Source: Tetragonia tetragonoides (lineage: Eukaryota > Streptophyta > Magnoliopsida > Caryophyllales > Aizoaceae). From it: a stretch of 64,000 nucleotides of DNA. Below are positions 1 to 64,000 of the stretch, in pieces. The stretch spans positions 29,763,501-29,827,500 of the forward strand of contig CM076152.1 of the NCBI GenBank assembly GCA_038025085.1, given 5' to 3'. Each line of letters starts with the position of its first letter. Position 1 is the stretch's first letter. The notes beneath the pieces were generated by a model. The model was not told the origin of the DNA, did no database searches, and saw only the letters and a program-made list of their open reading frames with translations. A program made the translations under genes and the position numbers.

Positions 1-527
1 AAGTTATAGCCTTATGGGCCTAATAACTTTATTTAGATACATCTCACCAGTATCAAAAATTAAGTTCCTAGATCCAGAACTTACAAGCTTATCCACCTCT
101 AGCAATTCAAGTACACAAAAATCTCTATAATACGATTTTTTCATAACTTTTAATAAAACTAGAATCACATTTCAATAGAACAAGGGTCACTGTTCACCAT
201 AAGTGACCCTACATTAATAAATAGTAACTCCATTTTTCTATAAGTTTTTTTTTTGTGATGTGAGGAACCCTCAGCCACTACTATTTGAGTGTGCACCGAA
301 TAAACTCCGAGTATATGCAATAACCTGCAAACCACACACACCAGGCAAGCTAACAAGATAAATCTTGTAGACAGGCTCAGCAAAAAGGCCTAATAGGAAA
401 TAAACCCATAACCTTTATCATGAAATATCAACCCCACGACCAACTCTACTACCCTTTCAAGACTCATTTTTCTATAAATTGTTCTCAATTAACAAAACTT
501 GCTGATTGATGTACGTAATACCCACAA
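1..527. other. Left edge; fragment of a dispersed GTCACT-motif repeat
   Basis: No gene is seen. About 108-240 resembles sequence at 38330-38470 and 38620-38740, and more weakly 56280-56410. Shared features are a 'tataatacga' segment and a near-palindrome reading GGTCACTG...CACTATAAGTGACC. The segment 469-507 is the source of the inverted filler found at 1772-1810. Confidence 0.45.
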
Positions 528-619
528 AAGCTAGTGCTTTTACTCTCGATGTAATTAATACTTAATGTAAGAAGAAAATAACTCACAAAATCATACACGT
601 GTACTAAGTATGAGGTGTG

Positions 620-1307
620 CAGTTAGAGCTGTCAAAATTTGATTCGACCCGAAAACTCGATCTATACCGACCCGAAAATTCTGGGTCATGAACAAAAAAT
701 TCAAACTCAAAACCCGATGCATATCGAATCCAAAAAACCAATATTTATTGAGTCAAACCCGAACCCGCTCTGGGTGGACCCGTTGAGTTGGGACGTTCAA
801 AATAAAACACCTCAACATGAGAAAAGTGGATGACAATTGACTTTATCATATCAAAATTTCTAACATATCAACTAACTTTGACATTTTTCTCTCAAAAAAA
901 AAAAAAACTAACTTTGACATTTATAATTTCATATTTCTCTTAAATAAGAGTTTTTTTATTACTTATGAGGATTTTTATACTTCTTTTGCATTAGTCAAAG
1001 CCCAATAACAGGTGAAAACCTTATAAAATATTTTTCAACTAGATTAGAACCATGTCTTTTATGTCTAATATCAGTATAGTATGACAATTTTTTATTTTAA
1101 AGTTGAAAATAAAATTAATTATGCAATTAAAATCAAATTAAAAAATCAAGTGTTCAACGCGTTGGGTCGACCCGAACCCGAACACATTTAGGTCATGAAC
1201 AAGCTTTTCTAAACCCGAAAATGAAACAACCCGACCTGTTAAATAACCCGACCGAAAGTGACCTAACCCGAACCCGACCTGACCGACCTGTTTGACACCT
1301 CTAACTG
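620..1307. mobile_element. ACCCGA-rich hAT-like MITE (copy 1)
   Basis: The ends form an inverted repeat: CAGTTAGAGCTGTCAAAA on the left against CAGTTAGAGGTGTCAAAC read inward from the right (16 of 18 match). Many ACCCGA/TCGGGT motifs lie next to both ends. There is no transposase. The CAG terminus and size suit a non-autonomous hAT element, but no clean 8-bp TSD is visible. Confidence 0.6.
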
Positions 1308-1453
1308 CGGTGCTGGCTTTGTTGGCCCAATCACAAGTTTCGTAAGTAACGAGGTAGGAAATCAAAATTAGTTATAACTATAGTTATAGCGGTTAAATAT
1401 TGAAAAAAGAAAGAAATTAGTAGAAAACTGATAAAAATTGCTACAAAATGCTA

Positions 1454-1770
1454 CTCTCTCCGATCCATGGAAATCTTTACGCTTTCCACTTATGTTTGGA
1501 TCATAAAAATCTTTACGTTTCCTTATATGGTAATGTATTTGAGCACCCTTTCCTATTTTACCCCCCCCACCTTCTCACTAGCATGTGCAAGGAAATAAAA
1601 GATTTCTCAAGCCACTAGCTGCAAAAGTAAGGAAAGTAATACAAAAGTAAGGAAAATAATACAAAAGCAAGGAAATCAATAAATACCCACTAAAATATTA
1701 TTTTCTCTCTCTTAATATCTTATGTGCTTTTTAAAGGGTAAATTTAGAATTTTTGTGGTAAAATGTATTT
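1454..1770. mobile_element. Stowaway MITE truncated at the duplication junction
   Basis: The left terminus CTCTCTCCGATCC follows a TA dinucleotide. The sequence matches the complete element at 2740-3114 but breaks off at the tandem-duplication junction and lacks the right terminus. Confidence 0.75.
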
Positions 1771-1771
1771 G

Positions 1772-1810
1772 AATCAGCAAGTTTTGTTAATTGAGAACAA
1801 TTTATAGAAA
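1772..1810. repeat. 39-bp inverted filler at the duplication junction
   Basis: This is the exact reverse complement of 469-507, the sequence just left of copy 1. It sits precisely between the end of copy 1 and the start of copy 2. A few bases of 'aaa' are shared at the entry point to copy 2. Confidence 0.93.
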
Positions 1811-3057
1811 AAGCTAGTGCTTTTACTCTCGATGTAATTAATACTTAATGTAAGAAGAAAATAACTCACAAAATCATACACGTGTACTAAGTATGAGGTG
1901 TGCAGTTAGAGCTGTCAAAATTTGATTCGACCCGAAAACTCGATCTATACCGACCCGAAAATTCTGGGTCATGAACAAAAAATTCAAACTCAAAACCCGA
2001 TGCATATCGAATCCAAAAAACCGATATTTATTGAGTCAAACCCGAACCCGCTCTGGGTGGACCCGTTGAGTTGGGACGTTCAAAATAAAACACCTCAACA
2101 TGAGAAAAGTGGATGACAATTGACTTTATCATATCAAAATTTCTAACATATCAACTAACTTTGACATTTTTCTCTCAAAAAAAAAAAAAAAACTAACTTT
2201 GACATTTATAATTTCATATTTCTCTTAAATAAGAGTTTTTTTTATTACTTATGAGGATTTTTATACTTCTTTTGCATTAGTCAAAACCCAATAACAGGTG
2301 AAAACCTTATAAAATATTTTTCAACTAGATTAGAACCATGTCTTTTATGTCTAATATCAGTATAGTATGACAATTTTTTATTTTAAAGTTGAAAATAAAA
2401 TTAATTATGCAATTAAAATCAAATTAAAAAATCAAGTGTTCAATGCGTTGGGTCGACCCGAACCCGAACACATTTAGGTCATGAACAAGCTTTTCTAAAC
2501 CCGAAAATGAAACAACCCGACCTGTTAAATAACCCGACCGAAAGTGACCTAACCCGAACCCGACCTGACCGACCTGTTTGACACCTCTAACTGCGGTGCT
2601 GGCTTTGTTGGCCCAATCACAAGTTTCGTAAGTAACGAGGTAGGAAATCAAAATTAGTTATAACTATAGTTATAGCGGTTAAATATTGAAAAAAGAAAGA
2701 AATTAGTAGAAAACTGATAAAAATTGCTACAAAATGCTACTCTCTCCGATCCATGGAAATCTTTACGCTTTCCACTTATGTTTGGACCATAAAAATCTTT
2801 ACGTTTCCTTATATGGTAATGTATTTGAGCACCCTTTCCTATTTTACCCCTCCCACCTTCTCACTAGCATGTGCAAGGAAATAAAAGATTTCTCAAGCCA
2901 CTAGCTGCAAAAGTAAGGAAAGTAATACAAAAGTAAGGAAAATAATACAAAAGCAAGGAAATCAATAAATACCCACTAAAATATTATTTTCTCTCTCTTA
3001 ATATCTTATGTGCTCTTTAAAGGGTAAATTTGGAATTTTTTGTGGTAAAATGTATTT
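1811..3057. repeat. Tandem duplication, copy 2
   Basis: Second copy of the unit at 528-1771. It continues without a break into the right part of the Stowaway MITE and then unique DNA, so it is the right-hand, uninterrupted version. Confidence 0.95.
1903..2593. mobile_element. ACCCGA-rich hAT-like MITE (copy 2)
   Basis: Duplicate of the element at 620-1307, with the same CAGTTAGAG-type terminal inverted repeats. It arose by the local tandem duplication and not by a second transposition, because the flanks are duplicated too. Confidence 0.6.
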
Positions 3058-3114
3058 TTTCCTTAATATTAATCATATTCTCCAAACGTCAAGATTTTAG
3101 TGGACCGGAGGGAG
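2740..3114. mobile_element. Stowaway MITE (Tc1/mariner type), complete
   Basis: The termini are CTCTCTCCGATCCA on the left and, read inward from the right, CTCCCTCCGGTCCA. Both are flanked by TA (2738-2739 and 3115-3116). The element is 375 bp and non-coding. The CTCCCTCCG end is the usual plant Stowaway signature. Confidence 0.88.
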
Positions 3115-3479
3115 TAATATACTAGTTGTAACTGTAGGTGCAGGTGAAAACTTGCATGGATAACTTTCACCAAGACTAATTGTAGCTGCAGGATGCTAAT
3201 GAAAATAATCTGGCAAACTGTTTAAAAGCATAGGAAAAAAAAAAGCACTAGCTTCAAGCTATAGCTTTTGTTGAAAAGTTAGCTGTTTGTGCCAAACATA
3301 GCCTAAATCTATCTATCCACTTTTCTATGGTACACTGGTTTAATGAGAACTGATATTGGAAGAAATAATTCCCATTTACCCTTGTTACTAGTGGGTTGGG
3401 TCTGGGCCGAAGCCCGAAAGTAATGACGTGACAATAAAGTAAGGGTGAGAGGGTAATTGAATAATTAATACATTACTAC
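3115..3479. other. No gene; relic of a small repeat
   Basis: About 3129-3305 resembles, in inverted orientation, the duplicated repeat at 38480-38950. Shared phrases are 'gtttgtgccaaacatag', 'aataatctggcaaactg' and 'ggtgaaaacttgca'. Nothing else is recognised. Confidence 0.5.
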
Positions 3480-3797
3480 CACTACAAGAAATAACAAGAT
3501 TAGTGGCAATTTTTTTTGCCATAATAAGGCAAAAAATTGCCATAAGAAACTTTCGTGACATAACAAAAAATTGTCATAAGGTTGCTAAAAATAGTGCAAT
3601 AAACTAGCAATTTGTGACAATTTTCATATTTGCCACTAAACATGTAATCATTTGTGGCATAAAGTATTTTACCACAAAGCTTATTTGTGGCAATTTTTAA
3701 TTTAGCCACAAACTTTTCTAGTGGCAAATTGTATTTTTGCCACGAAGCTATTGTGCCTAATTTGAACTATGCCACAAATCTTATTAGTGGCAATATT

Positions 3798-4443
3798 TTT
3801 TTTTTAAGTAAAAGATAATGCATTCATTCATAAATAGCCATTCGGTATCTACAACGATGAATATCTCTAAACAAAATAGATCTAACAGAACAAAGTATAA
3901 ATCTACCATTACAAGATGAATATGACTCCCACTATCACTGTTAGAAATCGGTGTCTTGATCAGCTCCGTCGATAATAAGTGACTACCAATCCAAACATCA
4001 CTATTACAAATCGGCGTCTTGATCGGCTTCGTCGATGATTGACAATGCCCAAAGCTATACAGAAAACGGGAGCTCACCGCCTTTTTTTCCCTACGATCGG
4101 AGGTAAGCACGAAATGTGCTGCAGTTATTTGGAAATACAAATCCCCTAGGCACAGTGGATTGAACTTGTCTTCTTGATTCATGAAATCTACCCGAACCAC
4201 ACAAATTCTAAAAGATTCCGACGAACTTGGAGGACTCAACAATCTCTCATGAAAGGAGAGTTTATTCCTAATCATATTGAAAAACAAACTAAAAAACTAG
4301 ATCGAATGCAAAGAAACAACAACGAAGGGGCTAACCACCGGCAATTTACCGGTGATAACCCCTAGATGAGTCAAAAGAAAGGGGGTTAGGGTTTTTTCTT
4401 TAGAGAGAGAGATATCTTGCGTAGTATTGAGTGCATTCTTTAT
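3798..4443 (-). mobile_element. Retroposon (SINE/LINE-like) with 17-bp TSD
   Basis: The 17-bp TSD TTATTAGTGGCAATATT lies at 3781-3797 and 4444-4460. A T-run at the left edge is the poly(A) tail of a minus-strand element. The 5' end on the minus strand starts near 'ctctctctaaag' followed by 'aaccctaacc'. A 167-codon minus-strand frame (3784-4287) matches no family I know and is probably incidental. The element is inserted in the CACTA transposon. Confidence 0.82.
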
Positions 4444-4480
4444 TTATTAGTGGCAATATTAAAATGCTACCTACATTATT

Positions 4481-5104
4481 TTATTTTTTTTGAGAGGGGA
4501 ATAGGAGACTTTCATTCATAGAAAAGCCATATGGCATCTACAATAAAAATAACCGTAGAACATACTAAATCAATAGAAACAACAAAAAAAATCCGCTAAC
4601 AAGCCAATATACTAGAATACTCAGGTGCGACTCCGAACATGCATAGTAACCATGTGCTTCCTTTGATGTATCTTCATCTTTCACGGAAGTGGAGATCTTC
4701 ACCACAAGGAACGCAATCGCTTGCCCACAAACCTCTGTATGATTCCGTCAATCGTGTGTATATCCGGTCCCCAAATTCATACTGCTTCTACTAAAAATCA
4801 ATCGCACAATAGGCGAAAAAAGAATGCTATAGAAAGGAAGATAAGAAGATCCCTAAAAACTCCACAAAGGGAGAGAATTTATTTAACTCAGAACGAAAAA
4901 AAGATAGAAATCAAGATTAAACCTGATAAAAATCATCAATCACAGATCGGGAATGGCCTAAATCGGCCCTCCCGGCCTGAAAGTATATTCTATTAAAGGT
5001 TAGGGTTTTAGAGAGAAGGAGGAGAAAGAAAAGAGGGAGGCTAGTATAAGGATGACTATTGTGTACAATTTAGTGTGATTAACATCCTTTCTACCAAAAG
5101 ATTT
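4481..5104 (-). mobile_element. Second, related retroposon with 16-bp TSD
   Basis: The 16-bp TSD TGCTACCTACATTATT is at 4465-4480 and 5105-5120. The poly(A) tail is seen as a T-rich stretch at the left edge. The minus-strand 5' end again carries 'ctctctaaaaccctaacc', and the 3' part has an ATGAATGAAAGTC-type stretch, so it looks related to the insertion at 3798-4443. No protein family is recognised. Confidence 0.8.
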
Positions 5105-5842
5105 TGCTACCTACATTATTGTAACAAGCTATTAACAGTATTTTAAACTTCATTAAAAAAAAAATTTGCTTGAAACCAACCTGGTCCAAGCAAACTTGAT
5201 AAGGCCCAAATAGTCTTTTATACCCCAATGGTAACAATCTTAATTGGGTCATCAAAGTATGAGGAGAGAATAGATGAAGTTGAAAGTAAATTTCTTATTG
5301 TTGGTTGATGTGGGAAACTTCCCAACATTGTTTGTGCATAATTAGATTACTCTGTTTCTTTCCGCGACAGGTATACAAAGTATGAGGAGAGAGAGAGAGA
5401 GAATAGATAAGAAGCGTTCGATTATGGGCACAGGAACAGAAGTAAGTGGCTCACACTACATACCCACTTCTATATTCCCACTAACAAGTTTATGCTCATG
5501 CCTTTTGTATTTGTAATTTGTAAGAAGTGTGTAGGTTTTTCATATCTCAATTCTCCATTCTTCTTTGAGCCCTTGATTTGATTTACACAAATCCATTGTC
5601 TAGATTTTGTGGGTCCATCAGTTATGGGGGAGAAATCAGAAATGACTTCACTTGGATTTGTTAATATGTACTTTGATTGACTGAAAGGTGTTCGATAAAA
5701 TGCCTCTTATAAAGCTATTTTGAACTATTTTTCATTTTATGATTTTAACCTCTTTTATAATCTCATTAATGGTATGCATTATGCTTGATTAGTTTTGGGT
5801 TATGATTCTGGTGGTACCTGCTTTTGATATTTTATTTGATTT

Positions 5843-6794
5843 TTTTTTCCATGGATAAGCGGTAAGTTAGTATGGCCCCTTTTCACGAGGGTAATACCCT
5901 AACACTGGTTACAACCGTAGGTATAATATCACCTATAGTTGGAGACCCCCTAGATTCGGTACAACGCCTGAAGGCCCGGGCCAGGCCAATACATGTTGTT
6001 TTTGAAACGCCCATAAAGGGGCAAGCCTGAAGGGGGTGGGCAAGGGTAAGCCCAAATCCAAAGGACCCCCAACCACAAGTTATGGATCATCCTACCGATA
6101 CACAAAAAAAGAAAAAGAAAAACTAAGAAACCTACCAGACCACTATACAGACCAACAAAAACCATGATAAACTACCTATACATCAGGGAAGCAAAAACCA
6201 AACAACAGCAAAAAGGACATGCAAAGCCGAATCAATAAGATACTAAGACAATTTGAGAGAAGAGACCAGCAGCACTCTCCATGGACAGCAACATCTCAAT
6301 CTTCAATAGACTTCAAACCAAATTGAAACAAAGCTAACCAAAAACCAACAAAGAGAAGGGGGCACATGCATCATCATCAGGACCCCTTTCCTCCAGGCAT
6401 CACCACACCAAACCAGGGGAACCAAGTCCACCGTAAGTGTCAGCGGAGAAGCACCCATATAACAGAAAAGGGCGATCTGGACGGTGAGAGAGAGCGAAAG
6501 AGCTAGGTCGGTGCTATTGGCTCAAGAGAGATACATGTAACTTCTGATTCTCTCTCTAGAACCTTGGGCTAAAAAAGACAATAGCTATGATTGGGCTAGA
6601 AATTAACAATACTGAGTAGAGGGCATCTAGGCGATGAGAGAAAGCGAGAGAGCTAGCTAGATGGCTTGTACGGTGGACGGTGGGCGGTGGCTATGGAAGA
6701 GCTAAGAGATTTCTAGAGAGAGGGTAGAGCCTTTCTCTCTAGAACTAAGACCACATTTGCTTAATGCGCCTAAACTAGATGGATATTGCCTCTG
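5843..6794 (-). mobile_element. Third retroposon, shorter TSD
   Basis: A T-run starts the element at the left, and an 11-bp repeat TTATTTGATTT lies at 5832-5842 and 6795-6805. The right part contains two degenerate copies of a 'gatgagagaaagcgagagag'-like segment (about 6483 and 6618). A 71-codon minus-strand frame at 5950-6165 shows no known domain. It has the same orientation as the other two insertions. Confidence 0.55.
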
Positions 6795-7060
6795 TTATTT
6801 GATTTGGTGACATTTAGAAAGTCAATTTCTTGCAGTAACTTTTTGTTTGTGCGTCAACGAAGTCAAAGTGCCTAATTTGAACTTTGCCACTAAATCTCAT
6901 ATTTCTTGGTAGTGGTGGCAAATTTTAGAAATTGCCACAAAAATATCACCAAGTTGCAGCAAATTTCATTTTGCCACTTATATCATTTTTCTTGTGGCAA
7001 ATTATTTATTATTTATTGCTACAACACAAAGTGCCACTAAAACTAAAATTTCTTGTAATG

Positions 7061-7737
7061 TACAAGTTAAAGCAAGTGAGTAGATGAACCAAGAAGCAGG
7101 AACAGATAAAATAGAAAAGTGGTATATAATTTAGAAACGAAGGGAATATTTAAGTCGTTCATAACCAGAAGGCATGCTACAAAACTAAAGCAAGTAAATG
7201 ACGTTATTTTATTTTATTTTTTTCCTGTGGAAGTTAAAGAGTCTTTCATATGCATCAAAATCAATAAAATATATCTACACACTAGTGTTAATATTAAATT
7301 TAAGCAAAACACATAACCAAAAAAAAAAAAAAAAAACCGTTATTTATTTTGCATAAATTTTTACGCTCCCTCACTAAAATCTTTTTAGACTAGTTTGAAG
7401 TGTGGATGATTTACAAACGTTTCCCATATCTTGTGCTGAAATATAATATTACACTTAAAAAACTGGGGCTCCTAGGATTTGAGCATAGTGCGTGCCTCTT
7501 GATTTGTTGATCATATATTTAAACTTTTGATTCCGCGTTGATTTCAACACACATTCCGTTACTGAACCAAACAACATGCAAAAAGTTATGACGTTCGCAT
7601 TCTATGCAAACCTCAATATTTAAGTTTCGTAGTGAAACTTCCCCCAAAAAGAAAGTTCTGTAGTGAAATTCATTACACTTCTTTGAACTAAATACCCTAA
7701 ATCCTTAGTCTCACCCTGCTTTAACCTGCTGTTATCT
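7061..7737. other. Unrecognised AT-rich DNA
   Basis: A poly(A) run lies at about 7318-7336. The 65-codon frame at 7119-7316 has no recognisable content. No other gene signal is seen. Confidence 0.5.
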
Positions 7738-7968
7738 AGTTAAATATCAGCAATTGTTAATATGGTATGATGATGTAATAATGATGACCTGTCAAGGTTG
7801 TTACAAGTTTGTTAGGGAACTGTTTCATTGAGTTTGTTAGAGCTGGCTTGTATAGCAGTATATAAGTCATATTGTAAGCTGTAAGAATACTAGATTGACA
7901 TATACAGAATGCCTTCTTTCTTTCCTCTCTATTTCTCTCTCTAAGTTTAGCAATGGTGATCCTGCTCA
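7738..7968 (+). repeat. 5' LTR of the copia element
   Basis: About 231 bp, matching 12674-12806 plus 34363-34457. It starts near 'agttaaatatcagc' and ends '...cctgctca'. The usual TG start is not present in either copy. Confidence 0.88.
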
Positions 7969-7970
7969 AG

Positions 7971-7984
7971 TTGGCATCAGAGTC
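7971..7984 (+). promoter_or_regulatory. Copia primer-binding site
   Basis: The sequence ttggcatcagagtc lies two bases after the LTR. It is close to the TTGGTATCAGAGC site, complementary to initiator tRNA-Met, that most plant copia elements use. Confidence 0.8.
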
Positions 7985-8328
7985 GCCATTGCTGTAAGCT
8001 TGAAATTTCAAGAAAAAGAAGAGACTGTACTCACATCTATACTCTTCTGTCAATCAAACTAAACACAATTTCTTCCGCGCCTTTATGATCGAATTATTTC
8101 GACAAAATTCACCTTGAATTTGATCGAAGATTTGATCTGAAATCTCTAGAAAAACTCTGAAGTTCATTTCATAATTCGAAATCTTGAATTGTTTCTTCAA
8201 GATTTCAAGCTCATAATTAAACACAAAATTGCTCAATTCTTATTTCGATTAATCGGTTTGTTTTATCGATTAGTCCAGCTCATATTTTCTAGAGATTCAT
8301 CACTACTATTCTCTGGTTTCAAATCACA

Positions 8329-11300
8329 ATGCCAGAAAACACAAAATCATTAAGACCTGCTTTCTCTGATTTGTATCATCCATTGTTTCTTCATCCTTCA
8401 GAAGGACCAGGTTCTTTGGCAATTCAGGTGAAATTGACTGGGGCTGAGAATTATAGGTCATAGAGAAGGTCAATGGAGATTGGTTTGGCTACAAAGAGAA
8501 AGTTAGGCTTCGTAACATGTAATAGTGTGATAATTGCTTGGATAATGCAATCTGTGTCTGAATCTATCTCCAAATCTATATTGTTCATTAATTCAGCAAG
8601 AGAAATATGGCTATCTTTAGAGAAAAGGTTTTCTGTGAGCAATGGCTTAAGAAAGTATAAGCTGAATAAATCCACATATGATGAGAAACAAGCAGGTACA
8701 TCTGTAAATGCTCATTACACAAAATTAAGGGGGATTTGGGAGGAGATAGATGCAATGAGTGAATTACCAAAAATCGCTGTTATAACTACTGAAATCACTG
8801 CATTTCTTAATGCCTTTAGACAACAAGTTGAAGAACAAAAGCTTTTTCAGTTTCTTAATGGTCTTGATGACATATATGGTCCTCAAAGGAGTCAATTACT
8901 TCTGATGACTCCACTGCCATCTGTTGAAACAACCTGTTCTATGTTACAACAAGAAGAATCACAAAAGGGATATTTTAGACACAGGCAAGATGATCACTGA
9001 GACAGCTGCTTTGTATAGAAAAGGCAACAACACTAGGAGATCTGATGAGGTCTGTGATAAATGTGGTAATAAAGTTCATGGAAGGTCTAGGTGTTGGCAG
9101 GTGATTGGATATCCAAGTTGGCATCCTAAGGCAGTTCAGTTTCCTCAGAGGAAAAGCAACTCAGTCTCAAGTAAGGGAAATGAGAAATTTGAGGGTAAAA
9201 CTGAAGCTCATGTTGATAGTATGGGATCCAGTTTCAAGGGAGAAGGTCTGGTTACTGTCACTCAACAGCAGTTTGAGCAGCTTCTGAAAATAATGTCATC
9301 TGCAAGCAGGTCATCTAGTAATGACACTGATGATGAAATTGGAGACACATTTACAGGTACCGCTTTCTGTTTTAATGCCTCTGCTAAGAAAGATTATTGG
9401 ATTCTTGACACTGGTGCCACAGACCACATGTCCTATAATTTAGCCAATTTTAAACAGCCAAGAATCCTGCCAAATAAACCTCAAATTACCCTACCTAATG
9501 GCCAGACCACAGATATCACTCACAATGGCAAAATAAAACTTGCTAATGATATTATTTTGCATGATGCTTTGTATGTTCCTGCATTCCAATTTAATTTTCT
9601 ATCCATCCCCAAGCTGTTACATGATTCTAATCTGAAAGTAGTCTTTTATCCTGCATTCTGCATTATTCAGGACTCAATTTCTCAGAAACTAAGAGGGATT
9701 GGTAGGCAACAAAATGGTCTCTACTATCTGCTGGACATGCCTTTACAACACATTCATCCCACTCTGACCGAACAAGCTCTCACAATTGCTGGTGCTGTTC
9801 AGTCATCTGTGTCAGTTCAGTCTTCTAGTGTCTTTAAACAGTCATGCTACTACTTCTGTGTATAGCATTTGGCATCACAGGTTAGGTCATGCCTCTTTTA
9901 ATAAAATGAAACACATTCCTGGTGTATCTCAATGTACTAGTGACAAAAGTCAAGGTGTCTGTATGTCCTGTCCTATGGGAAAATTGGCAAAATTGCCTTT
10001 TCAGTCTAGTTCTTCTGAATCTGCTCATATATTTGATTTTGTGGATATGGATATTTGGGGTCCATATAGATTTCCAACTCATAAGAACTACAGATATTTT
10101 CTTACTATTGTTGAAGACGAAAGTAGAGCTCATTGGAATTTTCTTCTTCAGTGCAAATCTCAAGCATTTAGCACTTTACAGAATTTTTATAATTTTGTTC
10201 AAACTCATTTTCAGTGCAAAATTAAGACCTTAAGATCTGATAATGCACTTGAATTTGATAGTGGTCATTGTCAAATATTCTTTAAGAAACATGGCATCAT
10301 TCATCAAACCACTTGTGTAGATTGATCAAAACAAAATGGAAGGGTTGAAAGAAAGCATAGACATATCTTAGACACTTCTAGGGCTATCAGGTTTCATGCT
10401 GGTCTTCCTCTTTCATATTGGGGTGATTGTGTCCTCTCTGCTACTCATATCATTAACAGGCTTCCTACACCTGTTCTTGATAACAAAACTCCCAATCAAA
10501 TCCTGTTCAGTCCTCCATCCTATGACCATCTCAGGGTCATAGGATGTCTTGCTTTTGCTGTAAATCCTCAAATGGGAACAGACAAGTTACAACCAAGGGA
10601 TGTTCCTTGAATTTTTCTTGGTTATCCTCAAACTCAAAAGGGTTACAAGCTTCAAAATCTGATCACCAAGAACATTTTTGTGTCCAGGGATGTGACTTTC
10701 ATGGAGCACATCTTCCCTTATCAGCAGGACACTCTCAAACACATTCTCAAACCTACACCTCCACTAATTGCTTTTCCCACAAATTTTGCCTGTGATGATA
10801 TGCTTCCTGCAATCATCACAGATTCTTCTACCTCAAGTTTTGTTCCTACAGATACTTCATCTCCTCTTCTTGAGTCAGGTACTGAGTCTAATAATCCACA
10901 AGATTCTCTCTCAAACTACACTTCGACAGTCCTCAAGGCATGTCAAGAAGCCTATATGGCTAGCAGACTATGTTAGCAATTTTGTTACTACCAGTCCTCT
11001 CTTACAGCAAGATAATTCTCATTTTGCTAGTCTTGCTTTTGCTGGTAATGTCAGAGACACAACCCTTAAACCTACATTTCACACATATCTCTCATGCTTA
11101 GCCTCCACTATTGATCCTTCATCCTTTAACCAAGCTGTCAAGGATCCTAAATGGTGCACTGCCATGAATCTTGAGCTCAGTGCATTAGAACAAAATGGTA
11201 CATGGTCTATTACAAATCTGCCTCATGGAAAAAAGGCCATAGGCAGTAAATGGCTTTACAAAACAAAGTTTAACTCTGATGGTTCTATAGAGAGGTGTAA

Positions 11301-12634
11301 GGCAAGGCTTGTGATACAGGGTAACAATCAGAGAAAAGGCATAGATTATGAGGAAACATTTGCACTTGTGGCAAAAATGACAACTGTTAGGGCCTTGCTT
11401 GCTGTGGCTGCTATGAGGGGTTGGCACACTTGCCAAATGGATGTCACAAATGCCTTTTTGCATGGTGACTTGTATGAGGAAGTTTATATGACACTCCCTC
11501 AAGGTTATACTGGTCAGGGGGAGAATATTGGCAAGACTGTTTCATCTGCCTCTCCTAAGGTCTGCAAGTTACTGAAATCTATTTATGGACTGAAACAGGC
11601 TCCAAGACAATGGTTTGCAAAACTTTCTGAAGCTCTTATTTCCTTTGGGTTCAGTCAGTCAAAATCTGATTATTCTCTATTTACTAGACATAATGGGAGC
11701 TCCTTTACTGCCATACTTGTATTTGTAGATGATATGTTGGTCACAGGAAATGATCTAAAGGGCATTGAAGATGTCAAGAAACTGTTAAGCACACAGTTTC
11801 ATATGAAGGACCTAGGGGAGCTAAGATATTTCCTTGGCTTGGAAATAGCAAGGTCAGAACAAGGAATATTTGTTTCTCAAAGAAAATATGTTCTTGATCT
11901 GTTCAGAACATGGCTTAGAACATGCCAAAGTTTATCAATTGCCCTTGGATCAACACAAGAAGCTTAACTCAGAAGAGGGGACTGTTCTTGATGATCTAGA
12001 GCCCTATAGAAGAATTATAAGAAAATTGATTTATCTTACAATAACTAGGCCAGATATAAACTACTCTGTGCAATTATTAAGCCAATTCATGCAAGTTCCT
12101 ACCACTGCACATATGGAAGCAGCAATGCATGTTCTGAAGTATTTGAAGAAGAACCCCACAAAAGGCATACTTATGGCTCATGGTTCAGCAGCACACTTAA
12201 CTTCTTTCTGTGACTCAGAATGGGCTTCTTTCCCTGTCACAAGAAGATCCACAGCAGGGTATTGTATTCTACTTGGGAAATCTCCAGTGTCTTGGAAATC
12301 AAAGCAGCAACATGTGGTGGCAAGGTCATCTGCTGAAGCTGAATACAGGTCAATGGCATTGACTATATGTGAGGTTACATGGCTTGTGAGTTTATTGGAA
12401 GATCTTGGTCTAAACACGCTAGCTCCAGTAGATTTGAAATGTGACAATCAGGCAGCCCTGTATATTGCTGCTAATCCAGTTTATCACGAGAGAACAAAAC
12501 ATATAGAAGTGGATTGCCACTTCATCAGAGACAACATCAAAGAAGGGTTGATCAAACCTTCAACTTAGCAGCTGGCTGATGTACTCACTAAGATTCTGTC
12601 TGCAGATCAACATCAGACTCTACTTACCAAGTAG
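8329..12634 (+). pseudogene. Copia gag-pol polyprotein, degraded
   Basis: Reads ATG at 8329 through a TAG at 12632. A gag (UBN2-type) region is followed by a CX2CX4HX4C zinc knuckle (about 9053-9094). Protease shows WILDTGATDHMS (DTG at 9407). The GAG-preintegrase motif is WHHRLGHAS, and integrase has VDMDIWGPY, RSDNALEF and QNGRVERKH. RT carries [26 protein letters not shown] and the catalytic FVDDM (11722-11736). RNase H has CDSEWA, SSAEAEYRS and CDNQAA. In-frame stops occur at 8461, 10323, 10608 and 12566. The reading frame shifts near 8950-9000, 9830, 10950 and 11910. The RT catalytic pair survives, but no single protein can be made. It is a dead copy. Confidence 0.93.
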
Positions 12635-12661
12635 GGTGTAATCAGTACTCCTACACCTCCA

Positions 12662-12673
12662 ACTTGAGGGGGA
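12662..12673 (+). promoter_or_regulatory. Copia polypurine tract
   Basis: acttgagggggaga-type purine tract directly before the 3' LTR; the expected plus-strand priming site. Confidence 0.8.
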
Positions 12674-12806
12674 GAGTTAAATATCAGCAATTGTTAATAT
12701 GGTATGATGATGTAATAATGATGACCTGTCAAGGTTGTTACAAGTTTGTTAGGGTACTGTTTCATTGAGTTTGTTAGAGCTGGTTTGTATAGCCATATAT
12801 AAGTCA
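12674..12806 (+). repeat. 3' LTR of the copia element, first part
   Basis: Matches the left part of 7738-7968 and is cut at 12806 by insertion of the Tat gypsy element. The last five bases, AGTCA (12802-12806), are the TSD of that insertion. Confidence 0.9.
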
Positions 12807-13215
12807 TGTTGTGGGGTTTTCCTCGAACACTGGGAGTACTGAAAACTGGATTATCTGATATCTGCAAAAGATAGGACACGTCACTAGCCCGGAGAGGATT
12901 TTCGGGATCCCCGCTCCGATGCTTAAGTCAGTATTCTCTCTATTAGGTAATAAATGATTTTGATTGATTGAAAAAAAGTTGTCCTGTTCATACCTGAAAT
13001 GGCTGTATTTATAAGCGCGGATTTCACGGGTCCTGGAGCAGATTCCAGGCGACACGTGGCATCCGTGGATAGGGGGAGCTCATTTGGCTAGTCCCTGCTT
13101 GACACGTGTATTGACAGGGCCGCCTCTTGGATGGGTAGCTTTCAGAAGGCCCATCAGGATCCATGAAGATGGAGGATGATCCATTGGGCCTAGCTGAATA
13201 TTTTAGGTCATAACA
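12807..13215 (-). repeat. 3' LTR of the Tat element
   Basis: TGTTATGAC... to ...CCCACAACA on the minus strand. It matches 33950-34357. A TATAAATA box on the minus strand lies at 13016-13023. Confidence 0.95.
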
Positions 13216-13228
13216 TTTGCCCGTCAAA
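13216..13228 (-). promoter_or_regulatory. Polypurine tract of the Tat element
   Basis: On the minus strand, tgacgggcaaa lies directly before the 3' LTR, the expected place for plus-strand priming. Confidence 0.7.
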
Positions 13229-13323
13229 AACGGTTTTTTGGAACCGATAGGAGACAAGACGTTTCTGACAGTTAATGCACTCGAAAGAGGCGTTTCGTCT
13301 TCTTTGATCCTGGGGCGTTTCTT

Positions 13324-13330
13324 TATATAA
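13324..13330 (+). promoter_or_regulatory. TATA-like box of antisense unit A
   Basis: TATATAA on the plus strand, 94 bp upstream of the ATG at 13424 and outside the LTR. It could start transcription opposite to gag-pol; this is inferred from position only. Confidence 0.4.
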
Positions 13331-13423
13331 GCACTCATTCTTTTTGTCCGTACGTGACTCGTGTGATTAGATTCTGTTTTCCCTCGTGTTGTCATTTTTG
13401 TTCTCAATCCTTCGATTTTAGAC

Positions 13424-13987
13424 ATGGCTGATTCATCTGATGAGACACGGCAAGGTGGCTCTGGTAAGCGTCCTCGGCTTGCCCCTTCTTTTTGCTGATC
13501 AGATGGGCCGGCAACCCGGCGTTCAGTGAGATCGAGTGTGACTCTGGGTGCTCCCGTCAACTCAGTTTTGCCCCGGCAAATAGTCCTTGGGCTTCCTTCT
13601 TCTTCCAACCGTCTACATGCAGCAGGCGCCTCATCTTGCCGTCCCGCTTTGTCTTCTAAAGGCAAAGAGATCAAACCTGAGAGGAGCGTCTCGCCGCCTC
13701 CGGGCTTTGAAGGTCATCCACGTTATGGACGGGGACTTGACGGGACGATAAACCGTGCTGAATATGAGGAAGGGCTCAAGACCAGTCTTGGAAGCTTGGG
13801 GTCTCTTGCTTTGGACCTTCATGAGGCTGAGCGACGAGACGCAGCAGTCCAGGCTGAGTTAAACGTTGCAAAAATTCATGCTGCCGAGCTTAGGGGTCAG
13901 CAAGACCGTCTGTTTGATTTTTGTGGATTCCTGAGAGATGAGATTCGTAGGGATGCAAGAGCTGGTCACTCTGGCCGGCAGGGTTGA
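13424..13987 (+). pseudogene. Antisense unit A of the Tat element
   Basis: An open frame on the strand opposite to gag-pol, starting at ATG 13424, with one in-frame TGA at 13496-13498 and ending at 13985-13987 (187 codons). The N-terminal part is basic and low in complexity; the second half looks helical (EAERRDAAVQAELNVAKIHA). I recognise no domain. It is the first unit after the 3' LTR in the antisense direction. Extra antisense ORFs are known from Tat-lineage elements, so this is probably one of that class. Its single stop suggests a mild defect. Confidence 0.6.
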
Positions 13988-14435
13988 TTGTGGCCGGCGG
14001 GCTGGATTCTGAAGATAGCCGGCAGGTTTTATTGTGGCCAGCAAGTTTAGAATTTTTTTTTTTATTTTTTGCTTGCCGGTTCCTTCTCTTCGGCCATCGT
14101 GTAATGCCGGTCACTGTCTGGCCTTTTATAATGAATGAGAATGTCCTTTTTCCCCAGAAATCAATTCTGATTGCTTGCATCTTGATGTTATTTCTGTCTT
14201 TCCTGTATTCCTGTCCCCGAGGTGTTTCTTCTTGAATTTTGCCCTATGAAACTCGTGGTGGGCCAGGGTGCTTTGTTGTTGACTTGCTTTAATGGCCATG
14301 TGTTTCGGATCTGTCATTTTGACAAATGGCAAAATGTTGTTGGCTGTAGATGACGTCATCTTTTGTTCAGTACTTTGGTTGTCTTGGTATAGATGTGATA
14401 TCCCTCTCGATTATATCTGTTGGGTTTCTCCCACT
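13988..14435 (+). other. Spacer between antisense units A and B
   Basis: GC-poor non-coding DNA with a few GGCCGGC motifs. It may be 3' untranslated sequence of unit A plus 5' sequence of unit B. No convincing frame is seen. Confidence 0.4.
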
Positions 14436-15102
14436 ATGGTTTCAACTATTATGATTTCTTCTGGGACTAGCGATTCTGAAGGTGAGCCCGAAGTAATTAG
14501 CCATTATAGGCGGCGAAGATCGCCGAAGAGATTATGCTGGGAAATTCTTGCTTCAACGTCTAGAACTCCCTTGCGCGTTGTTCGGGAGGCTGGGATTCAT
14601 TATGGTGAAAATCTCGCCGGGAAAGTCTAGCCTCCTGGTATGCCCGACATTTGGCAGATTCTTCCCTCGGCAAACCGGTGAAGTTAGCGCTTGCGAGTTT
14701 GCTAGAAAAGGACATAATTGCTGGGAGGATTCCTTTCTCTTCGGCAACTCCTCTTAGCTGTCGCCGTTGCTCCCCTTCATCTGAGGGTTGGTCACAGGCG
14801 AAGTCGGATGTTGATAAGCGATTTAGCGATGCCGAGGGCTCTTCCTTGGCGAAATCAAAGGTTGTTCTCTCTCCGTGTGTTGATCGAGAGGGAAGGGTGA
14901 CTGATGTTGCAAGAATCAAGGCGGAGCTTGCTCGCATTCATTCTTGTTTACAAGAGACGTCTCTGAAGATTGCCGGTTTTGATAGTTGAGGTCAGCTCGC
15001 GCCTTGTATGAATGGCTGGGTTCCCGCCAAAGGGAGCTGGAAGTGGTATGTCAGCGCCTTCAAGGGGATTTGCTTAAGGTGGGGGAACCAGGCCTTGTGT
15101 AA
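14436..15102 (+). pseudogene. Antisense unit B of the Tat element
   Basis: Coding-like plus-strand sequence starting at ATG 14436 (a second ATG is at 14451). It opens with an acidic/basic stretch (SGTSDSEGEPEV, HYRRRRSPKR). The frame changes near 14610 and again near 14985, and it finishes at TAA 15100-15102. The third segment (LYEWLGSRQRELEVVCQRL) looks like coiled coil. No known domain is recognised. It might be an independent gene or an upstream exon group of unit C; the sequence does not decide this. Confidence 0.45.
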
Positions 15103-15176
15103 TCTTCTTAGGACTTGTATCTGTACTTTGTTCCCTTGTTTGGGCCAAGTGTACCCTTGGGGTTGAGTTATGCCCT

Positions 15177-15184
15177 GTTATAAA
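15177..15184 (+). promoter_or_regulatory. TATA-like box of antisense unit C
   Basis: ttataaat about 113 bp before the ATG at 15293, comparable in spacing to the boxes before units A and D. Positional evidence only. Confidence 0.35.
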
Positions 15185-15292
15185 TGTACCAATTCTGCAT
15201 TTTTGCATTCATTCGTTTTTTGCGTGCTCCTTTAATCATTGTGTTTATTGCTCTTCCTCTGACGTCTCTCTAGAAAATCCCATTTTTCTGAT

Positions 15293-18200
15293 ATGACTAT
15301 TGGAGGTGTTCCGTCATCGTCACAGGCCTCCGGCAAATCCTATCGAGAGGTTCTTTGGCAAGAGTCCATCAAGTTATCGAAGGCTGCCGATGAGATTGCT
15401 TATTGGGCGCCGGACTTGGCCTGGGTTCGCCGGACGACATTAAACGATGATCAGTTGAAGAACTTCAAAGCTCAGCTCGGCCTGCCTGAGCCCTGTACTA
15501 TTTCTTTTCCAAGTGAGGGCGATGTTGTCTTTTGCCCTCCTGATGGTGATTGCATTGCCGTGGATAACGGTATGATTGAGACGGGTTTTCGTCTCCCTAT
15601 GCTGCCTTTCGTCGTTGAACTTCTGGCAGATTATAAAGTTGCCTCGGCCCAGCTTCCGCCGAACATGTGGCTGGCAATAAATGGCTATCTTGCGATGTGT
15701 CGAGTCATGGGGTTCACTCTTTCGCTGAATGTTTTCAAGCATATCGTTATTTTGAAATCTGCCGGCTCATCGTCGCGTCCTTATTGCTATACCGCCGGCT
15801 ATGAACCCGGGTTTTTGCCCTTTCGCTATCCTTGCCCGAAGTATCACAACTGGAAGGATCGCTGGGTTTTTGTTGGCCGGCCGGGCGGCTGGAAAGATGT
15901 TCCTAACTTCGACGTTACGTATCATGCTGTGCCGGTAGGATCTCCCCCGGGACCTCTCTCGTTAAGTGAAGAGTTCTCTCTGAACAGTTTCAAATCTGTT
16001 TCTGTGGCGGACTCTGCCGGTAAGAATATACGCTGTCATGTTCGGTATTGCCCTCGCCTGGAGTGGTTCAAGGATGCCGGGTATTTGATCTTTGCCGACC
16101 TCCTCAAAATTCCTGATGAGCATATAGGTGTGCATTCTTGTGCTGTGAGATAGAAATGATATTTGTGCCGGAGCTTTCTTGTGTTTTACCCTTTGTTTGG
16201 TTGCAGGTAATATGATGAGGTTGCTTTCGAAGGCCCAACGGGGAGAGGAGATGGACTTAGGTGCTACTGCCCTGGAGAAGGTGAAGGATTTCTGGGCGGC
16301 ACTGGGAGTTGATCACATTCCTCTTGGCAACGAGGATCTGCCCATGCCCGCTTCTTTCACCGCTACCAAACCCCTGCTGGTGGATAAGCAGCCGAGTTCT
16401 CCTTCTGAAACCTTAGCGGCAGCTAAGCATCGCTCAGATATGAAGAAGGCTCAAGGGCGGGCTCGCCAGCCTATTGAGAAGGAACCATCTGAGACGAAAC
16501 TTTATGAGCTGTCGACGGCGTCGAGGCAAAAGGGTGGGTCTCTTAAAAAGAGGCCGAGGACGGTGACGTCCCTTGAGCTCCCTGTTTGTGTTACCCCGTC
16601 TCTTGTTTTCAACACTCCAGATGACGCTGAGAGTCGCGGGAATAATCCACGTCCTGCCGGGGATGAGGAGCCCTGGCGGGCGTCTTCGGAGGCAGAGGAG
16701 CCTCGACTGAACCTGGTGCCTAAAGGCATACCGGTGCTGGAGCAACAAGGAGATGGGGTCGTCCTTGCCGGGGAATTGATCTCTACGGATAGGGCTTGGA
16801 ATGAACCTCAGAGGAAAGTGATGAGCTCTATTGCGGAGCTATTGAAAAGTTCCGCAGACGGGAAGGCGATGGGCGGAGAGCACTCCACAGAGTTGATGAT
16901 GTCTGACTTAGTCTCTTCTATCGGAGTTGTAAGTTTTTGTCTGATTTTTGGTCACTGGCCCATGTTCTTGTTGATCTTTTTGTCAACTTGATTGGTTTCC
17001 ACAATTTGTGCAGCAATTTTTAGGCGCGGTTAGCACGCTTGAGAGGCTGCGCCCTGAACTTGCCGATCTACACTCCCTTCGCCGTCAGCGTGAGGGTGCT
17101 GTCAAAAAAATCAAGGATTTGTCGGCCAAGTTGCTGAAGAAAACCTTGGAGTCTGAGAAGCTTAGGGACGTGGCGGGCAAGTGGCATGCTGAGTTTAACC
17201 GCGTAAAAACCGAGCTTGATGAGCTGAAGGTGTAAGAACCCTCGCCTTTCGGCGCCTGATTGAAATAATAAATAATGTGTTATGAGTTCCTAAATAGAAG
17301 AGATTGATTGATTAAGGGATCATTGAACACATGAAGTCGCCACCAATTTTTAAGGAAATAATTGAAAACCATCGAAGTGCACCCAATTCCTATTGAGAAT
17401 TATGACTCATATAACCCAAAGGCCAAAGATTGAGTTCGGGGGTGTGGGTACGAAAAAGACAAAACGAATCTCATCTAAATCGCCCGTAATAACGGCCTCT
17501 ACTAATCCTATCCATGTTGATTATTAATTCACATAACAAGGTTCCAAACAATCCGGTCGTCCAAAACTAGGTGGGTTGAACAAACCAAATTATTAAAGTT
17601 TATCGCTTTGCACATGATTATCCAATTGCATGATTTGATTTATAGAACACAACCAAAATAGTAGAAATATGTTTCCAAACCTTACCGTGCTAGCTTAACG
17701 CACCAATTGCCAATTTGCATGAACAAATTTGTTAGTAACTTCAATGGAAGTAAAATAAAAGATATAAGCTTTAATTACATGATAGTATGCTAATTGAATT
17801 GACTAATCATGGAAAACATGAGAAGATATAATATTTACACTAGACATGATAAAATAAAAGAAAATTAGAAAATAAACTAAAAAGTATGAAAATCATGTAA
17901 GGATAATAATTAAACTAACCTATGCATGATAATCATGAAAACAATAATTAAAAACAGTCTACATATGATGAACTAAAAAAAACAATTAAAACATGCAAAG
18001 AGTATTAACCATGATCATAATATAAATAAAACATGCTTTGAAAATAGATTTAAGAGTTGAAAGATGAGCCCTCAAGTTGAACCTTGATTGTACTAGAATT
18101 GAATGTCAATTGCTTTTGATATTGGACTTGATCTTGGGATGAGAGTTGTTCTTGATTAGGGTTTGAAGATTGGTTTGATTGATGTGACTAGGGTTGAATG

Positions 18201-21200
18201 GAATAGAGGAGAGAGAGATATTGGAGTTTGATTGAGTTGAATCCCGTAATAATGAGTTGTCCCCCAAAAAATCGGAGTTTAGAGGGGTATTTATAGGTAG
18301 TGGGCCGAAAAGAAGGTCAAATTAGGATTTGCGGGCCAAAAACGGTGCCCAGCGGCCCCCCGGAGGGCCGCTCGAGGCTCGGCGGCCTCAATAGAGCAGC
18401 TGGGGCTCGGCGGCTGGGCCGCTGGGCCCGGCGGCCCGCTTCACAGCCTCCACTCCAACGAAAAGGACGCTGGAGGGCTCGTTTGACCTCCTATTGGCCT
18501 GATTCTTGGTTGCGTTGGATTCCATGTTCAAAGGGCTTTCTTTTGACATATTGTGGGCTCATTTAGCACAAGTATCCTATGACTTATGGCCCAAACACTA
18601 GAGAGGTGTCTGTTTCAATGGATTAATCAATCATCGGATCCTATCTTATTCGTTTCTAATGGGATTTTGGCCCATAATACATCATTAGAAAGCTAATTCA
18701 AAGGGGAATACAATCCTAGTGGGCTAATACTCCAATTTATCCTTGAATGGCTAAAAATCAGTCTTGAAACGTGATGTGCGGGTCTGAGAACATCGTTTTC
18801 AGCCCGTAACTTCATTAAATCATAACTTTCGACTCCGGTGTTCGTTTGGGACAAATGAGATGGCGTTGGAAAACTTATTGAAAGGGATATTATATGGTAT
18901 TGAAATTTAAAGGGTCCGGTATAAATATGGATAATGGGATACAAATAAGCACCAGTATTTCGAGCATTGACATTCAATTCATTATGTTCATTATTGGTCA
19001 TCATCATTGGGCATTTAAAAAGGAGGAACCAATTTAGGTGTTTACAGAAGCCCCCACTTTGGCCGAGTTCGAGTAGAGCGAAGGGCAAAGTATGCACAAT
19101 TTGAAAACATGCAATGCAAGCACATATTGAGATCGTCGATGAAGACATCGATGTTGGTGTCGATGGCTGTCAGGATTGCCAAGTTGACTTGAATTGAAGA
19201 CGGCAGTCGAGGTCGCCGGATTGACTTGAAATTGAATATGGCAGTCAAGATTGCCATATTGCCTTGAAATTGAATATGGCAGTCAGGATCGCCGGATTGA
19301 CTTGAAATTGAATATGGCAGTCGGGTTAGCCAAATTGACTTGAATAATTGAACATTGACTTGAATATTGACTTAAATATTGAAGATGGCTGTTGGGGTCG
19401 CCAAATTGACTTGAGGGGTTGACTTGAGTTAAGTATTCCTGTAAATGCAAATGCAAGGGCACACACAAACATGGCAATGCATACACACAAACATGGCAAT
19501 GCAAACACACAAATATAGGAGTGTAAACACATATTCGACCAATAGACACACATAGGAGATTGACTTGAATTTGAAATGAGAATCGAAGGCTCCAAACATA
19601 GAAAGCAGATTGAAAAATAGAAAATATTTTGAAAATCGATTTTAGAAAACACTTAGGGGTCCAAAGTAAAAACAATTTCCTTGATCGAATTTAATAGGAT
19701 GGTCTCCATGGAGCCTTCACCTTGGATGGGTGGTACTTCTTGAATGATCTACCATATCAGGATTTGGAGGAACACTTGCTGGATTGATGTCGAGCCTTGA
19801 GCGCAGAGTTTGATTATTTGAGTATTGAAAGACTTTGCACGAGCCTGAGAGTATAGACATGATGGATGATTGAAGGAAAGGTAAGGATCGAAAAAGATAA
19901 AACAATTTGAATTGTGGACTAGAATTGGAAGGGTTGATAAGGGAAGCACATTGATCGTGGAGGTGGTGGATAGAAAGACATGGGTTTAATACTCGAGTCC
20001 AAGTTATAGGCTCTAATGAATGATCCACAGAACACTTGAGGTGATTCATAGAAAACCAAGTTGATTAGAGATTATATGAGGGGAATTTTTGATGATTGAA
20101 TTTAGAATATGGCCGAGCCTCGAGAGAAGCTGCCTACGTATCCTTGCAGAATCAGGCCAGACGTAGTTCGTGGATTTTTATTTTTTATTATGCCCTTAGT
20201 TTTTGCCTGAATCATTGTCTTGGATGATCGATCCAGCGGGCTTGCCCTAACTTTTGCCTAGGTCATTGAATGAATGGGCCTAGCGGGCTTTTCACTTGAC
20301 TTTGGATGTCCTAACTTTTGCCTAGGCCGCCCCTGCGGGTTTTCAACCTAGCGGGCTGCACATGTTTTGAGTGTCAAAACCCTAAGAGGACTTTTGGGTT
20401 GTAATGCAAGGCTTGGGTTTGGGTTACCAAAGAAAGGGTTATTAAGGCTCAAAGTCCCATCAAAGCCCCCAGTGTGCCTATTGGTCACCTTATGTTTCGA
20501 GAAGTGGATTGAATTTGAATTTCATTTCTTTTTTTTGACTTTGACTTTCGTCTTTGCTTTTGCACTTTGAACATTTTTCTTTTTTTATTTTCTCTCTTTT
20601 TTCAAATCTTCTGACTCTTGGAATTCCACATCTCTCATGGATAGTGACGAAACGGATTGCACACTATCAAACCCCCCAGGTTAAGGATTATGTGGGTATG
20701 AAATGAATGGCTATGTGTTTGAGGCACAACTTGGTTGCAAGTGGAATTTTAATGTGGATTGAAAATGATTGATAAAGGGTGATAAATGAATGCCTCTTGT
20801 CCTCAACTTGACTTATGGACACATGCTTTCTTCTTATTTTTTTGTCCTTTGATTTGAATTGATCATCTTTTCCTTAGCATTAATGAATTATTGCAACTTG
20901 GATTCATCCTTGAATTTGAGTGTTCCATGGATAGAAGATATAGCACAATAGAGAAAAGTAATTGACTTTATTGAATAGAAAGGAAGAAACACACGGCTAA
21001 GACTTGATAACTCTTAAAGTAGACTTGAACTCGAATTGGGAAAGAAAGAACTGGGAGGGACTCTCCGACTCACGCTAATCTTATTGAACTCGAAAACAAA
21101 ACAAAATCCTAAGAGAAGACTAGTCTTGAAGGCGCTTGACATCTTGATGCTTCTCTTGACGCTTTTGGCTTGAACTTCAAAAATGGGTCTCTAGAGTGGA

Positions 21201-24200
21201 GACCTCTAGGCCTAGTGGTTATGGCCTAATGGATTACTGTTGTTATTGGGTTTCTTTATATCTGGGGCCGGGATGGTCCCAATATCTATGAGATCTTGGA
21301 TCTTATGCTTTAGAAACCAACAGTCATCAGTGTTATGACCTCGACCTCGATAGAACTTGCAAAAAGCTTCGGAATCCCACGATTTGCTTTGATTCTGTGG
21401 AGATGGATCTGGAGTTGGACCTGTAGAGTGAAGATGCCCAATTTGCTGGAGTTTCTAGAATGCTTTGCTTAACCTCACGCCCAATGGGGTGAATAACCTT
21501 CGAGGTTTGTTGGAATTATCTTCATTTAAAGAGTTAACCTCGAGACCTTTGAAACCATTACCCTTTTTGTCTTTAGAGTAGTTGGAGTAGTTGCTCTTAC
21601 TCTTTGTAGATTGAAGATGTTCCTCAATTTGGATCCCGACCTTGTAAAGTCTATCAAATGTCTCAATGGGTTGGAACATTAAAAGTTCTTGGTATTTGAG
21701 TTGAAGGTTGCGGACCACAATCCGTACTTGGTCCTCTTCGTAGGGGCGATTGATGACTTGGGCCGCCTTTTCTCTCCATCGAGTCAAGAAAGGAATAAAG
21801 TCTTCCTTTTCACTTTGCTTGGTCACTTCCAACTCCCTTAGAGTCATGGGGAGTTCATTGTTGTAGGAGTATTGCATCACAAATTCTTCTTTGATAGAAG
21901 TCCAAGATTTGGCCTTGAGCGGGCCTAAGGTTTTGAACCATTTAGAAGTTGGGCCTTCAAGTGTAATTGGAAAGATATTTGGATAAAGAGTTGAATCGAT
22001 CCCTTTGATCGCCATACATGTGGTAAAACTCCTTAAGTGACCATGTGGGTCTTCCACTCCCTTGAATTTGGGGATATCAAGTAATGTGACCTTCTTGGGC
22101 AGTTTGGAGTGGAGGTCGGCCTCGTGCTCCTCTTCTTCATCCATATAGTAGGTGTTATATGTAGAATTATTGCGCATGAGTTGCTCGAGCTTTTCAAGCC
22201 TTTTATCGAGCTTAGAGGGAAGAGGGATGTCATCCTTTTCTTCGTCATCAGTGTGAGGTTTAGACTTAACATCCTCCCGAAGTTTCTTGATTTTGATATC
22301 TTTGGCTTGGAGACGCGTATCCATCAATTTCAATTGCTCGTGAATGGCTTTGAGATCATCATCTCCTTACATGGTAGAGATTAGGCTTGAACTTAAAGTA
22401 TAATGTTCAGGTGGACTTGGAGGTGGTGATGGAAACAGTTTCCTGACGAGCCTACCGTTGGTACTCGAACGCTCCCACTTTGGGCTTAACTTTCCTATCC
22501 TGGATCAAAGGATGAATCAGAAAAGAAAAAAGGAAAAAAGAAGTTGAAAAGAAAAAGGAAAAGAAAGAGATTTATCCACAATTCTAGTCCCTTAATTTCT
22601 TTTTGATTTTTTATAAATGTTTTTTGAATATTTTCGAATTTCCGTTTTTTTACATTTTTTTATTTTTTTTATAAATTTTTTTAACGGGACATGGAAAAGT
22701 GGATAGGAAGAAATAAGGAAGGAGATTTTTGAAAAAACAAGAAAAGGTGAAAGATTTTGAAAACGGGAAAGAGATTTCGAAAATGGAAAGAAAAGAATTT
22801 GATAAAGAGATTTCAGAAATTAAAAAATTCTACTTCCTAAATGAGGACCCCTAAGATATGAGAGTTTTGAAATAAGGGGTAGAACACGATAAGGAATGTT
22901 CCAACTAGCATATAGCACATAGATCACGTCCAACCAAGTGAGAAAAGTGGAAAATTGAATCTAGAATAATCCCTCAACATGGTAACTTCTCAAGGAGATT
23001 TAAGTCGAAAATCCTCTAAGGTAATAAGTAATGTGCTTTAATTATTGATCCTCCATTTTTGACTTGATTAAGAAAAGAAAGACTCTTGACTCAAAAAGGA
23101 AAATATATATACTATTGACTTGACTATGGAAACGAGACTCTTTTATGAATAAGACTTGGGGAAGGGGAAAGATTCTTGACTTGTTATGGAAAAAAGAAAA
23201 TTACTCTTGACTTAAATGAGACTCGATTGAAAATATGGAAAAGACTCGAAAGAAGGAAAATATTACTCTTGACTGATTATGGAAAGTGAGACTTTTTTTT
23301 GGAAAGATCTTTAATCGAAACACCTTACTTACTAGGATTCTATTTTCTTGAAAAACAAATCTCCCTAATATGGTTAGTAGCATCATAGGAATCATTCATG
23401 GATTCTACTTCCTAAAAATAAAATATTCTAGACTCGATCTTAGAAAGATATCTACACAATAAGGGATACCAAATAACGCAAAAAGATTGCGCTAACACAA
23501 ATTGGCAAACAATCATGCAAGAATGGACATGTGAATGAATGCAATATTGGGTGAATCTATGGCTTTGGTAAGGGAACCCACGACCGAATGCGTTTCGTCA
23601 TCTATGGGATGCATAGTAAAACTAGACGTACCGTTTTATATATCTCGAATGGAAACATGTGAATGTCATGGGGTGGAACACGACTATGTGCAAAGGCAAT
23701 TCGGACCTAGTGGGTCACCGGCCTAAGTCATAGACAATGCTCCAAAGGGTAATTCCTATTATGGTGTGGTGATGTCTTTCGACATCTTGCGAAGATAACG
23801 CATGCAAATGGATGACATGAATGCAAAGCCATAATAATCACATAATGATCTTGAACCAAGAAATAATAATTAACAATCAACATGGGCAAGCTTTCGAATT
23901 ACACCCTCTTATTAAATCCCCAGTGATGTCGCCACTGTAAGAACCCTCGCCTTTCGGCACCTGATTGAAATAATAAATAATGTGTTATAAGTTCTTAAAT
24001 AGAAGAGATTGATTGATTAAGGGATTATTGAACACATGAAGTCGCCACCAATTTTTAAGGAAATAATTGGAAACCATCGAAGTGCACCCAATTCCTATTG
24101 GGAATTATGACTCATATAACCCAAAGGCCAAAGATTGAGTTCGGGGGTGTGGGTATGAAAAAGACAAAACGAATCTCATCTAAATTGCCCATAATAACGG

Positions 24201-26248
24201 CCTCTACTAATCCTATCCATGTTGATTATTAATTCACATAACAAGGTTCCAAACAATCGGGTCGTCCAAAACTAGGTGGGTTGAACAAACCAAATTATTA
24301 AAATTATCGCTTTGCACATCATTATCCAATTGCATGATTTGATTTATAGAACACAACTAAAATAGTAGAAATATGTTTCCAAACCTTACCGTGCTAGCTT
24401 AACGGGCCAATTGCCAATTTGCATGAACAAACTTGTTAGTAACTTCAATGGAAGTAAAATAAAAGATATAAGCTTTAATTACATGTTAGTATGCTAATTG
24501 AATTGACTAATCATGGAAAACATGCAAAGATATGATATTTACACTAGACATGATAAAATATAAGAAAACTAGAAAATAAACTAAAAAGTATGAAAATCAT
24601 GTAAGGATAATAATTAAACTAACTTATGCATGATAATCATGAAAACAATAATTAAAAACAATCTACATATTATGAACTAAAAAAAATAATTAAAACATGC
24701 AAAGAGTATTAACCATGATCATAATATAAATAAAACATGCTTTGAAAATAGATTTAAGAGTTGAAAGATGAGCCCTTAGGTTGAACCTTGATTGTACTAG
24801 AATTGAATGTCAACTGCTTTTGATATTGGACTTGATCTTGGGATGAGAGTTGTTCTTGATTAGGGTTTGAAGATTGGTTTGATTGATGTGACTAGGGTTG
24901 AATGGAATAGAGGAGAGAGAGAGAGATTGGAGTTTGATTGAGTTGAATCCCGTAATAATGAGTTGTCCCCCCAAAAATCGGAGTTTAGAGGGGTATTTAT
25001 AGGGAATGGGCCGAAAAGAAGGTCAAATTAGGGTTTTCGGGCCAAAAACGGTGCCCAGCAGCCCCCCGAAGGGCCGCTCGAGGCTCGGCGGCCTCGATAG
25101 AGCAGCTGGGGCTTCAGCGGCCAGCCACTGGGGCTCGGCGGGTGGGCCGCTGGGCCAGGCGGCCCGCTTCACAGCCTCTGCTCCCACGAAAAGGCAGCTG
25201 GAGGGCGCGTTTGACCTCCGATTGGCCTGATTCTTGGTGCGTTGGATTCCTTGTTCAAAGGGCTTTATTTTGACATATTGTGGGCTCATTTAGAACAACT
25301 ATCCTATGACTTATGGCCCAAACACTAGAGAGGTGTCTGTTTCAACGGATTAATCAATCATATCTTATTCGTTTCTAATGGGATTTTGGCCCATAATACA
25401 TCATTGGAAATCTAATTCAAAGGGGAATACAATCCTAGTGGGCTAATACTCTAATTAATCCTTGAATGGCTAAAAATCAGTCTTGAACCGTGATGTGCGG
25501 GTTGAGAACATCGTTTTCAGCCCGTAACTTCATTAAATCATAACTTTCGACTCCGGTGTCCGTTTGGGACAAATGAGATGGCGTTGGAAAACTTATTGAA
25601 AGGGATATTAGATGGTATTAAAATGTAAAGGGTCCGGTATAAATATGGATAATGGGATACAAATAAGCACCAGTATTTCGAGCATTGACATTCAATTCAT
25701 TATGTTCGTTATTGGTCATCATCATTGGGCATTTAAAAAGGGGGAACCGATTTAGGTGTTTACAGAAGGCCTCTAGGGAGAGCTTAAAGACAGAGGCTCT
25801 TGAGAAGACAACGGAGCTTGAAGTGTTGAAGGCTGAGCTGAAGGAGAAGGCCGAGCTGATTACCAGCAAGGACAAGATTGTTGCAGACATTCAGAACCAG
25901 GCCGAGAAGGCGCAGCTGGAGATCAACAAGTATAAGCAGGAAATTCAGAACGCAACTCGACAAGTTTCTTGGTACAATGTCTCTCTGTCTCGCGAAGAGA
26001 TCATTGCCGAGTTTAAGCGCTCTGACGAGTATGCTGCGCTGCTTGAGGGGGCTTTGAATCATGAGCGGCACATCGTTCACGAGCATGCACTGGCTGACAT
26101 CTACGGCGTGCTTTCTTCGGAGGCTGGTGGTCACATGTGCACATTGGTTAATGGAATTATGGCCGACCACTTCGCGCCGGATCTGTCTTGTAAGCCTATC
26201 TACGGGCGCGTTTCCAAATGTAACGCTGCGCCACGTGGCATTTTGTGA
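15293..26248 (+). CDS. Antisense unit C: Transposase_28-like protein, three exons, split by a nested element
   Basis: Exons 15293-16127, 16207-16928 and 17014-17230 continuing at 25770-26248. Both introns have GT...AG ends (79 and 85 bp). Phases fit, so the exons give 750 codons without a stop if the nested element and one TSD copy are ignored. Exon 1 (278 residues) has LPMLPFVVELLADYKVA, QLPPNMWLAINGYLAMCR and NWKDRWVFV. These resemble the plant 'putative gypsy-type transposon' domain (Transposase_28, from memory of the family). Exon 2 is charged and probably disordered. Exon 3 is long coiled coil (for example LEVLKAELKEKAELITSKDK). It is antisense to gag-pol. Function is unknown. The 8.5-kb insertion in exon 3 would end the protein early today. 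Confidence 0.75.
16128..16206 (+). other. Intron 1 of antisense unit C
   Basis: GTGTGC at the donor, a T-rich tract and TTGCAG at the acceptor, 79 bp. Splicing joins the phase-1 exon 1 to 'GTAATATGATG' and keeps the frame; reading through meets a TAG at 16151-16153. Confidence 0.7.
16929..17013 (+). other. Intron 2 of antisense unit C
   Basis: Consensus donor GTAAGT and acceptor TTTGTGCAG, 85 bp, T-rich, phase 0. Reading through meets a stop at 16989-16991. Confidence 0.7.
17231..19046 (-). repeat. 3' LTR of the gag-only element
   Basis: Begins TGTAAGAACCCTCGCC on the plus strand and ends GGTGTTTACA. It pairs with 23936-25764. It contains a GC-rich island of GGCGGCC motifs near 18340-18450 and AT-rich DNA elsewhere. 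Confidence 0.95.
19047..19062 (-). promoter_or_regulatory. Polypurine tract of the gag-only element
   Basis: On the minus strand, aaagtgggggcttc abuts the 3' LTR. Confidence 0.85.
19195..19400. repeat. ~38-bp tandem repeat
   Basis: Units run from 'atggcagtca' through 'gccggattgacttg' to 'aaattgaat', three to four copies with drift. The array lies close to the polypurine tract of the gag-only element. Tat-lineage elements often carry tandem repeats in this region. Confidence 0.7.
21212..22372 (-). pseudogene. Gag of the gag-only element
   Basis: A 387-codon minus-strand frame. ATG 22372-22370 is followed at once by TAA, and another in-frame TAG lies at 21457-21455. The middle has a Retrotrans_gag-like core (DIPKFKGVEDPHGHLRSF, WFKTLGPL, WTSIKEEFVMQY). 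The end has a zinc-knuckle-like CKFYRGRGHNTDDC, a form usual in Tat-lineage gag. An N-terminal KIKKLREDV-type segment may be coiled coil. Apart from the two stops the frame is whole. Gag would package RNA; no enzyme follows it. Confidence 0.85.
22373..23935. other. 5' untranslated region of the gag-only element
   Basis: AT-rich, non-coding. It includes A-rich stretches (22510-22850) and drifted repeats of 'gactcttgac' plus 'tatggaaa' at about 23080-23290. No enzyme domain is seen. Confidence 0.6.
23915..23935 (-). promoter_or_regulatory. Primer-binding site of the gag-only element
   Basis: The minus strand reads TGGCGACATCACTGGGGA directly after the 5' LTR. This resembles the TGGCGACTCC...TGGGGA site common in plant gypsy elements. 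I cannot confirm the tRNA. Confidence 0.75.
23936..25764 (-). repeat. 5' LTR of the gag-only element
   Basis: 1829 bp, closely matching 17231-19046 with small indels, including one in the GC-rich island (25040-25170). Confidence 0.95.
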
Positions 26249-26301
26249 ATGAGAACAGACCTTTTTGCCTAAAAAGTCCCCTTGATCGTGCCCCTTTCGC
26301 T

Positions 26302-26308
26302 TATAAAT
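26302..26308 (+). promoter_or_regulatory. TATA-like box of antisense unit D
   Basis: TATAAAT, 91 bp before the ATG at 26393. Confidence 0.4.
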
Positions 26309-26392
26309 TCCTCTTGAGTTTCCTTTTCATCGTTCATTCTTGTCTTTTAACTTCTTTAAAAACGTACTTTGTGAAATACGCTCTCCTGCAAC

Positions 26393-27844
26393 ATGACCTC
26401 TCCCCATCAAGGCAATCAGTCGGAATGGTTGAACTGTAGCGTACCGCAGGGTACCCCGGCTGCTGAGACAGCTTCTGCCGGGGAAAATCAGTCGGGTGCC
26501 AACGTTGCCGAGGACAACGTGTACTCGGCAGATGTGCTTGATGCCATTCGACGTTCTATAAAGGATCCTTCAAAAAAGGTTGCCCGCAAGCGGGCCCGTC
26601 TCCACAAAGGAATTGATCCAGGTGATGAGCCACGAGTTGTTACAAGTCGTTAGGGAAAGAATTTGTCACGCACCCCGTTAAAGAGGGCTGCCGGGGACGT
26701 GGCTCGCCATTTTGAGGTCAACGCTGAGGGAGACATGACAGCCCGAGAGTCAGATTTTGAAGATGATTTAGCGGCCCTTGCATCTAATAGCGCGGCTCAG
26801 GCTTATGAGGCCTGGGCCGCCGCCCGGAAATCCGGTGCTACCGCGGGTGCTAGTTCCAGCAATCCACCTACTCAGCCGGAGGGTTTTTCTTACATGAAGG
26901 CGATGGCCCGTGGGGAGACGGAACAACTGAATGATTTTCTTGAGCATATGATGGGGTATGGTTCCTGATGCCGACTTGGATTTCCTATGCAGCTTGCGGA
27001 TGAAGCAGATGAATGAGATTCATCGCGTTCTGGTGGAGCTGATGGTCCGTGTTGGAGGGTTCCAGCATTACTTCTATCCCATGATGCGCTGTGCAAAAGG
27101 ATACGCCAGGGAGTGTCGGAAGCTTCGTGAGGCTAATAAGCAGCTGAAGGCGTCATCGCAGTTGGCCAAGATGCAGGGGGTGCAGATCGTTCAAGAACGG
27201 GAGGGCCACGTTGCTAAGATGGCCGTCATGGAGCAAGAGTTCGAAGAAGAGAAGTCCAGGGGGAACCACTTGCACCAGGAGAACCTGGCCCTTCGCGCAG
27301 AGAACTCGGCCCTTCGTGAGAAGTTGGCGAGCTTGAAGGGCAGTTCCGCCGGTGGATCGGTTCGTTCGCAGCCGGTGGAAACTAACAAGGTGAGCAATCT
27401 GAGGGAGTCTGCTGTCGTTGCTGACCACGGATCCACCGAGCCTGCTGATCCTCAAGGGGAGATGATCCCGAGCTCGCCCCTTACCTAGATGACGGCCATG
27501 AGGCTTCTGATCATCTTGCCAAAGGTGAACGTGTTGTTGGTGACCATGATCTTGAAGATGATGATATTTTTAACTTTGAAGATCTTATGGATACCGATAA
27601 TCAAGCGGGCCAAACTGTCTTGGATCCTGGTGATTTTGGTGATGTTGTTTTGGGTCTCACCGATGGGGATCACCCCGAGGAAGCTCACGATGATTCTGGG
27701 GAGGAAGATTCTCCAATGCCGACTTCTAACGATGGCGACTCTGGGGCTGAAGGTTCGGGGAGCTCGGCTTCGGATGACTCTGATTCGTCGGGTGCCGGTT
27801 CTCAGTCGGGTGATGATTTTCTTGATGTCAGCGATATCCGCTGA
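26393..27844 (+). pseudogene. Antisense unit D of the Tat element
   Basis: Starts at ATG 26393 and ends at TGA 27842-27844. An in-frame TAG lies at 26651-26653, and frame changes occur near 26960 and 27480. The N-terminal part has a basic KKVARKRARLHKG patch. The middle is strong coiled coil (EEEKSRGNHLHQENLALRAE). The C-terminus is very acidic and serine-rich (GEEDSPMPTSNDGDSGAEGS). No enzyme signature is seen. The layout could suit a chromatin or scaffold protein, but that is a guess. It is the last antisense unit before the tail-to-tail meeting with integrase. Confidence 0.5.
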
Positions 27845-28309
27845 GAGGGTGGTGCTTCAGCTGTCACCAGTTTATTATAACATGCATATTTCTTGTATTT
27901 TTATGATTGTATCAACAATGCCCCAAAATTACATGAAATATAATTTGTTTTTTGCCTATCTGGACTGATGTATTAGCTGGCCTTTTGGTCAGAGTCCGTT
28001 TCTGATAGAATGTTTTTTAAGCCGATCTTAGTTGACGTTTGTCAAGGCTCGTATGTTTTTCTGCGAGTTGGACTGATTTTGGCTAACTGTTGTTAGAGTC
28101 CGTGTTTTACTCGCAGATTTAATAAATGAACTTCTTGCTGTTATTGAAGCAGTAAATAAAACTCATTCACAGACTGAAACCCATGTTCCCATTCATGTAA
28201 AGTTTGCACCGCAAAGGTGGTTACAAGCGAATATTGTGATTACACAGGTGATTATTTTGCCTAAATGAGCGTTGTTGCCTTTGTCTTTGCCAAGCGTGTC
28301 CGATGGCGC
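27845..28309. other. Convergent spacer between antisense unit D and integrase
   Basis: AT-rich non-coding DNA where the plus-strand cassette and minus-strand pol end toward each other. It would hold both 3' untranslated regions. Confidence 0.5.
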
Positions 28310-29618
28310 TTATACATGGTACTTCTTTAAGTTGACAGTGTTCCAGGGCCTCGGGAGCATTTCTCCATCGAGGGTGGATAGTCGATAGGTTCCTTGCCGC
28401 AGCTCTTCGACAATCAGGTATGGGCTTTCCCATGTTAGGGTCAGCTTGCCAGACTCAGACGCTTTCCCAATTGACTCAGTCTTTCTCAACACCATGTCAC
28501 CGACATACAGTGGTCGGGGGCGTACTGTATTGTTGTACTGCCTTGCCATTCTTAGGCGGTAAATCTCAGCTCGCAGCAGTGCGTCACCTCGTCTTTCTGG
28601 CAACAAATCCAGCTCTTCGCGGTGGTGTTCATTGTTAGCCATTTCTTCATACATCAAGATGCGGAGAGTTGGCTCTTTTGTTTCAATCGGCAACACAGCT
28701 TCGGCCCCGTATACCAGCATAAATGGTGTCTCCCCAGTTCCATTCTTTTCGGTTGTACGGAGGGACCGCAGAACATTTATGAGCTCGTCCGCCCACAGGC
28801 CCTTAGCCTTGTCCAACCTTCGCTTCAATCCCAGCAAAATTTGTTTGTTGGAGGACTCAGCCTGCCCGTTGGCTTGGGGGTTGGCCACTACCGTGAAGCT
28901 GCCTGTTATCCCCGTATTTCTTGAGCCAATCCTGAAGTTTTCGTGTCTCGAACTGTGCTGCATTGTCAAATGTGATGTTTCTGGAACACCCGAAGCGAGT
29001 TATGATGTTTCGCCAAATGAATTTCTTGACATCGGCCTCTGATATTGTTGACACTGCCTCGGCCTCGATCCACTTTGTGAAATAGTCGACGTCGACTATG
29101 ACGACTTTCCTCTGATATTTGGCCATGGTGAAGGGGCCAAGAATGTCCATGCCCCAGCGGGAAAAGGGTAAGGTAGTAGAGATGGGGTGAAGTTCAGTTG
29201 CTGGCTTTTGGGGCGTGTTGGCAAATCGCTGGCACTTGTCGCACTTTTGAGTGTATGAGATGGCATCCTGTCTCAAAGTGGGCCAGAAGTAACCCATTCT
29301 GAGAGTTTTGGATATTAGTGCCCGTCCGCCGATATGCGAGCTGCAGACGCCATCATGGAGCTCAACTAAGACTTGCTGGCCAGATGACGGGCTTATGCAT
29401 TTCAGGAGTGGATGAGTATATGACTGTTTATACAGCTGGCCTTCGAACATTGTGAACCATTTTACACTTCTTTCTACTTTCTCTGCCTCCTTTTTCTCTT
29501 CAGGTAGCGTGCCATCTGCTAGAAATTGGATGATAGGGTCCATCCAAGTGGGGCTTCTGTCTATGATCATGCTTTCTGTTTTATCGATGTCGCGCTCTGC
29601 TTTGATATCCCAGAACAC
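28310..29618 (-). pseudogene. Tat integrase
   Basis: Zinc-binding HHCC region (HDGVCSSHIGG to CDKCQRF), then the catalytic core with GMDILGPF, TFDNAAQFE (normally DNG) and NPQANGQAESSNKQ with the expected glutamate. The C-terminal part (GDMVLRKTE, LTLTWESPYLI) follows and the frame ends at 28310. One extra base in the C-run at 28910-28913 breaks the frame inside the core, and the DNG motif has lost its glycine. It is not functional as it stands. It shares the frame of the upstream pol until the break. Confidence 0.92.
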
Positions 29619-30017
29619 TGTTCGGGGATGGTCACTTTTCGCCGAGCTAGCCAGTTTTGATAAGGCGTCAGCCTGATTATTTTCTGACCTGGGAATTTGA
29701 CTGACTTAGAAAGTGATTAAGCGAGAGATGAGCTCCTTCGTTTTGCCGAGGTAGGCGTTCATGTTTTTGTCTCTGGCTTCATATGTCCCCAGTATCTGAC
29801 TAACTACCAGCTGAGAGTCAAAATAAGCCCTGATTTTGCATGCCCCGGCGGCTAGGCAGTATTCTATGCCTGCGATTAGCGCTTCATATTCTGCTTCATT
29901 GTTTGTGGCATTGAATTTGAACCGGAGGGGGTATTCGTAGTCCTCTCCCTCAGGCGAAGTGCAGATGAGTCCTGCTCCTGAGCCTTGTGTTGTTGATGAT
30001 CCATCGACATAAATGGT
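29619..30017 (-). pseudogene. Second ('archaeal-type') RNase H of the Tat element
   Basis: Minus-strand frame with TIYVDGSS, NNEAEYEAL, AYFDSQLV and NNQADALSK, the D-E-D-D acidic residues of RNase HI. It lies between the ordinary gypsy RNase H and integrase. A second RNase H at this place defines the Tat lineage. In-frame stops at 30018-30020 (before the domain) and 29706-29708 (near its end) break it. Confidence 0.9.
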
Positions 30018-31289
30018 TCATGGGCTGTCTGGATTGGGGGAGGGTGTAGGCTTCCTTCTGCTTTCAGTAAGAAAATCCGCGAGGGCTTGTCCTTTTATAG
30101 CCTTCCGAGGCTCGTACTCGATGCCTAGCCCTTGCAGGTGTATGGCCCATTTTAACATACGGCCAGCATTTTCGAATTTGCCGAGAATGTTTTTGAGCGG
30201 ATGGTCAGATAGGACGACCACCCTGTGAGATTCAAAGTATGGTTTTAACCGTTTACTTGCTGTAAAAAGAGCTAGCACCACCTTTTCTCTCAATTGGTAG
30301 CTGGCCTCCGCGCCGTTGTAGGCATGGCTGGTGTAGTATACGGGCCTTTAAATCTTATCTCTTTCGATAAAAAGTACCGCGCTGACAGCGGTGTCTGATG
30401 TGGCTAAGTAACAGAACAGCTCCTCGCCGGGGTTGGGGGCAACCATCGTGGGAAGTCTCGTGAGATATTGCTTTAACTCCTCAAATGCTTTAACTGCTTC
30501 TTCGGTCCAGCTGAACTTGGTATTTTTCCGGATGGTGTTGAAAAAGGGTGCACTTTTATCGGCGCCTCGGGCTATGAATCTTCCCAAGGCCGCGATGCAA
30601 CCAGCCAACTTTTGCACTTCTTTGACTGTTCGGGGCGGCATCATGTCGAGGATGGCGGCAACTTTGTCAGGGTTAGCGTCGATTCCTCTCTGGCTTATCA
30701 TGTAACCCAAGAATTTCCCGGCTTGGACTCCAAATGTGCACTTTTTTGGGTTCAGCTTCATGTCGTATAGCCGGAGATTCTCGAATGTTTGCTGTAGGTC
30801 TTTTACATGGCTTCCTCCCTTCTTTGTTTTTACTATCATATCGTTCACATATACCTCGACATTATCCCCAAGCTGATATTCAAAAAGCCGATTCACCAAT
30901 CTTTGGTATGTTGCCCCGGCATTTTTAAGTCCGAACGACATAACCTTGTAGCAGTACAATCCGTGTTCTGTGATGAACGCGATATTCTCTTGGTCAGCCT
31001 CATCAAGTTGGACCTGATGGTACCCTGAATAGGCGTCCATCAAGCTTAGTGTTTGGTGACCAACCGTGGAGTCAACCATTCTGTCTATGCGGGGTAAAGG
31101 GAAGCTGTCTTTTGGGCAGGCCTTGTTCAGATCGGTGAAGTCGACACACATCCGCCAGGACCCATTTGGTTTTTTCACTAGGACTACGTTGCTGATCCAG
31201 CCGGGGTATTGACATTCCCTGATGAATCCGGCTTACATGAGCTTCATTACTTCCTTTCTGACTGCCCTATTCCGTTCGTCACCCAGGTG
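30018..31289 (-). pseudogene. Tat reverse transcriptase and first RNase H
   Basis: RT shows NVVLVKKPNGSWRMCVDFTD, LNKACPKDSFPLPRID, LMDAYSGYHQ and FGLKNAGATYQ. The catalytic box reads YVND in place of YVDD (about 30838-30850), so the active site is mutated. The connection and RNase H follow (PVYYTSHAYNGAE, SDHPLKNIL, ADFL). In-frame stops are at 31233-31235 and 30348-30350, but the frame itself is continuous. It would have copied the element's RNA. Confidence 0.93.
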
Positions 31290-32126
31290 TCATTTCTTTT
31301 GCTTTACGGGGATGGCTGAGGGTAGGATGTTGAGGCTGTGCATAATAGTGTCGGAGCTGACCCCCGACATATCCTTTGCCGAAAATGCGAAAATGTCCTT
31401 GTAGGATCTAAGCACCGCGATCAGTTCGGCCCGGTCCTCGCCTATCAGTGAGCTTCCGATGTTGACAGTTTTATCGGGAAAGCCCTCGTCAAGGGGGATG
31501 TTCTCAGTTTCCTCAGCCGCCTTGGCTGACTCGTTGTTCTCTGACCATGGATCGATATCGTCGGCATTTGTTCGACTGATGCTCATAATCTCTATGACAT
31601 GCTTTTTACCCTTCCGCTCGGCTTCTAACTCGTCGCTCTTCAATATCGGCCTAACCATTGCAAAGTAACATTCTCGGACAACTTTTTGATCTCCATACAG
31701 GCTTCCCACAGAGTCGTCATCACATTCAAACTTCATCAGCAGCATATGTGTGGCGACGATTGCCCTTTTCTTATTTAGGGAGGTTCGCCCAAGGATTACG
31801 TTGTATGCCGATGCATCTTCGACGACGAGAAAGTCGATATAAGTGTTGCGACACTTGCCCGGTGGTCCAAAGCGGACGGGGAGTCTGCATGTTCCAATAG
31901 GATGGACAACCTTTTTACCAAAGATGACAATGGGTCGGGTAACCCTTTGCAACCTCTCCTCCTTGTAGTTCAATTGTCGTAAGCATTCGATTGATAATAA
32001 ATCTACCGAGCTTCCTCTATCAATCAACACTCTCTTCACACGGCGATCCTGGATTTTCAGTTATACGACCATGGGATCATCGTGTGGGGTGACGATACTC
32101 TTTGAGTCTCTTTCTGAAAATGTCAT
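31290..32126 (-). pseudogene. Tat protease and linker
   Basis: The frame from about MTFSERDSK (32126) runs through RVLIDRGSSVDLLS, the aspartic protease motif with DRG in place of D[ST]G. YNVILGRTSLNKKRA follows, then an acidic linker into RT. In-frame stops are at 32061-32063 and 31290-31292. The changed catalytic triplet and the stops mean no active protease. Confidence 0.9.
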
Positions 32127-32300
32127 CGACGGCATAGGTTTAGTCTGTCCCGGAGCGAGCAACATAACCTGACTGGCTTCTCGGACATACGCTTTGTTCC
32201 CGCTGACTGTGCGGTCGTCAAGTGGTAGACCGCCTGCGATTGTGGCGACAAATCACCTTCGTCGCTTTCCGTGCCATCGAGCTTGAGATTGGGAGGCTTT

Positions 32301-33880
32301 TTAGGAGCCGGGGTAGCCAGAGCGTCCCTCTTTACATTGTTTTTTTAGCCGCCCTTGGGACAACAGCAAACGTAGAGCCTTCTCCAAATCATTGCATTCT
32401 GTCGTCGAGTGGCCGACATCACCGTGAAAATCACAATACTTTGCTTTGTCCCGGAATTTGTATGGCTGGCGGATTCTGCTGGGCTCCCGTAACCAGTTCT
32501 TATCCTTGATGTCGGTGAATATCACCTGACGAGGATACGAGAAAGGATATTCTCCGTCGTAGTTGGCATAGGATGGTTGACTGGCCTTCTGTGGTGTGCC
32601 TCTCTTGGGCCTAGAGGTTCCTGCAGTCATTATCTCAGCGGATCTCTTTCTTCCTTGAACCGCGGCATTCTCCGTACTTCTCTCTCTATTGGAATAAACG
32701 ATTTCGGTGGCAGTGCAGAAGTCTTCGGCTCGTGCCAGGGCTTCTCTTAAAGTTGTTACTTTTTCTTGAATCAAGTCAAATTTAAAATTTCCTGGCAGGA
32801 GTCCTTGAAAGAAGTAAGAGTAAGCGTCCTCATCGTTGACTCTGCCGATTTCGGTTTTTGCTGTGTTGAACCGTTTTAGGTATCCGCGAAGCGGCTCCTT
32901 CCTGACCTGAACCACACTGGCAAGGTGGGAGATAGTCTTCTCAGGCCGTTTGTTCCCAACAAAATGTTTGGCGAACTTGTTCGCGGGGGTGTCGAAACTG
33001 TCAATTGACCCCCTCGGAAGCTCTCGGAACCATTTTAACGCCAGGGCTCGCAAAGTCAGCGGGAAACATTTACACAACGTCGCGACGTCCATTGTGTATG
33101 TGCTCATATTTGCCGTATCTATCAGTGCAGCCCCGTCATAAAAAGATATCGGCGGGACCTTGATTTTTTCTACCCTTGGGGCAAGCAGGATTTCCTTAGT
33201 GAAGGGCGAATCAAGCTTTTCTCATCAACGTAGATATCTCCCAACCTTCGAGCCAGCAAACTAACCGAGTGTTTCTTGCTCCCGTCATTCCTACTCCCAT
33301 CGGCGCGGTCTTCTTGCCGAGGTGTAGAGGGGATGATGATGGTTTTTCTGCGCACATCACTTCGGAACGTCGCCGAGCTGCATTCATCTTCGACATATGG
33401 TGTCGACGACTGCCGACGTTTCCTCTGCAGTCGGTTGATTGTTTCGCGGGCATCTGGCCGAGAAGGCTCTCCCCGTTCTTGCTGGTTAGTAGGCTCGCGA
33501 TTCATTTCCTGCCGGCGGGCAATCACATGTCTGGCGTCTTCTTGATCTAGACACCGCAGAGGGGCCTGCCGGACGACAGGGGTGGCCGGCATTGTTCCGA
33601 ATTTTGGAACGTGGATTGTCTTGGAGGGGGCGGGTGGGGACCTTAAGGTGTTCTATACCTCCCTCGCGACACGTTCCATAATTGTCTGCTGCATCCCCGC
33701 CAAAGCCCTGAGGAGATCGCCCTCGTACACGATCCCCTCTATGATGGGTTGTCTGCCGGGTGTCAGGACTGTTGTTCGGCGCGCCGGGGGCGCCGTGGGG
33801 TTTGGTACCAACGGACCCGCCGACTGTCCTTGAGGGACTGCCGGGCCGGTTTCGTCGGTGACATCTTCTACTTCCACCAT
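32301..33880 (-). pseudogene. Tat gag
   Basis: ATG at 33880-33878, only about 70 bp from the 5' LTR. An N-terminal disordered, arginine-rich part is followed by a Retrotrans_gag core (KWFRELPRGSIDSFDTPANK, YLKRFN) and a CDFHGDVGHSTTEC zinc-knuckle-like motif near the end. Breaks: an in-frame stop at about 33653-33655, and one extra base in the T-run at 33217-33220 that shifts the frame before the core. From 33107 down the frame is clean to the stop at 32301. Confidence 0.9.
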
Positions 33881-33931
33881 TGAGGATTTTTGGGCAAAGT
33901 AATGGTTTTTTGTGTTTGTATTTCAGTACTC

Positions 33932-33949
33932 CCCACAGACGGCACCAAA
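33932..33949 (-). promoter_or_regulatory. Primer-binding site of the Tat element
   Basis: The minus strand reads TGGTGCCGTCTGTGGGG right after the 5' LTR, close to the TGGCGCCGT-type site of many plant gypsy elements. The tRNA is not verified. Confidence 0.75.
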
Positions 33950-34357
33950 TGTTGTGGGGTTTTCCTCGAACACTGGGAGTACTGAAAACTGGATTATCTG
34001 ATATCTGCAAAAGACAGGACACGTCATTAGCCCGGAGGGGATTTTCGGGATCCTCGCTCAGATGCTTAAGTCAGTATTCTCTCTATTAGGTAATAAATGA
34101 TTTTGATTGATTGAAAAAAAGTTGTCCTGTTCATACCTGAAATGGCTGTATTTATAGGCGCGGATTTCACGGGTTCTGGAGCAATTTCCAGGCGACACGT
34201 GGCATCCGTGGATAGGGGAGCTCATTTGGCTAGTCCCTGCTTGACACGTGTATTGACAGGGCCGCCTCTTGGATGGATAGCTTTCAGAAGGCCCATCAGG
34301 ATCCATGAAGGTGGAGGATGATCCATTAGGCCTAGCTGAATATTTTATGTCATAACA
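33950..34357 (-). repeat. 5' LTR of the Tat element
   Basis: 408 bp, partner of 12807-13215. TSD copy AGTCA follows at 34358-34362. Confidence 0.95.
34149..34156 (-). promoter_or_regulatory. TATA box of the Tat 5' LTR
   Basis: TATAAATA on the minus strand, about 200 bp from the LTR's gag-side end, well placed to start the genomic RNA. Confidence 0.6.
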
Positions 34358-34362
34358 AGTCA

Positions 34363-34457
34363 TATTGTAAGCTGTAAGAATACTAGATTAGCATATACAA
34401 AATTCCTTCTTTCTTTCCTCTCTATTTCTCTAAGTTTAGCAATGGTGATCCTGCTCA
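34363..34457 (+). repeat. 3' LTR of the copia element, second part
   Basis: Resumes 'tattgtaagctgtaag' exactly where 12806 left off and ends '...cctgctca', matching 7874-7968. Confidence 0.9.
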
Positions 34458-34465
34458 TATTATCT

Positions 34466-36462
34466 CCCCTTATATTTAAGGGAGAGTTGCAAAGACACAA
34501 ATTTGTTGTGCCTTCAGAACCGAACCTCTACTTTTGGTCTGTTTAAGTGCGTTCGGTGTCACTCTCTCTCTCTCTCTTCATTCTCTCTTTAGAAAATTAT
34601 TTATTGTTTATGCTACTCCAACTTGGTCATGCTAGAGATATCTGAGTACGCATTTTCTTCATTATATTAGGTAGCAATTGTTCCTAGCGTTTGCAAAACA
34701 TTTTAAATTTTGCACAAATTTCCTGAATGCGTGTATCTAACCAGTTAAAGCTCTTGAAATTAAGATTGTTTTCATTTCAGGACTGCAGCATGTGATGTTT
34801 CACATTGTTGCTCTACGGAAATTGAGAATCGATATATGGAGGTCTTATACACACAAAAAAAGAGGGTAGCGGAACATTTAGTTATTTTTCTTCTGTTTTT
34901 TAGTGTACCATTTCTTAAGTTGTACAAATTAGATAGCAATATAGCATATAATTTATACCATACTTAAAACTTCTAGCTTGTTCTGTCTCTATCCCAATTT
35001 ATAAGTTCTGCAGTATGCACCTCTGCTACTAGCACTACTGACTTTATTTCCCTTTTTGTTTTATACTTCCTGACCTCTACTGGCATTGGCAATGCTTAGG
35101 GAATAATTTTCAGAAAAAACGAAAAAGGAAAACGAAGAGAACTATTGTTAAAAAAATGGTCACCTACTGCTCAAAATAAAATCACGAAATAAAAAGCCCC
35201 GTGCGTACTAGTACTCCTTAAATAGTAGCATGGGTTCAAACTAAATAAAGAACATCAAATACTGGCCGGGCTCTAATTTCTACTTTTTTTCGCTTTAGGT
35301 GGAATAAATTTCTCTTCCTTGGTGAAGTTTATTGGTATTTTCATTTTTTCCTTTTCGTATGATTCTTTTTTCGTATGATTATTTTCGTAACCCAAAGACA
35401 AAAGTACTGATAACACTAGATGAAAATTTGATACTTTTAATCGCATCATTCGTTACACTGCGCAACCACAAGAAGTTTCTATCAACCACATATACATACA
35501 CCAACTTTTTATGTATGTCCTGAAACTTCTTGAAACATGATACATGCAATATATGTTGGACGGTGCAAATGGATGACAATAAAACCTGATTGCAATATAT
35601 AAATTCTAGATGGATGCCCGTACGTTGCACGAACTGTGATTATATAATAAAATAAAAATGACATGATCATTAATCTCATTGAAAAACCCAAGTGTAACTA
35701 TCACTTTTGAAAAACTATTATTTAAATTAGTAATATATGGATAAATATTAATATAATCCATTTAATATCATGAATGTCATATAATAAGATTACTATGACT
35801 TTTTAGGGGATATTTTATTTAATTTAAACTCTTATCACCAATTTCAATTAATTTTTAATTAACTCACCCCATATGTTACATGATCCAAGAGATCATAATT
35901 TCAAAATTTTTCTATACTTGATGTTGGTACGTGAATGCTCTTATGTACGTTAAGATAACTCTACTATAACCTTCAAAATTAAAGGTATGATCCCTCTTTT
36001 ATGCTAAAATTAAGTTAAATGTGTAATGTATATATAACTACTTTTCAAAAAATAATGAAGTTTAAGACGTAAACCATAGAATAGCAAAACAAATTTTGAT
36101 GCTTGCTTGACTGTTTTTTCAAACTTGTATACATTAATAACTATAGATATGAAGTAAAAATAAATTGGAGTCCTAAAATAACAAGGGGGATCAGTCTATT
36201 ACCTAGAGTTACAAAAGTATACGTGATAATGGTCAAGTTTCCTACTAAAAATCGGACTTAAAATCATTTTGGACTCATCGTTTATTTCTTTATTCTACAC
36301 ATAGTATATTTTACCTTGAGATTATTGCTTTTTAAATTTCTATAATTAATACACATATATTTTCGCTCTCTCTTTTTTATATTTTACATTCCGACTTTTT
36401 AGTTGTGTCAAGCTAATTTTTTTTATAAGTAGACGCATTCTATGTTATAAAAATTATGCATA
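34466..36462. other. AT-rich DNA without a recognised gene
   Basis: A TC microsatellite lies at about 34560-34578. An imperfect hairpin next to CTAG lies at 35606-35635. Small frames at 35332-35691 overlap each other on both strands and look random. Confidence 0.5.
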
Positions 36463-36470
36463 TTTTATTT

Positions 36471-37372
36471 GGCCGCTGTTATTGCCAGACCAAAATATAC
36501 TAATGTGCCAAGTTATTAATTATTTGAGTTGACAATTGAGCCCTTCATACTAATAAGGAAAAATTCATTCTCGTATTCTCTCTCTTCATAATATTAGTTT
36601 GTCTACACTTACCTTTATTACATATTGGGTATCTAATAATTGAACATAATAATCGTCATAATCTAACACAAAAGATCCCATAGTAGATGAAATATGCAAG
36701 TAATAAGTATCACGTATTTTACTTATATAACATTGAGCTTAATTTTTATGTAGCTTTTATGGCCATCTTGAAATTACAAAGATTATTTTATGGGCAAACT
36801 GATTGAAATCAAGACCAGATCATTAGATCCTATAACTTCAGGACCAATAATAGATAATAGAAGATGGAGTTGATCATGTTCCATATACTCTCATGTTGGA
36901 CAACAGTGAGCCACGAGATATACACTTCATCCAAACACCAAAAAAATAACGTAAGGAATGGAACACTACAATGCCAAATTGCTCATTTCAGTTATGATAT
37001 TTACTTTGGCTTATAAGAATCAATAAGATCATTAATTAGTATCTGGTATGAAGGTAGATGGAATCTACTTTTCTAGACCATTTATGACTAATGGCTTCAA
37101 CAAACTGAAGAACAAAAACGAAGGTTGAAGGACAAACCCCGCAATCTATTTATTCGGTTTGTAGAAAAATATTCCCAATACTTTTGCAAAATTGGTGGAG
37201 TTCTACAATTCTAATTCTTATGTCTTTTCATAATTTTATTTGTAAATAAGGCAATTAAAGATAGTGGAGAGAGAATATGGGTTTTGCCTTATTAACATGG
37301 AGGGCAAATTTGTCAACTCCAAAGCTTGATGGTCTGGCGTTAGTACTTTCTGACCTGGCAATAACAGCGGCC
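36471..37372. mobile_element. DNA transposon (MITE-like) with GGCCGCTG ends
   Basis: Imperfect terminal inverted repeat of about 65 bp starting GGCCGCTGTTATTGCCAG on both sides, and a perfect 8-bp TSD TTTTATTT (36463-36470, 37373-37380). 902 bp, no transposase. Mutator-like or hAT; the ends do not settle which. Confidence 0.82.
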
Positions 37373-37514
37373 TTTTATTTACTCATAGTTTATGTTTTTA
37401 ATCAATAAAACATACAACAAATGAGTCTCATTTTAAAGGATATTTCATACTCTTTCCAATGGTGTAAGAAATTTAATGTTTTAAGCGGCGAAAGTAAAGT
37501 GATATGCTAGTCAA

Positions 37515-37645
37515 AATATAATAGTCTAATCTTTAACGATTTAGGAAAGTACAACTTTAGTATATATTTTTTACCAAAAACTCTAATAGTCTACTCTTTA
37601 ACGATTTAGGAAAGTACGACTTTAGTATATATTGTATATCAAAAC
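37515..37645. repeat. ~67-bp direct duplication
   Basis: 'ctttaacgatttaggaaag' followed by 'tttagtatatat' occurs twice in tandem (about 37530 and 37592). Confidence 0.8.
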
Positions 37646-37650
37646 ATATA

Positions 37651-37919
37651 CTCCCTCCGTTCTTTTTCTCTTACCCACTTCTTTTTGCACGGAGTTTAAT
37701 GTGAGTTGCTTTTGGAACAAAAATTCCTTATTTTTCCTTACTTTAACATGAGAGAGAGTGTGTGAGTTAGTAGTGGGTTGAAAAGTAATGATGGCAAGAA
37801 AAAAGTAAGGATAAATGGATCTTTTAATACTAAAAGTATTACTAAACGGGGAAGTGGGCAGGAAAAAAACAGAACGGATGTAAAAATAAAGTGGGTAAAA
37901 GAAAAAAGAACGGAGGGAT
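37651..37919. mobile_element. Stowaway MITE
   Basis: CTCCCTCCGTTC at the left and GAACGGAGGGAT at the right, flanked by TA (37649-37650, 37920-37921). 269 bp. The 60-codon frame at 37778-37960 is incidental. Confidence 0.9.
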
Positions 37920-37921
37920 TA

Positions 37922-38311
37922 TTTTTATTTTATATTTATATTAAAATTTTATTACAATGACTCGCTTATTAGGTGGACGCCTCCAATACTGTCAAAAAAT
38001 TGTATCTAATATATAAATATTATGATTATGATTGACTAGCCATGATGCTCTATTGGTTAAGAAAACATTGCGCAATTTAACATTTGGTCGTTTAATTGTG
38101 AAGTTATACTTAGAGTCTTTGACCAGTTCTTTCTATCATTATTTTGTGGCAATAATTAGGAATTTAGGAGTATAACACATATATTTTGAAAGATTTTGCC
38201 CATCAATATATAAAGTCTAAATAAAAAATTTGTCGAAGTTAAAACATTACATTTGACCTCAAAATTCAAACATAAACAATTTTCCTCCATGACGGGAGTA
38301 ATAACATTGTG
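37922..38311. other. No gene recognised
   Basis: AT-rich spacer between the Stowaway element and the 290-bp tandem duplication. Confidence 0.5.
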
Positions 38312-38891
38312 TTTTTTTTCACAAAATAAAATACACAAAAATTTCTATAATACGACTTTTTATAACTTTTGCTGTGATATGGATCACTTTTCAATGACAA
38401 GAGGGTCACTGCTCACTATAATTAACCCCTGAATTTTTAAATAGTTACTCTATTTGAATGTGAGTTGGTCTCCAACAAAACTTTATTAAGACTATGTTTG
38501 GCACAAACAACTAGTTTTTCAATAAAAGCTACAGCTTGAAACTTGCAACTAGTGTTTTTTTACTCTCCGCCTCCAAACAACAGTTTGCCAGATTATTTTC
38601 AATTTTTTTCACAAAATAAAATACACAAAAATTTCTATAATACGACTTTTTCATAATTTTTGTTGTGACATGGATGACTTTTCAATGACAAGAGGGTCAC
38701 TGCTCACTATAATTAACCCCTAAATTTTTAAATAGTGACCCCATTTTAATGTGAGTTGGTCTCAAACAAAACTTTACTGAGACTATATTTGGCACAAACA
38801 ACTAGTTTTTCAATAACAGCTACACCTTGAAACTTGCAACAAGTGTTTTTTTACTCTCCGCCTCCAAACAACAGTTTGCCAGATTATTTTC
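38312..38891. repeat. 290-bp tandem duplication of a GTCACT-family repeat
   Basis: Two units, 38312-38601 and 38602-38891, offset 290 bp. Each contains the 'gggtcactgctcactata' motif, a 'tttggcacaaacaactag' stretch and 'cagtttgccagattatttt'. They differ by scattered substitutions. Related single copies lie near 108-240 and, inverted, near 3129-3305. Confidence 0.88.
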
Positions 38892-38955
38892 AATCTTCAG
38901 CTATAGCTAGTTTTGTGAATATCCTTGCAAGTTTTCACCTACAACTACAGCTACA

Positions 38956-39620
38956 ACGAGACCTGGCAAAGCTGATCCGGCCCGAAATACCGGACCCAAT
39001 ATCCGATTTTGACACGAATAGTAAACCCAAAGGTGAACCGCAACCCATAGTCAATCCGACCGAAACCTAACCTGACCCGAAACCGATCTTATCTGAATGA
39101 CCCAAAGTTAAGCGATTTGAGTGCGACCCGAAAAATAATAACCCGAACTCAAATCGAATCCGAAACGAACCGGAAATTACAAATTGCAAGCCAAAAAACT
39201 TTCACTTCTGCTATTTGTGCCCTATATGAATATTTAACTCTTTTTTTTTTTTTGAAACGGTAGTATTATTGTGAAACATCCATTCTCCGAACCTTATGAA
39301 TATTTAACTCTTTAAAGTTCACTTTTTGAGACTTATAAACATCTTTCTATTGTTTTTGAAAGGGAAACAATACACAAAAAATTATATTTCATGGTTATTA
39401 GTAAGACTAATTATAATAATATAAATCCGATTAGAATCCGAACTCGAAAAGAACCAGAAATCCGAATTCATACCCGACCCGAATATATTTGACCCGTAAC
39501 TTAACCGAACCCGAAGCATCTTGAACAACTCGAAACCAAACCCGAACCAATGTAAATCGAACCGAACCGAACCCATACAAGTTGACCCAAAAATGATCCG
39601 AACCAAAATATTGATAAATA
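38956..39620. repeat. ACCCGA-rich dispersed repeat
   Basis: Dense in CCCGAA/ACCCGA motifs at both ends, like 620-1307 and the outer repeat at 57001-57826. The left edge reads 'gagacctggcaaagctgatc'. Terminal repeats are not clear. A tiny retroposon sits inside (39244-39294). Confidence 0.5.
39244..39294 (-). mobile_element. 51-bp truncated retroposon
   Basis: A T-run plus about 40 bp, bracketed by a perfect 19-bp repeat TATGAATATTTAACTCTTT (39225-39243, 39295-39313). Poly(A) on the minus strand and a long TSD indicate a severely 5'-truncated retroposition. Its core, 'ggtagtattattgtgaaaca', also occurs in decarboxylase intron 2 (about 40581-40612). Confidence 0.78.
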
Positions 39621-39904
39621 ATGAAATCAGTTTATTAGCATTTCGTAGCAATTTTTGACAGTTTTCTACTAATTTCTTTCTTTATCAACATTTGACAGTA
39701 CATCTAATTTAAAATGATGTAAAATAAATCTAATCAGAGACAATAACAAACTCATAAAGGTTTATTTCAATTATCCAGCAAGATGATAAAACTACCTAGT
39801 AGTAGCTCCATCACTTACCTTTTATGACCACGTATAGCATAATATAGGAGGCCACTAACACAAATAATCACCATTATTGCATAAAAATTAATTATTACTA
39901 CTAA

Positions 39905-42192
39905 TTAATATTGCTGTGTACCCTCCAAAATTGCACTAGCATGGTGTTGAACCACCTCCCACGCGCGAGTCACGTGACGAGTCTTTGTCAAGGTAGCTCC
40001 TACAACGAACCGAATGAGGTAAATCCCTTCAACAACGGACTGAGTCATAAAGACCTCCCCAGCCGAGTTGATTGACTCGAGCAGTTCCGAGTTAAGCTCA
40101 TTGATGGTCTCATCCTTAAGGATCTTTTGGCCCATGTGTTGGGCTACACTACCTGAAGGGGAGAGGCGAAAGCATACTAGGGCGAAGCTCCTAGGAACCA
40201 CGACCTCGAACCTTGGATCCTTCGATACGAGCTCCTCGAAATAGGCCGCCAATTTGACGTGGTTGCGGAGGAAGTTTTGGAGGTAGTTGATGCCGTAGCT
40301 ACGGAGCACGAGCCACATTTTCAGGGACCGGAAACGACGGGACAAGGTAAGCTGCCAATCCTTGTAGTCGACCACCTGCATATATTACCACAACGACCTC
40401 ATATCAATTTTTGTTTTGAAAGTAATTTAAAGTTTACTAATAAGTTGGGTCCAAAGAATCAGGGACGAGCGAGGATTCTATATTGAGAGGGACCAATTTA
40501 CTGTCCTAATTACTTGGTTATTTTAATGAATTTTCTTTTTTCATTTGAATATTAAGACCAAAAAAACATGATTTCAGATGCGGTAGTATTATTGTGAAAC
40601 ATCCATTTCTGGAAAATTGTAGTTATTAAGGTTCTTAGGTAATGAAAGATTTATGTACAATCTATGTGTAATATATGTACGTGATAAAAAGAGATAGCAC
40701 ATGGTAGACAAATTGTGTTTGATTTTGTTGTTCAAAAATTAAAAGTCAAGCACCTGCTGAGTATCGGTCGCCTTGTTTTTTAAGTACTCAGGGTTGGTCG
40801 AAAGACATCGGACCAGTGCATTACGATCCTTCACCCACATGCAGCAACAATCCAGTGCTGTGAGGAACCACTTGTGTGCGTTGAAGCTAAACGAGTCAAC
40901 ACTCTCCACACCGTCAATCACGTGACGGAACTCCGGACAGATGCATGAGCTCCCGGCATACGCTGCATCCACATGGACCCACATATCGTGATGGTGGTCT
41001 TGATTCTTTGCCACCTTGCAGAGTGCCGCCACAGGGTCAACTGCCCCCGTGGAGGTAGTGCCCACGGTGGCGCATACGAAGAGTGGTATGAGCCCCACCT
41101 CAAGATCTGCCTCAATGGCAGCTCTCAGGGCCTCGGGCTGGAGCGCTAAAGCGCCACGGGCCAAGGAGGTCCTTATCTGTACAGACAAAGCCAGAAGTTA
41201 ATATCACTTGGGCTAAAGGCATTATAAAATAAGTGGTTGCTTGGTTGACATTGAAGAACATGGAAAGTGTGACTTTCTGGAAAGTTAAAAATATTAAGTT
41301 GTTTGGTTGACAAAAATGCCGGAAGTTGTACTCCTTGAAAATTGGGGAAAGTGGCTCATCTAAGTCCCCTAGGTAAGTGCAACTTCCTGCAAGAAGTTAC
41401 TTTTCATGTTCAACCAAACAACTTTTGACACTTATTAAAAGATTTTAAATTTTATGAATTACAAGTTCCTGAGAAGTTCACTCCCCAATTTAACTAAACG
41501 TCTACAAATAGTAAAATGTAAAGGGACTTCACCTTGCGGAAGTTCTTGGGGGAGATCCCAGCAACTTTGGCAGACTTGAAAAAGGAGCAGTGAGTCTGGT
41601 CTGATCCATAGACGACGAGCTTGTCCATCTTCTCACGACCGACAACGTCTAGTAATCGGTCACGAGCAGCAGTTATGGTGATCAAGAAAGCCTCACAGGT
41701 AGTCCCCATCATGACTCCCCCACCTTGACCGCTGGAAAAGGTGAAGCTCTTGGGCAAGCTAAGCATGTTAGCTAGCCAATCCATGACAATAGTCTCGAGC
41801 TCAGTTAATGCCGGGGATGAGATCCAGTTGAACCCCACCACATTGAACGCAGCGGCTAAAGTCTCCCCAAGTATTGATGGGATACTATTACTACCTTGAT
41901 AATAAGCGTAGAAATTAGGGCTCACCCACTGGGTGAGCCCGGGAAGGATGTCATTTTGGACATCCTCAAGGATGGTTTTCATAGGTACCGGGTCGTACGG
42001 GGCTGATTCAGGAACCCTCTTTCGGAGGTATCCTGGCTCAACTTGACTTCGAACCGGGTACTTCTCAATGTTTTTAAAGTATTCAGTGAGGAAGTCAATA
42101 ACCATGTAACCTTGCTTTCGAAACTCCTCTGGGTCCAAGGGGTTAGGCATGATTGGTGGGGATGATTCTAGGTTTTTGTCTAGGAAACCCAT
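39905..42192 (-). CDS. TYDC: Tyrosine/DOPA decarboxylase (aromatic L-amino acid decarboxylase)
   Basis: PLP-dependent group II decarboxylase, 517 codons in three exons: 42192-41533, 41176-40754, 40375-39905. Introns of 356 and 378 bp have GT...AG ends and phase 0. The start [11 protein letters not shown] is preferred over an upstream in-frame ATG (42276) because the family begins this way. Residues seen: His201 ([14 protein letters not shown]), Asp290 ([11 protein letters not shown]), PLP lysine 322 (SFNAHKWFL). The mobile-loop Tyr365 (VVDYKDWQ) is the decarboxylase residue; aldehyde synthases have Phe. Ser373 (LTLSRRFRS) is typical of tyrosine/DOPA enzymes, where tryptophan decarboxylases have Gly. 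It would convert tyrosine or DOPA to tyramine or dopamine in the cytosol, feeding alkaloid, amide or betalain-type pathways. No stop or shift is seen. Confidence 0.93.
40376..40753 (-). other. Intron 2 of the decarboxylase
   Basis: Donor CAG|GTGCTT, acceptor ATGCAG|GTGG. It contains a piece shared with the small retroposon at 39244-39294. Confidence 0.88.
41177..41532 (-). other. Intron 1 of the decarboxylase, with a foldback element
   Basis: Donor AAG|GTGAAG, acceptor TACAG|ATAAGG. A foldback about 140 bp long (about 41295-41440) has AAGTTGTTTGGTTGA at one end and its reverse complement at the other, so a small MITE probably landed in the intron. Confidence 0.8.
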
Positions 42193-42323
42193 ATTTTGGA
42201 TTTGAGAAGTGGAAACTCGACTATGGTTATTGTTTTTAGAGATGTATGAACTTAACAAAATGATGGGTTTTTTCAAATATTTATCGGAAGTGATTGATGA
42301 TGACCAAAATCAAATTGTGCACG

Positions 42324-42332
42324 CTATTTATT
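42324..42332 (-). promoter_or_regulatory. TATA-like box of the decarboxylase gene
   Basis: AATAAATAG on the minus strand, about 135 bp upstream of the start codon. Plausible by position; not tested. Confidence 0.35.
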
Positions 42333-42778
42333 GCTAGGGAGCATATGGCGTGGGGGGTTGAAATCCGTGCTCAAGCTATAATTCACGTGGTTTCTGTGGA
42401 TATTAAATTCAATCAATTTGTCAAAACATAAAGGCATTAGGGCCCATTGGGATCTAATTTTCCATCCTATCTGTAATTCATTATTCATGCATGGTGAGCA
42501 ACAGAGCAACACATACACATCAAGAAACACGAGTACAATACATTATCTAAAATTGGAGTATAATGGTAGGCACAAGGATCAAGATTTATGTGATTGTGTT
42601 CTCGAAAGATTGGTTTGGTGTACAACTAGTGGAGTGGGTAGAACTGTATGAGTAGTAAACGCGGCAATTAGTCGTGGATCCAGAAGAATAATGCCCTTTC
42701 CATTCCAAAATGTTAGCATTTGTTTTTTTTATTGTCAAAACTATACAAATTTATAAAGATTAAAATACTATTATTAGG
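42333..42778. other. Upstream region of the decarboxylase; no gene
   Basis: Unremarkable AT-rich DNA. No element ends are recognised. Confidence 0.45.
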
Positions 42779-42992
42779 ATATGTTCTTTTTCACTGAACT
42801 GAATTGAACTGAACTAGCTCTACTGAATTAAACTGAACTACCTTTACTGAATTGAACTGAACTAGCAATACTAAATTGTGAAAGAAATCGTAGATCACAT
42901 TATTGAATTAAACTGAACTGAACTAAACTGAATTGAACTGAACTAAACTGAACTGAACTAATTACTGAGTAAGTGAAAAATAACATGCCCAT
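42779..42992. repeat. AACTGAACTG microsatellite-like MITE
   Basis: Built from drifted (GAACTGAACTGAATT) units. The outer edges form an inverted repeat: 'atgttctttttcac' at the left and its partner 'gtgaaaaataacat' at the right. It is probably a small DNA element whose inside has been replaced by a pentamer/decamer array. Confidence 0.6.
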
Positions 42993-43004
42993 TCGTTTTA
43001 AATA

Positions 43005-43307
43005 CTTCCTTCGTCCCAAATGATTTTTGCATTGCTCTATTTTTCTTGTCTTATTTAAATGCTTACATTGTTGATAAAGCCAGTGGATTTCAACTACACT
43101 TACAATCTTAGCCCAAAAGGACACATAACACTAAAAGGATAACTTGTGGGTTGAAAAGAGAGAAAGTAAATATCTTTTTCACAACTACACAATATAATAA
43201 CAATTTTCTAACAATTCAAAGTTGGAACGAAATACCCGTTTTCCTTGCATTAAATCCTGTGCCAAATAACAATTAAACAATATAAACATTTGGGAAGACG
43301 GAGGGAG
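43005..43307. mobile_element. Stowaway MITE
   Basis: CTTCCTTCGTCCCAAATG at the left and CATTTGGGAAGACGGAGGGAG at the right are inverted partners, with TA on both sides (43003-43004, 43308-43309). 303 bp. Confidence 0.87.
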
Positions 43308-43440
43308 TAACCCCACTTTGAAACATTATATTTTCATTATTTTTATATTTATTTATTTTAAGTGTTGTCTTGCAAACCGTGAAAAAGCTAATGATAACAT
43401 TTTAGAGGGACGGCGTGAGTATTAAAGTTAATTGGTGTTA

Positions 43441-43697
43441 CTCCTTTCGTATCTAATCATGTGTCCCTTATTGATATTTATAGTCAAAGTCAACAAACTT
43501 TGATCATTACAGTGCTGATAAATATACGAATTAAGATGTGAAAATGCAATTCTTAGATTTGTTTCTTAAAATACTTTCACGTGGGTATACATATTTTGAT
43601 TTTTACTAAGAAATTATTATGGCAATCGATAGTCAAACTAATTTATTGCATGCCGTACAAGATGTCAAAGATGACAACTATTTTGGGACGTATAGAG
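43441..43697. mobile_element. Degenerate Stowaway-like MITE
   Basis: CTCCTTTCGTATC at the left against CTCTATACGTCCC read inward from the right, TA on both sides, 257 bp. The ends have drifted, so this is an older copy. Confidence 0.6.
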
Positions 43698-44000
43698 TAA
43701 CTAAATCTAACTAGTGTGTAAATGGTATCATAATGTGATCTTCTGCCCCTTTTTGGAGGCTAAGAACCTGTTTAAAAGTTAGAGAATGAAGGATAAGGGA
43801 AGAGAATAAGGAAAAAATAAATAATTTTCCTTGTTTAACAGATTTTTTTAAAAGGGGAAGGGAGTCAGGGAGGATGAAAAACATTTGGAACTCTGACATA
43901 TCTCACGCGGCTATTAATGATACGGGGCTATTAGATATACATATTTGGATGGCTGAGATCACTTCTCACCATCTCATTGTAGCTTGCCATCTCACCAGAT

Positions 44001-44030
44001 CCCTACTCTCTCTCTCTCTCTATCTCTCAC

Positions 44031-44074
<44 letters not shown>

Positions 44075-44082
44075 GATATATA
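44001..44082. repeat. CT and TA microsatellite
   Basis: A (CT)n tract passes into (TA)n, ending at the Helitron-type terminus at 44083. Confidence 0.9.
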
Positions 44083-44112
44083 CTAGTTGTTGGAACGCGT
44101 GCATCGCACGCG
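44083..44112 (-). mobile_element. Helitron-type 3' terminus
   Basis: Read on the minus strand: a perfect 7-bp stem (CGCGTGC / GCACGCG, 44096-44112, 3-nt loop), 9 nt, then CTAG (44086-44083) and a flanking T. Hairpin, short spacer, CTRR and insertion before T are the hallmarks of a Helitron 3' end. A possible 5' end (A|TC on the minus strand) is at about 49699, but a TA microsatellite there makes it uncertain. No Rep/helicase frame is present. Confidence 0.55.
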
Positions 44113-44614
44113 GCTCCGACCCCCCAAGTGGTTAACCATTCAGCGTAATATTTTTGTTCGATTATAGATTAAAATGTATCCAATTGATAGTTCTTTAGAT
44201 CCGCCTCTTGACTCAGGATCATCAATAAAAACAATTTACAGTGAAAGATCTTAAGGTGTTGAGTATTTGAATGAAAGGCTAATACAACTCTAAAGGGACT
44301 AAAACTACCAGCGTTATGTAGTAAATGGAACGAAATTACTTTTGGCATTTTATTTTTATTATCGGAACTGATTTATCAGAGCTCCAATACACAAGGTTAT
44401 TTTTGTAGTCCATACTCCTATCATATAGGTAGACTATCCAATGGGTTGTTTAAGTATTGCCCAAAAACCACTATTAAGGCAAAAATCTATAAACCAATGT
44501 GTTAGACATAAGCTTGAGAATTTGAGATTGAGGTACTGGTTCGTTACATCTCAACTCCAATTCCCTCTTTCCCAAAATATATATAATACATACATATATA
44601 CATTGGTCATTAAA

Positions 44615-44802
44615 AAGGAGGTGTGGCTGAGTGATAGGGGCTCTTCCATCCTTAACCAAGGTCGAGAGTTCGAATCTCGCCTTGGGCATGGAGCAGTTTT
44701 GAATTCCTTGGCCAGCTGTCCCACCCTTTGAGGTGCCTACAAACCAGCACGGGGATAGTAACTGTGGTCGACGGTGGATACCCTTGGTCGTGAACCAAAA
44801 AA
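44615..44802 (+). mobile_element. tRNA-derived SINE (copy A)
   Basis: Starts with pol III box A (gtggctgagtgataggg) and box B (gagttcgaatc). Then comes a tRNA-unrelated body ending 'ggatacccttggtcgtgaacc' in part and a short poly(A). It is flanked by drifted direct repeats containing TACATTGG[TC]C (about 44595-44612 and 44807-44823). About 188 bp. Confidence 0.82.
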
Positions 44803-45146
44803 TATATATATACATTGGCCTTTGTGCATCATATGAACCCCTCCCTCCACACACACACCCAAAAAAAGAAAAAAGATAGAAGAAAAATGTGAAATAATTA
44901 ATCAATGTTGTTTCATTCAGCAAAAATATACAATAAGATTGATTTTGACAACATTTACCTAGTCTTGGAAACTTTATATTACTAAAAATTGTATACTATT
45001 TAAGGAAATGCAAACTCTTGGTACTTCAATTTTCTCTACACAAATTTTCTCACCTGGAATGTAAGCATGAAACATAAACAAGTTCATAAATAGCCTTGTC
45101 TAATAAAGTAGAACTACATCTCTGCCCTGCTTCAGTAATCCTAAAA

Positions 45147-45468
45147 GGAAGTTGTTACGAGTTTATTGAATAGACAAGAAATTTTATATATTTAATCATT
45201 TTTTTTTACTAAAACAGAAATATTATTTACTAATATATCAATTATATTAACTAAAAAAAATCAATTTTAGAAATCACAAACAATCAATTTTGTTCACTTG
45301 AACACCAATTTTCTTTACTAAAATATCACTTTTGTTTACTGAAATATTTATTTTATTTACTAAAATGTCAAATTTATTTACTAAAATACCAATTTCGTTT
45401 ACTAAATCTTCAACCTCACTTAAATAGACAATTTTCCTTGTCTATTTAATAGACATCTACCATTATTG
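45147..45468. mobile_element. Mutator-like MITE with internal tandem repeats
   Basis: A perfect 9-bp TSD ATCCTAAAA (45138-45146, 45469-45477). The ends are imperfect inverted partners sharing 'tattRaatagacaag'. Copy B lacks it, giving the empty site at about 51437. Inside, a ~22-24-bp unit of the type tttactaaaatatcaat repeats about eight times. Confidence 0.85.
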
Positions 45469-45852
45469 ATCCTAAAAATGAGTTGAAAGATATAGGAAGA
45501 AAGAAAAGCTATACATGATACATCGAAGGCTATGTAGCTATAATTCACAAATTTGTCAATTGAAATTATAATATAATGGTGAAATTTACACCAAATTGTG
45601 TCTTGATGACACCTATAGGTGTTACGGAGAACTTGTGAATATGACCATACGATGAAGTAAATATTTACATATTCATGTACAAAACTCCTAACTCCTATAC
45701 TCCTAACTCTTATATTTACATATTTACATACTCAATTTTAGTACTATGGGATATATATTCTGACATTTGACCATCCGTACATATATTGTGTATGATGAAT
45801 TTGAAAGATTGTATAACACAGAAGTCTATTATTGATAGTAGCATTAAAATCT

Positions 45853-45924
45853 AGCCTATTAGCTCAACTGGAAGAGCACCGCGTAATTACACAAGAGGAT
45901 GTAGGTTTGAATCCTACATAGGTT
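45853..45924 (+). tRNA. tRNA-like sequence (probable pseudogene)
   Basis: 72 nt with a 7-bp acceptor stem (AGCCTAT with ATAGGTT), D stem GCTC/GAGC and a perfect T arm (GTAGG TTTGAAT CCTAC). The anticodon stem does not pair and position 33 is not T, so no anticodon can be assigned. A related copy in inverted orientation lies at 46959-47854. The pol III box A and box B remain. Confidence 0.55.
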
Positions 45925-46958
45925 ATGAGTTTACTTATTTGAGTATGACTCTTAATTTTTGGGTCACTTTTTAATTAGCTTAAGGTAATTCAAACAAGTT
46001 GTTAAAGGTCAATCTTTATTTTTGAATGGGTCACTTTTGGTTATACAAGAGGTCACTTTGGGTTATGGTAATTCTATAGCGTCAGCTTCTTCTTATGGTA
46101 AGATGGGAATGCGAAGAAACTGTCACATCGTCCAGAACTTGAATGTGGATTCTGAGACTATTACTCGAGAAATTTCCATTGTGATGTGTCCAAGAATGCA
46201 ATCTGCGAAGAAATGTGCATGGTACGTGCAAGCTGTAACTAGCCACTGATGTGCTACTGATGTATGGAGTGAAGGATCGTTCTCTAGCTGATGATGTATG
46301 CTACTTTCTGCAGCTGCTAATCTGAGTGATGATTGCCTGAAGGTTTGTTTTTCTTTTCTCATGCATGTTTGCAAATATACACTCATAGTATACACTCATA
46401 GGAAGAGGGGTCACTTCTAACTCCTTGGGAGATCACTATAGTATACCCTAGTTGATTACCTCAATAGGACGCGACATTAAACCAAGCACAAGAACACAAA
46501 ACCAATGATTACTATAATCTGGTCACTTAGTTAAACAGGTCAGTACTAGTTAAACAGGGGGCATTGTATATATGTTGGTTGTCTTTTTTAATCTTAAAAT
46601 ATTAGGTAGGATTCCAACCTACACTTGTGATTATGCTCTACTATTTGTATATAACTTCACTTTTAAATCAAACAATGGTCACTTTACAGCTAAACAAGCG
46701 TCACTTTATAGCTAAACAAGCGTCCTCTTATCTATACTAAGGTCATTTTAGCTATAAATTGGTACCAAAAATACACTTACGATACAGATTGATAGATTGG
46801 TGTTACAAATTGTCACTTTTTGCAATGTTTGTTATAGGTACTCAGTTCTTGGAAATTTCTAGCTTAGATAGCATGCTTTGACTGAATCAAAACTAAATCC
46901 ATCTTACTTATTTCTTAAACAATATATTACTGGTACAAAGAAAATCTTACTATTTTAT
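45925..46958. repeat. DNA rich in GGTCACTTT motifs
   Basis: Phrases of the type ggtcactttNNagctaaa recur irregularly at about 45962, 46028, 46051, 46410, 46677 and 46700, and again at 48437-48900. The 75-codon frame at 46022-46249 has no known domain. Confidence 0.5.
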
Positions 46959-47854
46959 AGCCCATGTAGGATTCGAACCTACATCTTTATGCAAGTGCAA
47001 ATGATACTCTACCAACAAGGGCGGATCTAGTAGTGTAAGATTGGGGGAAAGGCCCCCACTGGAATATGGGCCAAACCACTCATGATTTAAAGGCCTAAGG
47101 GAGTGCCCCCAGACCCCAGTCAGTATAAGGCCGTGACCCCTGTGAGTCTATGATCTGTCAAGCAGCCCAAAGAAAAATAAAAATTAATTTAAAGTCTCCC
47201 ATGATAGCATCTGACTGAACGGAAAGATGAGAGAGAAGTAGATTCAGTTTTATGTGATAAGACAGTCTTGTCCTTTTCAACTTTCACATTAACTTCTCTT
47301 TTTCTTTTTCTTTTTTTTTTTTGTCCTTTTCCTTCTTTACTACTGTGACTATCTACAGACTAGAGGGCCACTGCCTACTAATCCAATAGTACTAGTGGGT
47401 TAATTATCTAATACTTGTGTTTTATGGTTTGAATCCTAATTCAACTGCCACGACTACACTAAACTCACGACTATTTTTTATTCTGCGTCCTAACTTTATT
47501 TTTGTTTAACCCATCAAAATTTATTTTACTTCTATTTTTCACGAGTATGTAGGAAAACGTAGTCTTTGCACAAATAAGTGTTGACGGTTTTTTAATTAAA
47601 CTCTTAAAACTTAAAAGGAGAGAACTATTGCTATAATTTTCTTTTGATACTGAAAGTGTATTTAAAAAATAAAAAACACTCTCTGATTGTGTTTATAATT
47701 TGTTGGGTAAAAAATATCTACTTTTGTTAGGTGAACGGTAGAACTATCCGAATTATGAAATAAAATTGAATGTATATAAATGTTACATTACAAGGTGACC
47801 CCAGTGGAACTCTTTTCTGGATCCGCCACTGTCTACCAATTGAGCTAATGGGCT
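46959..47854 (-). tRNA. tRNA-like sequence split by a hAT element
   Basis: On the minus strand, 47854-47840 joined to 47015-46959 gives 72 nt. It has a perfect 7-bp acceptor stem (AGCCCAT/ATGGGCT), A14, GG at 18-19, T54T55C56 and a perfect T stem (GTAGG/CCTAC). As in its partner at 45853, the anticodon stem does not pair. The 816-bp hAT insertion lies just after the D loop. Confidence 0.55.
47016..47831. mobile_element. Non-autonomous hAT transposon
   Basis: Ends CAAGGGCGGATCTAG and, read inward from the right, CAGTGGCGGATCCAG (12 of 15 match), with a perfect 8-bp TSD TCTACCAA (47008-47015, 47832-47839). 816 bp, non-coding. CAGTGGCGGA is a common plant hAT terminus. Confidence 0.9.
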
Positions 47855-48435
47855 TGAGAACACAATTGCGACCACATAAAGAGCGGTTAGATGTTGAAAA
47901 ACAATCACCTTTTAATACTATATAATCACAATCGTTCCTCAGATGCTTTCTTTCAAAAATCCAAAGTATTTCACATCATATTTGTACAAAAGTTACTCAT
48001 GTACAGAATAAAGAAACTTGACTAACAAGTAACTCAAAAACATTAATAATTTGAACACTACAGCAAAATTGAAAGCATGAAATGTGAATCAACAAAGTGT
48101 TCAGTGCCTTCATAAGGCATATTCAGATGATGAGTAGATCTTAACATGTTATGGCAAGACCCTACACCTGGTTTCACCACTGAAGTATGAGTCAATCAAC
48201 TAAAAACAATATGAGTTCTGTTAACTATTCATCTTATCCAAAGTATTAAAGCTGAAGATTTGAATTTACAGGGAAACCATACACATCCTTCTCAATCACC
48301 AATAAACTGAGAAACTAACTTCAAGCATTCTAGCAAGAGGGATTACAAACTAATCTTGAAGCAAGATTCAAAAAGCAACTGAAATTTAAAGTAAAAACCC
48401 TCCCCTGTCAGCTATCCACAATATATTGGGCATTT
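47855..48435. other. No gene recognised
   Basis: AT-rich unique-looking sequence. Confidence 0.45.
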
Positions 48436-49049
48436 TACACGGGTCACTTTTAGCGAAATAGGGTCACTTTTTAAGTGAAAGGCTAGTCACTTCATCACAA
48501 AGACCTATAACTAAAAAAGTCGGGGGTCAAATTTAGCTAAATAGGGGTCACTTTCTAGAGGAATCATGAGCATAGAACTTGGACAGGGCCAATTAAATCA
48601 CAAAACGACTATGACAAATTTTTTAGAAGAAAATCTCTGATTCATACATACACAATAATATTGTACACATCAAATTCAAAGGAGTAGAGTAGAGACGTAA
48701 AGTAAACACCTATAGCATTGGAAATGCATTTCTACCTGAATAAGAATCACTGAAGTTCATCACATAGATTTGTGATGTAGAGTCAGGGGGTCACTTTTGG
48801 GCTAAATAGGGGTCACTTTTTAGTTAAACATGGGTCACTTTATCACATAGACCTGTAATGCAGAGCCAGGGGGTCAAATTTTAGATATATAGAGTCACTT
48901 TCTAGAGGAAGTAGGAGCATAGAACTTGGACATGGCCAATCAAAAAACAAAATGACTATGACAATAATTTAGAAGAAAGTATCAATAATTTGCTATGCAC
49001 TCTGGTTCATACATCCACCATAACATACTAGACACATCAAATTCAAAGG
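48436..49049. repeat. Drifted tandem repeats with GGTCACTTT motifs
   Basis: 48496-48682 and 48844-49049 are diverged copies, offset about 348 bp. Shared phrases are 'cacttctagagg'-like, 'gagcatagaacttggaca' and 'acatcaaattcaaagg'. A partial third copy starts at about 48761. Confidence 0.75.
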
Positions 49050-49647
49050 CAACTCAAATCATCTTATTATGAATCAAACACTGATGGTAATAACATATCA
49101 ATTTCAATTGCAGGTCAAAACAATAAGTTCAAATTGAGGAGAAAACGAAAGTACAAACAATAGCTAATCGAGTAATCGAACATAGACAAAGAAAACAACT
49201 CTAGAAATCGATAAAGACAACGAACATAGCCCAAGAAATCAAAGATGTGCAAAAGTTATACCCTAGAAATACGAAATTGAAACAAAACTTACCTAGAAAT
49301 CAAAATCAGTACAATTATGAGCTCCATATCTCTCCTTCAAGATTGATCTGCTTCATCAACCATACCAATGGCGGGGATCGAAGGGATAAAGAGGGAGAAG
49401 GGAGGTTGGGTGAGCAGAGATCAAGAAGGCAAGGGTGAGGAGAGAGAAAGAAAAAAATATGACGAACGATTATGCTTTGATTTCGTTGTGTGAAGAATAA
49501 GAAATGAGAGAAAAAAAGAAAAGAAAAGGAAAGTAAGCACAAACAATAAAAAAACACGCGAGGGTTTTGAGCCATACGATCTGACTGATCAACGGCTAAA
49601 ATCGACTTCTCACCATCTTACTCTAGGAACCCTTCTCATATGAACCT

Positions 49648-49650
<3 letters not shown>
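49050..49650. other. No gene recognised
   Basis: The purine-rich 49370-49560 gives short overlapping frames on both strands; neither looks like a protein family. Confidence 0.45.
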
Positions 49651-49700
<50 letters not shown>

Positions 49701-50345
49701 TCAGTTCCGGTGTGAACCACCAGTTAAAAGCGAACCATGTGAACTATAGATCTGAACCATCTATGATAAAATCAATGGCTGAAATTTACACCCTCTGCCT
49801 CACTCTCTCTCCTCCCACCCCATTCGTGCATCACCCTCACTCACACTCACACTCACACTCACACTCACTCACCCACTCTCTCTCTCTTCTCCCCATCAGT
49901 CCATATTCACACGCACCAGCCCACTGCAGGTGCTTATCCCTACCGCTCGTCATCAGCGTAGCAGACTCAAGGTTTGCCGGTCACCGGGCTAGTCACGTGG
50001 TGGCCTCATCGCCATCCCGCAGCTCTCCTTTCTCACCTCCAAGGCTTTCTCTCTCCTCCAAACCCACTACTTTTGGTATGGATTTTGTTTCGTGATTTCC
50101 TTGAATTGATAAAGGAGGACTATGTGCTGATGATTGATGGAAGAGTTGTGGGATTGAGATGGACGAGTATTTCGAGGAGAAAGAGTGATCTTCACTTTAC
50201 TAAAACCTCAGGCATTGATGGGAGGATTTGGTTTTCTTTTTTTTTTTCTTTTGTTTTTTTTAACAGTGTTGATGGTGATGGATGATCAGGATTTAAAGTT
50301 CGCACAGTTCGCATATAAAGAGGAGATCACACCAAATCTGGACCC

Positions 50346-50406
<61 letters not shown>
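49651..50406. mobile_element. Foldback element between two TA microsatellites
   Basis: (TA)n tracts at 49651-49697 and 50349-50406 bracket about 650 bp. The inner ends are imperfect inverted partners over about 65 bp. The left has 'ggtgtgaaccacc' and 'gcgaaccatgtgaac'; inward from the right are 'ggtgtgatctcc' and 'gcgaactgtgcgaac'. A (CTCACA)n stretch lies at 49838-49870. The layout recalls microsatellite-targeting elements such as rice Micron. Confidence 0.6.
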
Positions 50407-50409
<3 letters not shown>

Positions 50410-50419
50410 GTCGTGTGCG

Positions 50420-51666
50420 CCCCCCAAGTGGTTAACCATTCAGCGTAATATTTTTGTTCGATTATAGATTAAAATGTATCCAATTGATAGTTCTTTAGAT
50501 CCGCCTCTTGACTCAGGATCATCAATAAAAACAATTTACAGTGAAAGATCTTAAGGTGTTGAGTATTTGAATGAAAGGCTAATACAACTCTAAAGGGACT
50601 AAAACTACCAGAGTTATATGTAGTAAACGGAACTAAATTACTTTTGGTATTTTATTTTTATTATCGGAAATGATTTATCAGAGCTCTAATACACAAGGTT
50701 ATTTTTGTAGTCCATACTCCTATTATATAGGTAGACTATCCAATGGGTTGATTAAGTATTGCCCAAAACCACTATTAAGGCAAAAATCTATAAACCAATT
50801 TGTTAGACATAAGCTTGAGAATTTGAGATTGAGGTACTGGTTCGTTACATCTCAACTCCAATTCACTCCTTCCCAAAATATATATAATACATACATATAT
50901 ACATTGGCCTTTAACTAAGGAGGTGTGGTTGAGTGATAGGGGCTCATCCATCCTTAACCAAGGTCGAGAGTTCGAATCTCGCCTTGGGCATGGAGCAGTT
51001 TTAAATTTCTTGGCCAGCTGTCCCACCCTTTGAGGTGCCTACAAACCAGCGCGGGGATAGTCACTGTGGTCGACGGTGGATACCCTTGATCGTGAACCAA
51101 AAAAAAATATACATTGGCCTTTGTGCATCATATGAACCCCTCCCTCCACACACACACCCAAAAAAAGAAAAAAGATAGAAGAAAAATGTGAAAGAATTAA
51201 TCAATGATGTTTCATTCAGCAAAAATATACAATAAGATTGATTTTGACAACATTTACCTAGTCATGGAAACTTTATATTACTAAAAATTGTATACTATTT
51301 AAGGAAATGCAAACTCTTGGTACTTCAATTTTCTCTCCACCAATTTTCTCACCTAGAATGTAAGCATGAAACATAAACAAGTTCATAAATAGCCTTGTCT
51401 AATAAAGTAGAACTACATCTCTGCATCTGCTTCAGTAATCCTAAAAATGAGTTGAAAGATATAGGAAGAAAGAAAAGCTATATATGATACATCAAAGGCT
51501 ATGTAGCTATAATTCACAAATTTGTCAATTGAAATTATAATATAATGGTGAAATTTACACCAAATTGTGTCTTGATGACACCTATAAGTGTTACGGAGAA
51601 CTTGTGAATATGACCATACGATGAAGTAAATATTTACATATTCATGCAAAACTCCTAACTCCTATA
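50420..51666. repeat. 1.25-kb module, copy B (no MITE)
   Basis: Partner of 44120-45699. It lacks the Helitron-type hairpin at its left and the Mutator-like MITE, so it preserves the empty site. Confidence 0.9.
50914..51107 (+). mobile_element. tRNA-derived SINE (copy B)
   Basis: Same SINE as 44615-44802, box B gagttcgaatc. The TSD is better kept here: ATATACATTGGCCTTT at about 50897-50912 and 51108-51123. Confidence 0.85.
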
Positions 51667-53700
51667 GTTCATATCATCACAACAATAAGCATATACGGTA
51701 TGCTTATAATTTAGGATTATAATTCTTAGGCAAAAATCTTTTCTTTTTTTAGAATGGCATAAAAATAGTATCTTAGGCAACCAATTGCCAAAATTCTACA
51801 CTGGAAGTCTTTACCACAACAAAGAGCATTCTACACCCATTATATACTGTAACATTCCTAAGAATAGTCAAACAAACACATCAATAGCTCTCCCTGGCCT
51901 CCACCTTTGGCTTTGCTAATTAATCAGCCTTTAAATTAGCTTATCTATAACAAGTGATTGAATAGGTAGAAGAAATACTCAAATCAGGGTCAACATATTT
52001 TATTTTTTTTACTGATAATTCCTCAAAGAAGAGCCCTCTGTATTGCATTTTAGCAACTCACAAATATACAATTTTAGCACCTCAATATCATCTTGCTCGG
52101 TCACAACTCACAAATATAAGAACGTGACCCGAAGGGGAGGTGATGTGAATAGTCATTCCCTGTTTCACGACAGCTTCAACGCAATCTTCATAGTGTTAAA
52201 CTGTACAGCATATAGATGTCAAATGTCCTCCCACGAATATGGAAAATTGGAACACTGAATGAAGAGAGAATTAGTTCAATCATGAGAGCAAGATGAAATT
52301 CGACTAAACAATACCAGTAACCAGTTTCCCAAAACTTAGATACCATTGTGTAAGGCTACCAAATCATGAGAACATGAATCTATGAGCAACAATAGCTTTG
52401 CTAAAAGCCCACAATGGCAGCAGTTATACCTATGTCATTTAATTTATTAGCCTAGACATATAAATTTCTCTCCAAATTTAGTAGATTACATATTGACATT
52501 TATGTTAAAATTTCACTTGCACCTTTCTTGAGCAAACAAAGATACATATATATCTAGCATAATCTTGGACGCATCATAACTTTCCATCACTATTGGCCAT
52601 TTAGTTTTGACCAGATGGAGGATTTCCATTCAATCACAAACCAATAACAAGCGAAAAGACCGGTGCCATTCACGGTAAAGGGAGGACACACCATATTAAT
52701 ATAGCAAACTGCTTCCTATTCTCCCTAAGAAAAAGGCGGAAAGAAATTGAAAAACATCCTAAAAGTTCAAGCCAAAAATTAAAAGAGGTTTTGCAATGAC
52801 AATGGAGTTTACTTAAACAAGCTAAATATGCATCAAAGGCTTATTGCAACTCTGGCTTACCAATCAGATGGAATATATATATTAAACAGTTAATTTGACA
52901 AACACCTTACAAACAATTTCCATTTTATAAGAAAATCACAAAGCCCATGATAGAAGGTAAGACCTTCTGAATTTGAATATACAACCTTTTAGAATACAGA
53001 GTACAATAAACAGTAATTCTGATAGTTTCTGAAGAACCATTGCCCGGCCCACTGGCAATACAGAAAGTAAACATGCCAGTTATAATAAGAATTGCCGTAT
53101 TTCGAAGCTCACCTCTGATACCATTTTAGCAAACCAAAAACATTATGACAGCACCTCATACCTCTGATCATTTGCTTTAGAAAAACACTTGGCCTGAGAT
53201 GGATATACTAAAAATTCACAGGAAAATAAATAATTGCAAAATTTAGTGCTAGATTATAGTACTTGTTAATGCAAATGTAAGAACCCAAACTTGAAGAGAC
53301 ATGTAGATTTCAAAGTTTCAAACATTATTAATTAATATTTCAAAATTTGTAACAAATCAAAACTTTTACAAACTTAGATGTGAGAAATTTCAGAGTACCA
53401 AAGACATTGGTACACATTTGAAACTTCATGAACACATAAAGAACGAGAGCAAAGCAAATATTTATGAAACTTCAGCAAGGCATAAATTATCTCTCTTTTT
53501 CGGGTTTTATGGTTCATGTGGAGGTTAGGAGGCTCGACTGATCATACATCGCACATGTCATCCAAACCAAGTGATAGTGTACTGTAACTTGCAAGAACCA
53601 TATTTCTAGTCATAATATGTGGACAATCAAATGTAGATGTTGGTCCTAGAAACTGCTTGCTGCTAATCAAGAGTTCCAAATTTTTATAAAACTGGGAACA
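51667..53700. other. Long stretch without a recognised gene
   Basis: AT-rich; only short frames (for example 52043-52258) with no recognisable content. It could hold introns or untranslated parts of an unseen gene, but nothing shows that. Confidence 0.4.
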
Positions 53701-53704
53701 ATCA

Positions 53705-54440
53705 AGGTTGCCCAGAGACCGGTACGGGTACACAAACGGGTACGGGTATGAGAGCGGGGAAACGACAATCCTCCAAATTCTAAGAAACGGGTACGGCACT
53801 GAAACGGGCATTTTTTATCATTTTGAATTTCAGTTTTTATTTTTTTCCATAGTTACTATAATAATTAATCATTTATTAGATACAAAATATATAAAAACAT
53901 TAATATGTTACTAGTAGAACCTCAAAAAAAAAAAAGTTGTACTTAAAAAGGCTACTTTAACCCTCAACCCCTCACCAAAAAAAAAACTACGTTAACCCTC
54001 CACCACAGCCCACCCTTTTTTATTTCAATTCCAGCCCAAGCCCAATACGTTTCAAACAAAAGAAAAACCTAGATGTTGTCTGTCTTAGCCGCCAGAGAGA
54101 GATGGATAGAAAGAGAGTAGTCACCGTGAACAACCAGAGAAGCTTCACTGGTGACAGGCAATGCCGGATATGTCACCGGAGAAGGCAACAAGGTGCGCCT
54201 ACCCCAAAGGAGGGGGAGAATTGCTTAAATGTAGGGAAGGTCGAACGATGTCTTTGTCGAGCTCTCTCTCCCTCTTTCTCAGAAACGTGTATTTATGCCT
54301 GAACGCCGTTTTGGAAACAGCAAACTCGAAAAGAGACATTTCGTCTATTTTCTGATACGTTTTGGAGCCGTTTCTTGCCGTTTCATACCGTTTCACATTT
54401 CCGAAACGTTTCTGGTACGGAAAACGGCATCCCTCAGGCA
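53705..54440. repeat. Repeat with ACGGGTAC/GTTTC-rich ends, probable transposon
   Basis: The left edge has 'accggtacgggtac' and 'aaacgggtacgggtatg'. The right edge is rich in 'ccgtttcataccgtttc' and 'acgtttctggtacgg'. The two edges are roughly inverted in composition, but I find no exact TSD. Confidence 0.4.
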
Positions 54441-55039
54441 TTTCCGTGCTTCATAGGGTGCAATGCCTACTGTATTGTGCAAGTAGTTCATTTAGCCTGA
54501 TTAACTATAGTATTGTTCACACTCAACAAGCGATTTTGAAGACGTTTGTACTGCAACAACCAATTAATTACGGAATATTCAATAGAAAATTTGCCAGTAA
54601 TCATTTGTGAGTAAACTATTTATAATTCATTATGCACATATTGTTAGCTGATTTGACCGGCTGATGGTTGATGTCTGATGGACGATGGCTGGTATTGTTA
54701 ACTGATTTGACCGGCTGGTAACATTGGATGTTTGGAAAGAGATGTTTGGTAACATTGGCTGATAACATTAGTTGGTTATATGTAAAATGACCTATAAGGA
54801 CATTCATATGATTGAGGAATTTAATGGCATAGAAGTAAATAACTACAAGTATTGTACTATTATGTCATTGGACTACATTAATGCCACCAGCCAATACCCA
54901 TAAGCCAACCTCCTTGCCTTTTCAAAAGTTGGCTTGTGGAAACCCAGAAACAATCTCACAAGCTAACATCCAAACACCAATATTGGATGGTGGACTGATC
55001 AAACATCCAATTTAGTCAAAAACCACCCTACAAACCAAC
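54441..55039. other. No gene; short direct repeats
   Basis: 'ctgatttgaccggctg' occurs twice (about 54649 and 54702). The right part (54880-55020) has phrases inverted to the left part ('acatccaaacacc' versus 'ggatgtttgg'), so it is perhaps an old MITE. Confidence 0.4.
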
Positions 55040-55047
55040 ATCCACAC

Positions 55048-55941
55048 TAGGGCTGCTAATCGAGCGAGTCGAGCTCGAGCTAAGCTAAGCTCAACTCGAG
55101 CTCGATCCACCAAAGCTCGAGCTCGACTCAAGCTCGAAACTCGACGAGCTTCCAAATGTCAAGCTCGACTCGAGCTCGATCCACCAAAGCTTGAGCTCGA
55201 CTCGAGCTCGAAACTCGACGAGCTTCTAAATCTCAAGCTCGACCCGGCTCGAAACTCGACTCGAATTTAGTTGATGGACCCGTTTTTTTCTTCCACCCTT
55301 TTCTGGTCCAACGTAACAAGGGTCGAATTTTAACTCTTACGGGCCTAGTAACAAATGTTCTCAAGGCCCAAGTTTATTCTTCAACTTCACATGCCTCCAC
55401 CATCTTATAGACTTCTTCAAAGGATGAAATTGTTTACCCACCAATGTGGGACACAAGTAACAAGTAGGTGATTTGTTTTTCCTCCACCTCCTCTCTCTCC
55501 CCCTTATTTTTCTCTCATTACATGTTCTCCTCTATGGATCTTTAACTTTCTCAATATAAGTTTCTTTTTCATTTATAATTTAGTATTTTATACTTTGAAA
55601 ACTATTAAAAAAAAGTAGCTTGTTTATGTTATTTATCCCACAAATTAAACTCCAAATATTAGAGATAGTATTATTTTTTTAAAGTTTTATATTATAAATT
55701 AAATTTAATACTTTAACCTACAATATTTTTATTTTATTTATATAGTTATATGTACATAAAGGTTTATCGAGTAGCTCAGGAGCTTATCGAGTCGAGTTGA
55801 AGGTCTGCTCGATTCGACTTATTTAGGCACCGAGTCGAGTTCGAGTTCGAGTCGAGTTAAATTCGAGTCGAGCTAATATCGAGTAAAGACCGAGTCGATC
55901 TCGAGTAGCTCGCGAGTTGGCTCGCTCAATTAGTAGCCCTA
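55048..55941. mobile_element. Non-autonomous hAT transposon, CTCGAG-rich
   Basis: TAGGGCTGCTAATCGAGCGAG at the left pairs with the right end (inward TAGGGCTACTAATTGAGCGAG, 19 of 21). A perfect 8-bp TSD ATCCACAC lies at 55040-55047 and 55942-55949. The ends are dense in GCTCGA/TCGAGC motifs. 894 bp, no transposase. Confidence 0.93.
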
Positions 55942-55976
55942 ATCCACACACCCCAAGGTCTTATTGGCTTTTTAAA

Positions 55977-55977
<1 letters not shown>

Positions 55978-56063
<86 letters not shown>
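55978..56063. repeat. TA microsatellite
   Basis: About 85 bp of uninterrupted (AT)n. Confidence 0.95.
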
Positions 56064-56066
<3 letters not shown>

Positions 56067-57000
56067 TGTATGCATATATCCATGTAGTAAATGAAAGTAT
56101 CCTTATTATGTAAAAAAAGTACATCCATAAAATAAAAATAACAGAGACGGACTAGTATTTTACTAGATATGCTGTCAGGGAGTGGAAGGTACTCCCAGAA
56201 ATACATAATTAGATATTCCCAAGATTTTTATAAATTGGATATTTTTCGATTTTAAAGCATGGACAGTAAATTATATCAATTAAACTTTTATAAGACGGCA
56301 CGGTATTTTTATAATTTTTAGTGAGACAATGGTCATTTTTAGTAAAATAATGGTCACTGCTCACTATAAGTGACCTATGTATTTCTACAAAGTGACTCCA
56401 TTTTTTTGTAAGTTGGCCTTAAAGACTTGCCGAATATATATTCGACTAGTTATGTTTGTAAAAGAAGTGAAAAAATATACCAATATCTTTTTTTTTATTA
56501 CAAAACATATCCATCTCTTTTTTGATACGAGGAAGCACACTAGAATGTAATCCGAAAATTCGCAAATTTTTATCTATTATTCGGAACATATACTCCTCAT
56601 CAAAATTTTAATGCTTGAACAAAAACATGAGGCCAACCCACACACTTTTTATCTTTTTTGTTTCATTACCAAAGATATCCACTATCAACTACAGTGATTA
56701 TGTCCTCGTGCTAACTTATATACACCTCAAAAAATAGGACAACTGACCAAAGAAGATGAACTCAACTTTTTTCACTCGTCAAGGAAGATGAAACAAATAA
56801 TAAGCTTGAGTTGTTACCAAAAATTGTGATGCGCTGCCCCTATGGCCCTATATCGCAAGACCGGAGACTTTTTGGGTGCCAAATTTTCTATTTTTAATTT
56901 TCGTCGTACCGGCCACTTCACGTCTTCACCTAACATTTCCACGTTTCAGCTCAAATACTATCATCAATTTGAATAACCTCTAGTCTTACCGTCTCAAACC
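56064..57000. other. No gene; GTCACT-family relic
   Basis: About 56280-56420 carries the 'ggtcactgctcactataag' motif found at 108-240 and 38312-38891. The remainder is unrecognised. Confidence 0.45.
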
Positions 57001-57826
57001 ATGCTCGAAGTGCCACCTGACCTGACAATCGGGTCGGTCGGGTTGGATTCGGGTTGGGTTAAATATGTTTGGATTAGGGGTGTAACTGAGTTGAGCCGAC
57101 TCGGTGAGCCGTCGGGCTCGGCTCGGTCAAAGCTCGGCTTGGTCAAAGCTCGGCTCAAGTTCGGGTCAAACCGAGCTCGAGCAGAACCCGAGCCTACCCG
57201 AATGCTTTCTGAGCCGAGCCCGAGCCTACTATGGCTCGGCTCGGTCGGCTCGGTTGACTAGATTTAGTTAAGTTTCCTCTCTATTAGAATAAAATCATTA
57301 AATATTTTTAGAGATTTCTTATTTTTTTAAGGTTTTTTTTCTTCATATGAGAACGTGCAAGGGATCATTATAGTCAAATTCAATTGCAATTATTTTAGAT
57401 TAATTTTTTCTTATGTTTGTATTGATGAGTTTGAATTTGAGTCAAGCCGAGCCGAGCCACGAGCCTAAATCGAGCCGAGCCCGAGCTTCGATCTTTCCGG
57501 CTCGACGAGCTTTGAGCCGAGCCCGAGCCAAGCCAAAACAAACCGAGTCGAGCCCGAGCCAGGCCCGGCTCGGGCTCGACTCGGCTCGTTTACACCCCTA
57601 GTTCGGATCGAATACAAGTCGGGTCAAACATGGGTTCGATTTCGTGTTATTCAACGAGTTTTACAAATGTTATCTTACAATTTTCGGTTTCGGGTCGGGT
57701 TACTCCAGTCTCGGGTCAAAACAGGTCGGGTCATTTCAAGTTTAAACCTTTTGGGGTCGAATTCGGTCAGGTCAGCAGCGGGTCGGATTCAGATCGGTCA
57801 TCAAGTCTAGTCAGTTTTTGCCAGCT
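57001..57826. repeat. TCGGGT-rich repeat hosting a hAT element
   Basis: GGGTCGGGT-type motifs on both sides of the nested hAT element. The right edge, read inward, is 'gtagagctggcaaaaactgac', like the GAGCTGTCAAAA end at 620. The left edge is less clear. It belongs to the same ACCCGA-rich group as 620-1307 and 38956-39620. Confidence 0.5.
57075..57600. mobile_element. Nested non-autonomous hAT transposon
   Basis: Perfect TAGGGGTGTAA terminal inverted repeats and an 8-bp TSD with one mismatch (GTTTGGAT 57067-57074, GTTCGGAT 57601-57608). 526 bp, with ends rich in CGAGCC/GGCTCG motifs. It is inserted into the TCGGGT-rich repeat. Confidence 0.92.
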
Positions 57827-57831
57827 CTACA

Positions 57832-58484
57832 CCTGCCACTTAGCATCAAGCCATCACACGTTATATTGGCAGACAAGATTTATCCCATGATTTGCACGCA
57901 TGGACTCGTAGAATAATATTACTAATATATAAAATTTAAAATTAAAAATATCCAAATATGTCATGGGAAATAATGCATATTATCTAGAAATTATATTTTT
58001 AATGAAATATTTATACAATAAGATGTATTCTAATGCTAATTCTGTAAAACAAAAAATTTCTTGAAAACGATATAATTTCATGTCATCTTCATTCCCTAAT
58101 GAGAATGGACAAAACTTATTAGTTAGATAATGCAAATAAAAATAAATTGTAAGATTTACTAACTCACAGTTTTTGTTCTAGAACAAAAATATCACATAAT
58201 TTTATAATAATGAAAAAATATACAAAACTAATCTGTAGTTTGATCGTGTTATGAAAATAATCTGAAATTTAGAAATTTACAAAAATACTTCTAAGTTTCA
58301 GCCTGTTATTCATAAACAGTAAAATGACTAATTGTCTTAACTTTCTATTAACTTTCATCCATTAGTTAACTTTAATTCTTTACCTAATAAGAAAAGGGAA
58401 ACAAACAGAGTATGGAAACCAACAACCATTCAGCTTTAGTTTTACTGCCCTCTTTAACTCTCGTCTCTCCTCTTTATATTTCTC
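57832..58484. other. No gene recognised
   Basis: AT-rich spacer; small frames at 58380-58693 overlap the TRIM and are incidental. Confidence 0.45.
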
Positions 58485-58938
58485 TGTTAACTTTTTATAA
58501 TTGGGCCCATTTAGAAAGTGTTTATAACATAAGTGAGGTTCTAATCCAAAATCAATTGGCAATGGGTGGAGTAACTCCCTTAGTTATAAACACCTCAAGG
58601 CACTCTTTCTTGATCAATTGGGCTGAAACGTGGACCAAACAAACCCAACTTGGGCCAGTCACACATGCGTGGGCTAAACAGGGGTCAAATTGAACTACCC
58701 CGCCGCACAATTGCCTCATTGGGCTTCAACATGTGGGCCAACAAGGGGTGTCATAAAGGTAGGACCAAAGCCCGCTCTGATACCATGTTAACTTTTTATA
58801 ATTAGGCCCATTTAGAAAGTGATTATAACATAAGTGAGGTTCCAACCCAAAACCAATTGACAATGGATGAAGTAACTCCCTTAATTATAAACACCTTAAG
58901 GCACTCTTTCTTGATCAATGTGGGACAACCCTTCAACA
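58485..58938 (-). mobile_element. TRIM-like miniature LTR retrotransposon
   Basis: Direct repeats 58786-58938 (153 bp) and 58485-58618 (134 bp, lacking its last ~20 bp) have TG...CA ends (minus strand TGTTGAAGGG...GTTAACA). Next to the right repeat the minus strand reads TGGTATCAGAGC (58785-58774), a perfect initiator tRNA-Met primer site. The internal part is only about 155 bp and non-coding. Flanks TTCTC and TCCTC may be a TSD with one mismatch. Total 454 bp, within TRIM size. Confidence 0.85.
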
Positions 58939-58943
58939 TCCTC

Positions 58944-60600
58944 TCATCTCAATTATAGATACGTTATTGCTTTTCTTTAACAAAAAAAAACATGTAAGAG
59001 TAATAGTAACCCAAACTGGAAACTATATGTCATATAGAAAAAGAAAAAGGTTACTTTTTGGACGCAAATTGCAAGTATACAGATATGGAAATTACACGCA
59101 AAACATATTGAAAATGTTACAATTATAGTAATCAGAATTGGAAATTATAATTAACTTAGACAAGGGTGGACATATTGATATGGAAAAAATTCTTCGTTGG
59201 TTGCCGACCATCGTAAAGTAGGGCTAGCTAGTATAAGTTATTGTATTTTTTATTTGGGCCCAACTAATGTTATAGTTAGGTAATACTACTAATATGTTAT
59301 AACTATTAATTGTAAATGATTTTTATTTTAAATAAGTTAATTACCGGCTCAGATTATTCTAATCAGAATCAAGGGTTAAAATGTTTATATAGTAGTAGTT
59401 GACAATCACCTAATAGGCTTCTTATTGATATGGTCTTGGAGGTTGGAGGTGTAGCTTTTGCTATTAAATATGAGAGTCATACATGTACCATTGTTGCCTT
59501 CTAGAGAGATTTGTACTTGGTTTAATAAGGAGAATTGGTCAGAGAGAGAGAGAGAAACAAAGGAGAGAGGAGATGAATGATTGAGGCACAATCATATTTG
59601 TTTTAGATACGCAGTAGCACATACGTCAATGGAGATGAGAAATTATATATACAGAGGACTAGAGGATCAGAGAGAGGATAGAGAAAGGGCCAGAAGACTT
59701 CGGATTATTTATTTTTATTCTTCCTATAATAATTTGGTAGTTTTTAATTTGTCCTCTTAATAAATGTGTCTTTATTGTTAAAGAGTTTTCCCGTGTCATA
59801 ACCAGATGGAAAAGACATGACTTGACTTTGCATTGGCTCGTCATAATTTTTACACAACACTTTATAAATTCACTTTATAATTTACAAAACTAATTTTCTA
59901 AAATATGCAAAAAATTATTGAAACCAAATTGGAAAACAAGTTTTTTTTTTTTTTTTTAAATAAAAAGGTGTTATATGAATGTTTTCTTTTGATAATTCTA
60001 TTACTTTTATATATTAAGTACCATCATACATAGCAATAAGGACCCATATGGGTACAACATCAAGCAAAAAACAACATTCAACAGTTGAGATTCGTATCCA
60101 CATCGCTAAAAAATATGCTAATACTGTAACACCCTAGTATTTGGGACATTTAATAACTTGTATAAAGAAATTACGATTACAACAACGAAATACTTCTATT
60201 GATAAATCAAGGGTATTATCCTCACACTCACTCGATAAATGAGTACAAGGCTAAAACAGTACAACTCTTAATAACTTAACGTTATTACAACTAGGACATA
60301 GTTGAGCAGAATGGGGTCTCGATATTCTCTCTCGACGCACGTTAGCAACCCTTGCTAACCTGCACTACGTTCATGGCAGGGAGGAAAACAAGAGCGACCA
60401 TGAGAGCTCTTGAGCTATGGAGAAAATAAACAAACGTAATCGATTGAAACCAATTATGATAAACCTAATCCTCAAAATATAGCTAGGAATCTATATGATG
60501 AATTAAACTTGTTCTCTAATGTTGACTTGCTGAAGGAGGCACCGAAAAACATCACTGCTAATAAAGTGCAGCAGCTCGCGATAAGCTCAATCAATAGCTT
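58944..60600. other. No gene; possible LTR edge
   Basis: The segment from about 60126 starts TGTAACACCCTAG, a form common at plant LTR edges, but no partner LTR is in the window. A GA microsatellite lies at about 59538-59555 and T-runs at about 59941-59957. Confidence 0.4.
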
Positions 60601-60614
60601 CAAATGATTAGCAA

Positions 60615-60810
60615 TAATTCGATTGGAAGTAGAGCTGGAACCCAATCTTGGGCAGAAAAGGTTGAAGAAGCAGAAGTATCCGAAAAATCGCCTCCGCCAG
60701 GTAAAATTGACTCAATTTGCGACTTCCTTTGATGTGTCTAAATTGAATAATACTGGGTTCAAACTAGGTTATGTTCAGAATGCGAATGTTAATGGTGAAT
60801 ATGTGGGTCA
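60615..60810 (+). pseudogene. Possible LINE ORF1 fragment
   Basis: One frame gives TQSWAEKVEEAEVSEKSPPP and a neighbouring frame KLNNTGFKLGYVQNANVNGE. Both have the flavour of plant LINE ORF1 (DUF4283-type) proteins. Short, frame-shifted and uncertain. Confidence 0.25.
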
Positions 60811-61036
60811 ATTTTATTTTATTTTATTTTTGGGTTTAAATGGCAGTAATTGATTACTGATGAAAGAAATGAGTATCTTACATCCTACAGGCAACAAGGG
60901 TCATGGAGCCACCTACTAGATAAGGTTCCCCATTTGACCCATGTCCCATGAACCAAATCTAAATTCAACATTGCAAAATAAACCTTACACATACCAAACA
61001 AGCTAAAAACCATCTAAAAAACAGAACCATAACTGC
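60811..61036 (-). other. 3' end of the LINE
   Basis: On the minus strand, an A-rich (AAAAT)n stretch at about 60810-60832 would be the tail of the LINE whose last coding frame stops at 61037. Confidence 0.5.
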
Positions 61037-64000
61037 CTATATTATATCAAAGACCGTAAAGTTCCCTATCAAGTCTGTTGATCTTCCTGTTACTTCGCCC
61101 CTCAATGCGTGTGCAAACTGTAAACCTGATTGATGCATGATCATGTTGTCTGAAATCACACCATCCCCGAAACACAACTCATTTCTTGTTCTCCAAATCC
61201 AATACGTAAGTGTTGCAAAGGCAACTACATAACATGCTTTTTTGAATCTACTTGCTCTGCATTTTGAAACCAAGTTAACACACAATCCATAGATGAAGAC
61301 TTTGCTGTGCATCCCAACCAGTTCTTGACTTCCTGCAGCAGTTTGCTGGTTCTAAGAGATTCAAAGAACGATGCCTATGATCCTCAGGAGTACTGTGACA
61401 TAGAAGACATGTGGTGTCTCCAGTGTAAAAAACTCATCCTTATGCATTCTATCTCTTGTGAGCAATTTCTGGGTATGAGCCAACTAAAAGAAGAAACTAT
61501 GTCTTGGCATGTTCAAACCTCCCCAAAGAAGATTTTTAGCATGTCTCAGTTTTCCCATGTCCCCCATCAAATACTTGTAGCCACTTCCCACAGTGTGGAT
61601 ATCTATTGGTGTGCAACTCCAAATGTTGCCATTATTTTAAGCTTGTACAAACAGATCCTTTTGTTTATTTAGCTTCCTCCATGCCCAACTGTTGTCAAGT
61701 TTAGGTACATGGTGCCAGAATTCCTCATTATGCAAATAAACTCTCCATTAACCCATTTCACGCACCCACATATTGTCCTCCTTTGAAGCAAGGTCCCAAA
61801 TATGCTTCTCATTCAGAGCTGTTTTGAATATTTTGCAATTTTTTAGATTTAACCCACCATTCTTGGGTTTACACACAAAATCCCAAGCAATCAGGTTGCT
61901 TTTCCTCTTCTGGTAAGACCAAAGAAATTTCCTGCATTTTTGTTCAATGATCTTCATAACTCCTGATGGTAACACATATATATTGGACCAATACATATGT
62001 ATAGACATAAGGGCAAAATTAATTAACTGAGTTCTTCCAGAATAAGATAAATTCCTAGCAGCCCAGGTATTATTCTTTTAGTAACCTTCTCTATCAAGCA
62101 CTTACAATCAAGCTTACTCCATTTAGAGGAAGAGAGAAGCACCCCTAAATATTTCATGGGGAATGAGCCCTCTTGGAATCCAGACAAACCTCTTAGCTTG
62201 ATCTTCATTTCTTTTAAAACCCCAGCTAGGTAAATGTATGACTTGGCTTGATTAGCTTGTCGTCCTGTGACCTTAGAGAAGTAAGAAAAATATTCCGTGA
62301 TTTTAGTAACAGAAGCTTCATTGGCTTTACAAAAGACCATAAGGTCATCTGCAAAAGCATAGATGGTTCATTTTCACAGTTTTCCATATTGGACGCCACT
62401 TGAACTGTGGGTCATTGCCCATGAGCTTCAATAAATTGGACAACAATTCCATCACCAAAACAAAGAGCAAGGGAGATACATGATCTCCTTGTCTTATCCC
62501 CCTTTTTGCTTTAAAATAGCCTCTGAATGTGCCATTTAAACTGACAGTGAAACTAGCAGAATGCACACAATCCACAATCCATGCACTGAATTTCTGAGGA
62601 AAACCATAACCCCCTAACATTTCTTCCAGAAAATCCCAATGAACAGTATCATAAGCCTTTTTGAGATCTATCTTCATCATACATCTAGCACTAGCATTTT
62701 TCCTCCAATACTTCCTTATCAATTATTGGCAAATCTGCCCTCAAAAAAAAAAAATTATTGGCAAATCATGATTTTGTGAACAATAGACCTATTAGCTAAA
62801 ATGCTCCCTGATTTTGGGAAATAAGATCAGGAAGCACCCTAGCTAATCTCTTACAAATCACCTTAGAGATACATTTATAAATTACATTACAACATGCAAT
62901 AGGTCTAAATTCAGAGGCAAACTCTGGATTAGGTACCTTAGGAATTAAACACAATTGTAGTAGCATTAACCTTTTTAAGGAACTGAGCAGATGTAAAAAA
63001 AGTCAGACATTGCATCACTTACCTGATCACCAACAATCTCCCAAGAGTCTTTGAAGAAACCACTTCCAAACCAATGAGGTCCAGGGCTTTTGTCAGAGCT
63101 GATTGAGAACATGGCTTCTTTAGTTTGATCTTGTTTTGTTACAGGGTTTTGTCACATGTTAAATAAGGGAAGAGACTCATTTGTTGTTGTGTAGACAGGA
63201 CATAACCTGCTTTTAAGATGAACTCAACAGCTTGCACCCTGTTTCTCTCCTTAGTACCAAGCATGTTTTTTGTAAAAAGAAGTCAATTCATCAAAATGGG
63301 TCTTGATCAGTAAGAGTAACACCATCACCATTTTTCCGAGAGGCCACCATCCCTTTTTTATTCTTTTTCTTCAAAATGGCATGAAATTTTTTTGTATTAT
63401 CATTACCTAACTGGATCTATCTCATCTTACTCTTTTGCTTCAGATCCTCTTCAGGAGCTATATTTATTTTCCTGAAGGATTTCCTTGCCTCACTCTCTTT
63501 TTGTTGTAACACAATGTTGGTGGGTCATTGTCAGCACATGCTTAAGTAGTGAGCATTTCAGCCCTTGTAGAATCAGCTTTGACTAAAACATTAGCGAACT
63601 CTGATTTATTTAGCTTTTCCAGTGCAACTCTCACATTCTTCAACTTCATGTATAACCTGAACATTTTTATCCCTTGAGTCTCAATGTTCCAAGCTTTCTG
63701 AACTAAAGAAAGGATTTCAGAATGTTTGCTCCACATATTGAAATATTTGAAGCTCCCTTTATTCTGAGGTCTAGAACTTTCAGCTGAATACAAGCTGGTG
63801 AATGATCAGAGACCTCTTCAGGAAGAAATCTCACTGAGAGCATTGATCAAATTTATGCAGTCAATGACAATTAGCAAAAACTCAGTCAACCTTAGAGTAA
63901 ACTCTCCTGCCATCTTTGTGTCTGTTATTCCATATGTATTTACAGCCAGATCACCCCCATTCAGTTAATAAACACTGATCAAGGATGTCCTTGTAATCCA
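61037..64000 (-). pseudogene. L1-type LINE ORF2 (endonuclease-RT), degraded, cut by the window edge
   Basis: Read from the right edge: endonuclease remnants (YIWNNRHKDGRRVYSKVD at about 63930, then VSDHSP at about 63810). RT follows, with [44 protein letters not shown] and KRGIRQGDHVSPLLF (usually QGDP). FADDLMVF (about 62330-62353) is reached only after a one-base frame change. MKYLGVLLS comes next, then a C-terminal part with FLWSYQKRK and a zf-RVT-like tail (YWIWRTRNELCFGD). Multiple stops and shifts break it. It lost its 5' part to the window edge, not necessarily in the genome. Confidence 0.9.

What the first reader, a model, noticed from the sequence alone, without database searches (positions are those of the whole stretch)
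13216..28309. Antisense multi-gene cassette inside a Tat retrotransposon, with one long intact spliced frame
Seen: on the strand opposite to gag-pol, four coding-like units (13424-13987, 14436-15102, 15293-26248, 26393-27844). Three have TATA-like boxes about 90-115 bp before the ATG. Unit C has two short GT-AG introns whose removal keeps phase and gives 750 open codons, while the sense pol frame has six in-frame stops and a frameshift. Known: Tat-lineage elements can carry extra antisense ORFs, and a Transposase_28 'putative gypsy-type' domain exists in plants. Inference: unit C may be under its own selection or use its own transcript, so the element could be a two-way transcription unit.
Basis: partly seen in the sequence, partly recalled or inferred. 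Interest (0 to 1): 0.85.

Follow-up and report, generated by a model that had tools for sequence, protein, structure and literature searches.

The report
Spliced antisense gene cassette in retrotransposon
A plant jumping element carries, on the strand opposite to its own copying genes, a set of four extra genes, one of them apparently split by introns, and comparison with sister copies indicates that natural selection has kept these extra proteins in shape although nobody knows yet what they do.

Summary
Observation confirmed, with one proviso: in this copy unit C is broken by a nested 8.5-kb LTR element. The outer element (12807-34357, minus strand, TSD AGTCA, LTRs 3.2% diverged) has Ogre/Retand-type domain order. 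Between pol and the 3' LTR lie four plus-strand units A-D; C exon 1 carries Transposase_28 (PF04195, 47.3 bits). Antisense TRP28 ORFs are published for Retand, so the kind is known. Sister copies in the same genome are stronger. Among 20 hand-picked 10-kb copies C exon 1 is in 20, D 19, B 17, A 14, always opposite to integrase. Both C introns recur: intron 1 donor in 22 of 23 copies, intron 2 GTAAGT in 23 of 25, with GT-AG introns at matching places in copies only 25-40% identical. TATA-like boxes lie in narrow distance ranges before C (23/24), D (16/18) and A (12/14), not B (1/22). Median dN/dS is 0.14-0.29 in all four units (integrase 0.05-0.08; wrong forward frames 0.87-2.75). So it is a protein-coding, very probably spliced, antisense cassette. 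Transcription and function were not tested. No held paper that I found reports introns in these genes.

The parts
12807..13215 (-). 3' LTR of the outer (Retand-type) element
   Evidence: LTR pair 3.2% diverged (13 of 408 sites), TSD AGTCA on both sides; empty site visible in the other LTR of the host Copia element
33950..34357 (-). 5' LTR of the outer element
28313..33221 (-). gag-pol, decayed: gag, RT, RNase H, second RNase H (RVT_3/RNase_H), integrase; 8 in-frame stops and a frame change
   Evidence: Pfam hits; stops
13424..13987 (+). antisense unit A (about 188 codons, one stop in this copy)
   Evidence: its 153-residue piece is open in 6 of 14 sister copies; dN/dS 0.29; TATA-like at -100, 12 of 14 copies
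14436..15102 (+). antisense unit B (about 222 codons, frame-broken here); no TATA-like box
   Evidence: open in one frame in 6 of 15 sister copies; dN/dS 0.14 (N-terminal piece) and 0.24 (middle piece), TATA-like in 1 of 22
15178..15184 (+). TATA-like box of unit C
   Evidence: -115/-114; -123 to -107 in 23 of 24 copies
15293..16127 (+). unit C exon 1, with Transposase_28 (PF04195) at residues 94-154
   Evidence: 47.3 bits, E 2.5e-12; dN/dS 0.14
16128..16206 (+). unit C intron 1 (79 bp, GTGTGC...TTGCAG)
   Evidence: conserved position
16207..16928 (+). unit C exon 2 (basic KKRPR stretch)
   Evidence: dN/dS 0.27
16929..17013 (+). unit C intron 2 (85 bp, GTAAGT...GTGCAG)
   Evidence: GTAAGT in 23 of 25 copies
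17014..17230 (+). unit C exon 3, first part
   Evidence: dN/dS 0.22
17231..25764 (.). nested LTR element that splits exon 3 (TSD GAAGG 17226-17230 / 25765-25769; LTRs 17231-19046 and 23936-25764, 3.6% diverged)
   Evidence: the two halves adjoin in the 17 of 20 sister copies in which both were found
25765..26248 (+). unit C exon 3, second part, to the stop; coiled-coil-like. Starts with the second copy of the TSD
   Evidence: dN/dS 0.21
26393..27844 (+). antisense unit D (about 480 codons; basic N-terminus, leucine-zipper-like middle, acidic tail; broken here)
   Evidence: one frame throughout in 4 of 16 sister copies but with 1-3 stops, fully open in 0 of 16; dN/dS 0.19 (N-terminal piece) and 0.16 (middle piece); TATA-like in 16 of 18 copies

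Best explanation
The region is the antisense accessory-gene cassette of a Retand-type (Tat) Ty3/gypsy retrotransposon: four protein-coding genes A-B-C-D between pol and the 3' LTR, read opposite to gag-pol. Shown: order, orientation, the exon-intron layout of C, TATA-like boxes and protein-level constraint are conserved among sister copies. C is a two-intron gene for a roughly 750-residue protein with an N-terminal Transposase_28 domain and a coiled-coil-like tail; A and B are single open frames in some copies; D needs no intron but no fully open copy of it was seen. Inferred: A, C and D are transcribed from their own internal promoters and C is spliced. Because the genomic RNA used for reverse transcription is the opposite strand, C's introns appear there reverse-complemented, are not recognised by the spliceosome, and so survive each round; a sense-strand intron would tend to be lost. 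Inferred, less sure: the products, some with basic NLS-like stretches, are nuclear regulators that act on the element's own DNA or chromatin (promoter control or escape from silencing), as suggested for Grande GENE23 and TRP28 proteins. In this copy the cassette is dead: C is split by a nested element and A, B and D carry stops or frame changes.
For: PF04195 in C exon 1, and in 17 of 17 aligned sequences, window included. Of 150 PF04195 matches scored in the genome (252 candidates) I examined 34 loci. In 20 hand-picked 10-kb loci: C exon 1 in 20 (one of them, L027, distant and partial), C2 19, C3 18, D 19, B 17, A 14, none on the other strand; integrase opposite to C in 20 of 20; order A-B-C-D-INT in 14 of 14 with all four. 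Intron 1: AG|GT donor 22 of 23, YAG 22 of 23; intron 2: GTAAGT 23 of 25, YAG|CA 20 of 25 (28 loci searched). GT-AG intron 1 in 6 of 6 distant copies, intron 2 in 3 of 3 of the nearer distant group. Introns are T-rich (0.47, 0.45) and less conserved (0.63, 0.61) than exons (0.69-0.76); no precise loss of intron 1 in 28 loci, 23 of them informative. Median dN/dS: C1 0.14, C2 0.27, C3a 0.22, C3b 0.21, DN 0.19, DM 0.16, A 0.29, BN 0.14, BM 0.24; integrase 0.05-0.08; wrong forward frames 0.87-2.75. TATA-like: C 23/24, D 16/18, A 12/14, against 6.6% of random windows.
Against: No RNA evidence at all: splicing and promoter use are inferred from conservation. B has a TATA-like box in only 1 of 22 copies, so its expression is unexplained. 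D is fully open in 0 of 16 copies, A in 6 of 14, B in 6 of 15, and I did not count copies with the whole of C open (single pieces without stop: C1 14 of 21, C2 9 of 19, C3a 16 of 22, C3b 6 of 14). Unit A's dN/dS rests on 8 copies and reaches 1.85 for a single pair. One reverse-strand frame also gives low values (0.22-0.38) because its third positions coincide with those of the forward frame; the forward frame is lower in each piece so tested, B not among them. The 20 loci were chosen partly for long open frames, which favours intact copies. An earlier survey found Transposase_28 in only 23% of Retand elements, called the extra ORFs highly divergent and questioned whether they have a function (PMC6317226 passages). 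For function there is only one domain of unknown role and basic stretches; profile searches of solved structures gave nothing significant and the single-sequence fold was worthless (pLDDT 34).
Confidence: 0.85

Rival explanations
1. The antisense frames are by-products; the selected product is a cassette-strand RNA (for example a dsRNA or siRNA source that limits the element), not proteins.
For: Antisense RNAs that act as RNA are known in other retroelements and are discussed as an alternative for these genes (PMC7264820). No fully open copy of D was seen (0 of 16).
Against: Third codon positions carry 47-57% of substitutions in C and D pieces, and median dN/dS is 0.14-0.29 in the coding frames. 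Introns are less conserved than exons.
Confidence: 0.06
2. Units A-D are a host gene cluster, or genes captured once by this copy, unrelated to the element's life cycle.
For: Multi-exon structure is unusual for LTR elements, which generally lack introns (PMC12786077 passage).
Against: 142 exon-1 matching stretches in the genome, some copies giving two, and integrase on the opposite strand in 20 of 20 loci examined; TRP28 is reported in 97% of recent Retand clusters.
Confidence: 0.03
3. The proteins are real, but their job is in the integration step (nuclear import of the pre-integration complex or target choice), not transcription or silencing.
For: NLS-like basic stretches in A, C and D; nuclear localisation of Grande GENE23 and a possible role with the pre-integration complex are discussed in PMC7264820.
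Against: Nothing here tests it; separate internal promoters on the opposite strand fit a regulatory protein made apart from virus-like particles at least as well.
Confidence: 0.3

Closest known systems
Retand-lineage antisense TRP28 ORFs (Vicient 2025, PMC11963269; read parts 1-3 of 5, title to conclusions, plus passages)
   Same: Antisense ORFs between pol and 3' LTR reported in all cases; 97% of clusters with TRP28; POL-3'LTR 2,933-6,566 bp (here 6,555 without the nested element); LTR and internal sizes in range
   Different: There ORFs were found with ORF Finder; the parts I read describe no introns or promoters. Here the TRP28 part and the coiled-coil part are exons of one gene, and four units, two introns and TATA-like boxes are shown to be conserved within one genome
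Grande gene23 of Zea (Gomez-Orte 2013; not read, seen only as described in PMC7264820, parts 1-2 of 3)
   Same: Antisense accessory gene in a long 3' region with its own promoter; nuclear protein
   Different: Described there as one gene; whether it has introns or TRP28 was not seen by me
PvRetro13 (antisense ORF with SMC domain; PMC7264820) and Silene Retand ORF3/ORF4 (PMC7264820; PMC11728184 passages)
   Same: Antisense ORFs with SMC or Transposase_28 annotation
   Different: Described as separate ORFs; the present gene model suggests, untested for those elements, that such pieces can be exons of one spliced gene
Ogre sense-strand intron between gag-pro and pol (PMC6317226 passage)
   Same: Intron in a Tat element
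   Different: Ogre's intron is on the sense strand and spliced in only a subset of transcripts; here the introns are on the antisense strand and so shielded from loss
Anti-silencing proteins of Vandal DNA transposons (PMC11728184 passage; the name VANC is recalled); HBZ of HTLV-1 (PMC11963269)
   Same: Accessory proteins that regulate the element or virus; HBZ is also antisense
   Different: No sequence relation tested; analogy only

Membership tests
Retand (Tat, Ty3/gypsy) | Second RNase H (aRH) between RH and integrase (Ogre and Retand; PMC6317226) | tested here: met
   RT, RT_RNaseH, then RVT_3/RNase_H, then integrase; this does not separate Retand from Ogre
Retand (Tat, Ty3/gypsy) | Antisense ORF with Transposase_28 between pol and 3' LTR (97% of clusters in PMC11963269; 23% of elements in PMC6317226) | tested here: met
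   PF04195 47.3 bits, cut-off 26.2; integrase on the opposite strand
Retand (Tat, Ty3/gypsy) | LTR 315-1,194 bp, internal region 7,380-12,869 bp, POL-3'LTR 2,933-6,566 bp (PMC11963269) | tested here: met
   409/408 bp LTRs; element 13,012 bp without the nested insert, so about 12,195 bp internal; POL-3'LTR 6,555 bp
Retand (Tat, Ty3/gypsy) | Reverse transcriptase clusters with Retand references | not tested
   No reference set of lineages was used
Retand (Tat, Ty3/gypsy) | Primer binding site type of the lineage | tested here: inconclusive
   TGG lies 2 bp inside the 5' LTR (sequence printed); the tRNA was not identified
Transposase_28 proteins (PF04195) | Score over the Pfam gathering cut-off | tested here: met
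   17 of 17 aligned sequences match at E up to 0.01
Transposase_28 proteins (PF04195) | Conserved positions G21, P25, L34, P46, N47, F55 (PMC11963269) | tested here: met
   5 of 6 identical at the same spacing, starting at G98; Y in place of F
Transposase_28 proteins (PF04195) | Transposase activity implied by the name | not testable with these tools
   No activity is described in the papers seen; name only

The most novel reading that the evidence does not exclude
The TRP28 accessory gene of Retand retrotransposons is an ancient multi-exon gene, carried for the long term inside a retroelement because it sits on the antisense strand, where introns escape removal during retrotransposition; the separate TRP28 and SMC-like antisense ORFs in the literature would often be exons of one spliced gene. 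The element would thus run two programmes: a sense one for copying and an antisense one, from up to three internal promoters, for nuclear regulators.
Probability: 0.6. Interest if true: 0.75.

Novelty: new variant of a known kind. Interest (0 to 1): 0.6.

Why it matters
Reverse transcription of spliced RNA strips introns, so a long-conserved intron-bearing gene inside a retroelement is unexpected and gives a concrete reason for its antisense orientation, which the papers seen leave open. It also suggests that surveys based on uninterrupted ORFs will have cut such genes into pieces, and it supplies exact junctions and promoter positions with which expression and function can be tested in existing RNA data.

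Tried and rejected
Rejected: that C's intactness in this copy proves selection (expected stops 1.0-1.75; P of none 0.17-0.36; post hoc 0.02-0.03). Not needed: introns in A or B, which are open in one frame in 6 of 14 and 6 of 15 copies, or in D, which keeps one frame in 4 of 16 copies though with 1-3 stops. No clear relation among A, B, C and D: best match between units E 0.016 on 18 residues.

Led nowhere: protein searches with exon 1 and with the spliced first three exon pieces (no relative among 500 and 8000 candidates); viral and bacterial collections; single-sequence fold (pLDDT 34); solved-structure searches (nothing below E 0.32, Polycomb Sfmbt E 0.029, not significant, none up to 0.1). 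Ten literature searches showed no paper on introns in Retand antisense genes; Gomez-Orte 2013, Kejnovsky 2006 and Steinbauerova 2011 were not read, so splicing may be reported there.
Full report
What is there. The window (contig C14 of a 752.8-Mb genome; plant by its elements) holds a three-level nest. A Copia element (RVT_2) has its right LTR split by the outer element, 12807-34357 on the minus strand, with 5-bp TSD AGTCA; the other Copia LTR shows the empty site. The outer element has LTRs of 409 and 408 bp that differ at 13 of 408 sites, and gag, RT, RNase H, a second RNase H and integrase in that order. Into it is inserted another LTR element, 17231-25764, TSD GAAGG, LTRs differing at 64 of 1805 sites. 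The nested element must be younger although its LTRs are nominally more diverged; the two values are close.

The antisense units. Between the end of pol (about 28310) and the 3' LTR, 6,555 bp without the nested element, lie four plus-strand units. C exon 1 has Transposase_28 over the Pfam cut-off and 5 of 6 positions that Vicient reports as conserved, at the same spacing. Basic stretches KRPR, KKRPR and KRAR occur in A, C exon 2 and D; the D tail is 31% acidic. Weak sub-cut-off hits of C exon 3 and D to coiled-coil families suggest coiled coils, no more.

Is it chance? The open frames of C exons 1, 2 and 3b exceed all of 500 shuffles each; exon 3a does not stand out, and the broken D only weakly. 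In this copy alone the absence of stops in C says little: given LTR divergence, 1.0-1.75 stops were expected. gag-pol has 8 stops where 2.4-4.1 were expected, an excess of doubtful weight (P 0.004-0.06).

Sister copies. PF04195 gave 150 scored matches out of 252 candidates; exon 1 as query gave 142 matching stretches, some copies giving two (139 of 382 candidates scored), roughly in two groups, about 50-87% and about 33-46% identical. I examined 34 loci: 8 cut by the tool (L001-L008), 20 of 10 kb chosen by hand from the list, mostly for similar profile range and long open frames (L009-L028), and 6 distant ones of 4.6 kb (L029-L034). In the 20 large loci C exon 1 is present in 20, C2 in 19, C3 in 18, D in 19, B in 17, A in 14; L027 is a distant copy with a partial C1 only. 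Integrase is on the opposite strand in 20 of 20; all four units in the same order in 14 of 14 that have all four. In the 17 loci where both halves of C exon 3 were found they adjoin within 49 bp, so the nested insertion is particular to this copy among those examined. Many copies are decayed: A's piece is open in 6 of 14, B in 6 of 15, D in 0 of 16, though 4 of those 16 keep one frame with 1-3 stops.

Introns. Exon 1 alignments end at residues 275-278 in 30 of 34 loci. Where both flanks could be placed (28 loci searched), intron 1 has an AG|GT donor in 22 of 23 and a YAG near the acceptor place in 22 of 23; intron 2 has GTAAGT in 23 of 25 and YAG|CA in 20 of 25. Of the five acceptor misses, L009 and L023 read AG|TA, L024 was cut short by my pattern, and L017 and L025 have lost the AG; L008 has lost it in intron 1. 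The window's own intron 1 donor, GTGTGC, departs from the GTATGN usual in the others. In the distant groups a GT-AG intron sits at the same place in 6 of 6 copies (for L032, whose alignment stops earlier, by likeness to L033) and a second in 3 of 3 of the nearer group; the farther group shows at least one further intron, in two copies apparently GC-AG, seen by eye only. Introns are T-rich and less conserved than exons. None of 28 loci, 23 informative, lacks intron 1 precisely.

Selection. Median pairwise dN/dS (Nei-Gojobori, pieces covering at least 80% of the query, one per copy, stops skipped, saturated pairs and pairs with dS up to 0.02 dropped; 28 loci searched): C1 0.14 (21 copies), C2 0.27 (19), C3a 0.22 (22), C3b 0.21 (14), DN 0.19 (16), DM 0.16 (9), A 0.29 (8, single pair up to 1.85), INT1 0.05 (10), INT2 0.08 (13); BN 0.14 (21), BM 0.24 (16). 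Control: the two wrong forward frames give 0.87-1.64 in cassette pieces and 1.16-2.75 in integrase; two reverse frames give 0.96-2.01 (cassette) and 1.16-3.10 (integrase); the third reverse frame, whose wobble positions coincide, gives 0.22-0.38 (cassette) and 0.12-0.19 (integrase), higher than the forward frame in each piece tested. B was not in this control. The cassette is thus constrained as protein, about two to five times less tightly than integrase.

Promoters. TATA-like words lie at -107 to -123 before C in 23 of 24 copies, -85 to -125 before D in 16 of 18 (13 at -115 to -125, 3 at -85 to -90), -96 to -107 before A in 12 of 14, but before B in 1 of 22; random 71-bp windows have one in 6.6%. 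A's starts were placed by a short, weak match. B may be read through from A or use another kind of promoter.

Mechanism. Position, orientation, exon layout and constraint are shown; transcription from the TATA boxes and splicing are inferred; nuclear regulation is a guess supported by basic stretches and by the nuclear localisation and own-promoter transcription of Grande GENE23 (as reported in PMC7264820). The antisense place has a simple consequence, from established knowledge: the RNA that is reverse-transcribed carries the introns in reverse complement, where they cannot be spliced, so they persist. A review states that plant LTR elements generally lack introns, with Ogre and EVADE as exceptions (PMC12786077 passage).

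What is known. Antisense ORFs with TRP28 are a published trait of Retand elements (PMC11963269, parts 1-3 of 5; passages); an antisense promoter is published for Grande. An earlier survey found Transposase_28 in 23% of Retand elements and questioned whether extra ORFs have a function (PMC6317226 passages). In PMC11963269 ORFs were called with ORF Finder; 'splic' occurs twice in the text, in a reference title, and 'intron' not at all. Ten literature searches gave no report of introns in these genes, but key older papers were not read. Hence: new variant of a known kind, not a new kind.

Noticed in passing
7738-12812 and 34358-34457: Copia element (RVT_2 and gag_pre-integrs over cut-off, rve just under) whose right LTR is split by the outer element; its other LTR shows the empty site
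   Followed up: yes
17231-25764: Nested LTR element with about 1.82-kb LTRs; its one frame tested (21455-22333) has a gag hit; the rest was not searched
   Followed up: partly
39905-42276 (minus strand): Host gene in pieces: pyridoxal-dependent decarboxylase (PF00282 in three ORFs covering profile positions 1-374), probably an aromatic amino acid decarboxylase gene (recalled likeness)
   Followed up: partly
45853-45925: tRNA-like sequence (RF00005, 42.8 bits) shortly after the left LTR of another LTR element (44120-51666); ARAGORN with the bacterial code does not call it
   Followed up: no
526-1770 and 1809-3057: Tandem duplication of about 1.25 kb, 99% identical, so probably recent
   Followed up: no
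28313-33221: gag-pol has 8 in-frame stops where LTR divergence predicts 2.4-4.1; the copy may have been partly dead already when it inserted
   Followed up: partly
L032 and L033, about 1330-1420 on the cassette strand: Distant TRP28 genes seem to have a further small intron with GC-AG ends; L034 has GT-AG there (by eye)
   Followed up: no
14436 (unit B start): B alone lacks a TATA-like box (1 of 22 copies) although its dN/dS is as low as that of the others
   Followed up: partly
26393-27844 (unit D): D is fully open in none of 16 copies although its dN/dS is low; the stop after codon 86 in the window has a counterpart at the same place in L020
   Followed up: partly
28310 to the 3' LTR of the outer element: Tandem Repeats Finder shows no array of three or more units in the outer element's own part of the pol-3'LTR stretch, whereas about half of recent Retand elements have arrays there (PMC11963269)
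   Followed up: yes
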